Positions 1 through 64,000 of a DNA stretch of 64,000 bases are shown piece after piece; positions within the stretch are counted from its first letter, which is position 1, and each line of letters starts with the position of its first letter. Source of the stretch: Sedimentisphaerales bacterium (GTDB taxonomy: Bacteria; Planctomycetota; Phycisphaerae; Sedimentisphaerales; SG8-4); the NCBI GenBank assembly GCA_016928975.1, contig JAFGJR010000006.1, positions 14,169-78,168 of the forward strand, in the 5' to 3' direction. The position numbers and the translations under genes are program-made. The notes beneath the pieces were generated by a model. The model did not search any database. It saw only the letters and a list, made by a program, of their open reading frames with translations, and had not been told where the DNA came from.

Positions 1-11
1 GCGTTTTTTCC

Positions 12-40
12 TGAACCGATACGAGGACAAATCGGGTTCA
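12..40 (+). promoter_or_regulatory. Stem-loop in rplJ leader
   Basis: TGAACCGAT (12-20) can pair with ATCGGGTTCA (31-40) with one bulged G, just ahead of the purine-rich Shine-Dalgarno stretch at 43-52. L10 leaders in bacteria are classic autoregulatory sites where L10-L12 binds its own mRNA. The position fits such a role, but the window starts here, so the full leader cannot be judged. Confidence 0.4.
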
Positions 41-52
41 ACGGGAGAGAAG

Positions 53-586
53 ATGAGCAAGTACGTAAAAGAGTTGCTGCAGTCCCAGTTAGAGAAGAGA
101 GTCGAGAACGAGGGAATTGACGATTTCGTGGTGCTGACGACCAAGGGAGTGGGAGGCGTTGACAACAACGTCATGCGTGGTGCCTTGAAGGAAAAAGGCA
201 TTCGGCTGTTGGTCGTGAAGAATTCCCTGTTCCGAAAGGTCCTGCAAAAGGGGAAGATGGAGCCGGCCGTAGAGCTGTTCAACGGTCCATGCGCCATCGC
301 CTATGGCGGAGACAGCATCGTCGACGTCGCCAAGGAGATACTCGAATGGGTCAAGAAGCTGCCCGTGATGGAGGTTCGGGGGGCCTATGTGGATGGATCC
401 GTCTACGATCAGGCAGGGGCGACGCAGTTGTCCAGGATGCCGACCCGCATCGAGCTTCAGGGCAGGATCGTCAGCAGTATTTGTTCGCCCGGCAGCGTGC
501 TCGGCGGCATACTGACCGGTCGGGCCAGCGTCATCGCGAGCTGTCTGAAGACGATCATTGAGAAGGCTGAAAGACAGGCTGCCTGA
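53..586 (+). CDS. rplJ: 50S ribosomal protein L10
   Basis: L10 anchors the L7/L12 dimers to 23S rRNA and so forms the base of the ribosomal stalk that recruits translation GTPases. The 177-residue product has the usual family length. It shows the N-terminal rRNA-binding part with the [11 protein letters not shown] stretch (about residues 53-63) and a C-terminal helix for L7/L12 docking. The ATG follows a GGGAGAGAAG Shine-Dalgarno directly. It is the first complete gene of the rplJ-rplL-rpoB-rpoC group; rplK and rplA probably lie just upstream, outside the window. Confidence 0.97.
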
Positions 587-720
587 GACGGCGCGAGGTT
601 AGTCCCTTCGATCGAATATCAGCAATTACCAACGGTTCGTGCGGCTGCCCCGAAAGGGTTAAAACGGGACGGCGAAGTCCTGGCTACCGGCGAACGAGGA
701 ACGTATAGGAGTACATACAC

Positions 721-1131
721 ATGGCGGACGAAGCAAGACAGTGGAGCGGTGCGATCCAGGAGCTGGGTGACAAAATCGTGGCCCTGACCTTGATGCAGGC
801 CAAGGAGTTGGCGGATTACCTGAAAGATGTGTACGGGATCGAGCCGGCGGCCGGCGCCGCCGTGATGGTGGCCGGTCTGGCCCAGGCGGCAGGGGCTCCG
901 GCGGAGGCGGAGGAGGAGAAGACCACTTTCGATGTCATTCTGACCGGATTCGGCGACAAGAAGATCCAGGTCATCAAGGAAGTGCGAGCTCTCACCGGTC
1001 TGGGACTGAAAGAGGCAAAGGACCTGGTGGAAGCCGTGCCGAAGCCGGTGAAGGAGGGTATGGGCAAGGACGAAGCCGAAGCAGCGAAGAAACAACTCGA
1101 AGCGGCCGGAGCTACGGTTGAACTCAAGTGA
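721..1131 (+). CDS. rplL: 50S ribosomal protein L7/L12
   Basis: This is the stalk protein that stimulates GTP hydrolysis by EF-G, EF-Tu and IF2. Its 136 residues hold an N-terminal dimerisation helix, an Ala/Glu-rich hinge (about 55-70) and the globular C-terminal domain with the conserved [20 protein letters not shown] segment. AGGAG at 707-711 sets the ATG start. It sits 134 nt after rplJ; the gap allows a separate leader, consistent with L7/L12 being needed in several copies per ribosome. It is slightly longer than the usual 120-130 residues at the N-terminus. Confidence 0.97.
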
Positions 1132-1222
1132 AGCTGAGGCGTATCTTCTGAGTATAGTGAGTGTGCGCCAAGACACAAGATCACAGAGGCGAGTGCTGAT
1201 TCCCTTACCAGAGGAGCATTAG

Positions 1223-4200
1223 ATGGTTGCGCAGACCGTTCGCAATTTCGGCAGAACGCAGGACGGCGTGGACATTCCCGACCTCGTGGCGGTGCAGCGG
1301 GTCAGTTACGACCGCTTCCTGCAGATGGACGTGCCGCCTACCAAGAGAGCGGATGCCGGGCTGGAGGCTTTGTTCCGAGAGATCTTCCCCATTGAGAGCT
1401 ACGACAAGAAGATGCTCTTGGAATACCTGTATTATGAGCTGGAGAAGCCCCACTATACGCCCCTGGAGTGCAAGCAATTGCGCCTGACGTACGCGTATCC
1501 GTTGAAGATCCATTGCCGGTTGCGTTCCGAGAGCGGGTCGGACCTGGCCGAGCAGGCGATCTACCTGGGCGAGATGCCCGTGATGATCGGCGGCGGCGAG
1601 TTCATCGTCAACGGGGCCGTTCGCGTGATCGTCAGTCAGCTCCATCGCAGTCCCGGCGTGGACTTCCTGATCGAGAGCAAGGAGGGTGACCGTGTCCTCC
1701 ACGGCGGGCGAATCATTCCCGAGCGCGGAAGCTGGATCGAGATCGGCGTCACCCAGAAGGACATCCTGGTCGTGAAGATCGACCAGTCGAGCAAGATCCC
1801 CGCGACGGTGTTCCTGCGAGCCATCAATCCGGAGTACGGGACCACGGATGCGATTCTGCGTCTGTTCTACACCCCCAAGACGGTATCTGCCAACAAGCTG
1901 ACGCCGGAGATGTGGGCGGCCAGCCCGATCGTGGACACCACGACCGGGGAGATTCTCGTCGATGCCGCCTGCCAGATCGGGGACAAGGTGTCCGTGATCC
2001 AGCAGAGCGACATCAAGAAGATCGAGGTCATCGAGCCGGTCCGCGATGCAATCATCATGAACACCCTCGGCGAGGATGATTGTGAGAATCACGACCAGGC
2101 TTTGCTGAAGTTCTACATGCGCCTGCGTCCCGGCAACCCGCCGAATCAGGAGAAGGCCCAGACGTTTTTTGCCGAGAAGTTCTTCGATGCAAACCGGTAC
2201 CGCCTGGGCAGAGTCGGGCGGTTCCGTCTGAACCGCAAGTTCGGCCAGTCCGTCGATGAAAATGAGATGACGCTGCGTCCTGAGGACTTCCTCAATACGA
2301 TGAAGTACATGCTGGCGCTGCGCAACAATGAAGGCGAAGTCGACGATATCGACCACCTGGGCAACCGGCGTCTTCGCACGATCGACGAGCTGGCGGCCGA
2401 CGAGATTCGCAAAGGGCTGCTCAAGCTGCGTCGCACGGCCCAGGAGCGCATGAGCATCAAGCGGGAAGCCACGGAGGCCCCCCGCGTGGCCGACCTGATC
2501 AACTCCAAGAGCGTGGCCAGCAGCATCAATTACTTCTTCGGCCGCGGCGAGCTGAGCCAGGTCGTCGACCAGACGAATGCCCTGAGCCAGTTGACCCATG
2601 AGCGACGTCTGTCCGCCCTGGGACCCGGCGGCCTGAACCGGAGGCGTGCCGGTTTTGAAGTGCGCGACGTGCACATCAGCCACTACGGGAGAATCTGCCC
2701 GATCGAGACCCCGGAGGGGACCAACATCGGCCTGATCTCATCTCTGGCGATCTTCACCACGATTGACGAGTACGGCTTCCTGCTGAGCCCCTATCGCAAA
2801 GTCAAGAACGGCAAGGCCACCGACGACATCCAGTACCTCCGCGCCGACGAGGAGATGCGGGCCGTGTTTGCACCGCCCAGCGCAGTCGATCCCGACACGC
2901 ACAAGATCTACGAGAACGTGGTTCTGGCGAGAAAGTCGGGAGAACTGGCCCAGACGACGCGCGATGAGGTCGATTATGTCGATGTCTCGCCGAAGCAGAT
3001 TGTCGGCGTCTCCGCGTCGCTGATTCCGTTCCTGGAGCACGACGACGCCAACCGGGCCCTGATGGGATCGAACATGCAGCGGCAGGCGGTCCCGCTGCTG
3101 AGGACCGAGGCGCCGCTCGTGGGCACCGGCATGGAAGAGGTCGTCGGCAGGAACTCGAGCATGGTCGTGCGAACCCACAGTGGCGGTACAGTCACTGCGG
3201 TCGATGCCACGCACATCGTGGTCAACCACACGGACGAATACAAGCTGGACAAGTTCATCGGTCTCAATGAGCGCACCTGTCTGAACCAGACTCCGATCGT
3301 CAAGCTCGGTGAGAAGGTCAAGGCTGGACAGATCATCGCCGATGGCGGCGGCACGTCGCATGGCGTTCTGGCGCTCGGAAGAAACGTGCTGGCCGCGTTC
3401 GTGTCCTTCGATGGGTTCAACTTCGAGGACGCGATCATCGTCAGCGAGAAGCTCGTCAAAGACGACAGCTTCACCAGCATTCACATCGATGAGTTCACTG
3501 CGGAGGTCCGCGAAACGAGACTGGGCAAGGAGGAGTTCACCCGCGACATTCCCAACGTCAGTGAAAAGGCGTTGCGGAACCTGGATGACCAGGGCATTGT
3601 CCGGGAAGGCACGCGAGTTTGTCCCGGGGACATTCTCGTGGGCAAGGTCGTGCCCAAGAGCAAGGTCGAGCTGACGCCGGAGGAGAAGCTGCTTCATGCC
3701 ATCTTCGGCAGGGCGGGCGAGGACGTCAAGAACGACTCGCTCGAGCTGCCCAGCGGCTACGAAGGCGTGGTCATCAAAACCGAGTTGTTCACTCGACGCG
3801 GCGCCGGCGGCGACGACCAGAAGAAGACTCTGGCCGACGAAGTCAAGAAGTTCGAAGCTGAGATCAAGACGAGAGAATGCACAATCTTCCGGCAGATGAC
3901 CGAGGCGATCCACAAGAGCTTCGAGGTCAACATCGTCGACCCGTCCACGCGGCAGAAAGTCGGCGCCAGCGAGGACGACGAGGTCATCTACGAGCAGATC
4001 GAGAACTTTGATATCAAGTGGGTGAAGCCTGCCTCCGCACGGGAGGACGTCCAGAAGCTCGTGAGCAAGTTCTGGGCGCGGATTACGGAGCTTGAGGAGG
4101 ACAAGGCGCGTCGGATTGAGCGGATGAAGCACGGCGACGAGCTTCCCAGCGGCGTGCTGCAGATGGCCAAGGTATACGTGGCGATCAAGCGGACGCTGTC

Positions 4201-4981
4201 CATCGGCGACAAGATGGCCGGCCGGCATGGAAACAAGGGCGTCATCGCCAAGATCATGCCGGAAGAGGACATGCCGTTCCTGGAGGACGGCACACCGATT
4301 GACATCCTGCTCAATCCGCTGGGCGTGCCCAGCCGTATGAATGTCGGCCAGATCCTGGAGACCCATCTGGGTTGGGTGGCGAAGGTGCTCGGCTTCAACG
4401 CCGTCACGCCGGTCTTCGACGGAGCTACCGAAAAAGACATCCAGCAGCTCACCGAAGAGGCGAATGCGCAGATGAAGAAGCGCCAGGTGGAGCTGAACAA
4501 GCGGGGCGAGGCGCCGGGCAAGGATGAGTTTTTCGTCAACGTGCCAAAGACGCTCAAGACACAGCTCTACGACGGGAGGACCGGCGAGCCGTTCGATCAG
4601 AAGGCCACCATTGGCTACCTCTATATGATGAAGCTCCATCACCTGGTGGATGACAAGATCCACGCCAGGGCGACCGGCCCGTACAGTCTGATCACGCAGC
4701 AGCCGCTGGGCGGCAAGGCGCGTACCGGCGGTCAGCGCTTCGGCGAGATGGAGGTGTGGGCCCTCGAAGGGTACGGCGCCGCGTACACCCTTCAGGAGAT
4801 GCTCACGGTCAAGAGCGATGACGTGGAGGGTCGAACGAAGATTTATGAATCGATGGTCAAAGGTCAGAACACGCTGGAGGCAGGCACACCGCTGTCCTTC
4901 GACGTGTTGTGCAACGAGATCCGTGGGTTGGGCTTGAATATCCAACTCGAGAAGAAAAGGCTTGGACGGACCGCTCTGTGA
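1223..4981 (+). CDS. rpoB: RNA polymerase beta subunit
   Basis: The beta subunit forms one half of the catalytic cleft of RNA polymerase. The 1252-residue product carries the family motifs: the rifampicin-region segment [15 protein letters not shown] (about residue 460), [28 protein letters not shown] and the C-terminal [18 protein letters not shown] that packs against beta-prime. Compared with E. coli, the rifampicin pocket keeps Q513, D516, H526, R529 and S531 but has Val for F514 and M515, Thr for N518 and Ala for P520. Start is an ATG with GAGGAG upstream. It is followed 43 nt later by rpoC. Confidence 0.99.
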
Positions 4982-5024
4982 ATTTGATTATCGAGTTCCG
5001 TAATAGGTAGTTAGGGGGCTTTCA

Positions 5025-9404
<4,380 letters not shown>

Positions 9405-9433
9405 TCTACTACGGTTCAAAGTGAGATGGGTAT

Positions 9434-9805
9434 ATGCCGACAATCAATCAGTTAGTCAGGAAGCCACGAGCCAGGTCTAAAGGCAAGAAACGTGTCTCGG
9501 ATATCAGCGGCTCGCCTCAGAAGCGAGGTGTGTGCTTGATCGTCCGGACGCAGACGCCCAAGAAGCCCAACTCCGCTCTGCGAAAGGTCGCGCGTGTCCG
9601 GCTCACCAACGGCAAGGAGGTGACCGCGTACATTCCCGGCATCGACCACAATTTGCAGGAGCACAGTACCGTGCTCATTCGCGGCGGGCGCGTGAGAGAC
9701 TTGCCTGGCGTGCGCTACCACATCGTTCGTGGCGTCCTGGATTGTGCCGGCGTTGCCAACCGGAAACGAGGCAGGAGCAAGTACGGCGCCAAGAGAGCCA
9801 AATAG
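9434..9805 (+). CDS. rpsL: 30S ribosomal protein S12
   Basis: S12 sits at the decoding centre and contacts the codon-anticodon helix. The 123-residue product matches the family end to end, with [11 protein letters not shown] (41-51) and the [13 protein letters not shown] loop (84-96). Lys43 is conserved, but residue 88 is Arg (AGA codon at 9695-9697) where the family consensus is Lys. K88R is a known streptomycin-resistance substitution in other bacteria, so the natural residue here may give low streptomycin sensitivity. It lies 29 nt after rpoC and probably shares its transcript. Confidence 0.98.
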
Positions 9806-9859
9806 TCGCTCGACGCATGCAAAGAGAGCCGCGAGAGTTTTGAGGCGATAGAGAGTCTT

Positions 9860-10333
9860 ATGGCCAAGAAGTTCACAGCTTCCACGGACCAGTTGGGTCC
9901 GGACCCGAAATTCAATAGCAAGCTGGTTTCCAAGTTCATCAACTGCATGATGTGGGCCGGCAAGAAGAATACCGCCCAGAGCACGTTCTATGATGCGATG
10001 GAGATCGTCGCGAGCAAGATCAAGGATGTGCCCCCACTGGAGATCTTTGAGACGGCGATCAACAACGTCAAGCCGATGCTCGAGGTCCGAAGCAAGCGCG
10101 TCGGCGGTGCGAGCTACCAGGTACCGATGCAGGTCGGCCCCAAGCGCCAGCAGTCCCTGGCGTTTCGTTGGATTCTCCTATCGGCCAGAGGCAAGAAGGG
10201 TAAGCCCATGTCGGAGCGGCTGGCCGGCGAGCTCCTCGACGCCTACAACAAACAGGGCGGGGCCATGACGACGCGGGAGAACGTGCATCGTATGGCCGAG
10301 GCGAACAAGGCGTTCGCCCACTTTGCGTGGTAG
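9860..10333 (+). CDS. rpsG: 30S ribosomal protein S7
   Basis: S7 initiates assembly of the 30S head by binding the 3-prime major domain of 16S rRNA and lines the E site. The 157-residue product has normal length and the conserved [19 protein letters not shown] segment (about 73-91). It follows rpsL by 54 nt as in the str operon, but a strong intrinsic terminator lies immediately downstream, so rpsL-rpsG is separated transcriptionally from fusA. Confidence 0.98.
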
Positions 10334-10347
10334 CAGTCTGAGATTAC

Positions 10348-10388
10348 ACTGCCACGGCGACCTCAAAGGGGCCCGTGGCAGTTTTTTT
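10348..10388 (+). terminator. Intrinsic terminator after rpsG
   Basis: ACTGCCACGG (10348-10357) pairs perfectly with CCGTGGCAGT (10373-10382) and is followed by seven T residues (10382-10388). The structure is a textbook rho-independent terminator and ends the rpsL-rpsG transcript before fusA. Confidence 0.93.
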
Positions 10389-10474
10389 ATGCATGGACTG
10401 AATCGGACGAGAAGGAGCAAAGGGGAGCCAGTCGAGGCACTAAGGAGGTTGGCAGGGGCAGTGATGCTTGGAAA

Positions 10475-12547
10475 ATGGTGGATTTAGAGAACATACGTAA
10501 CATTGGTATTATGGCGCACATTGACGCAGGCAAAACCACGGTCAGTGAGCGCATCCTTTATTATACGGGTAGGACGTACAAGATGGGGGAGGTCCACGAA
10601 GGCACCGCGGTGATGGACTATCTGGAGGAGGAGCAACGGCGCGGTATTACGATCACCTCGGCCGCAACCAAGTGCCCGTGGAAGGGCTTTGAGATCAACC
10701 TCATCGATACTCCTGGCCACATCGATTTCACAGCCGAAGTGGAGAGGTCGTTGAGGGTCCTGGACGGTGCGATAGCCGTTTTCGATGCCAGTGAAGGAGT
10801 CCAGGCCCAAAGCGAAACCGTCTGGCGACAAGGTCAGAAATACGGCCTGCCATGCCTGTGTTTCATCAACAAGATGGACAAGACCGGGGCTGACTTCGAG
10901 ATGAGTGTCCAGAGTATCCACGACAAGTTGCTGGCCAGCCCCGTCTGCGTGGAAATTCCTATCGGCGCGGAGGATTCCTTCGCCGGGATCATCGATGTGA
11001 TCACCATGAGAGCGGTCTTCTATGAGACCGAGACCATGGGAGCCAAGTTCCATGAGGCGGACATCCCCAGTGAACTGATGGAGAAAGCGCAGAATTATCG
11101 GGCCAAGATGATCGAACTGGTGGCCGAATATGACGACGAGCTGATGGACGCGTTCATCCATGATCGGACACCCAGCGAGCAGTCGATCCGCAGGGCCATT
11201 CGCAGGGGCACACTGGAGAACCGGGTCAACCCGTTGTTCGTGGGCTCGGCGCTGAAGTACGTTGGCATACAGCGGCTCCTGGATGGAGTCGTGGGGTATT
11301 TCCCGTCTCCGCTGGACAAGCCGGCCCTGGTCGCCCACAAGGTCGATGATAAGAGCAAGGAGATCAGCGTGACCTGCGATCCAGGTGCGAGCCTGGTTGC
11401 ACTGGCATTCAAGATCATAGGGGACGCGCACGGCGACCTGTATTTTCTCCGTATCTATCAAGGGACGTTGAAGACGGGCAGCCGGGTTCTGAACTCCAGT
11501 CGCGACAAGCGTGAGAACATCATGCGCGTCTTCGAGATGCACGCCAACGAGCGAAAGATTCTGGAATCTGCCCGGGCGGGTGAGATTGTGGCGGTGATCG
11601 GTCCCAGGTCTACACTGACGGGCGATACTCTCTGCGATCCGAAGAAGCCCATGGTGTTGCCCAGCATCACATTTCCACAGACGGTCATTACGATGTCTAT
11701 AGAGCCGCGGACGGCGGCGGAGAGGACCAAACTGACGGACGCGCTGGAGGCCTTGCGGCGGGAAGACCCGACCTTCGGCTATAGGACCGATAAAGAGACT
11801 GGACAGACGATTATCAGCGGCATGGGGGAGCTGCACCTGGAGATCTTGCAGCACAAGCTGGTTAGAGAGAAGAAGGTCGATGTTCGGGTGGGCAAGCCAC
11901 GAGTCGCCTACAAGGAGACCATCACCCAGATCGCTCGGGCGGAAGGCAGATTCGTCCACCAGAGCGGCGGGCGCGGCCAGTACGGCCATGCGATTCTGGA
12001 AGTCGGGCCGCTCGTCGCGCCGGACGGTCATTGGGAATCCAGGATCGACTTCGTGGATGAGGCTCCCCCTGCTGAAGTTCCGCACGAGTATGTAGGCGCT
12101 GTGGAGAGGGGCGTACGGGAGGCTACCGGCAACGGCGTGCTGGCGGGCTACCCGGTGATCGGGGTGAGGGCGAGGCTTGTCGGCGGGTCGCACCATTCCG
12201 TAGATTCGTCGGAATTGGCCTACGAGCAAGCCGGCGCGTTTGCCTTCGAAAAGGCTTTGAAGCAGGCCGGGCCAGTTCTTCTGGAGCCGGTGATGCGGGT
12301 CCAGGCCGTAGTACCCGACTCCGCTTTTGGCGCCGTCCAAGCCGATTTGCTGTCCCGACGTGGGCTGATTACCGATTGTCGCGTTCACGGAAATATGCGA
12401 GTGGTGGACGCGAAGGTGCCGCTGGTCGAGCTTTTCGGCTATTCAAGCGATATTCGGAGCCTCACGGCGGGCCGGGGGACCTTCACGATGGAGCCTCTGG
12501 CCTATGAAAGAGTGCCCGATCAGGTGGCTAAGGATGTCATCCTCTAA
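10475..12547 (+). CDS. fusA: Elongation factor G
   Basis: EF-G is the GTPase that drives translocation and, with RRF, ribosome recycling. The 690-residue product has the G1 motif AHIDAGKTT (about 14-22), the switch-II DTPGHIDF, the G4 NKMDKTGADF, and the EF-G domain IV stretch with HQSGGRGQYGHA (about 500-511). It lies in the str-operon position after rpsG but behind a terminator. Some N-terminal residues (MAHIDAGKTT, NKMDKTGA) recall mitochondrial EF-G2 and spd-type EF-Gs, while domain IV recalls canonical EF-G1. Which subfamily it belongs to needs a tree; planctomycetes often carry several EF-G genes. Confidence 0.92.
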   Translation: MVDLENIRNIGIMAHIDAGKTTVSERILYYTGRTYKMGEVHEGTAVMDYLEEEQRRGITITSAATKCPWKGFEINLIDTPGHIDFTAEVERSLRVLDGAIAVFDASEGVQAQSETVWRQGQKYGLPCLCFINKMDKTGADFEMSVQSIHDKLLASPVCVEIPIGAEDSFAGIIDVITMRAVFYETETMGAKFHEADIPSELMEKAQNYRAKMIELVAEYDDELMDAFIHDRTPSEQSIRRAIRRGTLENRVNPLFVGSALKYVGIQRLLDGVVGYFPSPLDKPALVAHKVDDKSKEISVTCDPGASLVALAFKIIGDAHGDLYFLRIYQGTLKTGSRVLNSSRDKRENIMRVFEMHANERKILESARAGEIVAVIGPRSTLTGDTLCDPKKPMVLPSITFPQTVITMSIEPRTAAERTKLTDALEALRREDPTFGYRTDKETGQTIISGMGELHLEILQHKLVREKKVDVRVGKPRVAYKETITQIARAEGRFVHQSGGRGQYGHAILEVGPLVAPDGHWESRIDFVDEAPPAEVPHEYVGAVERGVREATGNGVLAGYPVIGVRARLVGGSHHSVDSSELAYEQAGAFAFEKALKQAGPVLLEPVMRVQAVVPDSAFGAVQADLLSRRGLITDCRVHGNMRVVDAKVPLVELFGYSSDIRSLTAGRGTFTMEPLAYERVPDQVAKDVIL

Positions 12548-12558
12548 GGAAAACAACA

Positions 12559-12584
12559 AATCTCAGAATTTTTCTTAGATTTTT
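12559..12584 (+). terminator. AT-rich terminator after fusA
   Basis: AATCT-c-AGAA (12559-12568) pairs with TTCT-t-AGATT (12572-12581) around a three-T loop and runs into a short T tract. The stem is AU-rich, so it is weaker than the rpsG terminator, but its place 12 nt after the fusA stop supports it. Confidence 0.6.
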
Positions 12585-12597
12585 GCGTACGAGCTTG

Positions 12598-12626
12598 TTG
12601 ACAGGAAATCGTCGCCATATTAAATT
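12598..12626 (+). promoter_or_regulatory. Putative promoter of the S10 operon
   Basis: A perfect TTGACA (12598-12603) is followed after 17 nt by TAAATT (12621-12626). It comes right after the fusA terminator and about 420 nt upstream of rpsJ, with no gene in between, so it is the best candidate for driving the long rpsJ-rplQ run. Confidence 0.55.
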
Positions 12627-12632
12627 CAGGGT

Positions 12633-13046
12633 TTCTCGGCTGTAGCGAGCATGGCCATGGACGGCTGTGCGATACGTAGTTACGCTGTGGCATATCTGTG
12701 ATTGCCATCACGGATGGCTCAAACAACGGGCGTTCTGTTGAATGTAAGGGTTTGGCAAAGCTGCTGAAAGCTTTGCGAGTCTCACGTGGACTTGGTGAAC
12801 CCTGTGCACTAAGGAAGGCTGTTCAAGCAGTTGGCACCGCCGCAGGTTCCGGCGGGAACGCCGGGTTGATAACAGAAGCCCTTCCTGCCCTTGTTCAAAT
12901 GAGTGGTTTCAGCGAGGCCAGAGACTATCTGTCTCGCAGGGAGCCGCCAGTGGTGTACGAGTCGTGTGATTTTGTTGGAGCTTGTGCCCGGGTACGGTCA
13001 GTAAGGTAGTGCCGGAGCACTTCAAGGGGTAGTCCAAAGGGGCGTT
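12633..13046 (+). promoter_or_regulatory. Long untranslated leader before rpsJ
   Basis: About 410 nt separate the putative promoter from rpsJ and contain no convincing gene. Several hairpins are visible: GCAAAGCT/AGCTTTGC (12755-12776, perfect 8 bp) and GTTCC-ggcg-GGAAC (near 12850). In E. coli the S10 leader binds L4 for autogenous control; a comparable role here is inference. A 103-codon open frame at 12698-13009 resembles nothing known to me and its composition is not persuasive. Confidence 0.45.
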
Positions 13047-13361
13047 ATGGCTGCCGAAAGCGAAAGAATACGGATCAGGATGGAGGCGTACGACCATCGG
13101 AGCCTCGATGCCTCCGCCAAGGAGATCGTAGAGCATGCTCGCCGCACGAATGCGCGGGTAAGCGGCCCGGTGCCGTTGCCGACGCGAATTGAGCGGTACA
13201 CGGTTTTGCGGAGTCCTCATATCGATAAGAAGTCACGCGAGCAGTTCGAGTTGCGTACGCACAAGCGGCTTATCGACATCCACGAGGCAAACGCCAGGAC
13301 AGCCGAGGTGCTGAACCGCCTGGTGGTCCCCGCGGGTGTCTTCGTGAAGATTAAAGCGTAG
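13047..13361 (+). CDS. rpsJ: 30S ribosomal protein S10
   Basis: S10 is a 30S head protein and also the NusB/NusG partner in transcription-translation coupling. The 104-residue product aligns over its whole length, with AYDHRSLD (13-20) and [20 protein letters not shown] (about 40-59). An AAAGGGG Shine-Dalgarno precedes the ATG. It starts the S10-spc-alpha supercluster. In many bacteria tuf sits immediately before it; here only the leader does. Confidence 0.98.
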
Positions 13362-13380
13362 TAGCTAAGGGCATCCGGTT

Positions 13381-14046
13381 ATGGCGATGTTGCTTGGGAA
13401 GAAAGTGGGAATGACGCGGGTCTATGACGAGGCGGGGCGTCTGGTACCGGTGACGGTCATTCAAGCCGGCCCGTGCACGGTCACCCAGGTCAAGACCGGC
13501 AAGATGGACGGCTACAGTGCCATCCAGATGGGTTTTGAGGATTCGAAGTCCTCCCGGTGCACGCAGCCACAAGTCGGCCATGCCCGGAAGGCCAATACGC
13601 ATCCGAAGAGATTCGTGAGGGAATGGCGTTTGCCCGACGCCTCCGGGCCCAAGTACAACCTGGGCGATTCGATCACCGTGGGGGTTTTCGCGGAGACGAA
13701 GCTGGTGGACGTGTTGGGCACGAGCAAGGGCAAGGGTTTCGCGGGACCGATGAAGCGCCACGGCTTCAAAGGCTTCCCGGCGTCGCACGGCACCGAGCGA
13801 AAGCACCGTGCTCCCGGCTCGATCTGTGCCTATGCCCAGAACTCCGGCATGGGGGGCGCCCTGAAGAAGGGCAAGAAGATGGGCGGGCAGATGGGCAACT
13901 GCCGGGTCACGAGCAAGAACCACGTTCTGGTGGCCGTCGATCAGGAAAACAATCTTCTGGTGGTCAAGGGGACCGTTCCGGGCCCGGCTGGCGGGTACTG
14001 TGTGGTGAAAACAGCCGGGAGTCTTGGTACGCCGAGTGGAACCTGA
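13381..14046 (+). CDS. rplC: 50S ribosomal protein L3
   Basis: L3 is an early assembly protein whose loop reaches the peptidyl transferase centre. The 221-residue product starts MLLGKKVGMTRVYDEAG and has the conserved KGKGFAGPMKRHGFKG loop (about 119-134). It follows rpsJ by 19 nt and its TGA is one base before the rplD ATG. Confidence 0.98.
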   Translation: MAMLLGKKVGMTRVYDEAGRLVPVTVIQAGPCTVTQVKTGKMDGYSAIQMGFEDSKSSRCTQPQVGHARKANTHPKRFVREWRLPDASGPKYNLGDSITVGVFAETKLVDVLGTSKGKGFAGPMKRHGFKGFPASHGTERKHRAPGSICAYAQNSGMGGALKKGKKMGGQMGNCRVTSKNHVLVAVDQENNLLVVKGTVPGPAGGYCVVKTAGSLGTPSGT

Positions 14047-14047
14047 C

Positions 14048-14701
14048 ATGATTGAGTTGACTGTATACAATACGAGCGGGCAGCAGGTGGACACGATTCG
14101 CGTTGATGAGTCGGTCCTGGGTGGCTGCATCCGGTACGCCCTGCTCAAGCAGGCGATTGTGATGTACCACGCCAACAAACGGGTCGGGACGGTCAAGACG
14201 AGGAGCAGGGGCGTCGTTGCGGGCTCGACGAAGAAGATCTACCGGCAGAAGGGGACAGGCTATGCCCGGGCGGGCACTCGCAGGACCGGCAAGCGCGTCG
14301 GTGGCGGTATGATCTTCGCCAAGACGCCGCGGGACTTCAGCCAGCGCATGCCCCGCAAGCAGAAACGCCTGGCCCGGGATTCTGCGGTCCTTGCCAAGCT
14401 GCGCGGCAACAAGGTCACCGTCGTGGACAGCCTGGCTTTCGAGAAACCGCGGACGAAAGACTTCACGGGCGTGCTGAAGAACCTGAAGATCGACCGAAGC
14501 TGCGTGGTTGCCGTCAGCAGCTACGACGAGAATATCCGCAAGTCGGCACGTAACGTCCAAAAGGTTGCGGTGCTGCCCGTGGCAGATCTGAATGCGGCGG
14601 ATATCCTCAACCATCAGCAGATGCTCTTCACGAAGGACGCGCTGATGCTGTTCATGGACCGGACCTCCGGGGACACGGACCAGGAGAAGGCAACGGCGTA
14701 G
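14048..14701 (+). CDS. rplD: 50S ribosomal protein L4
   Basis: L4 lines the peptide exit tunnel and in some bacteria represses its own S10 operon. I chose the ATG at 14048 (217 residues, beginning MIELTVYNTSG) because it is one base after the rplC stop and gives the family N-terminus; an open frame extends upstream into rplC. The tunnel loop with KIYRQKGTGYARAGTRR (about 64-80) is present. The C-terminus has a short acidic tail. Confidence 0.96.
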   Translation: MIELTVYNTSGQQVDTIRVDESVLGGCIRYALLKQAIVMYHANKRVGTVKTRSRGVVAGSTKKIYRQKGTGYARAGTRRTGKRVGGGMIFAKTPRDFSQRMPRKQKRLARDSAVLAKLRGNKVTVVDSLAFEKPRTKDFTGVLKNLKIDRSCVVAVSSYDENIRKSARNVQKVAVLPVADLNAADILNHQQMLFTKDALMLFMDRTSGDTDQEKATA

Positions 14702-14749
14702 AGCGCCAGCAGGGCAGATTGTCAATCGACGTTTTGAACCGAGCTTTCG

Positions 14750-15028
14750 ATGGATGACTTCAACGTAATCATTCGGCCGCTGATCACCGAGCAAGGCATG
14801 CACTTTGCCAACGTCAAAGGTGCATACTCGTTCCAGGTGAACAAGAAGGCGAACAAGGCGGAAATCAAGAGGGCCGTGGAGAAGATCTACGGTGTCAAAG
14901 TGGAGAAAGTGCGCACGGCAAACCATAAGGGCAAGCGCCGTCGCAAGGGCAGGACCTATGGCATGACCTCGAGCTGGAAGAAGGCCGTAGTGTATCTGGA
15001 GCCGGAGTTTCACATCGATCTGTTCTAA
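14750..15028 (+). CDS. rplW: 50S ribosomal protein L23
   Basis: L23 surrounds the tunnel exit and is the docking site for trigger factor and SRP. The 92-residue product has the IIRPLITEQG start (7-16) and the VRTANHKGKRRRKGRTYG rRNA-binding loop. Its length is usual. It lies between rplD and rplB as in the standard S10 operon. Confidence 0.97.
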   Translation: MDDFNVIIRPLITEQGMHFANVKGAYSFQVNKKANKAEIKRAVEKIYGVKVEKVRTANHKGKRRRKGRTYGMTSSWKKAVVYLEPEFHIDLF

Positions 15029-15058
15029 TGGAGCGGATCCGCAGAAAGAGATAGCCGT

Positions 15059-15910
15059 ATGGGTATTCGACTTTACAAACCGACGAGTCCGGGACGGCGG
15101 GCGGGCTCCGTGAACGACTACGCGGAACTGACGACTGACACCCCCGAGAAGAGCCTCTGTATAAGGCTCGGCAAATCCGGCGGCAGAAACCACAGTGGAA
15201 AGACCACGTCGCGGTTTCGCGGCGGCGGATCTCGGAAGATCTATCGCATCATTGACTTCAAGCGGAACAAAGACGGGGTCCCCGCGAAGGTGGCGACCGT
15301 CGAGTACGATCCGAACAGGAGTTCGTACATCTCCCTGCTCGAATACAGTGACGGCGAGAAGCGGTACATCCTGACGCCGATGGGCATCACGGTTGGCGAC
15401 GTGCTCGAAAGCGGCGTCACGTGCGAGCCCAAGCCCGGCAACTGCATGCCCCTGGCGTCGATCCCCACCAGCCTGGAAGTGCACAATGTCGAGCTGACGG
15501 CCGGCCAGGGGGGCAAGCTCGTTCGCGGCGCCGGCAGCTCCGCACGGATCATGGCCAAGGAGGGCGACTGGGTGACTCTGGTGATGCCCAGCGGTGAGAT
15601 GCGCACGGTGCGCAAGGAATGCCGCGCCACGATCGGCCGGCTGAGCAATCCCGATCACCAGAACATCAGCATCGGCAAGGCCGGACGAAAGCGCCATTAT
15701 GGCTGGAGGCCGCACGTGCGAGGCAAGGCCCAGAACCCCGTCGACCACCCCCTGGGTGGCGGCGAAGGGCGATCCAACGGGGGGCGCCATCCTTGCTCTC
15801 CGACCGGCGTGCTCGCCAAGGGTGGGAAGACCAGGAACCCTCGCAAGGTGAGCAATGCCAGGATCATCCGGCGGCGAAGAAACAAGCGACAAGGCCAGTT
15901 AGTGCTCTAA
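15059..15910 (+). CDS. rplB: 50S ribosomal protein L2
   Basis: L2 is needed for subunit joining and peptidyl transferase activity. The 283-residue product has the N-terminal YKPTSPGRR, central GDWVTLVMPSGEMR and the C-terminal NPVDHPLGGGEGR loop (about 230-242). The functionally important first His of that loop is kept; the second His of the usual DHPHGGG is Leu here. The length is slightly above the 273-277 norm because of a basic C-terminal tail. Confidence 0.98.
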   Translation: MGIRLYKPTSPGRRAGSVNDYAELTTDTPEKSLCIRLGKSGGRNHSGKTTSRFRGGGSRKIYRIIDFKRNKDGVPAKVATVEYDPNRSSYISLLEYSDGEKRYILTPMGITVGDVLESGVTCEPKPGNCMPLASIPTSLEVHNVELTAGQGGKLVRGAGSSARIMAKEGDWVTLVMPSGEMRTVRKECRATIGRLSNPDHQNISIGKAGRKRHYGWRPHVRGKAQNPVDHPLGGGEGRSNGGRHPCSPTGVLAKGGKTRNPRKVSNARIIRRRRNKRQGQLVL

Positions 15911-15979
15911 TACGGCACCGGAATATCGGAGAATCGCAAGACGCTTCAGTGAAGCTGTGGATTTGAGAAGAGACAGGAA

Positions 15980-16252
15980 ATGGGAAGATCTCTCAAGAAA
16001 GGACCGTTCGTCGACCAGAAGCTCCTTACCAAGGTGAATCGGCAAGTGAGCACTGGCACACGCGACCCCATCAAGACGTGGTCGCGCAGATGCACGATCG
16101 TTCCGGAGTTCGTCGGCTTTACCTTCATGGTCCATAACGGCAAGATGTTTCACAAAGTCTTCGTGACCGAGGATATGGTGGGACACAAGCTTGGTGAGTT
16201 TTCGCTGACGCGGACGTTCCGGGGACATTCGAGTAAGAAGCTCAAGGTGTAA
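15980..16252 (+). CDS. rpsS: 30S ribosomal protein S19
   Basis: S19 forms a complex with S13 in the 30S head and contacts the A-site tRNA. The 90-residue protein begins [16 protein letters not shown] and ends in the [16 protein letters not shown] segment typical of the family. It lies between rplB and rplV. Confidence 0.98.
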
Positions 16253-16302
16253 GGCCTGTACTCGAGTTGGCGGCCACGTCCGCTGAAGACGGGATATCAG
16301 AT

Positions 16303-16851
16303 ATGCTTAGCCCTGTGAAACTGAAGAGTGTATCCAAACGACAAGGGGTGACGACGGAGCAGTTGGCGCGCGGACTGGTCCGGGGCGGCCTGGACATGAA
16401 AGAGGCGACCGGGGCCGTGAAGAATTGGCAGCGGGGCCTGATGAGGCCGTTGCCGCATGGCGAGGATGTGCGTCGGCTCGCCGAGGCGTTGTCCGTCGAG
16501 GCCAATGAGATCGCCGCCTGGCATTCCTCCTACAGGTATGCTCCCCAGTCGGCCCGCAAGGTGCGGCTGGTCACGCAGTTGATCCAGGGCTGCCAGGTGC
16601 AGAAGGCGCTGGACCTTCTGAAGTTCACGCGCAAACGCGCCGCCACTATGGTGGACCAGACGTTGAAGGCCGCGGTTGCGAACGCTGATGAACAGCAGGC
16701 GGATGTGGAAAGGCTCTACGTCCTTGAGGCGCGCGTCGATGAAGCGGGCATCCGGGTCGGCACCAAGCGATGGATCCCAAAGGACCGCGGTCGTGCTCAT
16801 CCGATCCGCAAGAGGGCGTGCCATATACACATAACAGTGACGCAAAAGTAA
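16303..16851 (+). CDS. rplV: 50S ribosomal protein L22 with N-terminal HTH-like extension
   Basis: L22 lines the exit tunnel with a long beta-hairpin. The L22 core begins near residue 70 (SSYRYAPQSARKVRLVTQLI) and ends with GRAHPIRKRACHIHI. Ahead of it are about 68 extra residues that look like an XRE-type helix-turn-helix: TTEQLARGL, then AVKNWQRGLMRPLPHGEDV and RRLAEALSVEANEIAAW. L22 is normally 110-120 residues; this one is 182. I chose ATG 16303; an in-frame TTG at 16267 would add 12 residues. The extension is in frame with no stop, so it looks genuine rather than an upstream gene. Confidence 0.93.
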   Translation: MLSPVKLKSVSKRQGVTTEQLARGLVRGGLDMKEATGAVKNWQRGLMRPLPHGEDVRRLAEALSVEANEIAAWHSSYRYAPQSARKVRLVTQLIQGCQVQKALDLLKFTRKRAATMVDQTLKAAVANADEQQADVERLYVLEARVDEAGIRVGTKRWIPKDRGRAHPIRKRACHIHITVTQK

Positions 16852-16887
16852 GAGGAACAACGAGGGTTGCACTGAGATATCTGGACT

Positions 16888-17709
16888 ATGGGTCAGAAAA
16901 CATCGCCAATAGGCTTTCGAACGGGAATCACGTTGGGTTGGCAGAGCACATGGTTTGCCCCCAAGGCGAACTACGGCGACTTCCTGGTCGAGGACCAGAA
17001 GATTCGCAAGTACATCGACCGCCGATTCAACCGCCAGATGCCCAAGGGGGCTGTGGCGAAGGTGGAGATCATCCGGACGCGCAATGAAGTGAACGTGACG
17101 ATGCACAGTGGTCGGCCCGGCGTGGTGATCGGCCCGCGAGGCGGCGAGGTGGATAAGGTCCGCGAGGAGCTGGAGGCTCTGACCGGTCGCAAGGTGACCG
17201 TGAACGTCATTGAGATCAAAGAACCGGACCTCAATGCCTCCTTGGTGGCCGAGGGCATCGCGGAGCAGCTTGGCAAACGGGCCTCGTTCCGACGCACGAT
17301 GAAGCAGTTCTGTGAAGCGGCGATGAACGCCGGAGCCAAAGGCGTGAAGGTCATTTGCAGCGGACGTCTGGCGGGAGCGGAAATGGCCCGGCAGGAGACC
17401 CAGAAGATGGGTAGCATCCCGCTGCATACGCTTGATGCCGACGTCGATTATGCGACGGCGACCGCCCGTACGACGTACGGCGCGATCGGAATCAAGGTGT
17501 GGATTTACCGGGGCAAGTTCGGCGAGGAGATCGAGCGAACGGAGCGAAGGCAACGGCGCCGCCCGAGCCGGGGCCGACCGTATGGCCCGGGCGCGGAAGA
17601 GGGGACCGGCATGCCGGAACAGGCGCCCAGCGCGTCGGCAGGACCACGGCCGGAGGTTGGTAGTGGTCCGACGGCAGAGCCGTCGACCGGTTCCGGCGGA
17701 CAGGTGTGA
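16888..17709 (+). CDS. rpsC: 30S ribosomal protein S3 with extended C-terminal tail
   Basis: S3 forms part of the mRNA entry tunnel and helicase. The product starts MGQKTSPIGFRTGITLGWQS, has the KH-domain region VVIGPRGGEVDKVREELE (about 74-91) and the conserved GRLAGAEMAR segment (about 150). After about residue 205 a tail rich in Arg, Pro, Gly and Ala extends it to 273 residues, against the usual 210-235. The tail is low-complexity and probably disordered. Confidence 0.96.
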   Translation: MGQKTSPIGFRTGITLGWQSTWFAPKANYGDFLVEDQKIRKYIDRRFNRQMPKGAVAKVEIIRTRNEVNVTMHSGRPGVVIGPRGGEVDKVREELEALTGRKVTVNVIEIKEPDLNASLVAEGIAEQLGKRASFRRTMKQFCEAAMNAGAKGVKVICSGRLAGAEMARQETQKMGSIPLHTLDADVDYATATARTTYGAIGIKVWIYRGKFGEEIERTERRQRRRPSRGRPYGPGAEEGTGMPEQAPSASAGPRPEVGSGPTAEPSTGSGGQV

Positions 17710-17752
17710 AGTGCCCGAGCAAGTGGCAGTTTCGAGGTAGAGGTTTGAACCC

Positions 17753-18172
17753 ATGGCGATGATGCCAAAAAGAGTCAAATACCGCAAGGCGCAACGGGGC
17801 CGCATGAAAGGCAATGCGCAGCGAGCCAACTACGTTGCGTTTGGCGAATACGGCTTACAGGCGCTGGAGATGAGCTGGGTGACGGCCAAGAACATCGAGG
17901 CCGGTCGTGTGGCGGCGACCCACTACCTCCATCGCGAGGGAAAGGTCTACATCCGGATCTTCCCCCACCAGCCGGTGTCTTCGAAACCGCTGGAGACTCG
18001 TATGGGAAAGGGCAAGGGCGAGCCGGAGTTCTGGATCGCCCGCGTCCGGCCGGGGCAGATCTGCTTCGAAGTCGGTGGCGTCAGCGAGGAAGTGGCCAAG
18101 CAGGCGCTTTCGCGAGTCGCCCACAAAATGCCCATCCGGTGCCGCTTTGTGAAGCGACGACATTCGCTGTAG
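17753..18172 (+). CDS. rplP: 50S ribosomal protein L16
   Basis: L16 helps position tRNAs in the A and P sites. The 139-residue product has the family start ([16 protein letters not shown], about 4-19), a central [20 protein letters not shown] (about 64-83) and a C-terminal [11 protein letters not shown]. Length and position between rpsC and rpmC are canonical. Confidence 0.97.
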
Positions 18173-18186
18173 GACAGGAGATAGCC

Positions 18187-18372
18187 GTGAAGGCCAAGCA
18201 ACTGCGGGAAATGAGCCGAGATGAGCTCGGCAGCACGCTGGAGGATCTGGAAAAGCGTCTGTTCGACCTGCGTTCGCAGGCAGTGACGCAGAAGCTCGAG
18301 AACTCGAAATCGATTATCAACGTGCGTCGCGATATCGCACGGATCAAGACCATCTTGCACGAGAAGAAGTAG
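18187..18372 (+). CDS. rpmC: 50S ribosomal protein L29
   Basis: L29 lies near the tunnel exit beside L23. The 61-residue product is a two-helix hairpin with [20 protein letters not shown] (about 9-28). The start is a GTG at 18187, set by GGACAGGAG in the gap after rplP; the open frame continues upstream into rplP but without reason. The length is typical of L29. Confidence 0.93.
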
Positions 18373-18382
18373 GTGGCCCTGG

Positions 18383-18670
18383 ATGCAGGAGCAGCGGAAA
18401 GTTGCCTTTATGGAAACAGCAAAGACGAAGACGGTAACCGGGATTGTCACGAGCAACAGTGGCAGCAAGAGCATCCGGGTGACTATCGACTACAAGGTGC
18501 GGCATCCGAAGTACAACAAGTACGTTCGGCGCCAGACGAGACTTGGCGTTCACGACGAGCGCAACGAAGGCAAGGTCGGCGATCTGGTGGAGATCACCGA
18601 GTGCCGGCCGATGAGCAAGACGAAAAGTTGGCGCCTTGTGCGAGTGATTCAGAAGGCAGTGCAGGCTTGA
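18383..18670 (+). CDS. rpsQ: 30S ribosomal protein S17
   Basis: S17 is a primary 16S-binding OB-fold protein. The core begins [19 protein letters not shown] and has the conserved [15 protein letters not shown] stretch. ATG 18383 is backed by AGGTGG at 18371-18376, giving 95 residues; an in-frame ATG at 18410 gives 86 residues, nearer the family norm, but has a weaker Shine-Dalgarno. Confidence 0.95.
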
Positions 18671-18692
18671 GAGCCCGAGAGATTCGAAGATT

Positions 18693-19079
18693 ATGATTCA
18701 GCCATTTACAATGTTGGACGTTGCCGACAATTCCGGCGTGAAGTCGGCAATGTGTATTCGGGTCAAGCGGGGAACCTCCTCCCGGGGCAACTTCACGCGG
18801 TCGATGGCCACGGTGGGAGACGTGATTTGGGTCGCCATCAAGAAGTCACTGCCCACGTGCCAACTGGACGACAAGAAGGTGCACAAGTGCGTGGTGATTC
18901 GCACGAAGAGCCCGGTCCGGCGGCCCGATGGAAGCTATGTGCGGTTTGACAGCAACGCCGCCGTGATGATCGACAACGAAGGCAACCCGATCGGCACCCG
19001 CATCTTCGGCGCGGTGGCTCGCGAGCTTCGCGAGAAGAACTACATGAAGATCATCTCGCTGGCAGGCGAGGTGGTGTAG
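18693..19079 (+). CDS. rplN: 50S ribosomal protein L14
   Basis: L14 contacts the 30S subunit at the intersubunit bridge and is the docking site of RsfS. The 128-residue product starts [17 protein letters not shown] and carries [20 protein letters not shown] and [16 protein letters not shown], all family hallmarks. It is a few residues longer than the common 122 because of a small insertion around residue 50. Confidence 0.98.
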
Positions 19080-19109
19080 CAGAGACTTGGATTGAAGAAG
19101 AGGCGGTAC

Positions 19110-19442
19110 ATGGCCTTACATGTGAAAAAAGGTGACACGGTGCAGATCATCGCCGGCGACCACAAAGGGCAGAGCGGCCGGGTCCTGCACGTCTATCCCG
19201 ACAGGAATATGGTGGTCGTCCAGGGGCAGAACATCGTGAAGAAACACGTTCGTCCGTCCCGGCGGAATCCCCAGGGCGGGCGCATCAGCATCGAGCAGCC
19301 GATCCACATCAGCAAGGTGTTGCCGGTGAGCCCCAAGTCGTCGAAGGGCGCCCGCGTGCGCTACTCTCAGGGGCCGGATGGGAGCAAAAGGCGCGTCACC
19401 GTGGACGGTGCCGAAATCGGGGTCGTCAGAAAGGCGAAATGA
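19110..19442 (+). CDS. rplX: 50S ribosomal protein L24
   Basis: L24 is an assembly initiator with a KOW-fold near the tunnel exit. The KOW motif KGDTVQIIAGDHKGQSGRVL is at about 6-25. ATG 19110 gives 110 residues with the family start; an in-frame TTG at 19092 would add six residues and is less likely. Position between rplN and rplE is canonical. Confidence 0.95.
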   Translation: MALHVKKGDTVQIIAGDHKGQSGRVLHVYPDRNMVVVQGQNIVKKHVRPSRRNPQGGRISIEQPIHISKVLPVSPKSSKGARVRYSQGPDGSKRRVTVDGAEIGVVRKAK

Positions 19443-19498
19443 GCGCACCGGCGGATCGTGGAATCCGGGGTGTAGAGAAACGAAGATAGAGCAGGCAT

Positions 19499-20062
19499 AT
19501 GGCGCGTCTACGGGACATATACAAGTCGAAGATAGTGCAGGAGCTCCAGAAGGAGTTTCACTACAGGAGCATCATGGCCGTCCCGAAGGTGGAGAAGGTC
19601 ATGATCTCGATGGGCATCGGCCGGGCGACACAGGACAAGAAGTACATCGAGCTGGCCAGGAAGGACCTGGCCGCGATCAGCGGTCAGCAGCCCGTCGTGT
19701 GCAAGGCCAAGAAGAGCGTGTCGAACTTCAAGGTCCGCCAGGGCCAGGAGACCGGCCTGAAGGTCACGTTGCGCGGCGTGCGCATGTACGAGTTCATGGA
19801 CCGGCTGATCAACCTGGCGATCCCGCGGGTCCGCGACTTTCGTGGTTTGAACCCGAACAGCTTCGACGGCCGTGGCAACTATTCGATGGGCCTGGCCGAG
19901 CAGAGCGTGTTCCCGGAGATCAACCCGGCCAAGGTCGAGTTCCAGCAGGGCATGAACATCACCTTCAGCACGACGGCGCGAACGGACGAAGAGGCCCGTC
20001 GGCTGCTGGCCTTGTTCGGGATGCCGTTCCGATCGCAGACGGCTGGGCAGGCCGCCAGTTAG
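19499..20062 (+). CDS. rplE: 50S ribosomal protein L5
   Basis: L5 binds 5S rRNA and touches the P-site tRNA. The 187-residue product has VEKVMISMGIGRATQD (about 27-42), the KKSVSNFKVRQGQETG loop and IPRVRDFRGLNPNSFDGRGNYSMG in the C-terminal half, all diagnostic. It has usual family length and place. Confidence 0.98.
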   Translation: MARLRDIYKSKIVQELQKEFHYRSIMAVPKVEKVMISMGIGRATQDKKYIELARKDLAAISGQQPVVCKAKKSVSNFKVRQGQETGLKVTLRGVRMYEFMDRLINLAIPRVRDFRGLNPNSFDGRGNYSMGLAEQSVFPEINPAKVEFQQGMNITFSTTARTDEEARRLLALFGMPFRSQTAGQAAS

Positions 20063-20096
20063 ACCATAGCAGGCAGCGGTAATGTGGAGCGCATGA

Positions 20097-20282
20097 ATGT
20101 CGACGAAGGCATTAGAGAACAAAGTCAAGAGGAAACAGAGGTATCGCGTCCGGGAGTACACGCGGTGTGAGTTGTGCGGACGGTCGCATGCGGTCTACCG
20201 TAAGTTCAAGGTTTGTCGCATCTGTTTCCGAATGTTGGCCAACGAGGGCAAGATCCCGGGAGTCAAGAAAGCCAGTTGGTGA
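20097..20282 (+). CDS. rpsN: 30S ribosomal protein S14, zinc-binding (type Z) form
   Basis: S14 is a late-assembling head protein. The 61-residue product has the compact zinc-binding form with CELCG (about 24-28) and CRICF (about 40-44), typical of S14 type Z rather than the longer cysteine-free type. It lies between rplE and rpsH. No second S14 is visible in this window. Confidence 0.97.
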
Positions 20283-20317
20283 AACGGTCCGAATTCCCAA
20301 CGTGCAGGATGTAAGTC

Positions 20318-20719
20318 ATGAGTTTGAGCGACCCGATAGCAGATATGTTGACCCGCATCCGCAATGCAGTGCGGTCCAACAAACGACAGGTGAACGTCAG
20401 GGCGTCGAGGATATGCGAGGGCATCGCGGCGGCGCTCCAGCGGGAGGGCTACATCGAGAACTTCGATCGAATCGACGATGGCACGAAGCAGGGCATCCTG
20501 CGGATCACGCTCAAGTACGACCCGGAAGGGCGGCCCGCCATCAGCGAGATCAAGAGGACCAGCAGACCCGGCTGCCGGATGTATGCCTCCACTGACAGCC
20601 TGCCGAAGGTCATGGGCGGCATGGGCGTCGCGATTGTATCGACAAGCAAAGGCGTGATCAGTGATCGGAACTGCCGCGAGAGCAAGGTCGGCGGCGAAGT
20701 GCTTTGCACGGTAAGCTAA
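20318..20719 (+). CDS. rpsH: 30S ribosomal protein S8
   Basis: S8 binds the central domain of 16S rRNA and, in E. coli, represses the spc operon. The 133-residue product starts MSLSDPIADMLTRIRNA and ends with the conserved GGEVLCTVS. The next gene, rplF, begins one base after its stop. Confidence 0.98.
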   Translation: MSLSDPIADMLTRIRNAVRSNKRQVNVRASRICEGIAAALQREGYIENFDRIDDGTKQGILRITLKYDPEGRPAISEIKRTSRPGCRMYASTDSLPKVMGGMGVAIVSTSKGVISDRNCRESKVGGEVLCTVS

Positions 20720-21301
20720 ATGAGTCGAATTGGCAAAAAACCCGTTGAGATTCCGCAGGGCGTGAAAGTCGAGCAGCAGGGCCGGACGCTGAAGATCTCC
20801 GGTCCCCAAGGGTCGATGGACCTCCAGTGCCACGAGAAGATCACCGTGAAGGTGGATGCCGCGCAGCACAAGGTCGAGGTCATCAACCCGCGACCGGAGG
20901 ATCGTCAGAGCCGAGAGCTTCACGGCACGACCCGTGCCCTGATCGCCAACATCGTGGCCGGCGTCAGTAAGGGCTACGAGAAGAAGATGGAGATCTACGG
21001 CACCGGCTACAGCGCGAAGGAACAGAGCGGCAAGCTCGTGCTACAGGTCGGCTATGCTCACACTGTGGAACTGCCGATCCCGAAGGGGATAAAAGTGACC
21101 ATCGATGTGCCCGCGACGCGAGGCAATGACGTCCCGGCCAAGCTGACCATCCGTGGGGTTGACAAGGCTTGCCTGGGTCAGTTCGCCTCGGATGTTAGAA
21201 GGGTCAGACCGCCTGAGCCGTACAAGGGCAAGGGTATCCGGTACGCGGATGAGCAGGTCCGGCACAAGGTCGGCAAGGCGTTTGCTTCAGGTGCGGCGTA
21301 A
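20720..21301 (+). CDS. rplF: 50S ribosomal protein L6
   Basis: L6 sits near the factor-binding site by the sarcin-ricin loop. The product starts [17 protein letters not shown] and has the [22 protein letters not shown] segment and the C-terminal [16 protein letters not shown]. It is 193 residues, slightly longer than average. It starts directly at the end of rpsH with no gap. Confidence 0.98.
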
Positions 21302-21318
21302 TAGAGAAATCGGATTCT

Positions 21319-21687
21319 ATGAAGACGGAAAAACACAAGGCAGCAGCGTTGCGACGCAGACGTCACGTGCGAAAGAGGGTTTCTGGGACGCCGGAGAGGC
21401 CCCGTCTGTCCGTGTTTCGCTCGAACAAGCACATCTACGCACAGTTGATCGACGACACGGCTGGGGTCACGCTGGTTGCCGCCAGCACGAAGGGCAAAGC
21501 TTTGAGGGACCAGTTGCCCAACGGTGCCAAGAAGAGGCAGGAGGCGGAGGCCGTGGGCGAGGCCCTGGCCAAGGGAGCGCTGGATGTTGGCATCAAATGC
21601 GTCTGCTTTGATCGGAATCGTTACAAGTATCATGGCCGAGTGAAGTCTCTTGCCGACGCGGCACGAAAAGCCGGGTTGGCATTCTAG
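21319..21687 (+). CDS. rplR: 50S ribosomal protein L18
   Basis: L18 carries 5S rRNA into the 50S subunit with L5. The 122-residue product shows [34 protein letters not shown] and the C-terminal [20 protein letters not shown], all typical. It is in canonical spc order. Confidence 0.98.
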
Positions 21688-21716
21688 GACAGAAAGGCAG
21701 AGACTGGGAGACGAAA

Positions 21717-22220
21717 TTGGCGACTGAACCCGTTAGAACACCGGAATTCGAAGAAAAGCCGTTGGAAGATACGGTGGTCAAGATCTATCGTTGCGCCAAG
21801 GTGGTCAAGGGCGGCCGTCGATTCAGCTTCGCGGCGTTGGTGGTCGCCGGCGACCGGGCGGGTAATGTCGGCGTTGGCTACGGCAAAGCCAACGAAGTGC
21901 CGCAAGCCGTGGAGAAGGGCGTCAAGGACGCCAAGAAGTCCCTGCACCCGATCCCGCTGGTGGGGCGCACGCTGCCGCACCCGGTGATCGGCAGGTACAG
22001 GGCCACGAAGATCATGCTGGTGCCGGCGGCGCCGGGCACGGGTGTGATCGCCGGCTCCAGCGCCAGAGCGGTGCTGGAGTTTGCGGGGGTCGGCGACGTC
22101 CTGACCAAGGTCTACGGCAGCACCTCCGCCAAGAACGTCGTCAAGGCAACTCTTGACGGTCTGCTGAAATTGCGGAGCAAGCAGACCATCGAGTCGTTGC
22201 GAGGCGTTGCAGTTGCGTAG
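21717..22220 (+). CDS. rpsE: 30S ribosomal protein S5
   Basis: S5 helps form the mRNA entry site and affects decoding fidelity. The 167-residue product has the KVVKGGRRFSFAALVVAGDR segment (about 28-47), the GYGKANEVPQAVEKG loop and GTGVIAGSSARAVLE. The only start that keeps the family N-terminus is TTG at 21717, six bases after a GGGAG Shine-Dalgarno; no ATG occurs before the conserved core. Confidence 0.97.
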   Translation: MATEPVRTPEFEEKPLEDTVVKIYRCAKVVKGGRRFSFAALVVAGDRAGNVGVGYGKANEVPQAVEKGVKDAKKSLHPIPLVGRTLPHPVIGRYRATKIMLVPAAPGTGVIAGSSARAVLEFAGVGDVLTKVYGSTSAKNVVKATLDGLLKLRSKQTIESLRGVAVA

Positions 22221-22249
22221 CGACAAGCATGGCTAATTGGGTGAGTTCG

Positions 22250-22738
22250 ATGTTAAGTCATGAGATTACTTCTGTCGTCGGTAGACACAAGGCACGCAAG
22301 CGCGTCGGACGTGGCCGCGGTAGTGGCCAGGGAGGGTCCGCCGGGCGAGGAACCAAAGGCAGTCTGAGCCGAGCCGGGGCCAAGAAATTCTCGCTCTACG
22401 AAGGTGGCGCGACGCCCATCTTCAGGCACCTGCCGAAACGCGGATTCAACAACAAGGAATTCGCAACACGGTTCATGGTTGTGAATGTCTCGCAACTGGA
22501 GCGGTTCGAGGACGGCGCCCAGGTCGGCGTGGAGCAGTTGTCCATTGCCGGCTTGATTCCTGGAGTCCAGACGAAGGTGAAGATCCTTGGGGATGGTGAG
22601 TTGACAAAGCGATTGCAGGTGGTCGCCCACAAATTCAGCAAGTCGGCGGAGCAGAAGATCGTCGGCTGCGGCGGGACCGCCACGAAGATCGCCAAACCGA
22701 AGAAGCCGGCCAGGAGGAGGAAGCGAGAGAAGGCCTGA
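22250..22738 (+). CDS. rplO: 50S ribosomal protein L15
   Basis: L15 is a late-assembling protein with a Gly/Arg-rich N-terminal extension. The product has KARKRVGRGRGSGQGGSAGRG (about residues 13-33, slightly longer motif region) and a C-terminal L15e/L18e fold ending in a basic tail. ATG 22250 follows GGGTGAG at good spacing and gives 162 residues with a family-like start; an in-frame ATG at 22229 adds seven residues but has no ribosome-binding site. Confidence 0.95.
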   Translation: MLSHEITSVVGRHKARKRVGRGRGSGQGGSAGRGTKGSLSRAGAKKFSLYEGGATPIFRHLPKRGFNNKEFATRFMVVNVSQLERFEDGAQVGVEQLSIAGLIPGVQTKVKILGDGELTKRLQVVAHKFSKSAEQKIVGCGGTATKIAKPKKPARRRKREKA

Positions 22739-22790
22739 CGATGTCGGCTTTGAAGCCGATGGGACACTATAATCTGCGGAGAACGCATAC

Positions 22791-24149
22791 GTGATAGGTA
22801 CAATTGTCAATATCTTCAGGATTCAGGATCTGCGGAACAAGATCCTGTTTACCATGGCTCTGTTAATGATCTACCGCATTGGGTTCCACATCCCCAACCC
22901 GTGCTTCAATCAGGAGCAGATCGCAGAGGCGGCGGCCAACCGGGACACGGAAAGCCCCCTTGGCCGGGCGGCGGCGTACCTGCAGTTGTTCACGGGCGGC
23001 AACTTGAGGCAGAGCACCCTCTTTGGCCTGGGCATCATGCCCTACATCACGGCGTCGATCATTCTGATGCTGCTGGGTGAGGTGATCCCTTCACTCAAGA
23101 AACTACGGCAGGAGGGGCAGACGGGCTATAAGAAGATACAGGAGTATACTCGTTATCTGACGGTGCTCATCTGCGTCGTCCAGTCTCTCATGTACCTGCG
23201 CATGATGGGAGGCAGCGAATACATCTATCCCGGCATGGCCACACAGGCGATCCTGATGGGCGTCGTCGGCATGACCGCCGGCACGATCTTCCTGATGTGG
23301 CTGGGCGAGCAGATCGATGAATACGGAATCGGCAACGGCATCAGCTTGATCATCATGGCCGGCATCATCGCCAGGATGCCGTGGGTGGTCGGCTCTCTGT
23401 TTGCCAATGTCGATTTCAGGGTCGGCGCGGATCCCGGTGCGATTGGACCGCCCAAACTCGTCTTTCTGGCGGTGGCCGGTGTCTCCGTGATCGCCGGGGC
23501 GATCCTGATCACGCAGGGACAGCGCCGAATCCCGATTCAGCAGGCCAAGCAGATGCGAGGTCGCCGTATGTATGGCGGTCAGAGACATTACCTGCCACTG
23601 AGAGTCAATCACGGCGGCGTCATGCCGATCATCTTCGCGTCCAGCTTCATGATGTTCCCTCCGATCATCATGCAGCAAGTGGCAAGGCTGTTCCCGGAGA
23701 GTGGCGTGCTTCGAACGATAACCGCGGCGCTGAGCACAAGCTCGTTCACGTACAATGTGCTGTATATGCTGCTGATCTTCCTGTTTGCCTATTTCTGGGT
23801 CACGGTTCAGTTCCAGCCTCGCGATATGGCCAAGAACCTGCGCGACTCGGGCAGCTTCATCCCGGGGCTTCGCCCGGGCCGCAGGACGGCCGAGTACCTC
23901 GAGACGGTGATGATGCGCATCACCTATTACGGTGCCGCGTTCCTGGCTGCCATCGCTGTGATCCCCAGCGTGGCCGCGTATGCGCTGGGTATCCCCTGGA
24001 CGATCACGAACTTCCTCGGCGGCACGGGCCTGCTGATCGTGGTGAGTGTCTCGCTCGATCTGGTCCAGAAGATCGAGGCGAACCTCCTGATGCGGAGCTA
24101 CGATGGCTTCACGCCGGGCGGCGGCAGGATTAAAGGGGCGTATGCATGA
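22791..24149 (+). CDS. secY: Preprotein translocase subunit SecY
   Basis: SecY is the inner-membrane protein-conducting channel. The 452-residue product has about ten hydrophobic segments and family motifs such as GLGIMPYITASIILMLLG (about 77-94), GNGISLIIMAGI and the C-terminal TPGGGRIKG. The start is a GTG, nine bases after GGAG. The last four bases, ATGA, overlap the adk start. The N-terminal loop and the periplasmic stretch around residues 40-60 are a bit longer than in E. coli. Confidence 0.98.
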   Translation: MIGTIVNIFRIQDLRNKILFTMALLMIYRIGFHIPNPCFNQEQIAEAAANRDTESPLGRAAAYLQLFTGGNLRQSTLFGLGIMPYITASIILMLLGEVIPSLKKLRQEGQTGYKKIQEYTRYLTVLICVVQSLMYLRMMGGSEYIYPGMATQAILMGVVGMTAGTIFLMWLGEQIDEYGIGNGISLIIMAGIIARMPWVVGSLFANVDFRVGADPGAIGPPKLVFLAVAGVSVIAGAILITQGQRRIPIQQAKQMRGRRMYGGQRHYLPLRVNHGGVMPIIFASSFMMFPPIIMQQVARLFPESGVLRTITAALSTSSFTYNVLYMLLIFLFAYFWVTVQFQPRDMAKNLRDSGSFIPGLRPGRRTAEYLETVMMRITYYGAAFLAAIAVIPSVAAYALGIPWTITNFLGGTGLLIVVSVSLDLVQKIEANLLMRSYDGFTPGGGRIKGAYA

Positions 24150-24814
24150 GAATCGTCGTGTTAGGTGCGCCCGGCGCGGGCAAAGGAACGCATTGCAAGC
24201 GGATCGCCGACAAGCATCGGCTTGTGCATTTGTCGAGCGGCGACATTCTCCGGCGCGAGCGAGCGCAAGGCACCGAACTGGGTAAGAAGGCGCAAAGCTA
24301 TATGGACGGGGGCACGCTGGTGCCCGACGATCTCATCGTCCAGATGATGAGCAACGCGATCGCCAACGCCGGGCCGGCAGGCTTCGTGTTGGATGGGTTT
24401 CCTCGGACTGTGAATCAGGCCAAGGCGCTGGATGAGTCCTTGGCGGGCAGCCGAAGTGGCATCGACATTGTGATAAACCTCGAGGTCGATGACGGCGTAG
24501 TACTGGACAGAATCACGGGACGGAGAAGCTGTCCAAAGTGCGGGGCCGTGTACCACGTCAGGAACATGCCGCCGAAACAAGACGGGGTTTGTGACCTGGA
24601 CGGCACGAAGCTCGTGCAGCGCCCGGATGACACTGAAGGGGTGGTCAAGAACCGGCTCGCGACGTACTATCAGCAGACAGAGCCCGTCGTCCAGTACTAC
24701 AAGAGCCAGAGAACCGTCTACGATATCGACGCTAATCTCGACGCCGATAGCGCAGCGGCCGTTATCTTTGGCAAGCTGGACACGCTTGCCGGAAAAGCCA
24801 GGCGCAGGTCGTGA
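24146..24814 (+). CDS. adk: Adenylate kinase, zinc-lid type
   Basis: This enzyme interconverts AMP + ATP and two ADP in the cytoplasm. The P-loop GAPGAGKGT is at residues 7-15 and DGFPRTVNQAKAL at about 80-92. The long LID has CPKCG and later CDLD, which fits the Cys3-Asp zinc site seen in many bacterial adenylate kinases. The 222-residue length fits the long form. It is translationally coupled to secY by a 4-nt overlap. Confidence 0.97.
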   Translation: MRIVVLGAPGAGKGTHCKRIADKHRLVHLSSGDILRRERAQGTELGKKAQSYMDGGTLVPDDLIVQMMSNAIANAGPAGFVLDGFPRTVNQAKALDESLAGSRSGIDIVINLEVDDGVVLDRITGRRSCPKCGAVYHVRNMPPKQDGVCDLDGTKLVQRPDDTEGVVKNRLATYYQQTEPVVQYYKSQRTVYDIDANLDADSAAAVIFGKLDTLAGKARRRS

Positions 24815-24850
24815 CAGCGGATGCGCCGAACGAGGTGATGAAGTCGTGAA

Positions 24851-25630
24851 ATGGCTATAACGCTACGCAGTCGCAGAGAGATTGAGTTGATGCGTCGGGC
24901 GGGAGCGGTAGTAGCCGATGTTCTTTCAAAATTGCAGAAGATCGCAGCCCCGGGTGTGACGACCGAGGACCTGGACGAAATGGCGCTGCGGATGACGGAA
25001 GAGGCCGGCGCTGAGGCCCTTTTCCAGGGGGTTCGGAGCCCGCAGGCGAAAATCCCCTTTCCCGGAGCCATCTGTGCATCCGTGAACGAGCAGGTCGTGC
25101 ACGGGATTCCGTCCCGCGAAACGGTGCTGCAGGCGGGAGATATCCTGAGCGTCGATTTCGGGGTCCGGCTGGATGGCTATTGCGGCGATGCAGCGGTGAC
25201 TGTGCCGATCGGCGAGGTCTCAGCGGACCGACGAAAGCTCATGGAAGTCACCCGGGAGGTGCTGGGTATCGCTATTGCGAGAATGCGACCCGGGATTCGG
25301 TGGAGTCAGATCGCCGCGGTTATGCAGCGGCATGCTGAGTCCGCGGGTTTCTCGGTGGTGCGGGATTTCGTCGGGCACGGCATCGGCACGAAGATGCACG
25401 AGGACCCCAAGGTCCCGAATTTTGTCAGCGATGAGCTACTGGCGGAGGACATCGTGCTGACGGACGGGATGGTGCTTGCCGTGGAGCCGATGATCAACGG
25501 GGGAACCAGCGTCGTTCGGACGCTGGCCAACGGATGGACGGTAGTGACCCGAGACGGCAAAAGCTCGGCTCACTTCGAGCATACGATCGCCGTGGTCAGG
25601 GGTGGCTGCGAGGTTCTGACGGTGAAGTGA
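24851..25630 (+). CDS. map: Methionine aminopeptidase type I
   Basis: It removes the N-terminal methionine from new proteins. The metal ligands of the family are visible: D in [17 protein letters not shown] (two Asp, about 98-114), H in [13 protein letters not shown] (about 176), E in AVEPMIN (about 210) and a final E near FEHTIAV. The substrate-side His lies in NEQVVHGIP. The 259-residue length matches type Ia without an N-terminal zinc finger. It sits after adk as in most bacteria. Confidence 0.97.
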
Positions 25631-25710
25631 GGCGGCCTGTGAGGCAGGCCGCAGGACAGTCGGACGGTCATGGATGCCGCCGGCTGCCCGGTGGTTTTGC
25701 TCAGGTATGG

Positions 25711-25932
25711 ATGTTCATGACGAAGAAGGATGCAATAAGACTACAGGCGAAGGTGATCGAAGCTCTGCCGAATGCCATGTTCAAGGTTGAGCTCGAGAAC
25801 GGCCACAGAGTCCTGGCCCACGTGTCCGGGAAGATGAGGATGAACTTCATCCGCATCCTGCCGGGCGATGTGGTGACGGTGGAAATGTCGCCATACGACC
25901 TGAACAGGGGGCGGATCGTGCTGCGACACTGA
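25711..25932 (+). CDS. infA: Translation initiation factor IF-1
   Basis: IF-1 is the S1-fold factor that blocks the A site during initiation. The product carries [20 protein letters not shown] and [14 protein letters not shown], both hallmark segments, and is 73 residues from ATG 25711 (AGG six bases upstream) or 71 residues from ATG 25717, whose start MTKKDAIRL is nearer the family. Either is possible. It lies between map and rpmJ. Confidence 0.95.
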
Positions 25933-25979
25933 GGCCGGTGCCGGCGGACCGGACGGGCCTGTAGAACAGGGAATTGCTT

Positions 25980-26093
25980 ATGAAAGTACGAAGCTCAGTC
26001 AAGCGGATTTGTGAGAACTGCAAGATCATTCGCCGCAAAGGCGTGGTCCGCGTGATCTGTTCGAACCCGCGGCACAAGCAGCGCCAGGGGTAG
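25980..26093 (+). CDS. rpmJ: 50S ribosomal protein L36
   Basis: L36 is the smallest 50S protein. Translation from ATG 25980 gives 37 residues starting [20 protein letters not shown] and ending NPRHKQRQG. It has the zinc-binding pattern CENC, later C and H. It lies between infA and rpsM as usual. Confidence 0.96.
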
Positions 26094-26150
26094 GGAACGG
26101 GATGCGGTCGCAATGCAAGCAGTGGCAATGATGGCGAAAAGGAAAGGAAT

Positions 26151-26534
26151 ATGCCGCGTATAGTTGGTGTTGATATTCCCGACAACAAGGCGATCTGGAT
26201 CTCCTTGACCTACGTGCCGGGGATCGGCAAGTGGACGGCAGGGCAGATCCTCAAGGAAGCCCGGATCGAAACGATGACCAAGGCGAACAAGCTCAGCGAA
26301 GATGAGTTGAGCCGGATCACACAGATCATCGATCGCAACTACGTCGTTGGAGGTCAGCTCCGCCGACAGATCGCGCAGAACATCGCGCGGCTCCGCGACA
26401 TCGGGTGCTATCGAGGGATACGGCATCGAAAGGGCCTGCCCGTTCGTGGGCAGCACACGCAGAGCAACGCCCGCACCCGCAAGGGGCCGCGAAAAACCGT
26501 GGCCGGAAAGAAGGGTGTGAAGGAGCAGCGATAA
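26151..26534 (+). CDS. rpsM: 30S ribosomal protein S13
   Basis: S13 bridges the 30S head to the 50S and touches P-site tRNA. The 127-residue product starts [20 protein letters not shown] and has the [22 protein letters not shown] stretch at the C-terminus (about 86-107, slightly over one helix). Length and order are canonical. Confidence 0.98.
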
Positions 26535-26535
26535 G

Positions 26536-26916
26536 ATGGCCAAGAGTGGAAAACGGAAGATCAGGAAGAACGTCGTTCGAGCGATTGTGCACATCAAGGC
26601 GACGTTCAACAACACGTTGATCACGATCACCGATGTGGATGGCGACGCGATCTGTTCGGGTTCGGCAGGCAGCGTGGGCTTCAAGGGCTCGCGCAAGAGC
26701 ACGCCGTTCGCCGCCCAGCAGGCGGCGCAGAACTGCGCCAATGCCGCCATGCGCAACGGAGTCCGCGAGGTGGAAATCAAGGTGAAAGGCCCCGGCGCGG
26801 GCCGCGAATCGGCGATTTCCGCCATGCAGCAGGCGGGTCTGCGGATCACCTCCATCGAAGACGTGACTCCGCTTCCGCACAACGGCTGCAGGCCGCCAAA
26901 GCGTAGAAGAGTATAA
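26536..26916 (+). CDS. rpsK: 30S ribosomal protein S11
   Basis: S11 forms the platform near the Shine-Dalgarno interaction. The 126-residue product has [38 protein letters not shown] and the C-terminal [20 protein letters not shown] end (here [16 protein letters not shown]). It begins one base after the rpsM stop. Confidence 0.98.
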
Positions 26917-26950
26917 CCGGGTACCGCAGGCCCTGAGGAGATCAGTTCGT

Positions 26951-27583
26951 ATGGGACGTTATGTCGGTCCATCCTGTAGACAATGCCGGCGCGAGGGAAT
27001 GAAGCTGTTCCTGAAAGGAACGAAGTGCGAAACCGCCAAGTGTCAGATCGAGCGGAGACAGAGGAGTCTGGCGCCCGGCATGCACGGGTGGCGAAAGGCG
27101 CGGCTGGGCGAATACGGCGTGCGCCTGCGCGAAAAGCAGAAGATCAAGAGGTACTATGGCGTCTATGAACGGCAGTTCATGCGGTTCTTCCACCTGGCCG
27201 AGCGGATCAAGGGCAACACGGGAGAGAACCTGCTGCAGTTGCTGGAACGGCGTCTGGACAACGTGGTCTACAAGCTGAACTTCGCTCCCTCGCGCAAGGC
27301 GGCCCGGGTGTTCATCGCCCACGGGCATATCTACGTGAACGGCCGCAAGGTGGATGTCAGCGATCGGATCCTGAAGACAGGCGATAAGATCACCCTGAAG
27401 AACTCCGAAAAGAGCCTCAAACGCGTAAAGCAGCAACTGGAGAGCAACCCGAACTTCGCGACGCAGGCATGGCTGCAGTTGGATCGCGACAAGCCGGCGG
27501 CGACGATCGTCGCCCTGCCGACGCGGGAGGATGTGCAGATCCCCGTCGAGGAGCAGTTGGTGGTGGAGTTCTGTTCGAGGTAG
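26951..27583 (+). CDS. rpsD: 30S ribosomal protein S4, zinc-binding form
   Basis: S4 is a primary assembly protein and, in E. coli, the alpha-operon repressor. The 210-residue product has an N-terminal zinc site (CRQCRREG then KCETAKC, about 9-36) and the S4 RNA-binding domain with LERRLDNVVYKLNFAPSRKAAR (about 97-118). It is located between rpsK and rpoA. Confidence 0.98.
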   Translation: MGRYVGPSCRQCRREGMKLFLKGTKCETAKCQIERRQRSLAPGMHGWRKARLGEYGVRLREKQKIKRYYGVYERQFMRFFHLAERIKGNTGENLLQLLERRLDNVVYKLNFAPSRKAARVFIAHGHIYVNGRKVDVSDRILKTGDKITLKNSEKSLKRVKQQLESNPNFATQAWLQLDRDKPAATIVALPTREDVQIPVEEQLVVEFCSR

Positions 27584-27686
27584 GCTCGGAGAACCAGAAT
27601 GCGGAATAGCGACATGGAAACAACAGGCCGGAGGGAGAACTGCATTTTGTTGTGTATAAGGACGAGAGTTTAGATCGGAGGCCGAT

Positions 27687-28691
27687 ATGCGAGTTACATG
27701 GCGTGGCTTGGAGTTGCCGACTCGTGTTGAGAGAGACGCCAGCGTCTCCACGGATAAGTATGGCCGGTTCTTCATTGAGCCGTTCGAGCGCGGTTTCGGG
27801 ACGACAGTCGGGAACAGTCTCAGGCGCGTCCTGCTTTCCTCTCTGGAAGGCAGTGCAGTGACATCCATCAAGATCAAGGGCGTGGACCATGAGTTTACCT
27901 CCATTGCCGGCGTGATGGAGGACACGACGGACGTTGTGCTGAACGTCAAGAGCCTGGTCGTGCGGTTGCAGGGAGACGGGCCGAAGATCATGAAGGTGGC
28001 CGCGCAGAAGGCAGGCGTGATCACGGCGGCGGACATTGTCGCCGACCCGGCCATCGAAGTGATCAACAAGAACGTGGTGCTGGCCGCGCTGACGGAGAAC
28101 GTCAGTTTCGAGATGGAAATGATCGTGGAGAACGGCCGGGGATATGTGCCGGTCTCCGAACGGATTGTGGATGCCGACCGGTTCGAGCAAGAGATCGGAC
28201 GAATCCACCTGGACGCCGTGTACTCGCCGGTCACACGCGTGCGCTACACGACGGAGAACACCCGCGTCGGCCAGCGCACCAACTACGACAAGCTGATCCT
28301 GGAGATCTGGACCAACGGGACAATTTCGCCGGAGATGGCGCTGGTCGAGGCCGCCAAGATCCTGCGAAAGCACATCAACCCGTTTGTGCAATACTTCGAG
28401 CTCGGCGAGGAGACCGTGGCCGGGGCGGTGCCGCAGGAGGAGCCTGAGAAGAGGGTCGATGAGGAGCTCGAAGCGAAGCTCAATACCCCCATCCAGGAAT
28501 TGGAGCTGTCGGTCAGAGCGAGCAACTGCCTGGAGTCGGTGAAGGTCGAGACGGTGCGTCAGCTCGTGCAGATGACCGAGGCGGACCTGCTGAAGATTCG
28601 AAGCTTCGGCAAGACCTCCCTCCGCGAGATCAAACGCAAGCTGGCGGACATCGGCCTGGCGCTGGGACTGAAAGACGTCGGTGGTCAGTAA
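27687..28691 (+). CDS. rpoA: RNA polymerase alpha subunit
   Basis: Alpha dimerises to start polymerase assembly and binds UP elements and activators. The N-terminal domain has EPFERGFGTTVGNSLRRVLLSSL (about 31-53; key residues R and LRR) and the C-terminal domain has ELSVRASNCLE and LLKIRSFGKTSLREIKRKL. The 334-residue length is normal. Confidence 0.98.
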   Translation: MRVTWRGLELPTRVERDASVSTDKYGRFFIEPFERGFGTTVGNSLRRVLLSSLEGSAVTSIKIKGVDHEFTSIAGVMEDTTDVVLNVKSLVVRLQGDGPKIMKVAAQKAGVITAADIVADPAIEVINKNVVLAALTENVSFEMEMIVENGRGYVPVSERIVDADRFEQEIGRIHLDAVYSPVTRVRYTTENTRVGQRTNYDKLILEIWTNGTISPEMALVEAAKILRKHINPFVQYFELGEETVAGAVPQEEPEKRVDEELEAKLNTPIQELELSVRASNCLESVKVETVRQLVQMTEADLLKIRSFGKTSLREIKRKLADIGLALGLKDVGGQ

Positions 28692-28735
28692 CGTGGAAGT
28701 TTCGGGAATCTCGGACATAGTAGGGATTTCGGCAT

Positions 28736-29362
28736 ATGCGTCATAGATCAGCAGGACGAGAATTAAGCAGGACGAGTGCGCATCGCCTGGCCTTGCGTCG
28801 GAACCTGGCCCAGTCGCTCATCGAGCATGAGACCATCTCGACGACGATCCAGAAGGCGAAGGAGATCAAGCCGTTCGTCGAGAAGTTGATCACCCTGGCC
28901 AAGAAAGGATCGCTTCCGTACCGGCGGCGGGCCATCTCCATGCTGGGGGATCGCGCCATCGTCGCCTTCGAGGACGGCGAGCCTGTCGAGAAGGGGACGG
29001 TGGTCGGCAGACTATTCAGCGAGCTCGGCCCTCGGTACCTGGACCGGCCCGGCGGCTATACGCGGATCATCCGCTTGTCCCTCAGGCGTCTCGGCGACAA
29101 CGGGCAGGTGGTCTTGCTCCAGCTCTTGGGCAGAGATGAGCCCTTGAAGAAAGAGAAACGGGCGCCGGGCAAGAGGCGCTCCCGTAAACGTGCGGGTCAG
29201 GCCGCGGCCGCGGGCAAGCCGGCAGAAACTGTCGGGACACCAGCCGAGACTCCGGCGCCGGCGACGGAAACCGCTCCTGAGCCTGCAGAAAGCGCTCCGG
29301 TCGAGCCGCAGGCCAGCCAGACGGAACAGCCCGAGCAGAAGGCTGGAGACGGCGCAGAATAG
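28736..29362 (+). CDS. rplQ: 50S ribosomal protein L17 with long acidic tail
   Basis: L17 sits near the tunnel exit. The first 130 residues match the family (MRHRSAGRELSRTSAHRLAL start, ISTTIQKAKEIKPFVEKLIT, GGYTRIIRL). Beyond about residue 135 there is a basic patch and then about 60 residues rich in Ala, Pro and Glu, making 208 residues against the usual 116-130. The tail is low complexity. The gene ends the alpha operon. Confidence 0.96.
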   Translation: MRHRSAGRELSRTSAHRLALRRNLAQSLIEHETISTTIQKAKEIKPFVEKLITLAKKGSLPYRRRAISMLGDRAIVAFEDGEPVEKGTVVGRLFSELGPRYLDRPGGYTRIIRLSLRRLGDNGQVVLLQLLGRDEPLKKEKRAPGKRRSRKRAGQAAAAGKPAETVGTPAETPAPATETAPEPAESAPVEPQASQTEQPEQKAGDGAE

Positions 29363-29387
29363 TCGGACACGATAGCGGGTGAAGGCC

Positions 29388-29801
29388 ATGGAAGGTTGTG
29401 TGTTTTGCAGGATGGTGAGAGGTGAGATTCCTGTCGCCGAGATCTACGAGGACGAGGCCGTCTTCGCTTTCCTCGACATCGGCCCCATCAGCGACGGCCA
29501 CACGCTCGTCATTCCCAAGCAACATTGCACGCGAATCCACGAATGTGCCCCGGACGTCGTGGCTGGCGTGGCCTCACGTCTGGGCAAGATCGCAGGGGCG
29601 GTGGCAAAAGCAGTGGAAGCCGACGGCTACAACGTGCTAAGCAACAATGGTTCAGCCGCCGGGCAGGTTGTCGATCATCTGCATTTCCACATCATCCCGC
29701 GAAAGACTGGCGACAGAGTCTTCACGGAGTGGCCCTCGTATCGCTACAAGCCTGGTCAAATTGAACAGCTCGCCGCGAATATACGCGAGCATCTGAAATA
29801 A
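29388..29801 (+). CDS. HIT-family nucleotide hydrolase
   Basis: HIT proteins hydrolyse nucleotide phosphoramidates and related compounds. The 137-residue product has CVFC near the N-terminus (about 4-7) and the histidine triad HLHFHII (about 97-103). I chose ATG 29388; a GTG at 29379 would add three residues. It follows rplQ by 25 nt and may be co-transcribed. Exact substrate cannot be read from the sequence. Confidence 0.93.
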   Translation: MEGCVFCRMVRGEIPVAEIYEDEAVFAFLDIGPISDGHTLVIPKQHCTRIHECAPDVVAGVASRLGKIAGAVAKAVEADGYNVLSNNGSAAGQVVDHLHFHIIPRKTGDRVFTEWPSYRYKPGQIEQLAANIREHLK

Positions 29802-29910
29802 TGGATCAGCCCCTTGACGGGTGCGCAGTTCCTTGATAAGGTGAAATAGTGATTTTGCGCAGGGTGGCTTGGTGGGCGATTTGCACCGAACCAAGCGTCG
29901 CCTTGTAGTG

Positions 29911-29916
29911 TATAAT
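29911..29916 (+). promoter_or_regulatory. -10 element of the tRNA gene
   Basis: A perfect TATAAT ends 13 nt before the mature 5-prime end of the tRNA. No good -35 hexamer lies at 16-18 nt. It fits a short-leader tRNA transcript. Confidence 0.55.
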
Positions 29917-29929
29917 GAAATCTGTTTAC

Positions 29930-30003
29930 TGCGGGGTAGAGCAGTCTGGTAGCTCGTCGGGCCCATAACCCGGAGGTCGGAGGTTCAAATCCTCCCCCCG
30001 CCA
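29930..30003 (+). tRNA. Initiator tRNA-fMet (CAU), C33 variant
   Basis: A full cloverleaf folds: acceptor GCGGGG/CCCCGC, D arm GAGC-AGTCTGGTA-GCTC, anticodon stem TCGGG/CCCGG with loop CCCATAA, and T arm GGAGG-TTCAAAT-CCTCC. Anticodon is CAT. Position 1 (T) and 72 (C) do not pair and the anticodon stem has three consecutive G-C pairs; both are hallmarks of bacterial initiator tRNA. Position 33 is C where nearly all tRNAs have U. The 3-prime CCA is not encoded. Confidence 0.95.
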
Positions 30004-30015
30004 TTGAGCTAACTG

Positions 30016-30052
30016 AGGCAGTCGCAACGACTTACGTGCGACTGCCTTTTTT
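30016..30052 (+). terminator. Intrinsic terminator after tRNA-fMet
   Basis: AGGCAGTCGCA (30016-30026) pairs perfectly with TGCGACTGCCT (30037-30047) and is followed by T residues to 30052. The 11-bp stem and T run make a strong terminator. A degenerate second copy is at 33338-33370. Confidence 0.93.
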
Positions 30053-30053
30053 C

Positions 30054-30467
30054 ATTTTGTCGCGAGCGTAACTGAAACGTGACTGTCTATGCCTGTCAAT
30101 CGCCGACGAGACCACCTTATGACGGCTGAATTCACGGGAAGCCGGTCGAATCTCATCGGTGTTGCGGCTATGATGTGGGCGCTTCTCGCTACGGGTCGCC
30201 GTCTGTAGGAGAGACGGTGGTGATAATGAAAACAGAACCTGCGGGAATGGTCGTGTTGATGCTGCCAGCAGAGCTGGGCCACCCGGCAGGAGCAGTTCCG
30301 TCGGCTCCTAACGCCCCATTGGAGGGCCTGCTTGATGGGTCGGATGAGCAAGTTCGCGCTTCGCGATTCCGTTGGTGGTCGGATCCGACTGGGTCCGCAA
30401 CGTGACGCCGTTGCGGCTAAGCCCCATTGTCGTCGAGGGCATCGGCTGGACGGTAGAAGGGGAACGT
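30054..30467 (+). other. Intergenic stretch, no recognisable gene
   Basis: About 410 nt between the tRNA terminator and the next gene. Short open frames occur on both strands but none has a ribosome-binding site, a recognisable motif or convincing length. No clear promoter was picked out. Confidence 0.4.
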
Positions 30468-32324
30468 ATGGAGAAGACGCGAAGCGTGCTTGGTGCGTTG
30501 ACTGAGTCATTGTGCACCAGTATCCGGTCCCTCGCCTGCGTGATGATCGTGGTGCTGGCCGTGACCTCTTCCGACGGTGGCACGTCGTCGGCCGCGTTTG
30601 GCCAGCTTGCCCTCGAGGCCGCAGCGAATCCGTCTGATCCTGCTCTGAGCAAGAAAGAACAAGGGAAAGCACCGGATTTTGGGCCGCACGTCATGGTTCT
30701 TGATCCCACCCAGGCGGATGTGCAGCAACGCGTGGATGCTGTCTTCAGAGAGCAGGAGCGCGCGCAGTTCGGCCCGGGCAGATTCGCTCTCCTGTTCAAG
30801 CCGGGCCATTACAAGCTGAACGTCGAGGTCGGGTTCTACACCCAGGTCGCAGGCTTGGGGCGCGTCCCCAGCGACGTGACGATCGAGGGGGCCGTCCGCA
30901 CGGACGCCGCCTGGATGCGCCACAACGCGACATGCAACTTCTGGCGAAGCGTCGAAAACCTCACGGTGGGGCCGCGGCGCGACGGTGGTGCGATGATCTG
31001 GGCCGTTTCTCAGGCGGCGCCGATGCGGCGGACTCACATCCAAGGCGATTTGCATCTGTCGTCGGGGGGCTGGTCGAGCGGAGGATTCCTGGCTGACTGC
31101 AAGATTGACGGACGCGTGGTTTCCGGCAGTCAGCAGCAGTACTTTTCGAGGAATTGCCAATGGAATCGCTGGTCCGGCGGCGTATGGAACATGGTCTTCG
31201 TCGGGGTCAATGATCCTCCCTCGGGCAACTGGCCCAGGTCTCCCCATACCACCGTCGAGCAGACGCCAATTGTCCGCGAGAAGCCGTTTCTGCATGTGGA
31301 CGGTGACGGCAATTACTTCGTCTTCGTTCCCTCCCTCCGCACGAACAGTCGCGGCACGACCTGGGAAGACGGCATCGCAGCAGGTGAATCGATCCCGATT
31401 GATCGCTTCCACATCGCTCACGCCGATAGAGACTCCGCGGCGAGTATGAACGCCGCGCTGGCTGAGGGAAAGAACCTGCTCCTGACTCCAGGCATCTACA
31501 ATCTGGAGGACAGGATTCAGGTGGATCGGGCCGGTACGGTAGTTCTCGGCCTTGGCCTGGCGACGCTGAAGCCGAACAACGGCAGCATCGGGATGAGGGT
31601 CGCCGACGTCGATGGCGTGAAGCTGGCGGGGATTCTCTTCGATGCTGGCGAGACGAATTCGCCCGTTCTTCTGGAGGTAGGGCCGCCCGGGAGTTCCAGA
31701 GATCACTCCGCCAATCCGACGTCCTGTCACGATATCTTCTGTCGCGTCGGCGGCGCCGGCGTCGGCCAAGCGACCGTCAGTGTATTCATAAACAGCAATG
31801 ACGTCATTGGTGACCATTTCTGGATCTGGCGAGCGGATCACGGATCGGGAGTGGGTTGGGAGACCAACGTGACCCGAAACGGCCTTGTCGTCAAGGGCGA
31901 GAACGTGACGGCGTTCGGACTCTTCGTCGAGCACTATCACGAATACCAGACGCTCTGGCAGGGCAACGGCGGGCGCGTGTACTTCTATCAGAATGAACTC
32001 CCCTACGATCCTCCGTCACAGGAGCAATGGCAGCATGACGGCGTCAACGGTTGGGCCGCGTACAAAGTCGATGATGCCGTGACATCACATGAGGCGTGGG
32101 GTCTGGGCTCCTACTGTACGTTTCACAACAGCCGCGTGGTGAGCGCGAATCGCTCCTTCGAAGTGCCGGTGAATCCCGGCGTGAGACTGCATCATCTGGT
32201 GACGGTCTCGCTGGGCGGCAAGGGTGTGATCAGTCACGTGATAAACGATACCGGCGGGCCTTCGGATTCGCGCAACAACGTGGCGAAGGTCACCGATTTC
32301 CCCGAAGAGGGCCAGTCCCGATAG
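30468..32324 (+). CDS. Secreted beta-helix-like protein, function unknown
   Basis: The 618-residue product starts at ATG 30468 (GAAGGGGAACGT upstream). A hydrophobic segment (about 18-34, SIRSLACVMIVVLAVTS) probably acts as a signal or anchor. The body is rich in Gly/Asn turns and paired motifs such as RTDAAWMRHNATCNFWRSVE, SQQQYFSRNCQWNRWSGGVW, GLGLATLKPNNG and VTSHEAWGLGSYC, fitting a right-handed parallel beta-helix. From memory, this family occurs in actinobacteria and planctomycetes, often under misleading names such as adenylyl cyclase; I see no cyclase domain. A role in polysaccharide binding or cleavage is inference. Confidence 0.8.
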   Translation: MEKTRSVLGALTESLCTSIRSLACVMIVVLAVTSSDGGTSSAAFGQLALEAAANPSDPALSKKEQGKAPDFGPHVMVLDPTQADVQQRVDAVFREQERAQFGPGRFALLFKPGHYKLNVEVGFYTQVAGLGRVPSDVTIEGAVRTDAAWMRHNATCNFWRSVENLTVGPRRDGGAMIWAVSQAAPMRRTHIQGDLHLSSGGWSSGGFLADCKIDGRVVSGSQQQYFSRNCQWNRWSGGVWNMVFVGVNDPPSGNWPRSPHTTVEQTPIVREKPFLHVDGDGNYFVFVPSLRTNSRGTTWEDGIAAGESIPIDRFHIAHADRDSAASMNAALAEGKNLLLTPGIYNLEDRIQVDRAGTVVLGLGLATLKPNNGSIGMRVADVDGVKLAGILFDAGETNSPVLLEVGPPGSSRDHSANPTSCHDIFCRVGGAGVGQATVSVFINSNDVIGDHFWIWRADHGSGVGWETNVTRNGLVVKGENVTAFGLFVEHYHEYQTLWQGNGGRVYFYQNELPYDPPSQEQWQHDGVNGWAAYKVDDAVTSHEAWGLGSYCTFHNSRVVSANRSFEVPVNPGVRLHHLVTVSLGGKGVISHVINDTGGPSDSRNNVAKVTDFPEEGQSR

Positions 32325-32395
32325 GAGCCCTGCAACGAATGAAGGGCATATGCATCTCGTGAAGCCGGCTACACATTCATCTTGAGGAGTCGGAC

Positions 32396-33148
32396 ATGTC
32401 TACAGAGAGCAAGGCCACGAAACTGCTCGTCATGGCCATGCTGTTTCTGATGGGTTCGGTGGTCGGCCGGTCTGAGGAAGGCAGAAGTGCGGCTGAAGCG
32501 CCAAGACCGCAACGTCCTACTACGCCCCGCAGCAGACAGGCGAACCTTGACCTGATCGATCTGTCGAAGTACTACACCGCTTCCCTGGATGACGACTGGC
32601 TGGTCAAGCCCGGTGCCAACCTCGCCTCGTTGCCCAAGGGCGTTCAGGGCTTCGCCCACGTGGCCTTCGACGTGAGAGGACTCATCCAACTGGCGGGCAA
32701 GAAGGCGCTCGCGGAGACGGGAATCGATTTTCCCCAGGTGGTCAAAGGCATCGGAATCCGCTACAAGGCCGGAAGGCTGCACTTCCTGCAAGGTGCGGCT
32801 CGGAGTGCCGACGAAGACACGAAGATTGGAGAGTATGTCCTGCATTACGCCAATAACCGGACTCGGAGCATGCCCATCGTATATCAGCGCAATGCCAAGG
32901 ACTGGTGGGTCGGTCCGAATGACAAGCTGCCGACAGAGGCGGGGGAGGCGTGGCGAGGGTCGAATCCGAGCACGCGCCACCGCGGCTATCACACCCACTT
33001 GCTCAAGTACACCTGGGAGAATCTCCTGCCGCGAGAGGAGATAAGCACGATCGACTTCGCTTCGAACCTCACTGAAGCTTGGCCGTTTCTGGTGGCTAAG
33101 GCGCCTCCAAGAACAAGCGACATCACTTGCTTCTGCGGCAGATCATAA
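32396..33148 (+). CDS. Secreted beta-sandwich protein, unknown function
   Basis: The 250-residue product has an N-terminal signal-like segment (LLVMAMLFLMGSVVG, about 10-24) followed by a Pro/Arg-rich linker and one domain with IDLSKYYTASLDDDWL, LPKGVQGFAHVAFDVRGLIQL, GIGIRYKAGRLHFLQGA and YVLHYANN. Domains of this type are common in planctomycete and verrucomicrobial extracellular proteins and resemble carbohydrate-binding jelly rolls; no catalytic motif is visible. It follows the beta-helix protein by 71 nt and may share its transcript. Confidence 0.75.
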   Translation: MSTESKATKLLVMAMLFLMGSVVGRSEEGRSAAEAPRPQRPTTPRSRQANLDLIDLSKYYTASLDDDWLVKPGANLASLPKGVQGFAHVAFDVRGLIQLAGKKALAETGIDFPQVVKGIGIRYKAGRLHFLQGAARSADEDTKIGEYVLHYANNRTRSMPIVYQRNAKDWWVGPNDKLPTEAGEAWRGSNPSTRHRGYHTHLLKYTWENLLPREEISTIDFASNLTEAWPFLVAKAPPRTSDITCFCGRS

Positions 33149-33337
33149 CGAGTATACTACCCAGGGGCTTTCGGGTGAAGCTGCCCTGTGTGTTCGTCAA
33201 GCGGCCATCGGGCTACTTCTGCAGTGGCAGAATCCGCAACAATCGCTCTGCGGAAGGACCGGCACGCGAGACATGGGTGGCGGCATGCAAGTGGTCTGAC
33301 CATGTTCAGCGTGGTCTCGTTGACGCTGGACAGGCAC

Positions 33338-33370
33338 AGGCAGTCGCAATAGTGACTTCCGTGCGACTGA
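33338..33370 (+). repeat. Degenerate second copy of the tRNA terminator hairpin
   Basis: AGGCAGTCGCA (33338-33348), a 13-nt loop ending in GACTTCCG, and TGCGACTG (33362-33369) repeat the hairpin at 30016-30047, including part of its loop (GACTTACG). The second arm has decayed and no T run follows. The two copies bracket the two secreted-protein genes. Confidence 0.7.
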
Positions 33371-33419
33371 CTCTTGGTGTTTCCGGGGCGATCTGCGGGT
33401 CGGGGCCTCATCGGCCCGG

Positions 33420-36400
33420 TCATCCCTGTACTTCATTGCCTGTCGCAGCCGCCTCTGGCATCAGCTTCTTGCGGACGTACGCCAGCCAGTCGTCTTTGGG
33501 GGTGTCGTAGGGACGGAATTTCTCCAGCCCGCCTTGTTCCTCGCTGTAGAGAAGTGCCCGGTGTAGTCCCAGTTGATTCGCAACGGGCGAGTCGATCAGA
33601 TTGCTCGAATCGGCCGCACTCATCTGAAAGAGCACACGGCCGTCGAATTCGTGTACGGTCTGACGATCCAGGGTCCGCTCCAGCGTGCTGAGCGTATCCG
33701 CCCACGCGAGGACGTGAATGCCAACGCTGGGGCCTTCGCGCAGCAGTTCCGAGAATTGAACGTCCGGCCGAGGCTCGGCGGTGCTGTCGAACGACAACCC
33801 CAGAACATCCTCGCTGCGGCGCAAGACACGATATCTCTGCAATCCGTAGACCATCAGGATGATGGCCGGGGCGTCATGCTGATTGTCCTGCATGCGTCTT
33901 TGGGTCTCCCGTGCAAGTTCCGCCAGCACCGCCTGAACGTCGGGCCAGGCGACGAACCGGCACGTGTGCGGTAGGGCCGAGGCCACGCGTGCCAGCGTGC
34001 CCGCGTGCGGCGAGTCAGACGCACTACCGTCGAGGATCACGAACTGAGCTGATCGGTGGGGGAGTTGCGACGCCAACGCGACCAGGGCGGCGGACAACAG
34101 ATTCACGGCCACGTCATCTCTCTGCCCGACAAGCAACAGGTTCGCGCCGCCTTGCCGGCGCAGCGTCACTGCGGTGGGGTCCTTCATTGTCACCGGCGCT
34201 CCCAGCCAAATCCGCGGCGTCGCGATCTCGGCAACCTGTGCCCCTCGCTCCAGGCATTGGGCCAGCAGGCGGTTCTCGGTGATATCGGCCGGGGCACTGC
34301 CTTCGAATACCACCATGGGTGCGTAGGCCGTCTGTCGGGTGCGTGCGAGCTCGGTGACGTGGGTGAGGCACGAGTCCCGGCAAGCATCCGACAGCCACGC
34401 CGTCTGGAAAGGACTGTTGCCCACGACGCGGCCGCCCACGTCGTTGTAGATCGCCTCCCCCGGTCTTGACAGCAGCCGGGCGGCGACGTTCTCGTCATCG
34501 AGAATGAGCTGGGAATCCGCCTCCGAGCACTGCAAGGCGACGCGTATGGCCATTTGTCCAATGGTGCTGCGAGCCAGGCCAAATACGCCGCCCAGCGTCT
34601 GCGACCCCAGGACTACATGGATGCCGAAGGCTCGTCCCTGGCGAACGAGCTGTTCCAGGAGCACAGCGGCGTCCTGGGCCAGCTTGTCGTCTTCCGCAAA
34701 GAAGATCTGAAACTCGTCCACGATGAGCACGGTGCGCGGCATGGTCTTTCCCGTGGATTGACGATAGGCGCCGATATCCTGCACCCCGGCGTTGCGGAAC
34801 AGCTCGCCCCGATGAGTCATTTCGGCGTCCAGGCGCCGCAGAATGCTGAGCCCGAATTCCCGGTCGCTCTCGATGGCAATCGCACGGGCATGGGGCAGAT
34901 GATGTGTGACGTAGGTCTTGAATTCCACTCCCTGTTTGAAATCAACCAGATACAACTCCACCTGGTCGGGCGCGTACCAGAGGGCGAGATTGGTGACCAT
35001 GACGTGCAGGAGCGTGGACTTACCGGAGCCGGTCTTGCCGGCGATCAGCATGTGCTGAGCCACCCCTCGGCCCAGTCGCAGATGTTGCAGACGCGTTGCG
35101 CCTGTGCGTCCCAGCGGAATGCAGATCTCTGTCCGGCTGTCGAGCGACCATCTCTGGTGCTGCGCCGGGGCGACCGCTTCGAACGGGACCTCGACCCGGG
35201 CCGCGCGAGCGCCGGCCTTGCCGACGATGTGCATGATCCTCGTCAGCGTGGCTTCGTCCGGAGGTTGGTCCAGGGTGAGTGGAAACTGCTGGAGGATCGG
35301 GTCCTGCCAGACATAACCGCCGTTCTCATACAGCAGATGAATGCTGTTGGCGCTCACATCCTCGATATCGACGCCGGCCGGCAGTTCGTGACGCGTGTCA
35401 TAGGCGATCAGCGTATGGACGCCGCACCGCGGACCGCTGTGAACGATGCTGCTCAGACGCCGGGCGGCCTCCTCGTTGAAATTGGTGGGGAAGTCGGCGA
35501 TCACCAGGAACCGGTACGGCTCCGCCAGGTCGCCGGCCTGCTCGTTGTATTGCTCGATCGTTTCGAATTCGTTGCGGAGGTACTTCTGGATCACGGTCTC
35601 CATGTGTTGCGTGAGGTCTTCCAGTTGTTGCTGGATCTGGGTGGCTTCTGTCCAGATACGGCCGCCGACCAGGGCTTCCAGGTAGTCCCCCGCGTGCATG
35701 AATCCGGCAAAACTCTCGCCCAGGCCCACGGGATCGACGATGGTGAAGCGGACGCGACCCGGCGGAAGAGCGGTGAAGAGCCGCATCATCACCGCTCGCA
35801 GAGTCTCAAGCGACTGCTGTCGCCCTTCGCGTGGCGATTCTAACAGCACCGAACACCGCTGGGGGAATTCCAGCAGGGCTGGAAGGATTACGGGTACAGT
35901 CGACTCCTGGGGCGGGCCGAGCCGAGCCCGCACCGTGTCGGCCAGCGACGCCAAGTCCAGTGTGAGTGTGCCGAACCGGACCGCAGAAGGAGAGATCTGG
36001 GGAGGGGTCCAGGACTCCACCAGCAGGTGGTCCCAGCCCGCGACCGCTTTCGTGCTGAGATCAGCCGTGTCCTGAAGCATGGCCCGAATGCAGGCGAGGC
36101 TCTTGTCCCATCGTTCCTCCAATCTCTGGCGGGAGGTCCGATACTCATTCTCGCATTCAGCCATGGCTTGGTCGTGTCTTGCCTGCGCCTGCGCCAGTTC
36201 CTGTTGGTATCGCTGCTCCAGCGCCGAGCGGCGCTCCCGGTACTCTCGTTCGGCTTCTTCCTCCGCGTTATCTCGTTGTTGCCTGAGACGATCCGCAGCC
36301 TCCCGCTGACGCTGATCGATGTCTTGGAGGGCTGCGCTGCGCTGTTTCACAATCCGGGTCCTGGCGGCCTCGAGGGTCTCGCGGGTCTTCCGCAACTCCG

Positions 36401-37391
36401 CCTCGGTTTGCTCCACGGACGTTCGCAACTGCCCCTCGAGATCCCGCAACGTCAGTTCATGCTGCTGGTCAAGGACGTGCCGCGCCGCCGTCAGAGCTTC
36501 CTGAAACGCTGTGAACTCCTGCCGGACCTGGCGTCGTGCCCGCCGCCACAGGGCACGCCCTCCTAACCCGACCAGAGCGACTACCAGGCCCATCGTGATC
36601 GGACCTGTCACCACAAGGGGCGGCATGCCGGGCACCTTCAGGACGTACAGGAGCGTCAGCAACGTCGCGGCTATGCCGAAACATCCGCCAGCGAACGCCA
36701 GCGGGTAAGCGCCCACAAAAAGCCGCGCGGCAAACAGCCGTCCCAGTGCCGTCAGGTGTTGCTCGGCCAGGGCCTGCTGGAAGCGGTAGATCTCAGCGGG
36801 AGATTGGCCTGCATCCGCATCGGGTTCGGCCCTCTCTCTGGGCGGAGGAACGGACTGCCGGTAGAGCCGCAGGAGCGCATCCGCCTGCATGCCGAGGGCG
36901 TCGAGATACTGGCGTGCAGCTTGGAGCGCCGTCTGTGCTGCTGTACGTCCTTGCCGGGCCTTGGTGGCTCCTCCCTCGGCCACAAATTCCGCGACCAGCA
37001 CCTGATCCTGGTACTCCTTCTGAGCCTTGCTTCTCAGGTCTGTCGTCTTCTGGTTGATTCGGTCGTGCTCGTGTTGGGCGTCTACCTTGATAGTGCTGAG
37101 CTGTTTCTCGTAGTCGGCTCGGGCCGCCTCGCGCCGAGCGTCATACTGGCGTTGAATCTCCTGGCTCTCCGCTTGCAGCGCGGCGTCCATCTTGCTCTTG
37201 GCTTCAGCGAGCCTTTTCTTCGCCTGCCGCAGGGCCGCCTGATAGTCGGATTCGATCTGGGATTCCAGGGGCTGCAAGACGGCCGACGAAAGTCGAAGCA
37301 CTTCGCCCATCGCTTGACGCTGGAGACTTGTGTGGTCGTTGTTCTGCAACGGCTCCGGTCCCGTAAGATAGGCTTGCAGATGAGCGTTCAT
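33420..37391 (-). CDS. EssC-like FtsK/SpoIIIE ATPase of a type-VII-like secretion module
   Basis: The 1323-residue protein has a long N-terminal coiled coil (about 40-130), two membrane segments (about 223-250 and 258-280), a second coiled coil (285-440), then three RecA/FtsK-like modules. Only the middle one has a proper Walker A, GKTGSGKS (785-792), and Walker B, TVLIVDEF (887-893). The first (about 500-740) and third (about 1060-1310) lack the Lys-Ser/Thr of a P-loop. EssC and EccC, the motors of type VII secretion, also have two membrane helices and three ATPase modules. The start overlaps the preceding 77-residue gene by ATGA. No FHA domains are seen at the N-terminus, where EssC has them. 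Confidence 0.85.
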   Translation of the reverse strand: MNAHLQAYLTGPEPLQNNDHTSLQRQAMGEVLRLSSAVLQPLESQIESDYQAALRQAKKRLAEAKSKMDAALQAESQEIQRQYDARREAARADYEKQLSTIKVDAQHEHDRINQKTTDLRSKAQKEYQDQVLVAEFVAEGGATKARQGRTAAQTALQAARQYLDALGMQADALLRLYRQSVPPPRERAEPDADAGQSPAEIYRFQQALAEQHLTALGRLFAARLFVGAYPLAFAGGCFGIAATLLTLLYVLKVPGMPPLVVTGPITMGLVVALVGLGGRALWRRARRQVRQEFTAFQEALTAARHVLDQQHELTLRDLEGQLRTSVEQTEAELRKTRETLEAARTRIVKQRSAALQDIDQRQREAADRLRQQRDNAEEEAEREYRERRSALEQRYQQELAQAQARHDQAMAECENEYRTSRQRLEERWDKSLACIRAMLQDTADLSTKAVAGWDHLLVESWTPPQISPSAVRFGTLTLDLASLADTVRARLGPPQESTVPVILPALLEFPQRCSVLLESPREGRQQSLETLRAVMMRLFTALPPGRVRFTIVDPVGLGESFAGFMHAGDYLEALVGGRIWTEATQIQQQLEDLTQHMETVIQKYLRNEFETIEQYNEQAGDLAEPYRFLVIADFPTNFNEEAARRLSSIVHSGPRCGVHTLIAYDTRHELPAGVDIEDVSANSIHLLYENGGYVWQDPILQQFPLTLDQPPDEATLTRIMHIVGKAGARAARVEVPFEAVAPAQHQRWSLDSRTEICIPLGRTGATRLQHLRLGRGVAQHMLIAGKTGSGKSTLLHVMVTNLALWYAPDQVELYLVDFKQGVEFKTYVTHHLPHARAIAIESDREFGLSILRRLDAEMTHRGELFRNAGVQDIGAYRQSTGKTMPRTVLIVDEFQIFFAEDDKLAQDAAVLLEQLVRQGRAFGIHVVLGSQTLGGVFGLARSTIGQMAIRVALQCSEADSQLILDDENVAARLLSRPGEAIYNDVGGRVVGNSPFQTAWLSDACRDSCLTHVTELARTRQTAYAPMVVFEGSAPADITENRLLAQCLERGAQVAEIATPRIWLGAPVTMKDPTAVTLRRQGGANLLLVGQRDDVAVNLLSAALVALASQLPHRSAQFVILDGSASDSPHAGTLARVASALPHTCRFVAWPDVQAVLAELARETQRRMQDNQHDAPAIILMVYGLQRYRVLRRSEDVLGLSFDSTAEPRPDVQFSELLREGPSVGIHVLAWADTLSTLERTLDRQTVHEFDGRVLFQMSAADSSNLIDSPVANQLGLHRALLYSEEQGGLEKFRPYDTPKDDWLAYVRKKLMPEAAATGNEVQG

Positions 37392-37621
37392 GGATTAGGT
37401 CCCATGCTGTCGGCACAATCCTGTTGCGCACTCTCTAATATTGTCTCCATGCGTTCCATGGCCAACGCCGCCGCGCGGATGCTCGCCTGCAGCGGCGCCA
37501 TGTACTTCTTGTCAAACTGCCGGCAGTTGTCGTCCCGCCACTCCTCCTGGGCCTGCTGCCACTCCGCCATCAGTTTCTTGGCAGCCTGGACAAACTTGGC
37601 ACGGCTTTCGATGGTACTCAC
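37388..37621 (-). CDS. Small WXG100-like helical protein
   Basis: The 77-residue product is all-helical in appearance, with AEWQQAQEEWRDDNCRQFDKKY in the middle (positions 19-40; two Trp, W28-R-D in place of WXG) and a C-terminal helix ALAMERMETILESAQQDC. Size, a central Trp turn and the helix-turn-helix pattern resemble WXG100/ESAT-6 proteins. It sits directly upstream of the EssC-like ATPase and overlaps it by 4 nt. It could be a substrate or a structural partner of the ATPase. Confidence 0.7.
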   Translation of the reverse strand: MSTIESRAKFVQAAKKLMAEWQQAQEEWRDDNCRQFDKKYMAPLQASIRAAALAMERMETILESAQQDCADSMGPNP

Positions 37622-37635
37622 TTGACTTCTTTCTA

Positions 37636-38289
37636 TCAGGATGCAGTATCTTCTTGCGCCGGCGTTGTCCCGGGCGGTGCCTCGAGATTCTCGGCCGGGC
37701 CTGGCGGTGCCGGGGCGGGCTCCTCGGGCGCGGCCGGCGCTTCCCCGGGTTGCACGAGATCGACCTCAGGTGGCTCCGTGGCGCTCCTGGGCATCTCAGG
37801 GGGCGCCAGAGCCAGGTATGCCTCGAGCGAATCGATCATCTTGTCCAATCGGGCTCGTGCATTCGGAATATCCACGTCAACTGCATTGAGGAGTCTCTGC
37901 GTTCCCGCACGGTAGTCCGACAATTCTCTCTCGATCTGCAGGCTCCAGGCCCTGACCCGCTGGAGCTTGCGCTCGGCCTCCCGCAGCCGCGCCTCCGCGA
38001 TTCGCAAGGCCTTCTTCTCGTCCACGCACGAGCTGGGAGTGCCCGCCAGCGTCCGTTCAAACACCTGACGCTGGTGAAGTGCGAGCTTCGCGCGCGTATG
38101 TTGTTCCGCGCGTGCCTGGACCTGCGTTCTCCAAAAGCGGTACTGATCCTCGCGCAGCCATTGGCGTGTGCGATGAATCGCCGTGCTCGTCTCCTCCAGA
38201 GCCAGGGACGCAATCTTCGCGAAGGTGCCCAGCGATGCCCTGAGCTGCTTGAGCACCGGAATGGAACTGACTCTGGCCTCCTGGCCCAT
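37636..38289 (-). CDS. Coiled-coil protein of the type-VII-like module
   Basis: The 217-residue product is mostly helical and charged up to about residue 150 (RQWLREDQYRFWRTQVQARA, EARLREAERKLQRVRAWSLQ), then a Pro/Ala/Glu-rich tail of about 65 residues that looks disordered. I recognise no family. Its place between the two WXG100-like genes, with gaps of 9 and 14 nt, suggests it is a secreted partner, substrate or scaffold of the same module. Confidence 0.7.
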   Translation of the reverse strand: MGQEARVSSIPVLKQLRASLGTFAKIASLALEETSTAIHRTRQWLREDQYRFWRTQVQARAEQHTRAKLALHQRQVFERTLAGTPSSCVDEKKALRIAEARLREAERKLQRVRAWSLQIERELSDYRAGTQRLLNAVDVDIPNARARLDKMIDSLEAYLALAPPEMPRSATEPPEVDLVQPGEAPAAPEEPAPAPPGPAENLEAPPGTTPAQEDTAS

Positions 38290-38298
38290 CTTCGATTC

Positions 38299-38571
38299 CT
38301 ACCGTTGCTGTAGATAGTTCTCAATGTGACCGGCTTTTTTTGCCAGGAACGTCACGTGCTGGGTGGATGCGTCGAGAAAACGGCGCAGGGTCTTCACGGT
38401 CACGTCGAACTCCTGGGCGAACTTTCTCTGTTCCTGGTCCGCCCAGGTTCTCTCCAATTCCTTCAGACGGCCCTGCAAGCTGACCAGCAGGGTCTCCAGA
38501 TCGGAGTTGAAACGAGTCAGATCGCGGGCAAAGCGCCGCAACTCCGCAGGGTCCACATTCGCCTTGGCCAT
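38299..38571 (-). CDS. WXG100-like protein (W-A-D turn)
   Basis: I chose the ATG at 38571 because GAGGTGA precedes it; 13 further upstream codons have no ribosome-binding site. The 90-residue product has a helix (PAELRRFARDLTRFNSDLET), a central turn ELERTWADQEQRKFAQEF (W at about 43) and a second helix ending HIENYLQQR. This is the WXG100 layout with WAD in place of WXG. It is the first gene of the minus-strand operon leading to the EssC-like ATPase. Confidence 0.8.
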   Translation of the reverse strand: MAKANVDPAELRRFARDLTRFNSDLETLLVSLQGRLKELERTWADQEQRKFAQEFDVTVKTLRRFLDASTQHVTFLAKKAGHIENYLQQR

Positions 38572-38669
38572 AGTCACCTCTGCATCGCGAAACCACCCGC
38601 ACCCAATCATGGGCAGGAACAGGAGCCGAGAACCTGCACGATCTGCTCTTCGCTCCTGACTATGCCTGT

Positions 38670-38698
38670 ATTATAACAAATTCGCTGATCTATTGCCA
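38670..38698 (-). promoter_or_regulatory. Putative promoter of the type-VII-like operon
   Basis: Read on the minus strand, TGGCAA (38698-38693) is followed after 17 nt by a perfect TATAAT (38675-38670), about 100 nt upstream of the WXG100-like start. The -35 is only a partial match, but spacing and location are good. Confidence 0.6.
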
Positions 38699-38878
38699 CT
38701 TCCTGTTGGCGCTGTGCAGGGATGCACGGACTCATCCGGGCATAACGCAAGCGATGGAAGTCTCGATCGTGCCGGCCCCGCGGTCGTTGACCGGAATCCG
38801 GGTCCGGTAAGGATGCGTGTGTCCTTCTCCGGCTGGGTCTACTTGGGGTGCTTCGTTATCGACCGGCCGTGGCGCGTT

Positions 38879-39313
38879 TCAAGGCCCGCGTTGACACCCG
38901 TCATGGTCTGGACCAGGAGCCGAGCGTATTGAACCCCAACCGCGAAGGCGAGTGACGACAGCTTCGGCCCAGGCGTCCTGCGAGCCGTACTTGTCCTGCA
39001 CCGCGCGCTCGTAAGGTGAGTATCCGAGGGCGGGTGCATTGTCCGCGCGGAAGCTCACATTGTTGACGCCCTTGGAGAGAAAGGCGTTGCCTTGAGGCGT
39101 CACCAGCCACCAGACTCCATCCCGCTCGGTGACGTAGAAGAAGCCCGTGGACTGGAACGTCAGGTGTTTCCAGCCGCCATAGGGGTCCCGGTCAGTCGTG
39201 TTGGAGGACCCTTGCACGGATAAGGCAGGAGTTGCCAACAGACCCGAGACGAAGCACATAAATCCGAGAAGTTCAACCGTTCGACAGCTTGCTTCTGCCA
39301 CATTGTGCAGCAT
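38879..39313 (-). pseudogene. Truncated, frameshifted agarase-like glycoside hydrolase start
   Basis: The reading frame starts with an intact AGGAGGTCG Shine-Dalgarno and a signal peptide (LLGFMCFVSGLLATPALS), then TGFFYVTERDGVWWLVTPQG and NAFLSKGVNNVSF, which resemble the N-terminus of agarase-like hydrolases. At a C run (38934-38937, plus strand) a one-base loss breaks the frame: the expected WGFNTLGSWS continues only in another frame and stops a few codons later. Nothing of the catalytic barrel remains. It is a decayed gene. Confidence 0.75.
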
Positions 39314-39495
39314 GGTTCGACCTCCTGATCCAACCCTAATGCCTACATATCCTACTGCCGTCGCGACGCAGATGCAACCCGGTCGGACTCGCCATTGCTT
39401 TGCGTCGTGTCTGAACCCTGGTAGAATTGAGCCGACATTGTGATAACGGCGGGGTGGGCTATGCCCGCCGCCTTATCCATTGAAGGGGACTTCAC

Positions 39496-39654
39496 ATGAG
39501 GCTGACGTTGTGTGCGTTGGTTGTGGCGACGGTCGAGGCCTTGAAGGCCGCCGGTATCCCGGCGGTCTGGTTCGAAGCCCCCGGTACGTCGCATGAGTGG
39601 CAGACATGGCGCAGATGCCTGTATGACTTCGCGCCGCGACTGTTCCAGGAGTGA
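39496..39654 (+). pseudogene. Esterase remnant: signal start joined to the C-terminal end
   Basis: ATG 39496 follows GAAGGGGAC and encodes 52 residues. The first ten (MRLTLCALVV) look like the start of a signal peptide; the rest, VEALKAAGIPAVWFEAPGTS then HEWQTWRRCLYDFAPRLFQE, matches the C-terminal end of feruloyl-esterase-like alpha/beta hydrolases, with the catalytic His region HEWQTWR. The whole core, including the nucleophile Ser, is absent. An in-frame internal deletion explains it. Whether the peptide is still translated is unknown. Confidence 0.7.
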
Positions 39655-39692
39655 TTCGCACGCAGAACGACAGCATTAAGGAGTGTGACGCA

Positions 39693-40952
39693 ATGAAAAC
39701 GTCAATGTACTATTTGACCACCGCAAGATGTGTAGGCCTTCTTTGCTTCTGCGGGTTTGCGTGCACCTCGTGCGCACGTATAACGGAGGCTCAATCGGGC
39801 GCCACTTCCTGGCAGGTCGGCGTGCCTATCGTCACCTACTGGTGCGGCCCGTCACTGGCTGACGCCGTCGCGCAGCAAATGGCCGAGGGCGGCTTCAATC
39901 TCGTCTGGTGTGGCAATGAGCAGGAGCTTGACGTGGCGCACCGTCACGGCTTGCGCGGCCAGCTCAGCGACAGTCTCCTTTCGCCTGCATCACTTGAAGA
40001 CGCCAGGCGCCGTGAGCTATTGGATGCTCTCATTGCGCGTGTCAACAAACACCCGGCACTCTACGCTTACTATCTCATCGACGAGCCCAATACATCGCAG
40101 TTTCCCTCGCTCGGGAAGCTGGTCGCGTACCTGCGCCAGCGCGATCCGCTGCACCTGGCCTATATCAACCTGTTTCCAACCTATGCCACCAACGAACAGC
40201 TTGCCACAAAGGGGGATGTGGTGACGGCCTACCGGGAGTACCTGGATCGCTATGTGGGACAGGTGAACCCCTCACTCATCAGCTACGATCACTATCAGTT
40301 CCGGCTCAAGGGCGATGGCGATCAGTACTTCCTGAATCTCGCGATGATCCGGCGTGCGGCCCAGGAGGCAGGCGTGCCCTTCCTCAACATCGTACAGGCT
40401 TGCACCTGGGCGCCGGATGTCATGCGCGTGCCGGATGTGGACGAGCTTCGATATCTGGTTTACTCCACGCTGGCCTACGGCGCACAGGGCATCAGCTACT
40501 ACGTATACGCCTGCGCGAACCACCACGGCAGTCTCGTCAGCCTGGACGGGACCCCCGGACCTCTCTACCATGCGCTCACTTCGTACAATCGAGAGTTCGC
40601 CGCCATCGCGAAGGAGCTCCAGCCGCTGCGTTCGCTGGGCGTGTATCATACCTCGATGCGCGAGCCCGGCTGCGAGCCACTGCCGGTGGATGCGTCCTTC
40701 CATCTCGATTCCTCGCGATCGCCCGCGTCGTCGAGGGGCTTCCTGCTTGGCTTCTTCGGGGCCGCGGAAGAGCCGACTCACGCGGTCGTGGTGAACCTGG
40801 ATTACACCACCGAGGCGAGGACACCGCTCGTCGGGCCGGGTGAGCTCGTGCTCTTCGACGCCGCAGCCGCCCGATGGACCTCTGTGAAAAAGGCGACCAC
40901 CGAACTGGTCCTACCGCCCGGCGGAGGCAAGCTGGTGCGAATCGCTCGATGA
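39693..40952 (+). CDS. Secreted TIM-barrel glycoside-hydrolase-like protein
   Basis: ATG 39693 is preceded by AAGGAG and gives 419 residues. The N-terminus (CVGLLCFCGFACTSCA) is hydrophobic with a possible lipobox, so the protein is probably exported and may be a lipoprotein. The body looks like a clan-A TIM barrel: ALYAYYLIDEPN (acid residue in DEP, about 130) and YSTLAYGAQGISYYVYA, with a C-terminal beta domain (AVVVNLDYTTEA, GELVLFD). Substrate cannot be told. It lies next to decayed agarase-like and esterase genes, so it may belong to an old polysaccharide locus. Confidence 0.75.
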   Translation: MKTSMYYLTTARCVGLLCFCGFACTSCARITEAQSGATSWQVGVPIVTYWCGPSLADAVAQQMAEGGFNLVWCGNEQELDVAHRHGLRGQLSDSLLSPASLEDARRRELLDALIARVNKHPALYAYYLIDEPNTSQFPSLGKLVAYLRQRDPLHLAYINLFPTYATNEQLATKGDVVTAYREYLDRYVGQVNPSLISYDHYQFRLKGDGDQYFLNLAMIRRAAQEAGVPFLNIVQACTWAPDVMRVPDVDELRYLVYSTLAYGAQGISYYVYACANHHGSLVSLDGTPGPLYHALTSYNREFAAIAKELQPLRSLGVYHTSMREPGCEPLPVDASFHLDSSRSPASSRGFLLGFFGAAEEPTHAVVVNLDYTTEARTPLVGPGELVLFDAAAARWTSVKKATTELVLPPGGGKLVRIAR

Positions 40953-40956
40953 ATGT

Positions 40957-42840
40957 GTGGGACATCGTATGGAACGGTTGGCCCGGAAACGGACGGGGTT
41001 TGGAGATGTCGGTCGTAGTATCTCCGGCCACACAGTCCGGGAGCTGCTGTTCTTCACCCTCTTTTACCTGTACGTGTGGCTGGTGATTGAGCCGCACTTG
41101 ATCTTTCATGGATCCGACCGCATCACCAATTTCCCCTCGTTCTATACAACCTGGCGATTCTTCGCGTCCCACCTGAGCTGGCCGGGAGGGCTCATCGAGT
41201 ATTTGTCGGCCTTTCTGTCACAACTGTTTTTTCTCTCCTGGCTTGGCGCGATCGTAATCACAATGCAGGCATGGACCTTCAGACTGTTGGTAGCATACCT
41301 GCTGAGAACGATGGATCTCACGAGGCTGCAAATTGTCGCATACGTGCCGGCTCTGTTGTTGCTGGTGACCTACGGTCAGTACACCTATTTCTTCCCCACG
41401 ACGGTGGCCGTGCTATGTGGCCTCGCGTTGGCATCAGTCTATGTCCATCTGGCCGCCAAGAGAGCGCCGGCTGTGGCTGCGGCGACCTTCATAGGTCTAT
41501 CCTTGGCATGTTATTACGCGGCCGGTGCGGCCGTGCTGCCCTTCGCGCTGGTATGTGTGATTCCGGAGCTCCTGTCATCGGGCCGGCGCCGGCTCGCTGT
41601 GCTCTACGTACTGGTCGCAGGGGGATTGCCTTATGTATTCGGAGTCAAGATCCTTGGCGTCAGCATCATTGATGCCTATACCGACCTGCTGCCCATCTCC
41701 TGGAAGCTACTGTACTTCGCGGTGCGTCGGCGGGGTGTGGAGATCGTTTATGTCCTCTACCTGCTGGTGCCGGGCATCATGGCTCTCGGAGGGATCACGT
41801 CCACTCTGTGGGCAGCGAATCGAGGGACTGGCCTGGTGAAACAGGATCGCAGACCGGTCTTCCGCTGGCTGGCACGCACCCTCGCGCTGGTCGCCATCGG
41901 TGGGGCAGTGGCCTACGGGAGCTTCGATAAGGCTCAGAAGACCCACTTTGCCGTGGATTACTACGCCTACCACAAGATGTGGTCCGAGGTCCTGATCGAG
42001 GGCCGCACGGGCAGTGACGACCCCTCTGTCATGCACGCAGTGAATAGGGCACTGTATCATACGGGACAGCTCGGCAATCGCATGTTTGTCTGGCCGCAAA
42101 ACCCGACGTACCTGTTCCTGGAAGGCGCCGAGTATCAGTGGGCATACTGGCAAAGGTTCGGCGTCCACCTGGAGATCGGGTTCGTCAATTCCGCCGAGAA
42201 TGCCCTGATGGAATGCCTGGCAGGCATGGGCGACCGGCCCATGATCCTACAGCAACTGGCAACGATCAACATGGTCAAAGGCAACCTTGATACGGCGCGA
42301 GTGTATCTTCACGTGCTGAGCACGACCCTGTTCCATGGCAACTGGGCGAGGCACTACCTGGACCTCCTGGTGCGTGACCCGGACCTGGCGACGGATCGCG
42401 ACATACAGAACTTGCGGGCAATCGCCATGGACGAGGATTATCCCTCACTTCATTTGTCCGATGAAAGCATGCTGTCTTGTCTCTTGAAGAAGAACGGCGG
42501 GAATCGGATGGCGTTCGAGTATTTGATGGCGTCGCACCTGTTGAACAGACAGTTGACTCGCTTCGTCAAACGCGTCGAGGAGCTCCATGACATGGGGTAT
42601 GAGACGCTGCCAAGACACTACGAAGAGGCCATCCTGGTGTACTCCGCCGCGGCGCGGACGACCGTTCAGTTGAGCGGCTACGCGCCGCGGGACGAGGTGC
42701 GTCAGCAAATAGAGCGTTTTCTCGGGATCCTCCGGAGCTATGGCGGGAACAAGCAGGCGGCCTTCGCCGATCTGGCGGAATCCTATGGCGACACCTACGC
42801 ATTCTACAATGCGTACGGTCCTCGGGAGATGACAAGATGA
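40957..42840 (+). CDS. DUF6057-like integral membrane protein
   Basis: The 627-residue product has about ten hydrophobic segments in its first 320 residues (for example ELLFFTLFYLYVWLVI, FFLSWLGAIVITMQAW, IVAYVPALLLLVTYGQYTYF) and a soluble C-terminal half of helical repeats (TARVYLHVLSTTLF, AFADLAESYGDTYAF). The FPSFYTTWRFF and PGGLIEYLSAFLSQ segments match my memory of DUF6057 proteins of planctomycetes and Bacteroidetes. Function is unknown. The last four bases, ATGA, overlap the next gene, so the two are coupled. I see no catalytic motif. Confidence 0.8.
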   Translation: MGHRMERLARKRTGFGDVGRSISGHTVRELLFFTLFYLYVWLVIEPHLIFHGSDRITNFPSFYTTWRFFASHLSWPGGLIEYLSAFLSQLFFLSWLGAIVITMQAWTFRLLVAYLLRTMDLTRLQIVAYVPALLLLVTYGQYTYFFPTTVAVLCGLALASVYVHLAAKRAPAVAAATFIGLSLACYYAAGAAVLPFALVCVIPELLSSGRRRLAVLYVLVAGGLPYVFGVKILGVSIIDAYTDLLPISWKLLYFAVRRRGVEIVYVLYLLVPGIMALGGITSTLWAANRGTGLVKQDRRPVFRWLARTLALVAIGGAVAYGSFDKAQKTHFAVDYYAYHKMWSEVLIEGRTGSDDPSVMHAVNRALYHTGQLGNRMFVWPQNPTYLFLEGAEYQWAYWQRFGVHLEIGFVNSAENALMECLAGMGDRPMILQQLATINMVKGNLDTARVYLHVLSTTLFHGNWARHYLDLLVRDPDLATDRDIQNLRAIAMDEDYPSLHLSDESMLSCLLKKNGGNRMAFEYLMASHLLNRQLTRFVKRVEELHDMGYETLPRHYEEAILVYSAAARTTVQLSGYAPRDEVRQQIERFLGILRSYGGNKQAAFADLAESYGDTYAFYNAYGPREMTR

Positions 42841-44489
42841 TGAGCTTGCACGCCGCACGTCACATCGCCCGTTCTGGAACCGTCGCTACCACGGTGCTGT
42901 GTCTCAGTAGCGTGTTGGTGGCGGTGGGCGCGTGTCTGTCTGCGTTTCTGTACGGATTTGGCCGTCCGGAAAGGCCGACCGAGCCATGTGTGGTGGTGAA
43001 TCGGGAACCGAAGATGCAGCCTGACTGGAGCGGGGTTGTACTGCCACCGAATATCGCGCCGTTGAGTTTTGTTGTGGGAGAGCCTGGCGCCCGCTACTTC
43101 GCGTGCGTGCGTGCTGGCACCGGCGAGCCCATCGAAGTCTTTAGCAAGACGGGAGAGGTCCGCATTCCGCAACGGCCGTGGCGGCGCCTGCTGAACAACA
43201 ATCGCGGCGGCGCGCTGCACTTGGACATCTTCGTCAAGTCTCGACCAGCGTCGCAAACGGAAGGGGGACCGGGACAGTGGCAACGCTTTGCCCGGGTCAC
43301 CAGCACGATCGCGGAGGAGGACATCGATCGCTTCATCGTCTACCGGAGAATCTGGCCGGGCCATTCGCTTTGGAGGCGCATGGGCATTTACCAGCGAGAC
43401 TTGCAGTCATACGAGGAACAGGTCATTCTGGACAATGACTCTTTCAAACAGGGATGCGTCAACTGCCATACGTTCTGCGACAATCGCGCAGACAGGATGC
43501 TTCTCGGGGTTCGCAGTCCAACCTACGGGAGTTCCGCCATTCTTGTGCAAAACAAGGATGTCCGCAAGATCGGCACGAAATTTGGATACAGCTCGTGGCA
43601 TCCCGGTGGGACGCTGGTCGTGTTCTCCGTCAACCGCGTTCGACAACTCTTTCACTCGGCAGCGAACGAGGTGCGGGACGTTGTGGACTTCGATTCTCTG
43701 ATCGCGTACTACCGGGTTGATGAGAAGGCTGCGAGAACCGCGTCTCCGCTGGCTCGGAAAGACTGGCTGGAAACCTACCCGACGTGGTCGCCGGATGGGC
43801 GATATCTGTATTTTTGCTGTGCGCCGGTCACCTGGAAGGATCGCAACACGATTCCCGAACGGTTCGACCAGATCCGGTACAGCCTGGTGCGCGTCGCCTA
43901 TGACGTGGAGAGCGACCGGTGGGGGGATCTCGAGACCGTGCTTTCGGCCGAACAGACGGGCAAATCGATACTGCTTCCGAGAATAAGCCCGGACGGCCGA
44001 TGGCTGCTCTTTGCCATGTGTGACTACGGCTGCTTTCCCGTGTATCGCCAGAGCAGCGACTTGTACCTGATGGACCTGGAAGCGGCCCGGCGAAGCGGCC
44101 AGTACAGCTATCGACGTCTGAGCATAAACAGCGACGCCAGCGAGTCATGGCACAGTTGGTCCAGCAACGGGCGATGGATCGCCTTCAGCAGCAAGCGGCT
44201 CAGCCACGTTTTCACGCGCACGTACCTCGCCTATGTCGATCGTGACGGCACCGTGCACAGACCTTTCTTGCTGCCTCAGAAGGACCCGTGTTTCTATGAC
44301 TCTTGTCTGTGGACGTTCAGCGTGCCGGAACTGGTCGCTGAGCGCATCCCTGTTGCGGCGGAGGCCGTTGGAGAAGCCGTTCGCGGTGTCCAACAGACAT
44401 CCGTTGAAATGCCCGTGACCATGGCCATGCCCGGCGCGGGGGCGAGTCCCATTGAAGACGAATCGTGGCACCAATCGTCGTCACGATGA
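42837..44489 (+). CDS. PD40/TolB-like beta-propeller protein with one CXXCH haem motif
   Basis: The 550-residue product has an N-terminal membrane segment (about 14-40) and so faces the periplasm. A single haem-binding motif CVNCH is at about 207-211. After it come WD40/TolB-type repeats with the typical W-x-P-D-G or S-x-D-G-R pattern: YSSWHPGGTLVVF, TYPTWSPDGRYLYF, RISPDGRWLLFA and SWHSWSSNGRWIAFSS. It is translationally coupled to the DUF6057-like gene. This pairing appears in other bacteria under names such as cytochrome c biosynthesis protein; that function is not supported by anything visible here. Confidence 0.8.
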   Translation: MMSLHAARHIARSGTVATTVLCLSSVLVAVGACLSAFLYGFGRPERPTEPCVVVNREPKMQPDWSGVVLPPNIAPLSFVVGEPGARYFACVRAGTGEPIEVFSKTGEVRIPQRPWRRLLNNNRGGALHLDIFVKSRPASQTEGGPGQWQRFARVTSTIAEEDIDRFIVYRRIWPGHSLWRRMGIYQRDLQSYEEQVILDNDSFKQGCVNCHTFCDNRADRMLLGVRSPTYGSSAILVQNKDVRKIGTKFGYSSWHPGGTLVVFSVNRVRQLFHSAANEVRDVVDFDSLIAYYRVDEKAARTASPLARKDWLETYPTWSPDGRYLYFCCAPVTWKDRNTIPERFDQIRYSLVRVAYDVESDRWGDLETVLSAEQTGKSILLPRISPDGRWLLFAMCDYGCFPVYRQSSDLYLMDLEAARRSGQYSYRRLSINSDASESWHSWSSNGRWIAFSSKRLSHVFTRTYLAYVDRDGTVHRPFLLPQKDPCFYDSCLWTFSVPELVAERIPVAAEAVGEAVRGVQQTSVEMPVTMAMPGAGASPIEDESWHQSSSR

Positions 44490-44585
44490 TGGAGGGCGGC
44501 CTGCTTTTCCCCCGCTCTTCGTGCCTGTCTTCTGGAACCTCACCAGGCAAATGGAGAAGAGAGCGCAATACCGCCGCCGATAGCG

Positions 44586-45557
44586 CTATCTGCCATCCAT
44601 AGCATTCTCGGCCTGCGGTAGAGCAGACGCGACGGGCATGCCTTGCCAGTCGGTCAGGAGATGGGCGAGGCATCCTCCGCCACAGGCGCGGGTGGCGAGG
44701 CTCCGACAGGGGGAGGAGTCCGCGCGTCCACAGAAGGCTTTCATGGGCGCCAGGCGATTGGCGAGTGTGGCGAGCTGCTCGAAAGGCCGGCGGTCGGAGA
44801 TGTGGATGCGTCGGGGGCCGGTTAAGCGCGAGCAGTGCCGTACCTCACCGTCCGGCTCCACATGGAACTGGGGCGCACACCACGCAATCGGCCAGCTCAC
44901 TTTCAACGCCACAAGCTGGCCGAGCTGCCGACGTGAGAACAGACAAAGTGGCAGACCACAGGCGAAACTCGTTTTCACGCCCACGTCCGTGAGCGCAGAG
45001 GCGATCTCGATCACTTTGGCTGCCCACACAGGGTGGTCAGCCGGCGTGATCCATTGCGGCCCGCTATCCCAGCGGCTCCGCCCCACCCCAATGGTCACCG
45101 TCTCCAGATCCTGCAAGGTGCTTACCCGTTGCAGGAGCGCATCGGTGGCCACGTCTGGCGAGGGCAGCGCCGCGAGCAGTGTGTCTGGAGCGAGGGCGTG
45201 AGGCATTTCCTCCGCGGTCGTACGGGCGGGTTGGAGACCCGTCCCTGCGCTACGGACTGTCCGCCATCCGCAATCGATCGCTGTGTCATTGGCAAGGGGG
45301 CCGTCGTGGACGTACACACTGACGCTAAAACCATTCTCCTGAAGCCTTGCTGTCATCTGCTCCAGGTGCGGCTGCGCCTTCGGCGAGTCAACGTGCAGGG
45401 TCGCCTCCCTCTGGCGCAGAAACGCAGAATCTTCTGTTGCGCAAGATACCGAACCTTGCATCTCTACAAGAGCGGCCATCACCTGCTCGAAGGTCTCCAT
45501 TTGCATGATCCGGCCCGGTGATCCGGCAACGGTCGTGGCCACGACGAGATTAACCAT
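44586..45557 (-). CDS. Radical SAM/SPASM-like protein lacking the cluster cysteines
   Basis: The 323-residue product begins at ATG 45557, set by GAGGAGG, and overlaps the end of the upstream radical SAM gene by 8 nt. It aligns with that neighbour: MVNLVVATTVAGSPGRI against MPNILLTNYCNRNCPYC. The three cysteines at 10, 14 and 17 are Val, Pro and Ile, and the GGEP motif is also gone. The C-terminal half keeps family features: SFACGLPLCLFSRRQLGQL, CSRLTGPRRIHI and a Cys-rich end with CGGGCLAHLL. It is therefore probably a non-catalytic paralogue that could bind peptide or partner enzyme. Confidence 0.8.
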   Translation of the reverse strand: MVNLVVATTVAGSPGRIMQMETFEQVMAALVEMQGSVSCATEDSAFLRQREATLHVDSPKAQPHLEQMTARLQENGFSVSVYVHDGPLANDTAIDCGWRTVRSAGTGLQPARTTAEEMPHALAPDTLLAALPSPDVATDALLQRVSTLQDLETVTIGVGRSRWDSGPQWITPADHPVWAAKVIEIASALTDVGVKTSFACGLPLCLFSRRQLGQLVALKVSWPIAWCAPQFHVEPDGEVRHCSRLTGPRRIHISDRRPFEQLATLANRLAPMKAFCGRADSSPCRSLATRACGGGCLAHLLTDWQGMPVASALPQAENAMDGR

Positions 45558-46512
45558 GTCCGTCGCCTCCTCTCGACAGGGACAAAGTGCGCGATAGACA
45601 CCCGCCTCGACAGGTCCCGGTACGCCGGTTCCGGCAGGAGTAGCATGATGGGGTATTGCCCCGGGCTTGCTCGGAGGCCCAGCGGCGCTCGAAGTGTTCC
45701 TGCACCTGGCGCAACGAGTTGAAATCGGTGAGCCGGACGGGCGGCTCGTTGGAAAAGGGAAAACACCGCCAGACGGCCAAATCGGGCCCGATGTCAAGAA
45801 TCGGCTTGCAGTCAAACAGGAACCGTGTGCCGCATTCCGCCAGTATGCCTCGTTGCTCGGGCGAGAACATGCACAGCCGGAACCCGCAGTCGAAACCGAG
45901 GGTGATGCCGTCGCGGGCAAGCGCCTCGGCCATGGCGACGAGCGTGTGACATGCCTCATCCATCTGTGCCTCGGCCAGATAGGCATTGGGGGTCCCGTGG
46001 ATTGGCTGCGCCAGACCGATTCGGATCACGGAGCTCAGCTTCCACGTCACGATCGCCTCTCGCAGGTGCTCCCAGGAGAACGGCGTCGTGAAGATGTTGA
46101 AGGACAGGCTGAGCCGGCTTCCGAGACACCGGCAGTTGGCCTCGATCTGGGTCCATTCCTGCGGCGCATACGTGTTCGGATGATTCAGGTTGAGGATGAC
46201 CGTGAACAGGCCGCGTGAGGCAGGGGGCAGGGATTGACGCAACTGAGGCGTTGTGCCGTTGGTGAAGACCTTGATGTCGTATCCCCGCTCGGCGAGCGAG
46301 CGCACGATGTCCGCATAGCGAGTATGCAGCGTCGGCTCGCCCCCGAGAAGCGAAACCAGACCCCGGCTCGGACTCAGGTACCGCAGAACTGTCTCCAACT
46401 CCTCTTGGGACATCTCCCACTGGCCGGAGGCGGTGCCGAGCTCTACCTTTGCTTTGGCAAAACAGTAGGGACAATTGCGATTGCAGTAGTTGGTCAGCAG
46501 GATGTTCGGCAT
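45550..46512 (-). CDS. Radical SAM/SPASM-type peptide-modifying enzyme
   Basis: The 320-residue product has the CX3CX2C motif CNRNCPYC at 10-17, which binds the SAM-cleaving 4Fe-4S cluster, and LLGGEPTLH (about 55-63), the SAM-binding GGE motif. The C-terminal part has FDCGFRLCMF, a CKPILDIGPDLAVWRCFPF stretch and CYSCRNRRTGTCRGGC, which looks like a SPASM/twitch auxiliary cluster region. Such proteins modify RiPP precursors. It lies 27 nt after the PqqD-like gene, which would deliver the precursor leader. Confidence 0.9.
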   Translation of the reverse strand: MPNILLTNYCNRNCPYCFAKAKVELGTASGQWEMSQEELETVLRYLSPSRGLVSLLGGEPTLHTRYADIVRSLAERGYDIKVFTNGTTPQLRQSLPPASRGLFTVILNLNHPNTYAPQEWTQIEANCRCLGSRLSLSFNIFTTPFSWEHLREAIVTWKLSSVIRIGLAQPIHGTPNAYLAEAQMDEACHTLVAMAEALARDGITLGFDCGFRLCMFSPEQRGILAECGTRFLFDCKPILDIGPDLAVWRCFPFSNEPPVRLTDFNSLRQVQEHFERRWASEQARGNTPSCYSCRNRRTGTCRGGCLSRTLSLSRGGDGHG

Positions 46513-46539
46513 TCCCAGGGCTCCGCGGAGGTGGAAGTC

Positions 46540-46824
46540 TCATGCTGGCTCTGCCGCCGTGGTTTCCTCGATCAGATTCTCCGACTTCCACTCTTCGATC
46601 AGACGCGTGCAGTCCTGCCCGACCACCGACTTCTCCGGGCTCCCGTCGCACTCGTCGTGCAGCTTCTCGACGGCTTCGTCAAACGACATCTTGTGCTCCA
46701 CGAGACTGCGCCACAGCGCAGCCCCGGTCTGATTCACGGTGTAGTAATGCCCGGTCGTCGTGTTGAGCAGGACCAGCATGTCCTCCTTGCTTCGCCACAC
46801 GACATCCTTCTTTGCCATCCACAT
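46540..46824 (-). CDS. PqqD-like RiPP recognition element
   Basis: The 94-residue product has the PqqD fold signature: VVWRSKEDMLVLLNTTTGHY, YTVNQTGAALWRSLVE (GxxLW) and a C-terminal helix LIEEWKSENLIEE. PqqD-type proteins bind the leader peptides of RiPP precursors and hand them to enzymes; in lasso clusters this part is called B1. AAGGAG precedes the ATG. It lies just upstream of the radical SAM gene on the minus arm. Confidence 0.9.
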   Translation of the reverse strand: MWMAKKDVVWRSKEDMLVLLNTTTGHYYTVNQTGAALWRSLVEHKMSFDEAVEKLHDECDGSPEKSVVGQDCTRLIEEWKSENLIEETTAAEPA

Positions 46825-46860
46825 CTTCGATCTCCTTCTGTTAGGGACTGAGAAAAGCGT

Positions 46861-47955
46861 TCATGCCTGTTCGCGGGCCTTCTCCGTGTGCTTCCAGGTG
46901 CGATACAACTCGCCCAGCGACCGCGGCGAGACCCAGGGTGCGCACACGAGGAACTTCGCAAGGGCTCCCTCCGCGCCGTGGAACTCGAGCCAGCGTCGTC
47001 GCAGGACGGGCGCCAACGACGTGCGGGCCAGGATCGCGTCCCGATCCCAGTACCGGCGAACCAGGCGGTCGAAAACCGGCGTCACGCCCCAGGCCTGCGG
47101 CAGCCACGACCGGGGCATCTCCCAGCCCATGCGCTCGATTCCGCGCCAGGCCATCCATCCGATCCTCCTGGTGTTCGTGCGATGGAATGCGTCCAGGATC
47201 CTATCGGGGTCCGGTTGGCGGACTCTCCACCACGCGGCCAGGTCCCGCAGCCAGATCGCCTGGCGGCAGCGATGATGGTACGCGTGCAGCACCAACAAAA
47301 CGGCTTCATCCGCCGTCGAAAGCCTCAGCAGAGGGGGCCATCGGCTGTCCGGTTCCGCACGCGCCAGAAGCTGCTGGGGAGGAAGCAGTCTCCAGAAGCG
47401 ACGACGGTTGATCGCTTCCAGGTGCACCTCGATCGTCGTTGCCTCGCGTTGGAAGATGCGCTGGCGGCGCAGGTCGTGGGCCTCGTAGTCTCGCTGACAC
47501 AGCTCGCGTGTGAGCACGTCCATATCCTTCCGCGGAGCCAGGACATCCACATCGCGCATTTCCCGGTCCCCCAGGCATGCGAAGGCGTCGAGCAGATAGG
47601 TGGCGCCTTTGAGAAGCACGAGGCGCAGGGAATGCTTCCGGGCGGCGTCTTCCAGGTCTTGTATGCCTGCCATTGCGGCTCGGCCGCGCTGCTCCGCCGT
47701 CGCCCGAGCCACCCAGACCTCATCCAGCACCGGCTCGGGGAGCCCGTCGAGTCCCTCCCATGCGGGGCCGAAGCTGGCCAGGACACGGTGATAGGCGGCT
47801 GCGTGCAACAGGCACGGCCAGTTCAGCCTGCGGGCATCCCAGTGGGCCGTGACACGCTGCCCCCTCCAACTGGCCTCCAGGCTGGCAAACCAGAAACGGC
47901 GCGTATACTCATCGACGCTCTTGGGCAGAGCGACATTCTCCTTCTGCGAAATCAT
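46861..47955 (-). CDS. Nucleotidyltransferase-like protein (PF14907 type)
   Basis: The 364-residue product has the nucleotidyltransferase core with LVLLKGATYLLDAFACLGDR then EMRDVDVLAPRKD (two Asp of the DxD site, about 137-139), and a later helical part (ADEAVLLVLHAYHHRCRQAIWLRDLAAW). From memory this matches the uncharacterised nucleotidyltransferase family often found in lasso and other RiPP clusters. It would tailor the peptide or another small substrate, but the reaction is unknown. Its start overlaps the end of the ABC exporter gene by 47 nt. Confidence 0.82.
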   Translation of the reverse strand: MISQKENVALPKSVDEYTRRFWFASLEASWRGQRVTAHWDARRLNWPCLLHAAAYHRVLASFGPAWEGLDGLPEPVLDEVWVARATAEQRGRAAMAGIQDLEDAARKHSLRLVLLKGATYLLDAFACLGDREMRDVDVLAPRKDMDVLTRELCQRDYEAHDLRRQRIFQREATTIEVHLEAINRRRFWRLLPPQQLLARAEPDSRWPPLLRLSTADEAVLLVLHAYHHRCRQAIWLRDLAAWWRVRQPDPDRILDAFHRTNTRRIGWMAWRGIERMGWEMPRSWLPQAWGVTPVFDRLVRRYWDRDAILARTSLAPVLRRRWLEFHGAEGALAKFLVCAPWVSPRSLGELYRTWKHTEKAREQA

Positions 47956-49828
47956 AGCTTCTCTCTATTGTCCCGTTCAAGTCATCATCTGGGACAACAT
48001 ACTGGGCCAGGCACATGTATCGAAACAGGGGACATTGCTCGTACAGGGTCCGCGGTGCACCGAGCCCCTCGACCCTGTCACGCCCGATCACGACCACCTG
48101 ATCTGCCTGAACCGCCAGCGCCATACGATGTGTGATGACCAGCGTGATCCGCTCGGACGCGTGTCTTCTGAGGAGCCGGACTACCGCCTGCTCGGATCGC
48201 GCATCGAGGGCCGAGGTCGGCTCGTCCAGAAGGAGGATCTCCGGCTTTCGAAACAACGCACGCAGGAGGGCCAGTCTCTGGACCTCCCCCTCTGACCAGT
48301 TGCTGCCTGTCTCTCGTACCTGGGCGTTCTCGCCGCCGGACCTGGACCGGAGCATCTCATCCAGGTATACGTCCTTGAGCGATTCCCATAATTGCCCCGT
48401 CGTGACGGGCGAATCGTCATCCAACAAGTTCTGTCGAATGGTTCCGCTGAAGAGTCTCGGTTGCTGGAGGACGACCCCGACGCGTCTGCGCCACTGAGCC
48501 AGGTCGTACGAATGGATGTCACATCCTGCGACGCGAATCTGCCCCCGGCCAGGTTGTCGAAAGCCGGCGATCATGTCGATCAGGGTGGACTTTCCTGTGC
48601 CGCTCAGCCCGACAACAGCCAGAATCTCGCCGCGGCGGACGGAAAAGTCCAAATTGCGCAGCAACGGCATCCCCTCTTCATAAGCAAACGACACCTGATG
48701 GAACGTTAGATCGGGCAAGGGCGAGGGCAGCTCGCGCGGCGCGTCGGCCTCGCCCGGCTCCGTCGGCAAGGCCAGGGTCTCCAGGTATCGTTTGGTCGCC
48801 GCCGACAGGGTCTGCATGGAGGTAATCGCCGTCGCCGCTTTCTGTAGCTCGCGTGAGAGCAGGACGATACCGGTCAGGGTCGCCACCAGCTCTCCCAGGG
48901 ACAGCGCGCCCTGGATGATCCTATGCCGGCCGTACAGTGCCACCGCAAAGAAGCAGGCCCCCATGGCAACGCCGGAAAGCTGGCGGGCGGCCGTGCCGAT
49001 GACCTGGGCCTTCTGGCTGAGCCGTGAGTGGCTCTCGATCCAGTTCCTTACCGCCTCTTCCTCCTTCGCCTCGGCGCACAGACACTTCACAGTCTTGATG
49101 CTCATGAATGTCTCGCTCAGTCGCCCCGTGAGGTTGCTGGCCCGCTGAAGAATCTGCTGGCTGAGTCGGAACAATCTGTGCCTGAGCAGCACGGCGGGAA
49201 GCACGCCCACCAGAAGGCCCAACAGGATGATTGTCCCCATGGCGGGGGATTGCCAGAAGATCGCTATCGAGTACATGATGATGGCCAGGGGGACATACGT
49301 GAGGGTCCGGGGTGCGGTCAGCAGGCCGCCCTGGATGGCCCGAGTGTCGTTCTCGCACCTCGCGATCCATTCGCCGACGGGCTGCTTCTCCAGAATGGGC
49401 AGAGGCACGTGAAGCAGATGCGAGAAGATCTTCTGGCGAAGCGCCTGGAAGACGCGCAGACCGTACCTGACGCCGATAATGTCAGCGGCGAAGGCAACCA
49501 TCTGGTGGGTCAGCAGCAACCCGCAGGCGGAGGCGATCACTATCAAGGACCGTGTGTCGGTCAATTCCTCCTTGAGTTCCACCAGGTTTCGTATGACGAA
49601 CAGGAGGCCAGCCATGATGGCCGTGCCAACGCTGCGCAAGACGATAATCACCAGGGTGAGTTGCCAGGAGCACTCGCCGATTCGCCACACGGCCAGAAAG
49701 TCCGCCAGACCTGGCAGCCGAGGGCCGCTGCCGTCGCGGTTTGCTTGCGGTATCTCGATGCCGACTTCTCTCACGGTGTTGACTCCGTCGCACTTGCGCG
49801 ATCGTCTCTTCTGAGGGGATCTTCGCAA
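47909..49828 (-). CDS. ABC exporter, fused membrane and ATPase domains
   Basis: The 639-residue product has an exporter membrane domain with six hydrophobic segments (about 50-330) and an ATPase domain: Walker A GLSGTGKST (about 427-435), signature WSEGEVQRLALLRAL, Walker B ILLLDEPTSALD and switch His in VITHRMA. The signature has SEGE in place of SGGQ, a mild variant. No N-terminal peptidase domain is present, so leader cleavage must be done elsewhere, probably by the B2-like protein at 54115. It begins the minus arm and probably exports the mature peptide. An in-frame GTG about 16 codons in is an alternative start. Confidence 0.92.
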   Translation of the reverse strand: MRRSPQKRRSRKCDGVNTVREVGIEIPQANRDGSGPRLPGLADFLAVWRIGECSWQLTLVIIVLRSVGTAIMAGLLFVIRNLVELKEELTDTRSLIVIASACGLLLTHQMVAFAADIIGVRYGLRVFQALRQKIFSHLLHVPLPILEKQPVGEWIARCENDTRAIQGGLLTAPRTLTYVPLAIIMYSIAIFWQSPAMGTIILLGLLVGVLPAVLLRHRLFRLSQQILQRASNLTGRLSETFMSIKTVKCLCAEAKEEEAVRNWIESHSRLSQKAQVIGTAARQLSGVAMGACFFAVALYGRHRIIQGALSLGELVATLTGIVLLSRELQKAATAITSMQTLSAATKRYLETLALPTEPGEADAPRELPSPLPDLTFHQVSFAYEEGMPLLRNLDFSVRRGEILAVVGLSGTGKSTLIDMIAGFRQPGRGQIRVAGCDIHSYDLAQWRRRVGVVLQQPRLFSGTIRQNLLDDDSPVTTGQLWESLKDVYLDEMLRSRSGGENAQVRETGSNWSEGEVQRLALLRALFRKPEILLLDEPTSALDARSEQAVVRLLRRHASERITLVITHRMALAVQADQVVVIGRDRVEGLGAPRTLYEQCPLFRYMCLAQYVVPDDDLNGTIERSYDFAEGECRSAQERR

Positions 49829-50154
49829 CCGATGACCATGTGATGCACCTCAAAGAGACAGCCGTCCAAAGCCGTATGGTAGTGGCTGCGTGACGCTGCC
49901 GCAACCAAAAAGAGCCGACCTGAGCCGTTCCTGTGAACTGCGGAACATGTCTCGGTCACAAAGGTTGCCGTGGAAGAGACAAAAACCTCCAACGGGGACG
50001 GAGAAAACGCTTGACAATTCCTAGGACGACACCAAAATGGTCCGCGTTGGACGGTTGGCCTCGTCAGGAAGAGGTGCCCTCGGCAAATGATGGCCTACCG
50101 CGCGTTCGAGCGCAACCTGGCGGCCAAGGCGCATGGTCTGGTAAGGAGAACCAT
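49829..50154. promoter_or_regulatory. Divergent intergenic region of the RiPP cluster
   Basis: About 325 nt separate the ABC exporter (minus) from the precursor peptide (plus), so promoters for both arms should lie here. I see one plus-strand candidate (50010-50037) and no clear minus-strand one. An open frame runs through toward the precursor from 49933 but has no ribosome-binding site. Confidence 0.5.
50010..50037 (+). promoter_or_regulatory. Putative promoter of the precursor peptide
   Basis: A perfect TTGACA (50010-50015) is followed after 16 nt by CAAAAT (50032-50037), a 4/6 match to the -10 consensus. The leader to the precursor ATG would be about 110 nt. The -10 is weak, so this is tentative. 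Confidence 0.35.
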
Positions 50155-50313
50155 ATGAATGCAGCCGACAAGAACGTGGAGAACAAATCGACCAGAATGG
50201 CATACCAATCGCCGGCCATGAAGAAACACGAGCCGGTCAAAATCATGCAGGGGTCGTCTGAAGCTGATTGCCTCTGGTCTCTCTACTACGCGTCTCTCTA
50301 CTATTCCTATTGA
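50155..50313 (+). CDS. Candidate RiPP precursor peptide, Tyr-rich core
   Basis: ATG 50155 lies six bases after AAGGAG and gives 52 residues. The N-terminal 38 are polar and leader-like, including MAYQSPAMKKHEPVKIMQGS, and the last 14 are CLWSLYYASLYYSY. That tail contains SLYY twice, one Trp and one Cys and is rich in aromatic residues, as expected of a substrate for radical SAM cross-linking enzymes. It is first on the plus arm, next to kinase-like, radical SAM and peptidase genes and across from a PqqD-like protein and exporter. I know of no named family with this core. The leader/core boundary (perhaps after GS or near A37) is a guess. Confidence 0.8.
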   Translation: MNAADKNVENKSTRMAYQSPAMKKHEPVKIMQGSSEADCLWSLYYASLYYSY

Positions 50314-50412
50314 CAACGAGAGTCCTCTACAACCACAGCGCTGGTCGCCGTCGCGGGCAGAGAACCTGACCGAAGCGAGCCCCAATGAGAGCGGTTGACG
50401 CCGCCAGCACAG

Positions 50413-50468
50413 GGACACCATTGCCAGTGTGTCCGCGTTGGCGAGGGATCCCCTGTGACCAGGGGGTC
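50413..50468 (+). promoter_or_regulatory. Two stem-loops between precursor and enzyme genes
   Basis: GGACAC (50413-50418) pairs with GTGTCC (50429-50434), and GATCCCCT (50447-50454) pairs with AGGGGGTC (50461-50468) with one G-T pair. They lie in the roughly 300-nt gap after the precursor. No T run follows. Such structures often stabilise or attenuate RiPP precursor transcripts so that the substrate outnumbers the enzymes; that role is inference. Confidence 0.45.
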
Positions 50469-50611
50469 GCTCTTGTGCAACGTGCGCTGCTTTGCCAGGT
50501 ACACGTGTGAGATGATCGTACGGCCGAAGCAAGCACACGTGGCTTGCAGCGGCGAGTTCCGGTGATCTCGCGCGATCGAAGAAGAGGAGAACAAGAGCGA
50601 GGCGGAGACAG

Positions 50612-51676
50612 TTGGATCGCAAGAGCGACATGAAGAGGAGCCAGCGGGAATACCCTGATGCCAGGACACTGTTCATCGACTTGACCCAATGGGAGCTCGC
50701 GGTTCACTGTCGTGTCCCCCACGTCCTATCCTCTGTGAAGGCCCAGTTTGGAGATCGTGCTGCCTGGACGTCCTGGGTGGATCGAGTGCGTCTTGATTGC
50801 GATGTCATGTCCGACCCCCGGTCGTATGAGGAGCTGTGCGAGCGAATCTCTTTCAGCGGCCCGACTGTCAGAGCCAGCCGGAATGTGAATATCACGTATG
50901 CCTTCGAGCGCGGCCGCACATGGTTGCACGTGGCCGAGACAGCCGTCCTGGAACTCGACGACAGCACGCCAACCCGAAGCCGAGTCTATCTGAGACCGGA
51001 ACTGGACGCCGATAGCCCGCCGATCACGGGTTCAAAGAGACTGGTTGCCGACCCTGAGGCGTTCCTGTATCCTCTCCTGGCAGAGTGGATTCGCAACTTC
51101 AGCGCGTGCCTCATGCATTGCGGCGCCGTGGCTATGGGCGACCGGGCCGTGGTTCTATCGGGACCGCCCGGCAGCGGCAAGTCTACTCACGTTCTGCGTT
51201 TGCTGCTTCATGGTGTGCAATTCCTGGCCGATGACCTGGCCATCATCCACCGGGGTGAGGGGGGGCTGGAGATGATCGCTTTTCGCGAGGTCGCCAACGT
51301 GGGGCGCCGGACCATCGAGCACTTTCCGGAGTTGCGGGGTGTGGCCGGGGCGCCTTTGCGTGGCGACGGGAAATATTGCGTGGATGTGCCTGCGTACTTC
51401 GGCCAGCACGCTTGCAGGCGAGCCGCGCCGGGAGCGATCGTTCGCTTGCATCCTGATACTGAGCAGTGGATGGAGCGTTGCCCGCGAGAAGATCATCTTG
51501 ACGGCATCCATGCAATGGCCTGGTTCGTTTCCGCCGGCAAGCGAAGCGAACAGCATTTCTGGTTGATCTCTGACTGGCTCACCGCGTCGTCACAGTGGAA
51601 TGTGTCCCAAGGCTACCTGACTCATCACCTGGACGCCTTTCTGGACCGTATCCGATTGGATTTGGGCGCAGCATGA
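50612..51676 (+). CDS. HPr-kinase-like P-loop protein 1
   Basis: The 354-residue product has an N-terminal region of unknown fold and, at about 187-195, the P-loop GPPGSGKST within an HPr-kinase-like core (LMHCGAVAMGDRAVVLSGPP, then FLADDLAIIHRG, the DD of the metal site). Relatives phosphorylate the C-terminal Ser of some lasso peptides. A kinase role on this precursor is inference. The start is TTG 50612 with GGCGGAG just upstream; an ATG at 50630 is the alternative. Its ATGA overlaps the next, related gene. Confidence 0.8.
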   Translation: MDRKSDMKRSQREYPDARTLFIDLTQWELAVHCRVPHVLSSVKAQFGDRAAWTSWVDRVRLDCDVMSDPRSYEELCERISFSGPTVRASRNVNITYAFERGRTWLHVAETAVLELDDSTPTRSRVYLRPELDADSPPITGSKRLVADPEAFLYPLLAEWIRNFSACLMHCGAVAMGDRAVVLSGPPGSGKSTHVLRLLLHGVQFLADDLAIIHRGEGGLEMIAFREVANVGRRTIEHFPELRGVAGAPLRGDGKYCVDVPAYFGQHACRRAAPGAIVRLHPDTEQWMERCPREDHLDGIHAMAWFVSAGKRSEQHFWLISDWLTASSQWNVSQGYLTHHLDAFLDRIRLDLGAA

Positions 51677-52683
51677 GAAGCAGTGACGGTCCTGTCAGCG
51701 AGATGTTCGAAACGTTGTGGAGCCGGCCGGTGTGCGAGCGCAGGCTGTCGTTCCTCGACATGGCTCTGGCCATCCGATTTGCCGATGAACGCCTTGGCAG
51801 GTACCTGTGTCGGACGCTGGATGCGTGGGAAGAAAGACCTGTACCGCCGGAGAGAGCTATCCGCTGTGTGATCGATTACACGGATGTCGTGCCTCACTGG
51901 CGAGAGGTGTTCGTGGGCGACCTGCGTTCGGTCGCCAGCGATCTCTTCGGAGAGATGCAAATGCTCGGGGCACAGGATGGCTACGCGGTTCTCCTGGAGA
52001 AGTTTGGGGCGGTCCTCCGCACGACGAGAGGTGACATGATGTGCCTCGTGGACGACGTGGAGGGCAGGCGACACGATGGCGATCCGTGCAACCTCAGCAC
52101 GGCTGCCTGCCTCATTACAGCGAGCTGTCTCCTGCGGAACGGGTACCTCGTGGTGCATGCCGGCGGGGTCGCTCGCCACGGTCGCTGCCAGGTGTGGACC
52201 GGTCCCAGCGGGATCGGCAAGACCACCCGCGTGCTGGACCTCGTCTCCAGGGGCTGGGACTACTACGGCGACGACGTGCTCGTTCTCGGCAGGGACGAGC
52301 GCGGGGCCTGGCACGTCTTCCCATACTCGCGGACAGCGAGGGTAACGTCGGAGACGTGCTCTCGCTTCACGCAGTTGGCGTCCCTCGCGGACGGGAAGAG
52401 GACGTCCGACAAATACGTCTTCGACGTGGACCGCCTTTTTGCGACCACGATTCCCGCGTCGGGCGTGCTTGATCGGATTTGTTGCATCGGCCCCGAGCCG
52501 GAGAGCTACCCTCGGCGTCTCGGCGAATCCGAGGCAATCACACGGCTGATGGCGGGCTTTCTATACTATCTCTGGCCCGAGGATGCGAACCGGGTGCTGG
52601 ACGGGATGTGGGACGTCGTGTCAAAAGTCCCCGTCTATGCGGTCTCTCGCGACACGCGCAGCGATGATGGGGTGGAAACATGA
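51673..52683 (+). CDS. HPr-kinase-like P-loop protein 2
   Basis: The 336-residue product is a second, divergent member of the same type: VVHAGGVARHGRCQVWTGPS with P-loop GPSGIGKTT (about 176-184), then YYGDDVLVLGRDE. It begins at ATG 51673, overlapping the end of the first kinase-like gene by ATGA; more upstream codons in frame lie inside that gene. Two kinase-like proteins in tandem are unusual for one RiPP cluster; one may be catalytic and one accessory. It also overlaps the next radical SAM gene by 4 nt. Confidence 0.8.
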   Translation: MRSSDGPVSEMFETLWSRPVCERRLSFLDMALAIRFADERLGRYLCRTLDAWEERPVPPERAIRCVIDYTDVVPHWREVFVGDLRSVASDLFGEMQMLGAQDGYAVLLEKFGAVLRTTRGDMMCLVDDVEGRRHDGDPCNLSTAACLITASCLLRNGYLVVHAGGVARHGRCQVWTGPSGIGKTTRVLDLVSRGWDYYGDDVLVLGRDERGAWHVFPYSRTARVTSETCSRFTQLASLADGKRTSDKYVFDVDRLFATTIPASGVLDRICCIGPEPESYPRRLGESEAITRLMAGFLYYLWPEDANRVLDGMWDVVSKVPVYAVSRDTRSDDGVET

Positions 52684-54110
52684 CGGTCCTGGCGAATCCG
52701 GAGATCGTGGATCTGCTGTCCGACGCGGAGCAGGCCAATCAGTGCCTTGGCCTGGCGATGCTTGGAGATCGCCCGGAAGAGTACGCCGTGGAGATCATGG
52801 AGTCCTTCACCCGAATTCCCAGGGTGGCCGATTCGTTGTTGGCCGCCTATTGCCGGTCGCGGTTTCCCTTCTTCGCGACCGGGTTCGAGCCGGGAAGAGT
52901 CGTCGGCGACGTGTCTTTCCGCGTGGGAGACAGGGTGTTTCGCCGCGAACGAGTGTTTCTACAAGGCGTGGAGAAGTGGCTCGCCTCCACGCCGCCGGGC
53001 GACATTGGCCGCTGCCTCTCACTGCTGGCGGGCCAGCACGTTCTCCACGGCGAGTACGAACGGATCATCAAGGCCCGCTACACAGATATGGAGATCGATC
53101 GATTCCGTGCGGCGATTCGGTCCCAGCGTGGACGCGAGGAAAGGCAGCTTGGGTTTGCCCCCACTTTTCGCTGTAACCTGTCCTGTCCCTATTGCATGAG
53201 TGCTCCGCTGATGCGACAGGAGGCGGACTTCGCCACCGTACGGAAAGTGATCGACTGGGCCTCCCGAGCCGGGGTCCAGAAGCTCCGTTTGTATGGAGGT
53301 GAGCCTTGTCTATATCCGGAGTTCGCCAGACTGCTGTCCGAGGCGCGTGAGGCGGGCCTCCGGGTGTACATGGCTTCGAACCTGGTGGCGTCTGAAGAGG
53401 CCGTGAGTGCTGTCGGCCCCGATGTCGTGGATTGTGTCGCGGCACACACGCGGTCACCGAGTGTGGCTGGCTCGCAGGGCGAGGTCTTCAAGGCCAACGC
53501 TCTGCGCATTCGACGGACCGGAGTGGAAGTGCTGCCGCGATACAACCTCGTCGATGAGGACTGGAGCTTCCTGCGGGACATCGCCGGTTTGCTGCAGGTC
53601 GACAGAGTGTCGTTTGCCCCTGTGGTGACACGCTGTGAGTCCGTCATCCCCGGGCGAGAGAAATGGCTTGCCGACGTGCGTCTCGCATGCCGCTTCATGG
53701 AATACTTGTCGCGACACGGGCTTCGGCCGGTCCTTGCCAAGCCCTTGCCGCTGTGCTGCGTAGAGCAGATGGAGCTGTCCCGCTGGGATGTATTCGACGG
53801 TGTCTGTACCGCGTACCGGGATGGCTTCACGTTCAATGTGCTCGTGCACCCGGACACGAAGATCGGTCTCTGCGATGCCGACCACGGACCCGACCGCCCG
53901 TCGCTTGATGAGTTCACCTCCTGGGACGACTTGCAGAGCTACGTGGCTCCGCGCATGCGCGCCTGGCTGAGAGGGCCTCTGTGGCCCGAATGCTCGCAGT
54001 GCTACTATGGTGCGCGTGCCTTGTGCCAGGGTGCCTGTCTGGCTGCCAAACCCTTTCATTACAGCGGCGCCGACGTGTGCTCAACCGAAGCCGGCAGGGG
54101 AGGGACGTGA
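52680..54110 (+). CDS. Radical SAM/SPASM enzyme with long N-terminal domain
   Basis: The 476-residue product has about 160 N-terminal residues of unrecognised type, then the radical SAM motif CNLSCPYC (about 166-173) and LYGGEPCLY (about 206-214). The C-terminal part has several Cys (CDADHG, then CSQCYYGARALCQGAC) fitting a SPASM auxiliary cluster domain. Enzymes of this layout form cross-links or epimerise residues in RiPP precursors. The N-terminal domain might bind leader peptide, but no clear PqqD-like pattern is visible. ATGA overlaps the preceding kinase-like gene. Confidence 0.9.
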   Translation: MTVLANPEIVDLLSDAEQANQCLGLAMLGDRPEEYAVEIMESFTRIPRVADSLLAAYCRSRFPFFATGFEPGRVVGDVSFRVGDRVFRRERVFLQGVEKWLASTPPGDIGRCLSLLAGQHVLHGEYERIIKARYTDMEIDRFRAAIRSQRGREERQLGFAPTFRCNLSCPYCMSAPLMRQEADFATVRKVIDWASRAGVQKLRLYGGEPCLYPEFARLLSEAREAGLRVYMASNLVASEEAVSAVGPDVVDCVAAHTRSPSVAGSQGEVFKANALRIRRTGVEVLPRYNLVDEDWSFLRDIAGLLQVDRVSFAPVVTRCESVIPGREKWLADVRLACRFMEYLSRHGLRPVLAKPLPLCCVEQMELSRWDVFDGVCTAYRDGFTFNVLVHPDTKIGLCDADHGPDRPSLDEFTSWDDLQSYVAPRMRAWLRGPLWPECSQCYYGARALCQGACLAAKPFHYSGADVCSTEAGRGGT

Positions 54111-54114
54111 GATC

Positions 54115-54627
54115 ATGACGAGCTGGATCGCTCGACTGGCCCGGTGTTCCGGGACGCTTCAGCGTCTGGACCGCATTGAGCGGTTGTACCACAGCCGGTC
54201 TTTGCCGGAGTTGGTGGATGCGGTGGCGAAGGAGCACGCGGAACTGGCCCCCTCCGGCAAATGGGGGATGCGGCGACTCAAGTGGTGCTGGCCGCTATGG
54301 AAGATTCTCCATCGCGGCGTGCGCCAGCATCCATGCCTCTACTTCTCTCTGCTCGCCATGGCCTACGAGAGAAAGGCCGGTCGTGATGCAGAGGTCAATG
54401 TCGGCCTCTCCACCGACCAGTTCGACGCTACGGACGGGCACTGCTGGCTCACCCGTGGCGGCAAGATGCTGTATGGATCGCGCGGCGCTTCCTCTACGGA
54501 GTATCGCGAGTGCCTCGGACGACGCGGTCATATCGTGTACTGGTGGCGGCGAACCGCCGTGGCGACGAGTCCCGGACCCCACCCGAAGTGGCTGACCTGG
54601 TTCTGGAGGATGCGATGGCCAACCTGA
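54115..54627 (+). CDS. Lasso-B2-like transglutaminase-fold leader peptidase
   Basis: The 170-residue product has HPCLYFSLLAMAYERKAGRD (Cys about 83), EVNVGLSTDQFDATDGHCWL (His about 111) and an Asp/acid position near GGKMLYGS, matching the Cys-His-Asp layout of lasso B2 proteins (Transglut_core3), which cut off the leader peptide. Start is ATG 54115 behind GGGGAGGGACGTGAG. It overlaps the next radical SAM gene by 13 nt. In lasso clusters a B2 protein works with a cyclase; no such gene is here. Confidence 0.82.
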   Translation: MTSWIARLARCSGTLQRLDRIERLYHSRSLPELVDAVAKEHAELAPSGKWGMRRLKWCWPLWKILHRGVRQHPCLYFSLLAMAYERKAGRDAEVNVGLSTDQFDATDGHCWLTRGGKMLYGSRGASSTEYRECLGRRGHIVYWWRRTAVATSPGPHPKWLTWFWRMRWPT

Positions 54628-55634
54628 TGCTCACGACAGCCTGCAACTTCACGTGTGACTACTGCTTCGGCAAAGAGATGATCGGTCCCGGCCACGCACA
54701 ACAGACCATGAGCTGGGATCTGTTCCTGAGCCTCCTCGACTGGATCGACCGCGGGAACACTCCCAATCTGGACGTCCATCTTATGGGAGGAGAGCCCACG
54801 CTCAGCCCGCTTCTCGGCGACATGATCGGCGAGCTGGCCCGTCGAAAACGCCGGATCGCGGTCTTCTCCAACCTCTGTGTCCCGATGGATGCGACGGTGC
54901 TCGCGGACTCCTCCCAGCTCGATATCCTATGGATCGTCAACGTCAACCACCCGTCGTCCTATCGAGATCGGCAACTTGAAACCCTGAAAAAGCACCTCGC
55001 TCTGTTGGGTCCGGCGGCCGTCATTACGTTCAACATCACGAGCCCCTCGACCGAGTTCGATCACGTGCTCTCGTACGTCGAGGACTTCGGTCTGGCTCGT
55101 CACTTGAAAGTCGGAGTCACGCTGCCGACGTTGGACCACGTGAATGCGTACGTGAAGCGCGAAGACTATCCCGGCATCGCGGGGCGGATCATGGCCCTGC
55201 ACGATGCCGCCGGCCGCAAAGGCATAGACCTGGAATTTGAGTGTGGCGTGCCCTATTGTCTCTTCACGGCCGAGCAGCACAAGAGGCTCAAGATGCCGCG
55301 AGTCAGTCATTGCGGCTCGCGCCTGGATATCACGCCCACGGGCAACGTGATCAACTGCCTGCCGTTATGCCGCGTGGCCGCGATTCCTTACTCGGACTTT
55401 GCAGACTACCAGCAGGCGAGGGAGTGGTTTCGCAGGGCTCTGGCGCCCTATGCGAGTCTGGGTGGCACGGCGGCGTGTCCCACCTGCGAGCATTTGGTAC
55501 AGGGTCGATGCATGGCTTGTCTGGCGCATGCCCTGTGGAATCTCGACCACATCGCGTTGCCTCCACTGCCACAGAGCCGGGACGATGCAACCCGTCGCAC
55601 CTGCGGGGCCACCGACTGCGGGAGAGAGTCGTGA
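54615..55634 (+). CDS. Radical SAM/SPASM enzyme, paralogue of the minus-arm one
   Basis: ATG 54615, five bases after GGAGG, gives 339 residues. CNFTCDYC is at 10-17, exactly as in the minus-arm radical SAM protein, and LMGGEPTLSPLLG follows at about 56-68. The central part (WIVNVNHPSSYRDRQ, FNITSPSTEF, ECGVPYCLFTAEQ) and the SPASM-like end (CPTCEHLVQGRCMAC) align with it too. The divergent arms thus carry paired paralogues. A GTGA overlap couples it to the next gene. Confidence 0.9.
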   Translation: MANLMLTTACNFTCDYCFGKEMIGPGHAQQTMSWDLFLSLLDWIDRGNTPNLDVHLMGGEPTLSPLLGDMIGELARRKRRIAVFSNLCVPMDATVLADSSQLDILWIVNVNHPSSYRDRQLETLKKHLALLGPAAVITFNITSPSTEFDHVLSYVEDFGLARHLKVGVTLPTLDHVNAYVKREDYPGIAGRIMALHDAAGRKGIDLEFECGVPYCLFTAEQHKRLKMPRVSHCGSRLDITPTGNVINCLPLCRVAAIPYSDFADYQQAREWFRRALAPYASLGGTAACPTCEHLVQGRCMACLAHALWNLDHIALPPLPQSRDDATRRTCGATDCGRES

Positions 55635-56668
55635 GGCGTTCATTCTGGGAGCATTCTTGCCGAAGGATTCAGCGCTGGAACGGATGGGAGCTGCGGCGAA
55701 TCCAGCGGTTGGTGATCGAGCCGACCAACCACTGCACTCGCCAATGTCCCGTCTGCGGCGCCGTGCAATCGCGGACGCCGCGACCGCGAGGATACATGGA
55801 TTGGGGCGTCTTCACCCGGTTGGTTGCGGAAGCCGCCGTGCTGCGACCGGGTCGCATATGTCTCCAGGCGCACGGAGAGTCTTTGCTTCACCCCCGTCTG
55901 GTCGAGATGGTTCGGGCATGCGCCTCCAGGCGGTTGCACTGTGAGATCATCACGAACGGCGATCTGCTGACCCCGGAGCTCTCGCGTGCCCTGCGGGAGG
56001 CGGGACTGGCGAGCCTGATTCTCTCTCATCCAGGGGTGACCGCAGCCAACTACGAGGCGTGTCGTGGCTGCTCGTCCTCGCCGGAGACGGATGAGCGGTT
56101 GATGGAATCGCTTCGCCTCTGGGAGGGAGCCGCTGCCAAGGTCGGCGTCCAGAGCCTGATCATCCCATCACTGATCCCCGACCGCATGGACATCCTCAAC
56201 TTTGCCAAGCGATGGTTGGCGGTACCGGGCGTGCGGGACGTTGCATTCCACGGCTACTTGCCCTGGCCTCGCCACGTTCATGAAGACCTGATCCGATTCA
56301 TGGCCGAGACGTCGCGACGCTGCGAGCATGGCATGCTGTCGTTGACGGTCTTGTGGGATGGAACGGTGACTCCCTGCGCGTACGATACGTCGGCAGAGCT
56401 GTCGCTCGGTCGCTTCCCCGAAGCGTCGTTGCATCAACTGTACAAGGGTCAGGCGCTTCGCCGTATACGACGGAGTTGGTTTCGTCCGCCAGGCTGCTGG
56501 CCGGCGCTCTGTCAGACTTGTCTGGTCCGGCGATGCACCGCTCCCCTTGTCGTCATCCACCGGGAAGAGCTGCAGAAGCATGTCGGCAGCACCGACGGGG
56601 AGCAGGAATACATCGAGTCGATCCTCATACCTTTCGATCACGCTCCGTACAAGCGGCGTGTCCAGTAG
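55631..56668 (+). CDS. Radical SAM protein, third of the plus arm
   Basis: The start is a GTG at 55631 overlapping the previous stop as GTGA; it gives 345 residues. CTRQCPVC (about 35-42) is the cluster motif; AHGESLLHPR takes the place of GGE. The C-terminal part has TPCAYD and CWPALCQTCLVRRCTAP, a SPASM-like pattern. It is more distant from the other radical SAM proteins here and closer to general SPASM enzymes. It is the last gene of the plus arm. Confidence 0.88.
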   Translation: MRRSFWEHSCRRIQRWNGWELRRIQRLVIEPTNHCTRQCPVCGAVQSRTPRPRGYMDWGVFTRLVAEAAVLRPGRICLQAHGESLLHPRLVEMVRACASRRLHCEIITNGDLLTPELSRALREAGLASLILSHPGVTAANYEACRGCSSSPETDERLMESLRLWEGAAAKVGVQSLIIPSLIPDRMDILNFAKRWLAVPGVRDVAFHGYLPWPRHVHEDLIRFMAETSRRCEHGMLSLTVLWDGTVTPCAYDTSAELSLGRFPEASLHQLYKGQALRRIRRSWFRPPGCWPALCQTCLVRRCTAPLVVIHREELQKHVGSTDGEQEYIESILIPFDHAPYKRRVQ

Positions 56669-57262
56669 TGTGCCTGTCAAGCAGGCATCCAACCGCCCAG
56701 CAAAGGCGGAGTCCGCCGCAAATACTCCCCGAAACAGATGGCGTGCGGGATCCGAGTGGCAGCGCGTCCGTGTCTCGATGTTTCAGCCTGTGCAGGACGT
56801 TTCTCACCATGGAGATCGTTGCGACAACGTTTCCGTGCCTCCCGGCGCGGTCGTTGGTCTCTGGGATCTGTGCAAAGTACCTCAGGAATGTGTGTCCTGG
56901 GGGCTTGACAAATGGGGCATTCGATGTATAGTAGTATCACATCACGCAGGACAAGATCCTCATCGGCAACGAGCAGCGTACGGTGCGTGTGTGAGTAGCT
57001 CGCGAGAGAAAGTCTCGGCGGGCCCTTTCGGACAGCCACAGGATGGCGACAGGAGACCGGGTGATGCAAGGAGAGCGCATCTGCGCCAAGCGACAGGCGC
57101 CTACGCGGGCAGTTGCTCATTCGGGCCGGTCCCCGCCTCATGTTCCACAGTGGTTCTCCGGGTACACCGGTCGAGTTCGGTGGCAACCGCCACCTGTCAA
57201 TAGCTCAGTGAATGGACGATCCAATCCCTGCAAGAAGGGGGTTGGGCTTCAAGGAGGAGATT
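56669..57262 (+). other. Intergenic region with promoter and long leader
   Basis: About 590 nt end the RiPP cluster and lead to the PEP-CTERM-like gene. A promoter candidate lies at 56905-56932, followed by an approximately 320-nt leader. Open frames on both strands have no recognisable motif. No terminator was seen right after the last radical SAM gene. Confidence 0.5.
56905..56932 (+). promoter_or_regulatory. Sigma-70-type promoter upstream of the PEP-CTERM-like gene
   Basis: A perfect TTGACA (56905-56910) is followed after 16 nt by TATAGT (56927-56932). It is the best promoter in this gap and points to the gene at 57263. Confidence 0.65.
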
Positions 57263-57844
57263 ATGCGTACAATTGGTGCGGCGATACTGTTGCCGAGCAA
57301 TGGCATGAAGGAACCTTCGAGACGAAAGGACCGTGTTCTCGGCAGGTTCCTCATCGGCGTTCTGCTGGTGTTTGGGGCATCGCCAGTTTGGGCCGGTCCG
57401 ACGTACTTCGTGGTGTCGGAGATCGGGTCCCCGGTGCACAACGATTCCTATATCCTGCCGCTGGAGGAGCCGGCGGACATTGCTCATGCCAGGGAATTGA
57501 TCGAGCATGGGACGAGTGTCGCCGACTATATCGTGGTCGCGCACATCGCCGCCGGGCCAGATGGGATCAACCGTGACGTGCTGGCGCCGGGTGAGCCGCC
57601 ATGGTCGTGGCACGTCGACGAGTTTGTCAGCTTCGCCGAGATGACGATCGAAATCTATGACGGCTGGCCGGGATATGTCGAACAGGATGTCGACGGCTGG
57701 ATCGCGATCACGAACGGCCACATCGGTTTCTGGAGTTACACCGTGACGGGAGAACTGCCGGCGGTCCCGGCTCCGAGTGCCGTCCTGCTTGCGACGCTGG
57801 GCATGGGCCTCGTCGGCTGCATGCGCAGGCGCAGGATGCCTTAG
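57263..57844 (+). CDS. PEP-CTERM-type surface protein (VPAP variant)
   Basis: The start, ATG 57263, follows AAGGAGGAG. The 193-residue product has a signal segment (FLIGVLLVFGASPVWAG, about 30-46) and a C-terminal VPAPSAVLLATLGMGLVGCM followed by RRRR, the layout of PEP-CTERM sorting signals in planctomycetes: Pro-rich motif, membrane helix, basic end. Exosortase would process it; none is in this window. The middle domain has no family I recognise. The signal peptide starts unusually far (about 30 residues) from the chosen start, so a later start is possible. Confidence 0.78.
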   Translation: MRTIGAAILLPSNGMKEPSRRKDRVLGRFLIGVLLVFGASPVWAGPTYFVVSEIGSPVHNDSYILPLEEPADIAHARELIEHGTSVADYIVVAHIAAGPDGINRDVLAPGEPPWSWHVDEFVSFAEMTIEIYDGWPGYVEQDVDGWIAITNGHIGFWSYTVTGELPAVPAPSAVLLATLGMGLVGCMRRRRMP

Positions 57845-57911
57845 TCCCTTGGCGAGTGTCACCACACTGGTTGCAGGAGAGGACGCTACTGCTGTTCATC
57901 GACTGCCGGGC

Positions 57912-57940
57912 TGGCATTGGGGCCGTGAGAGTAGTATACT
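57912..57940 (+). promoter_or_regulatory. Putative promoter upstream of the SGNH gene
   Basis: TGGCAT (57912-57917) and TATACT (57935-57940) are 17 nt apart, about 57 nt before the ATG at 57997. The arrangement is like that of the type-VII-like operon promoter. Confidence 0.5.
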
Positions 57941-57996
57941 GAAAGGCGAGGACAATGATGACGTAGAATGTACAGAAATGATGTGAGGTGGTGAGA

Positions 57997-58824
57997 ATGC
58001 CAGCGAGAATACTCCCCGTTCTGTTGATTTCGGTCGCGTGGTGCCGGCCGGGTCTCTCACAAGCGGCGGCACCACGTTCCCATCACGCCGGGCAGGACTG
58101 TCTGGCGTGCCATAGCGGGCTCAAGCTGGGCGGAACGGTGTTTGCAGACGGCAGCGGGATGAGTCGGATGGCCGGGGTCCCGCTGCAAATGCTCAATACG
58201 GCCGGCGGGGTGGTGCTGTCGTCCAATGCCGCTGGCAACGTGGCCGCCTCGGATGTCCCGGACGGAAGCTACCTGATCCAACTCGGCGACATCTCCAGCA
58301 TCCGGATGTGGAAGACCCACGACTGTTTCGCCGGTTTGCCGGTGATCAATCGCGGCTTCGGCGGTTCGCACATCTCGGACAACATCTGCTTTGCCGATCG
58401 TCTCGTGCTTGCCTACAAGCCCCGGCTGGTGGTCTTCTACGCAGGGGACAACGACGTCGCCGCTGGCAAGTCTGCCCAGCGCGTTCTCGACGACTATCGC
58501 AGGTTCGTGCGCATCGTCCTCGTGAAGCTGCCGGAGACCCGCATCGTGTTCATCTCGATCAAGCCAAGCGAGTCGCGCTGGTCCCTCTGGCCCCAGGCGA
58601 AAGAAGCGAACGAGCTTGTGCGAGACCTGTGTCGGGAGGACGACCACCTGTTCTACGCCGATCTGGCGACGCCTTTGCTCGGTCCCGACGGCAAGCCTCG
58701 CAACGATCTGTTCCTCGGCGACGAGCTGCATTTGAACGCCGCCGGCTACGAGATCTGGACGAAGGCGCTCACGCCGCTCCTGCGGAAGGCCCTGGCGTCA
58801 CGCGACGATCCCAAGTCGCCGTGA
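57997..58824 (+). CDS. SGNH-hydrolase-like protein with CXXCH N-terminus
   Basis: ATG 57997 follows GAGGTGGTGAG and gives 275 residues. After a signal peptide there is CLACH (about 35-39), a haem-c motif, then a short beta-rich stretch (GTVFADGSGM to NVAASDVPDG). From about residue 103 it matches SGNH hydrolases: SSIRMWK (Ser nucleophile region), VINRGFGGSHISDN, VVFYAGDNDVAAGK and the C-terminal DELHLNAAGYEIW with the Asp/His pair. The junction reads LGDISSIRMW where the family has a Gly-Ser-Ser-Ser-type block, so two gene ends may have been fused by a deletion. Confidence 0.78.
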   Translation: MPARILPVLLISVAWCRPGLSQAAAPRSHHAGQDCLACHSGLKLGGTVFADGSGMSRMAGVPLQMLNTAGGVVLSSNAAGNVAASDVPDGSYLIQLGDISSIRMWKTHDCFAGLPVINRGFGGSHISDNICFADRLVLAYKPRLVVFYAGDNDVAAGKSAQRVLDDYRRFVRIVLVKLPETRIVFISIKPSESRWSLWPQAKEANELVRDLCREDDHLFYADLATPLLGPDGKPRNDLFLGDELHLNAAGYEIWTKALTPLLRKALASRDDPKSP

Positions 58825-58850
58825 TGACACAACAGGTCAGATAATAACCC

Positions 58851-58876
58851 TTGCCGTGAGGCGTGCGGCAATTTCT
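58851..58876 (+). terminator. Terminator after the SGNH gene
   Basis: TTGCCG (58851-58856) pairs with CGGCAA (58866-58871), followed by TTTCTT. It is a short but plausible rho-independent terminator. Confidence 0.6.
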
Positions 58877-58885
58877 TACTATTGC

Positions 58886-58914
58886 TTGCAACGGAGCGGG
58901 GGATGGGCTATAAT
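58886..58914 (+). promoter_or_regulatory. Strong sigma-70-type promoter for the prepilin-like gene
   Basis: TTGCAA (58886-58891) and a perfect TATAAT (58909-58914) are exactly 17 nt apart, about 80 nt before ATG 58996 and just after the preceding terminator. Confidence 0.8.
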
Positions 58915-58995
58915 AGCAGGACCGACGCAGAGTCCGCCTGGTACTATTTGGTGATGCAGCACGTGAGAAGCTTTCATTGGAGAACGGAGAGCGTC

Positions 58996-59778
58996 ATGGC
59001 CCACCAGTCAAGAGCGTTCACGCTGATCGAACTGCTCGTTGTCATCGCGATAATCGCGTTGCTGATGTCGATTCTGATGCCGGCTCTGAGTCGAGCCAAG
59101 GAACAGGCGCGGGATCAGGCGTGCCGGGGGAACTTGAAGAGCATCGGCGTGGGCGTCCTGATGTATCTGCAAGACAGCGATTTTGTGATGCCCGACCTCC
59201 ACGCGGACCCGGCGACCAATCAGGTCAACGGCCACCTGTGGGAGGATACGGCCGGCAACATGCTCAACTGGGACGCCGACCGTTCCTACTGGGGCATCAT
59301 CTTCTTCAACCAGATCAAGGAGAGGAAGGTCTTCGGCTGCCCGTCATTCCGCAACTACGGCGAGATGATCGCCAAAGACATGCTCTATGGCGGCGATCCC
59401 AAGCTCATCTTCACCTCCGCGTACGGCATCAACGGCTGGCTAACCAAGGAAAACACCGTTCGTATGCCACGCCATGCCGAGGTCGTCGTGGCGCACGATC
59501 ACGTCGAGCCGAGGTTCGAAAACGGGAATGCCGCCGGCAATTCGGATGCCGTCTTCGCGAGTCCCAACGGCATCAACCTGACGCATTATCGTCAGGGCGG
59601 CGGTCGTGCGAATTGGTATCGTGGAATCTTCCGCCATAACGTGCGCCTGCGCAACCAGTTCGAGACGGGAGGGAGCGTGAACGTCCTGTGGTTGGACGGG
59701 CATATCAGCACAATCCAGGAGACCACGGGGGAAGGCGTGCTCAAGCGCTGGTTTGACCCGCTGAACAAGCACCCGTAG
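58996..59778 (+). CDS. Prepilin-like protein with C-terminal H-X9-DG-type domain
   Basis: ATG 58996 follows GGAGAG. Residues 7-29 are a type IV pilin leader and helix ([20 protein letters not shown], cleaved before F). The C-terminal end has [12 protein letters not shown], the motif of the planctomycete H-X9-DG prepilin-like family, present in many copies per genome. Length 260. These proteins are exported and processed by prepilin peptidase; their role is uncertain, perhaps pseudopilins of type II secretion. No secretion genes lie next to it. Confidence 0.92.
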
Positions 59779-59886
59779 TCCGGGTGGTCTCTCAGAAATA
59801 CAGCAAGTCCGTCGCAACCCCTCTGGCCTTCTGGTATCCTGTGCACACTGCTTGACATTCATGGATTGACTTGTGTGGAGACAAGG

Positions 59887-61644
59887 ATGAAAGCCGTCTT
59901 GGCGTCATTGCTGCTCGTGGTTCTCTTCTCGACCACTGTTTTCGCGGCACAGCCGGCGGAACTGCGCGGGATCTGGATGCACGCGACGTCGATCAAGACG
60001 CCCGCCGAGGCGGATGCGGCCATCGCGAAAATCGAACGAGCCCATCTCAACGCGGTCTTCCTGCTCGTGTGGTACTGGGGCGGCCAGGCATTCTTCCAGA
60101 GCAGCCTGTGTCCGATGGGTGAAGGGGTCCAGCCGGGCTATGACCCGCTCGGATACATGGTCGAGCAATGTCACAAGCGCGGCATCCAGATCCACGCGTG
60201 GTTCGTGAATGGCGCCTACGGCACGAGCGAGCCCGGATACATCCTCAGCAGGCGTCCGGACTGGGGCGTCAAAGACGGGACGGGCTGGACGAACTGGTAC
60301 GACTTCGGCAAGCCGGAGGTACGCCGCTTCCAGAGCGACCTGATGATCGAGTGCTTGGTGCGCTACGACCTGGACGGCATCCACTTCGACTATATTCGTT
60401 ACGGCCCCCACCAGTGCTATTGCGATCATTGCCAGCGCGAGTTCGCCGCGCGATATGGCGACCAGCCCCTGACCGACGAGCAGCAGAAGACCTTTCCCAT
60501 CGGTGCCGGCATCGCGGCCAACCCCCTGATCGCCCCGAGCACGGCGACGATCCTGGCGACACTGTCCGATGGGACGCCCGCCATTGCGTCAAACGTGCTG
60601 GGCAAAGGCCAGGTGCTGTTGCTGAACTGGCACGCCGAGACGGAAATGTCGCCGGCCGTGGCGGAGACGGTCCGACTCCTGCTCGGCATCTGGACCGTCG
60701 GCGGCAGCGCACCGATCCACCTGCTCACGACGGAGCAGAACCGCGCCGAGTACGGGCTGGATTCCCTGGAGGCGGCTCGTGCCTCGCTTCGCCGGCTGGG
60801 CTACCCGGCGCAAATGATCCTGCCCGAGCAGATCAACGCGTTGCCCGCCGATTCGACGATCGTCCTGCCGGCCGTGTACCTCATCCCGTTCCAGGCGTCG
60901 CGGGACCTGGAGCAGTTCGTCAAGAGGGGCGGCCGGATGCTCATCATCGACGGCCCCACCAAGTCCATCACGCTCGGCCCGATCCAGCACATCACCGGCT
61001 TCACCCGGGCCGGCCGCTATATCCGTCGCGACGACGTGATCCAGTCCACCGGGCGCAGCCCGCTGGTTCCCAGGGGAAAGCATCAGATCGACGTCACGCA
61101 CTGGAAGTACCGCATGAAGCGATGGGCCGAGTATCGCAAGGCGGACATCACCGAACTGGTCCGCGACGTGTACAGCCTCGCCAAGAAGTACAAGCCCAAA
61201 GCCCAGGTGACCGCCGCCGTCTTCCCCTCGCTCGAAGCCGCCGACTCGGTCTACCAGGATTGGCCTCGCTGGCTCCGCGATGACACGATCGACTACGTGA
61301 TCCCGATGGCCTACACGGACAACACGATCGAGTTGCAGCAGCAGATCGCCCGCTGGAAGACTGTGGACCGCCACCTGGACCGGATCGTCCCCGGCCTGTC
61401 GATCTACCGGCAGATCGACGGCAAGACCGTCACTCGCCAGCTCGACCTGATCCGCCGCCAGCAGCGCCTCTGTCGCAAAGAGGGCGCCCACGGAAACATG
61501 TATTTCTCCCTCCAGTACCTAAACGACCCCTTGATCGACCTCTTCCGCAAGGAGTTCTACCCGACCGAAGCCCCCGCCTATGCCCCGCCCGACCGCAAGT
61601 CCCCGCCCCCGTCCAAACCGCCGGCGGAGACATCTGAGTCCTAA
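59887..61644 (+). CDS. Secreted GH10-like (GHL10/DUF187) protein with amidotransferase-like insert
   Basis: ATG 59887 gives 585 residues with a signal peptide (VLASLLLVVLFSTTVFA, about 4-20). The GHL10 features are RGIWMHATSIKT near the start and LDGIHFDYIRYGPHQCYC (about 160-177), and the barrel ends with DYVIPMAYTDNTIE. Residues about 210-370 (TPAIASNVLGKGQVLLLNW, QFVKRGGRMLIIDGPTKS) look like a class I glutamine amidotransferase-like domain inserted in the barrel. Such proteins are thought to act on cell-wall or extracellular glycans. The C-terminus is Pro-rich. Confidence 0.85.
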   Translation: MKAVLASLLLVVLFSTTVFAAQPAELRGIWMHATSIKTPAEADAAIAKIERAHLNAVFLLVWYWGGQAFFQSSLCPMGEGVQPGYDPLGYMVEQCHKRGIQIHAWFVNGAYGTSEPGYILSRRPDWGVKDGTGWTNWYDFGKPEVRRFQSDLMIECLVRYDLDGIHFDYIRYGPHQCYCDHCQREFAARYGDQPLTDEQQKTFPIGAGIAANPLIAPSTATILATLSDGTPAIASNVLGKGQVLLLNWHAETEMSPAVAETVRLLLGIWTVGGSAPIHLLTTEQNRAEYGLDSLEAARASLRRLGYPAQMILPEQINALPADSTIVLPAVYLIPFQASRDLEQFVKRGGRMLIIDGPTKSITLGPIQHITGFTRAGRYIRRDDVIQSTGRSPLVPRGKHQIDVTHWKYRMKRWAEYRKADITELVRDVYSLAKKYKPKAQVTAAVFPSLEAADSVYQDWPRWLRDDTIDYVIPMAYTDNTIELQQQIARWKTVDRHLDRIVPGLSIYRQIDGKTVTRQLDLIRRQQRLCRKEGAHGNMYFSLQYLNDPLIDLFRKEFYPTEAPAYAPPDRKSPPPSKPPAETSES

Positions 61645-61802
61645 ACCCGAAGCCCGAAGGCAGGCCACTGACGCAACCGCCGGCCAATCGCGATATGACT
61701 TGTGGGATATAGGCAGATGATGGGATGGGTGTGCTCCCGAACATGCTGCCAAACAGATCGCGACGATCACAGAGATGTTGGCGAGGCTCAAATCATGCCG
61801 GA

Positions 61803-63503
61803 TCAGGTGGCTTCGGGGGCGCCTTGCGGTGTGGGTAGGATGACCGACTCGGCGCGTCGGCCGAGGGCGAGCAGGGCGGCGAGGATCACGATCGCAGAGA
61901 GGGCGAGGCTCCAGCGGGGGTTCAGGCCGAGGGCGCTGGGCGTGTAAGCGCAGAGCATCACGACGGCGGCGACGAGGGCGCTGTAGGGTAACTGGGTTCG
62001 TGTGTGCAGGATGAGGTCACAGGAGCTGGCGGTGGCGCTGAGAATCGTGGTATCGGAGATGGGGGAGCAATGATCACCGAAGATGGCGCCGTCGAGCACG
62101 GCCGCGAGGCAGATGACCGTCGTTGGGCCGTACGCGTTGCCGTCGAGGGCGTAGGCAATGGGGATTGCGGTCGGGATCAGGATGGCCATCGTGCCGTAGC
62201 TGGTCCCGGTGGCGAACGAGGTCACGCAGGCGACGAGGAACACCAGGGGCGGGAAGCAATAGGGCGGAAGCCGGCCCGCCAGCAGCCCGGTCAGGAATTG
62301 ACCGGTCTTCAGCTCCTGGCAACAGTCCTTCAACGACCATGCGAGGATCAGGATCACACAGGGCAGGATCGCCCGCCTGACGCCACGATAGATGCATCCA
62401 GGCACAACAGAGGCACGCAACGCGCCGGCCAGGCCGCCGGAGAGAATGGCGAGCATCGTGCCGAACAGGGCCGCACAGACGAGAATCTGCTGACTGTGTC
62501 TCGCAGCGCCGATCACTCCTTGCCAGTACGTCGGGCTCAGCAGTGACCCGGCGCCGGCGAGCGTGGCCGGACCGTCGCCGTCGATCCACAGGCCTGTCAG
62601 GTGGAACAGGATCAGCCCGGCTAACGGCAGCAGGGCGGTGATCGCCTTGCCGGTCGGGCGGGAGGTCGCAGCGGCTTTCGGATCGCCGTCCAGTGTGCCG
62701 GTGGCGCGGGCCTGCTCCTCTGCCGTGCGCATGGGTCCGAAGTCACGACCGGCGATGATGTGGGCGTATATGAATCCGAGCATGAGCAGGCAGTAGAATC
62801 GGTAGCTCAGAGCGTCGAAGAACATGGCGTAGCCGCTCTTGCCCAGCCCGAGCTGGTCGCTCACGCCGGCAAACAGGCCTGTCTCATAGATGATCCACGT
62901 GCTGATGAGCGCCAGGCCCGAGATCGGGGCGCTCGTGGCATCGACAAGGAACGCGAGCTTGGCCCGGCTGATCCGAAAGCGGTCGGTGATCGGCTGCATC
63001 ATGGAGCCGACGATGATCGAGCTGGCGTAGTCGTCGATGAAGCAGAGCACGCCCATCGTGGCGGTGGCCAACTGCGCCGACTTGCTACTGCGGACGCGTC
63101 TCATCAGCCAGGTGACGATGCCCCGGAATCCGCCGGCGGCGATGACGATCTCCACCATCGTGAAGATCGGGGCGACAAACGCGAGCGTGAGCAGGCTCCT
63201 CTTGTTCGTGGCCGTGGCAAGAACAAGGGAGATGGTGCTTCCGAGGCCGGTTGCCCAGGTGTCGAGACGGTGGGGTGCGGCACAGATCGAGGTCAGCAGC
63301 CCTCCTGCGATCACCGCGGCGCCAAGGCTGAAAAGGACCTTCCTCGTCAAAAAGGCGAGCGTGATCGCCAGCAGCGGGGGAACGACGCTGTACCACCGAG
63401 CCTGAGAGTCCACGCCGGCGCCGCCGAATGACGCCGCCAGCGCACACAGCGCCGCGAAAATCACCCCTGCTCCCACCAGCTTTTTCTGATTGGCTGCCTT
63501 CAA
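61803..63503 (-). CDS. NhaC-family Na+/H+ antiporter-like transporter
   Basis: The 566-residue product has about a dozen hydrophobic segments and the NhaC signature AIFGDHCSPISDTTILSA near the C-terminus, plus FCIDDYASSIIVGSMM-like (here VLCFIDDYASSIIVGSMM) and VACVTSFATGTSYGTMAILI. Family members exchange Na+ for H+ or carry organic acids and amino acids such as malate or lactate, so the substrate is open. It stands alone on the minus strand, convergent with the GH10-like gene. Confidence 0.9.
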   Translation of the reverse strand: MKAANQKKLVGAGVIFAALCALAASFGGAGVDSQARWYSVVPPLLAITLAFLTRKVLFSLGAAVIAGGLLTSICAAPHRLDTWATGLGSTISLVLATATNKRSLLTLAFVAPIFTMVEIVIAAGGFRGIVTWLMRRVRSSKSAQLATATMGVLCFIDDYASSIIVGSMMQPITDRFRISRAKLAFLVDATSAPISGLALISTWIIYETGLFAGVSDQLGLGKSGYAMFFDALSYRFYCLLMLGFIYAHIIAGRDFGPMRTAEEQARATGTLDGDPKAAATSRPTGKAITALLPLAGLILFHLTGLWIDGDGPATLAGAGSLLSPTYWQGVIGAARHSQQILVCAALFGTMLAILSGGLAGALRASVVPGCIYRGVRRAILPCVILILAWSLKDCCQELKTGQFLTGLLAGRLPPYCFPPLVFLVACVTSFATGTSYGTMAILIPTAIPIAYALDGNAYGPTTVICLAAVLDGAIFGDHCSPISDTTILSATASSCDLILHTRTQLPYSALVAAVVMLCAYTPSALGLNPRWSLALSAIVILAALLALGRRAESVILPTPQGAPEAT

Positions 63504-63832
63504 CGAGCGTTCAACCGACTATTCCGCGTTCCATCGCGCACGACCGACTTCCAACGGTCCATACCGCACGGATTCTGCCGAAATCGCCGGGGAAAGCAAG
63601 TCTGAATCCATGTGGATTCAGCTTCGTTCGGCCCCGCGTCCCGCAGTGTGTCTCATGTGGCCAGGTGTCTAACGTGGCTTGCCAGTACTGAAATCTGCGT
63701 TCTTGCTTGCGATTCACATCGGGAAGTGGTAGAAGACTGCCTCTGGTATCCGTGGAAACTGAGCCGATGCTGCCCCGCAGGATGGCGAGGGCGCGTCCAG
63801 CACTCCAGGATAGGGATCGGGGAGAACAGAAG
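63504..63832. other. Divergent intergenic region
   Basis: About 330 nt separate the antiporter from the lipoprotein gene on the other strand. Promoters for both should be here, but I found no hexamer pair worth calling. No open frame in it has support. Confidence 0.4.
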
Positions 63833-64000
63833 ATGAGAATGGTTTTGCTCGCGTTGCTCGTGACAACGGTGGTTGCCGGCTGCGCCAGTATGGACCGGAA
63901 TGGTCTGATCGCCGCCGGATATAGTGCGCGGTATGTCGACGGATACGTGGACGGCTACACCACGGGCTGTCATACCGTCGGTCATCCCTTTTGCCGGTTC
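63833..64000 (+). CDS. Small lipoprotein, cut by the window end
   Basis: ATG 63833 is preceded by GGGGAGAACAGAAG. The 56 visible residues start with a lipoprotein signal peptide MRMVLLALLVTTVVAGC (lipobox VAGC, Cys at 17). The next part has a tandem YVDGYVDGYTTG. The gene continues past the window. No function can be assigned. Confidence 0.8.
   Translation, partial: MRMVLLALLVTTVVAGCASMDRNGLIAAGYSARYVDGYVDGYTTGCHTVGHPFCRF

Follow-up and report, generated by a model that had tools for sequence, protein, structure and literature searches.

The DNA analysed here (the window, a 64,000-nucleotide stretch from a Sedimentisphaerales bacterium) contains what is probably one RiPP cluster of an undescribed class, built on a lasso- or LPP-type chassis (LPP, linear polyphosphorylated peptide). 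The cluster unites two RiPP logics usually kept apart, namely the lasso/LPP chassis of RRE, B2 peptidase, HprK, nucleotidyltransferase (NTase) and ABC exporter on the one hand and radical SAM (rSAM) enzymes on the other. Clusters of this design also occur in no fewer than two further phyla of bacteria and seem to form an undescribed family, and a description of such a class was not found in the open-access literature searched. The linked gene set and the lack of a linked cyclase support the original prediction of a hybrid class, with rSAM enzymes in place of lasso cyclisation and with kinase and nucleotidyltransferase tailoring.

Gene inventory and precursor family

The genes form two divergent arms around a shared centre, as predicted:

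44586..45557, minus strand: g1, degenerate paralogue of the radical SAM enzymes, 323 aa; CxxxCxxC missing, C-terminal cysteines retained
45550..46512, minus strand: g2, radical SAM, 320 aa, SPASM-like C-terminal cysteines; PF04055 54.5 bits
46540..46824, minus strand: g3, PqqD-like discrete RRE, 94 aa; PF05402 48.4 bits (cutoff 23.4)
46861..47955, minus strand: g4, NTP_transf_5 nucleotidyltransferase, 364 aa; PF14907 96.2 bits (cutoff 31.2)
47909..49774 (GTG start), minus strand: g5, ABC exporter, 621 aa; membrane and ATPase domains
50155..50313, plus strand: precursor peptide, 52 aa; open frame, leader YQSPAMKKHEPVKIMQGS, core SEADCLWSLYYASLYYSY
50630 (ATG)..51676, plus strand: g6, HprK-related kinase A-like; TIGR04352 41.6 bits, sub-threshold
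51673..52683, plus strand: g7, HprK-related kinase B-like; TIGR04355 34.4 bits, sub-threshold
52680..54110, plus strand: g8, large radical SAM, 476 aa; PF04055, long N-terminal region, C-terminal cysteines
54115..54627, plus strand: B2-like transglutaminase-type cysteine leader peptidase, 170 aa; sub-threshold profile match, Cys/His kept
54615..55634, plus strand: g9, radical SAM, 339 aa, g2 paralogue; PF04055
55631..56668, plus strand: g10, classical radical SAM/SPASM, 345 aa; PF04055 47.6 bits, PF13186 33.8 bits

Open frames and Pfam matches bear out the 52-residue precursor and the ABC exporter, PqqD-like and nucleotidyltransferase-like genes, and the domain scan of g5 agrees that the exporter has no peptidase domain. 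If g5 starts at the alternative TTG 49828 (639 aa), the centre measures 326 nt, against the 325 nt claimed. An alternative start of g6 is TTG 50612; the ATG of g7 overlaps g6 by 4 nt (ATGA), with a longer g7 frame open from 51595; for g9 an alternative GTG at 54510 is open and relatives begin at MANLM or nearby; and g10 overlaps g9 via GTGA. The precursor ATG is preceded by AAGGAG, six bases upstream.

A small precursor with a conserved leader thus lies beside modifying enzymes and an RRE, an arrangement that points to a RiPP. The database search with the precursor gave 15 matches including the window's own, hence 14 relatives, and a further relative lies at 3796-3918 of the Spirochaetota contig L100. 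The 20 precursors tallied (18 distinct) have in common a YxxPxxxxH leader motif, then Ser/Thr 17 residues past the Tyr and then a Tyr core. Relative to the leader Tyr, Pro at +3, His at +8 and Ser/Thr at +17 occur in 20/20, the constancy of Y, P and H being built in, as these formed the search pattern; YxxP is also invariant in all 16 sequences of a precursor alignment (A7). The core carries LYYxx units in 16 of the 20 and YYYYYYY-like runs in four Desulfobacterota loci, and the position tally revealed no conserved Asp/Glu in it, only Tyr repeats. Leader position +5 is Met in 13, Phe in 4, Thr in 2 and Cys in 1 and therefore falls mostly outside the published [L/V/I/F/A] set. The YxxP motif is common to several RiPP classes and has no lasso specificity (PMC12710340). 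Since the family has a fixed motif, genomes can be searched for the class straight away. The original prediction had not included the precursor family, its lasso/LPP-type leader, the Tyr repeats that members of the rSAM family have in common or the LPP precedent.

The gene set in other phyla

Do the two arms belong to one system? Contig L100 carries together the precursor, two HprK-like proteins, g8, the B2-like peptidase, g9, the degenerate rSAM, g2, PqqD, nucleotidyltransferase and ABC exporter, and no cyclase. Its precursor (pattern YxxPxM..KHEPxKIxQGS...LYYASLYYxY) immediately precedes HprK-A, just as the window's does, the ABC gene overlaps the NTase gene here too, the g1 orthologue is found at L100:9096-10019 and the orthologues of g6 and g7 match with E values of 6.9e-75 and 1.7e-31, while the gene order differs from the window's divergent arrangement. 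A g10 counterpart is absent from L100, the only other complete locus read, and g10 is a variable part of the cluster. Nine further database contigs, paired solely by identical contig size, combine g2-, g8- and g9-type proteins or the precursor; two precursor relatives share a contig size with g2- and g9-type proteins (18,445) and with a g7-g8 fusion and a g9-type protein (8,618), respectively. The LYY clade is thus represented by one other complete locus, the remainder being deduced from equal contig sizes.

A second clade is found in Desulfobacterota, where 4/4 loci from a single g2 subfamily, its seed L116 included, encode a 29-31-residue peptide between PqqD and HprK, in all four of the form YxAPxFxxH[EN]PLESVSxT followed by 7-9 residues that are almost all Tyr. 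These loci also carry g8-like, NTase, B12-type rSAM, g2-like and B2 genes. Conservation among planctomycetes themselves, proposed as a check, was not borne out: among 392 sampled there was no close copy, and five carried one g2-like gene each, of weaker similarity (E 1e-48 to 1e-60). The RpoB comparison assigns the window to this phylum, with 57% and 59% against two planctomycetes across residues 6-1081 and 44-54% in the longest segment for ten other genomes, while 3 of the 15 genomes yielded no match. In one planctomycete class no g2-like match reached 1e-60 in 75 genomes, partly the same as the 392.

Because relatives hold parts of both arms together, the arms belong to one system, in line with the original prediction, and are not unrelated gene sets; L100 combines the components of the two arms, lacking just g10, the nine paired contigs agree, and g2 of the minus arm and g9 of the plus arm are paralogous (30% over 317 aa). 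Two adjacent operons with nothing in common, and a precursor that no RiPP enzyme uses, would fit the divergent arrangement, but the same genes are rearranged yet together in L100, the precursor family is conserved at fixed spacing and paralogy crosses the arms, which leaves this reading with a negligible probability.

The lasso/LPP chassis and its closest relatives

The asparagine-synthetase-like macrolactam cyclase (PF00733) that defines lasso peptides is absent from g1-g9, B2, g10 and seven neighbouring window proteins. It is likewise absent from the cluster contig in 5/5 genomes with the gene set, and in 7/7 genomes searched when two more distant ones are included, in agreement with the predicted lack of a cyclase. 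Could the cluster nevertheless be an ordinary lasso cluster that has lost its cyclase or encodes it at another place, the rSAM genes being bystanders? RRE, B2, HprK, NTase and ABC exporter are known from paeninodin-like lasso clusters (PMC13381572; kinase and NTase PMC9266682), the RRE profile is lasso-like and four of the five genomes have full-length PF00733 matches on other contigs. However, the sole match in the searched contigs of the fifth (G697) is one 26-bit fragment, g2, g8 and g9 types accompany precursor and kinases across phyla, and the core offers Tyr repeats in place of a conserved Asp/Glu, making such a lasso cluster very improbable.

The closest known systems are LPPs and paeninodin-type lassos. 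Paeninodin and pseudomycoidin share RRE, B2 peptidase, HprK, nucleotidyltransferase and exporter with the window cluster, which differs by the missing macrolactam cyclase, the rSAM set and the Tyr-repeat core (PMC9266682). According to the LPP report (Popov et al. 2026; PMC13381572), LPPs, which are confined to Bacillota, combine a discrete RRE, HprK, an NTP transferase, an MsbA-like ABC exporter and an SpI-type (SipW-like) signal peptidase, again in the absence of a cyclase; their kinase LppK phosphorylates core Ser3, and the term radical SAM does not occur in the text of that paper. The LPP leader YxxPxVLxHQxIxFETxxS agrees with the window family's at Y, P, H (+8) and I/V at equal spacing and in a Ser just past the leader (+18 in LPPs, +17 here), whereas L6, F13, E14 and T15 differ, and C termini are variable in LPPs as opposed to Tyr repeats here (PMC13381572). 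These likenesses raise the option of an rSAM-bearing LPP offshoot in which the peptide is chiefly phosphorylated and rSAM chemistry plays a minor part. We consider it unlikely, since three to four intact rSAM genes, along with a degenerate one, persist in different phyla, the peptidase is B2-type with no SpI/SipW-type domain in the cluster proteins scanned, and the RRE profile favours lasso RREs.

The g3 protein itself scores below the cutoffs of NCBI lasso PqqD models (41.9 vs 70; 28.8 vs 80). A PqqD profile of four relatives matches TbiB1 (5v1u, 1.2e-11), 9x90 (1.3e-11) and TfuB1 (6jx3, 3.5e-10), and 9x8z, tentatively the LPP RRE, more weakly than lasso RREs (9e-5 against 1e-11). A lasso-type RRE thus accompanies a [Y/W]xxP leader, to which it putatively binds. 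The HPr-kinase assignments of g6 and g7 are sub-threshold in both Pfam and NCBIfam, yet a profile of five relatives matches solved HprK chains at about 1e-6 with H, GxGK[ST] and DD kept, which sustains the prediction of two HPr-kinase-like proteins; one of them may not be a kinase. In the NTase g4, R, DxD and E are conserved in four relatives. The window B2 protein is sub-threshold (20.6 vs 33) and its L116 relative is above cutoff (NF033537 35.8 vs 33, PF13471 40.8 vs 26); Cys74 and His109 are invariant in four relatives, and the predicted structure convincingly matched no solved structure.

The SynChlorMet cassette brings together a PqqD-like protein, ScmC and rSAM/SPASM proteins. The g7 protein weakly resembles ScmC, but the best scores are far under the cutoffs (ScmD 21.3 vs 100, ScmC 16.5 vs 125, ScmF 32.3 vs 400).

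Radical SAM enzymes and the proposed pathway

A joint search with g2 and g9 yielded 707 proteins at E<=1e-15 among 7998 candidates scored, and the g2 family has invariant cysteines. The g1 protein had been called cysteine-less; in fact it has 10 Cys and lacks only CxxxCxxC. It matches the g2 family in a two-sequence profile (prob 98.4, E 5.7e-15, 274 columns) and is a probable partner of g2; its predicted structure (pLDDT 36) was unusable. The g8 protein has CNLSCPYC at residue 165 and belongs to family A1. Among the best 25 matches, no NCBIfam peptide-maturase model is above cutoff for g2, g8 or g9, all being far below, which sets them apart from PQQ, mycofactocin and rSAM-cyclophane maturases.

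The sequences themselves establish the gene set with its conservation, the precursor family, the leader motif and the lack of a cyclase on the cluster contigs; the scheme that follows, from the substrate of each enzyme and the sequence of reactions to the bond formed, the site of cleavage, export and biological role, is inferred. The RRE g3 would bind the leader motif YxxPxM and present the precursor to the rSAM enzymes g2 (with its degenerate partner g1), g9 and g8, which would modify the core tyrosine repeat, g10 being a variable extra. The HprK-like g6/g7 would phosphorylate the invariant Ser34 at the leader-core junction and g4 would decorate the phosphate; Ser/Thr between the LYY units, rather than the junction Ser, could also be the phosphate acceptor. 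B2 would cut at VQ/G/S, just ahead of Ser34, to remove the leader, and g5 would export the product, presumably with no lasso formed. The scheme predicts that Ser/Thr at +17 is phosphorylated, the leader is cut just before it and LYY units are rSAM-modified.

As a first guess, with about an even chance of being right, the rSAM enzymes cross-link tyrosines to each other or to neighbours in cyclophane- or biaryl-type bonds. PQQ, mycofactocin and rSAM-cyclophane RiPPs (darobactin, dynobactin) employ a PqqD-type RRE or SPASM rSAM enzymes on aromatic residues, PQQ and mycofactocin combining both and using Tyr; kinase, NTase and B2 are not known to be part of these pathways. Within the same class, the rSAM enzymes might instead remove tyramine in the manner of a splicease, act as epimerases, or turn Tyr oxidatively into a redox cofactor (PQQ/mycofactocin-like), a serious contender that falls somewhat short of even odds. 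It gains from the MoaA, mycofactocin and PqqE models that are among the best matches of the g8 rSAM core, all far below cutoff; against the cofactor variant, no PqqB/PqqC or Mft partner was present among ten proteins scanned, and the multi-Tyr core with exporter and kinase/NTase would better suit a secreted decorated peptide.

Tyrosine repeats also recur elsewhere in the g2 family. A Tyr-repeat ORF lies beside g2 homologues at 7/11 of the strongest other loci compared with 2/80 control rSAM loci (Fisher 1.3e-6), and at 7/18 of all g2-like loci examined (Fisher 6.6e-5); at 4/11 of the strongest loci the portion read contained none, and the complete LYY locus, with 5 and 6 Tyr in 20, does not reach the threshold either. 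Tyrosine repeats are thus a candidate substrate rule for this rSAM family, including enzymes adjoining large Tyr-repeat proteins. We tentatively suggest, with less than even confidence, a RiPP superclass in which a Tyr-repeat core on a lasso/LPP-type leader meets an rSAM family for Tyr repeats. It would comprise exported peptides (Planctomycetota, Spirochaetota, Desulfobacterota) with a phosphorylated, sugar- or nucleotide-capped end and large Desulfobacterota Tyr-repeat proteins with Tat-like N termini, g2-type enzymes producing multiply cross-linked polytyrosine materials and the degenerate rSAM being an obligatory partner in the LYY clade. A natural fusion (P0006) joins a relative of the kinase g7 to the rSAM g8.

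Gene content and family assignments

All twelve genes predicted at 44586-56668 of the window, whose RpoB places it in Planctomycetota, were found as open frames, overlapping or closely spaced and arranged in two divergent arms. The PqqD-like and nucleotidyltransferase proteins were assigned to PF05402 and PF14907 (NTP_transf_5), and the ABC protein has membrane and ATPase domains but, as predicted, no peptidase domain. A Radical_SAM domain was matched in g2 (minus arm), g8 and g9 (both plus arm), and g10 of the plus arm carries Radical_SAM and SPASM domains. These four proteins retain CxxxCxxC, and in the g2 and g9 families further C-terminal cysteines are conserved, like in SPASM-type enzymes; none of the named maturase families scanned for g2, g8 and g9 attains its cutoff. 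The degenerate paralogue g1, originally described as cysteine-less, has ten cysteines and lacks CxxxCxxC, and a two-sequence profile of it can be aligned to that of the g2 family across 274 columns (hhalign probability 98.4, E 5.7e-15).

The window copies of the HprK-like kinases fall below curated cutoffs, and their assignment is supported by a profile of five relatives, which hits the HprK chains 1jb1 and 2qmh with E-values near 1e-6; the His, P-loop and DD residues are retained. The B2-like peptidase of the window also stays below the cutoffs, its homologue in the Desulfobacterota locus L116 passes NF033537 and PF13471, and one Cys and one His are invariant in four relatives; a search with its predicted structure (pLDDT 77.5, modelled fairly) found no convincing structural relative.

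Some 15 kb separate the cluster from an rpoB-rpoC/ribosomal-protein region upstream of it (window:1223-29362, frames read by eye); this is an unusual position for a specialised metabolite cluster. Just beyond the minus arm, a DUF6057 protein (window:40957-42840, 318 bits) is encoded immediately upstream of one with a PD40 beta-propeller.

Precursors and the unity of the two arms

Do the two arms belong together, or are they unrelated gene sets that never co-occur? In L100 (genome G697, Spirochaetota), the one complete locus with an LYY-type precursor that could be read besides the window, parts of both arms are found together, except g10, for which no counterpart was found there. One strand encodes nucleotidyltransferase, ABC protein, precursor, HprK-A, HprK-B, g8, B2 and g9, and PqqD, g2 and g1 face this long run on the opposite strand. 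Judged by gene content, the minus and plus arms are one system. Across the arms, g2 and g9 share 30% identity over 317 residues, and of the 7998 proteins scored with a joint profile of the two, 707 reached E<=1e-15, of which the best 120 were listed. Besides the window and G697, nine contigs (6,459; 8,618; 18,445; 21,148; 34,157; 41,548; 46,151; 134,960; 160,454) pair a g2-type protein with a g9-type protein, g8-type protein or precursor, excepting 6,459 and 8,618, where g8- and g9-type proteins pair without g2-type; co-location was deduced from contig sizes agreeing to the base, and protein types were assigned by identity to g2. In addition, P0006 (805 aa) is a natural fusion of an HprK-B-like (g7-type) kinase and the g8 enzyme. 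Among the matches listed, database names of g8- and g2/g9-type proteins point also to Verrucomicrobiota.

Precursor of the related locus
L100:3796-3918, encodes MEQKIKTAYKKPEMTKHEPIKIVQGSGCSGLYYASLYYYY, 57% identity to the window peptide

A search with a profile of both peptides gave 15 protein matches, among them the window peptide itself and an exact copy of the L100 one. In the resulting 16-row alignment, which includes both seeds, the residues Y, P, K, H and the stretch QGS do not vary (16/16), and the cores contain two or three LYY units. A second group, found with the g2-like enzyme of L116 (4 of 242 genomes matched, seed included), comprises L116 (G1152) and its relatives G1381, G1249 and G1298 (Desulfobacterota by the seed's title). 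These loci encode a 29-31-residue peptide, e.g. MSKLNYEAPQFTCHEPLESVSFTYYYYYYY, next to PqqD, HprK, g8-like, nucleotidyltransferase, B12-binding radical SAM, g2-like and B2 genes; L125 alone showed an ABC gene. Counted from the leader Tyr, Pro at +3, His at +8 and Ser/Thr at +17, followed by a Tyr-rich tail, occur in 20 of 20 precursors (18 distinct), Y, P and H being the search pattern and the Ser/Thr lying outside it.

Relation to lasso and linear polyphosphorylated peptides

The cluster had been predicted to be without a cyclase, and no linked PF00733 match emerged from the relatives. In G697, the sole match is a 26-bit fragment on a different contig from the cluster, in G1152, G1381, G1249 and G1298 matches lie on contigs other than the cluster's, and the same holds for G1226 and G863, which are more distant. 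These results argue strongly against a cyclase linked to the cluster and more weakly for its absence from the genomes, since genome completeness is not stated.

According to PMC13381572, discrete lasso RREs (leader-binding PqqD-like proteins) bind [Y/W]xxPx[L/V/I/F/A], and the leader of linear polyphosphorylated peptides (LPP) reads YxxPxVLxHQxIxFETxxS. The window leader, YQSPAMKKHEPVKIMQGS, shares Y, P, H and the hydrophobic residue at +11 with the LPP leader, and the profile of the PqqD-like protein is closest to solved lasso RREs. YxxP by itself is described as unspecific, related motifs occurring in several RiPP classes (PMC12710340). In LPP an HprK-like kinase is reported to phosphorylate core Ser3, immediately after the cleavage site (PMC13381572), and in paeninodin-type lassos the kinase targets the C-terminal Ser and hexose on the phosphate requires PsmN, a nucleotidyltransferase relative (PMC9266682). 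By analogy with both, the invariant Ser/Thr at +17 is the predicted phosphorylation site, and the B2 cut would be expected within VQ-G-S.

The cluster resembles LPP and phosphorylated-lasso pathways in recognition, phosphorylation, cutting and export. However, it differs from lasso peptides by a negative cyclase test, from LPP by a negative SpI test, and from both by its extra conserved set of radical SAM enzymes, a term that does not occur in the text of the LPP paper (PMC13381572). No description of such a class was found in the literature searched, and the cluster is filed as a RiPP variant meriting its own class.

Radical SAM enzymes and tyrosine repeats

In Desulfobacterota and Acidobacteriota, distant homologues of g2 often have a Tyr-repeat protein nearby; apart from the short peptide of L116, those of Desulfobacterota have N termini with RR that look like Tat signals. 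With at least 7 Tyr per 20 residues required, a Tyr-repeat ORF was present at 7/18 g2-like loci examined and at 7 of the 11 with E<=1e-60 (G697 left out), against 2/80 generic radical SAM control loci, where both matches look like spurious frames. The window's LYY precursor and that of L100 fall short of this requirement, at 5 and 6 Tyr per 20 residues.

Tyr-repeat frames adjoining g2-like radical SAM genes in Desulfobacterota
L118:9084-9497, one frame
L119:8851-9333, one frame
L127:8544-9020, one frame
L128:10975-11349 and 11521-12000, two frames
L129:1817-2161, one frame

These frames encode 114-160 aa with long Tyr repeats (YYYNYGD, SSAY, YANYTNY, YYNYSRS) and a Tat-like N terminus with RR; the products could possibly be extracellular polytyrosine material. 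A second radical SAM/SPASM protein follows the g2-like gene in L118, which has such a repeat protein, and in L117, for which the search for a Tyr-repeat ORF was negative; the models it matches best include dynobactin/darobactin maturases, with scores below cutoff. No residue other than Tyr is shared by all these substrates, and the economical reading is therefore that the radical SAM enzymes modify Tyr. A cross-link would be a first guess at the reaction, with tyramine excision, epimerisation or oxidation as alternatives to it.

Further g2-like genes stand in other surroundings. In L101:9726-11057 (G715, Spirochaetota) such a gene and a weakly PqqD-like protein adjoin unrelated genes, and a substrate was not found. 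L091:7449-10081 (planctomycete) and L114:7428-11048 (Acidobacteriota), with no Tyr-repeat ORF within the stretch read, have in common a g2-like gene paired with a second radical SAM-like gene that begins with a FAVP...W stretch. In Acidobacteriota, the frame L113:12415-12951 (uncertain start), in the vicinity of g2-like, g8-like and PqqD-like genes, encodes CSCxx repeats and ends in GSYYTYYQTYYQTYYVYYS.
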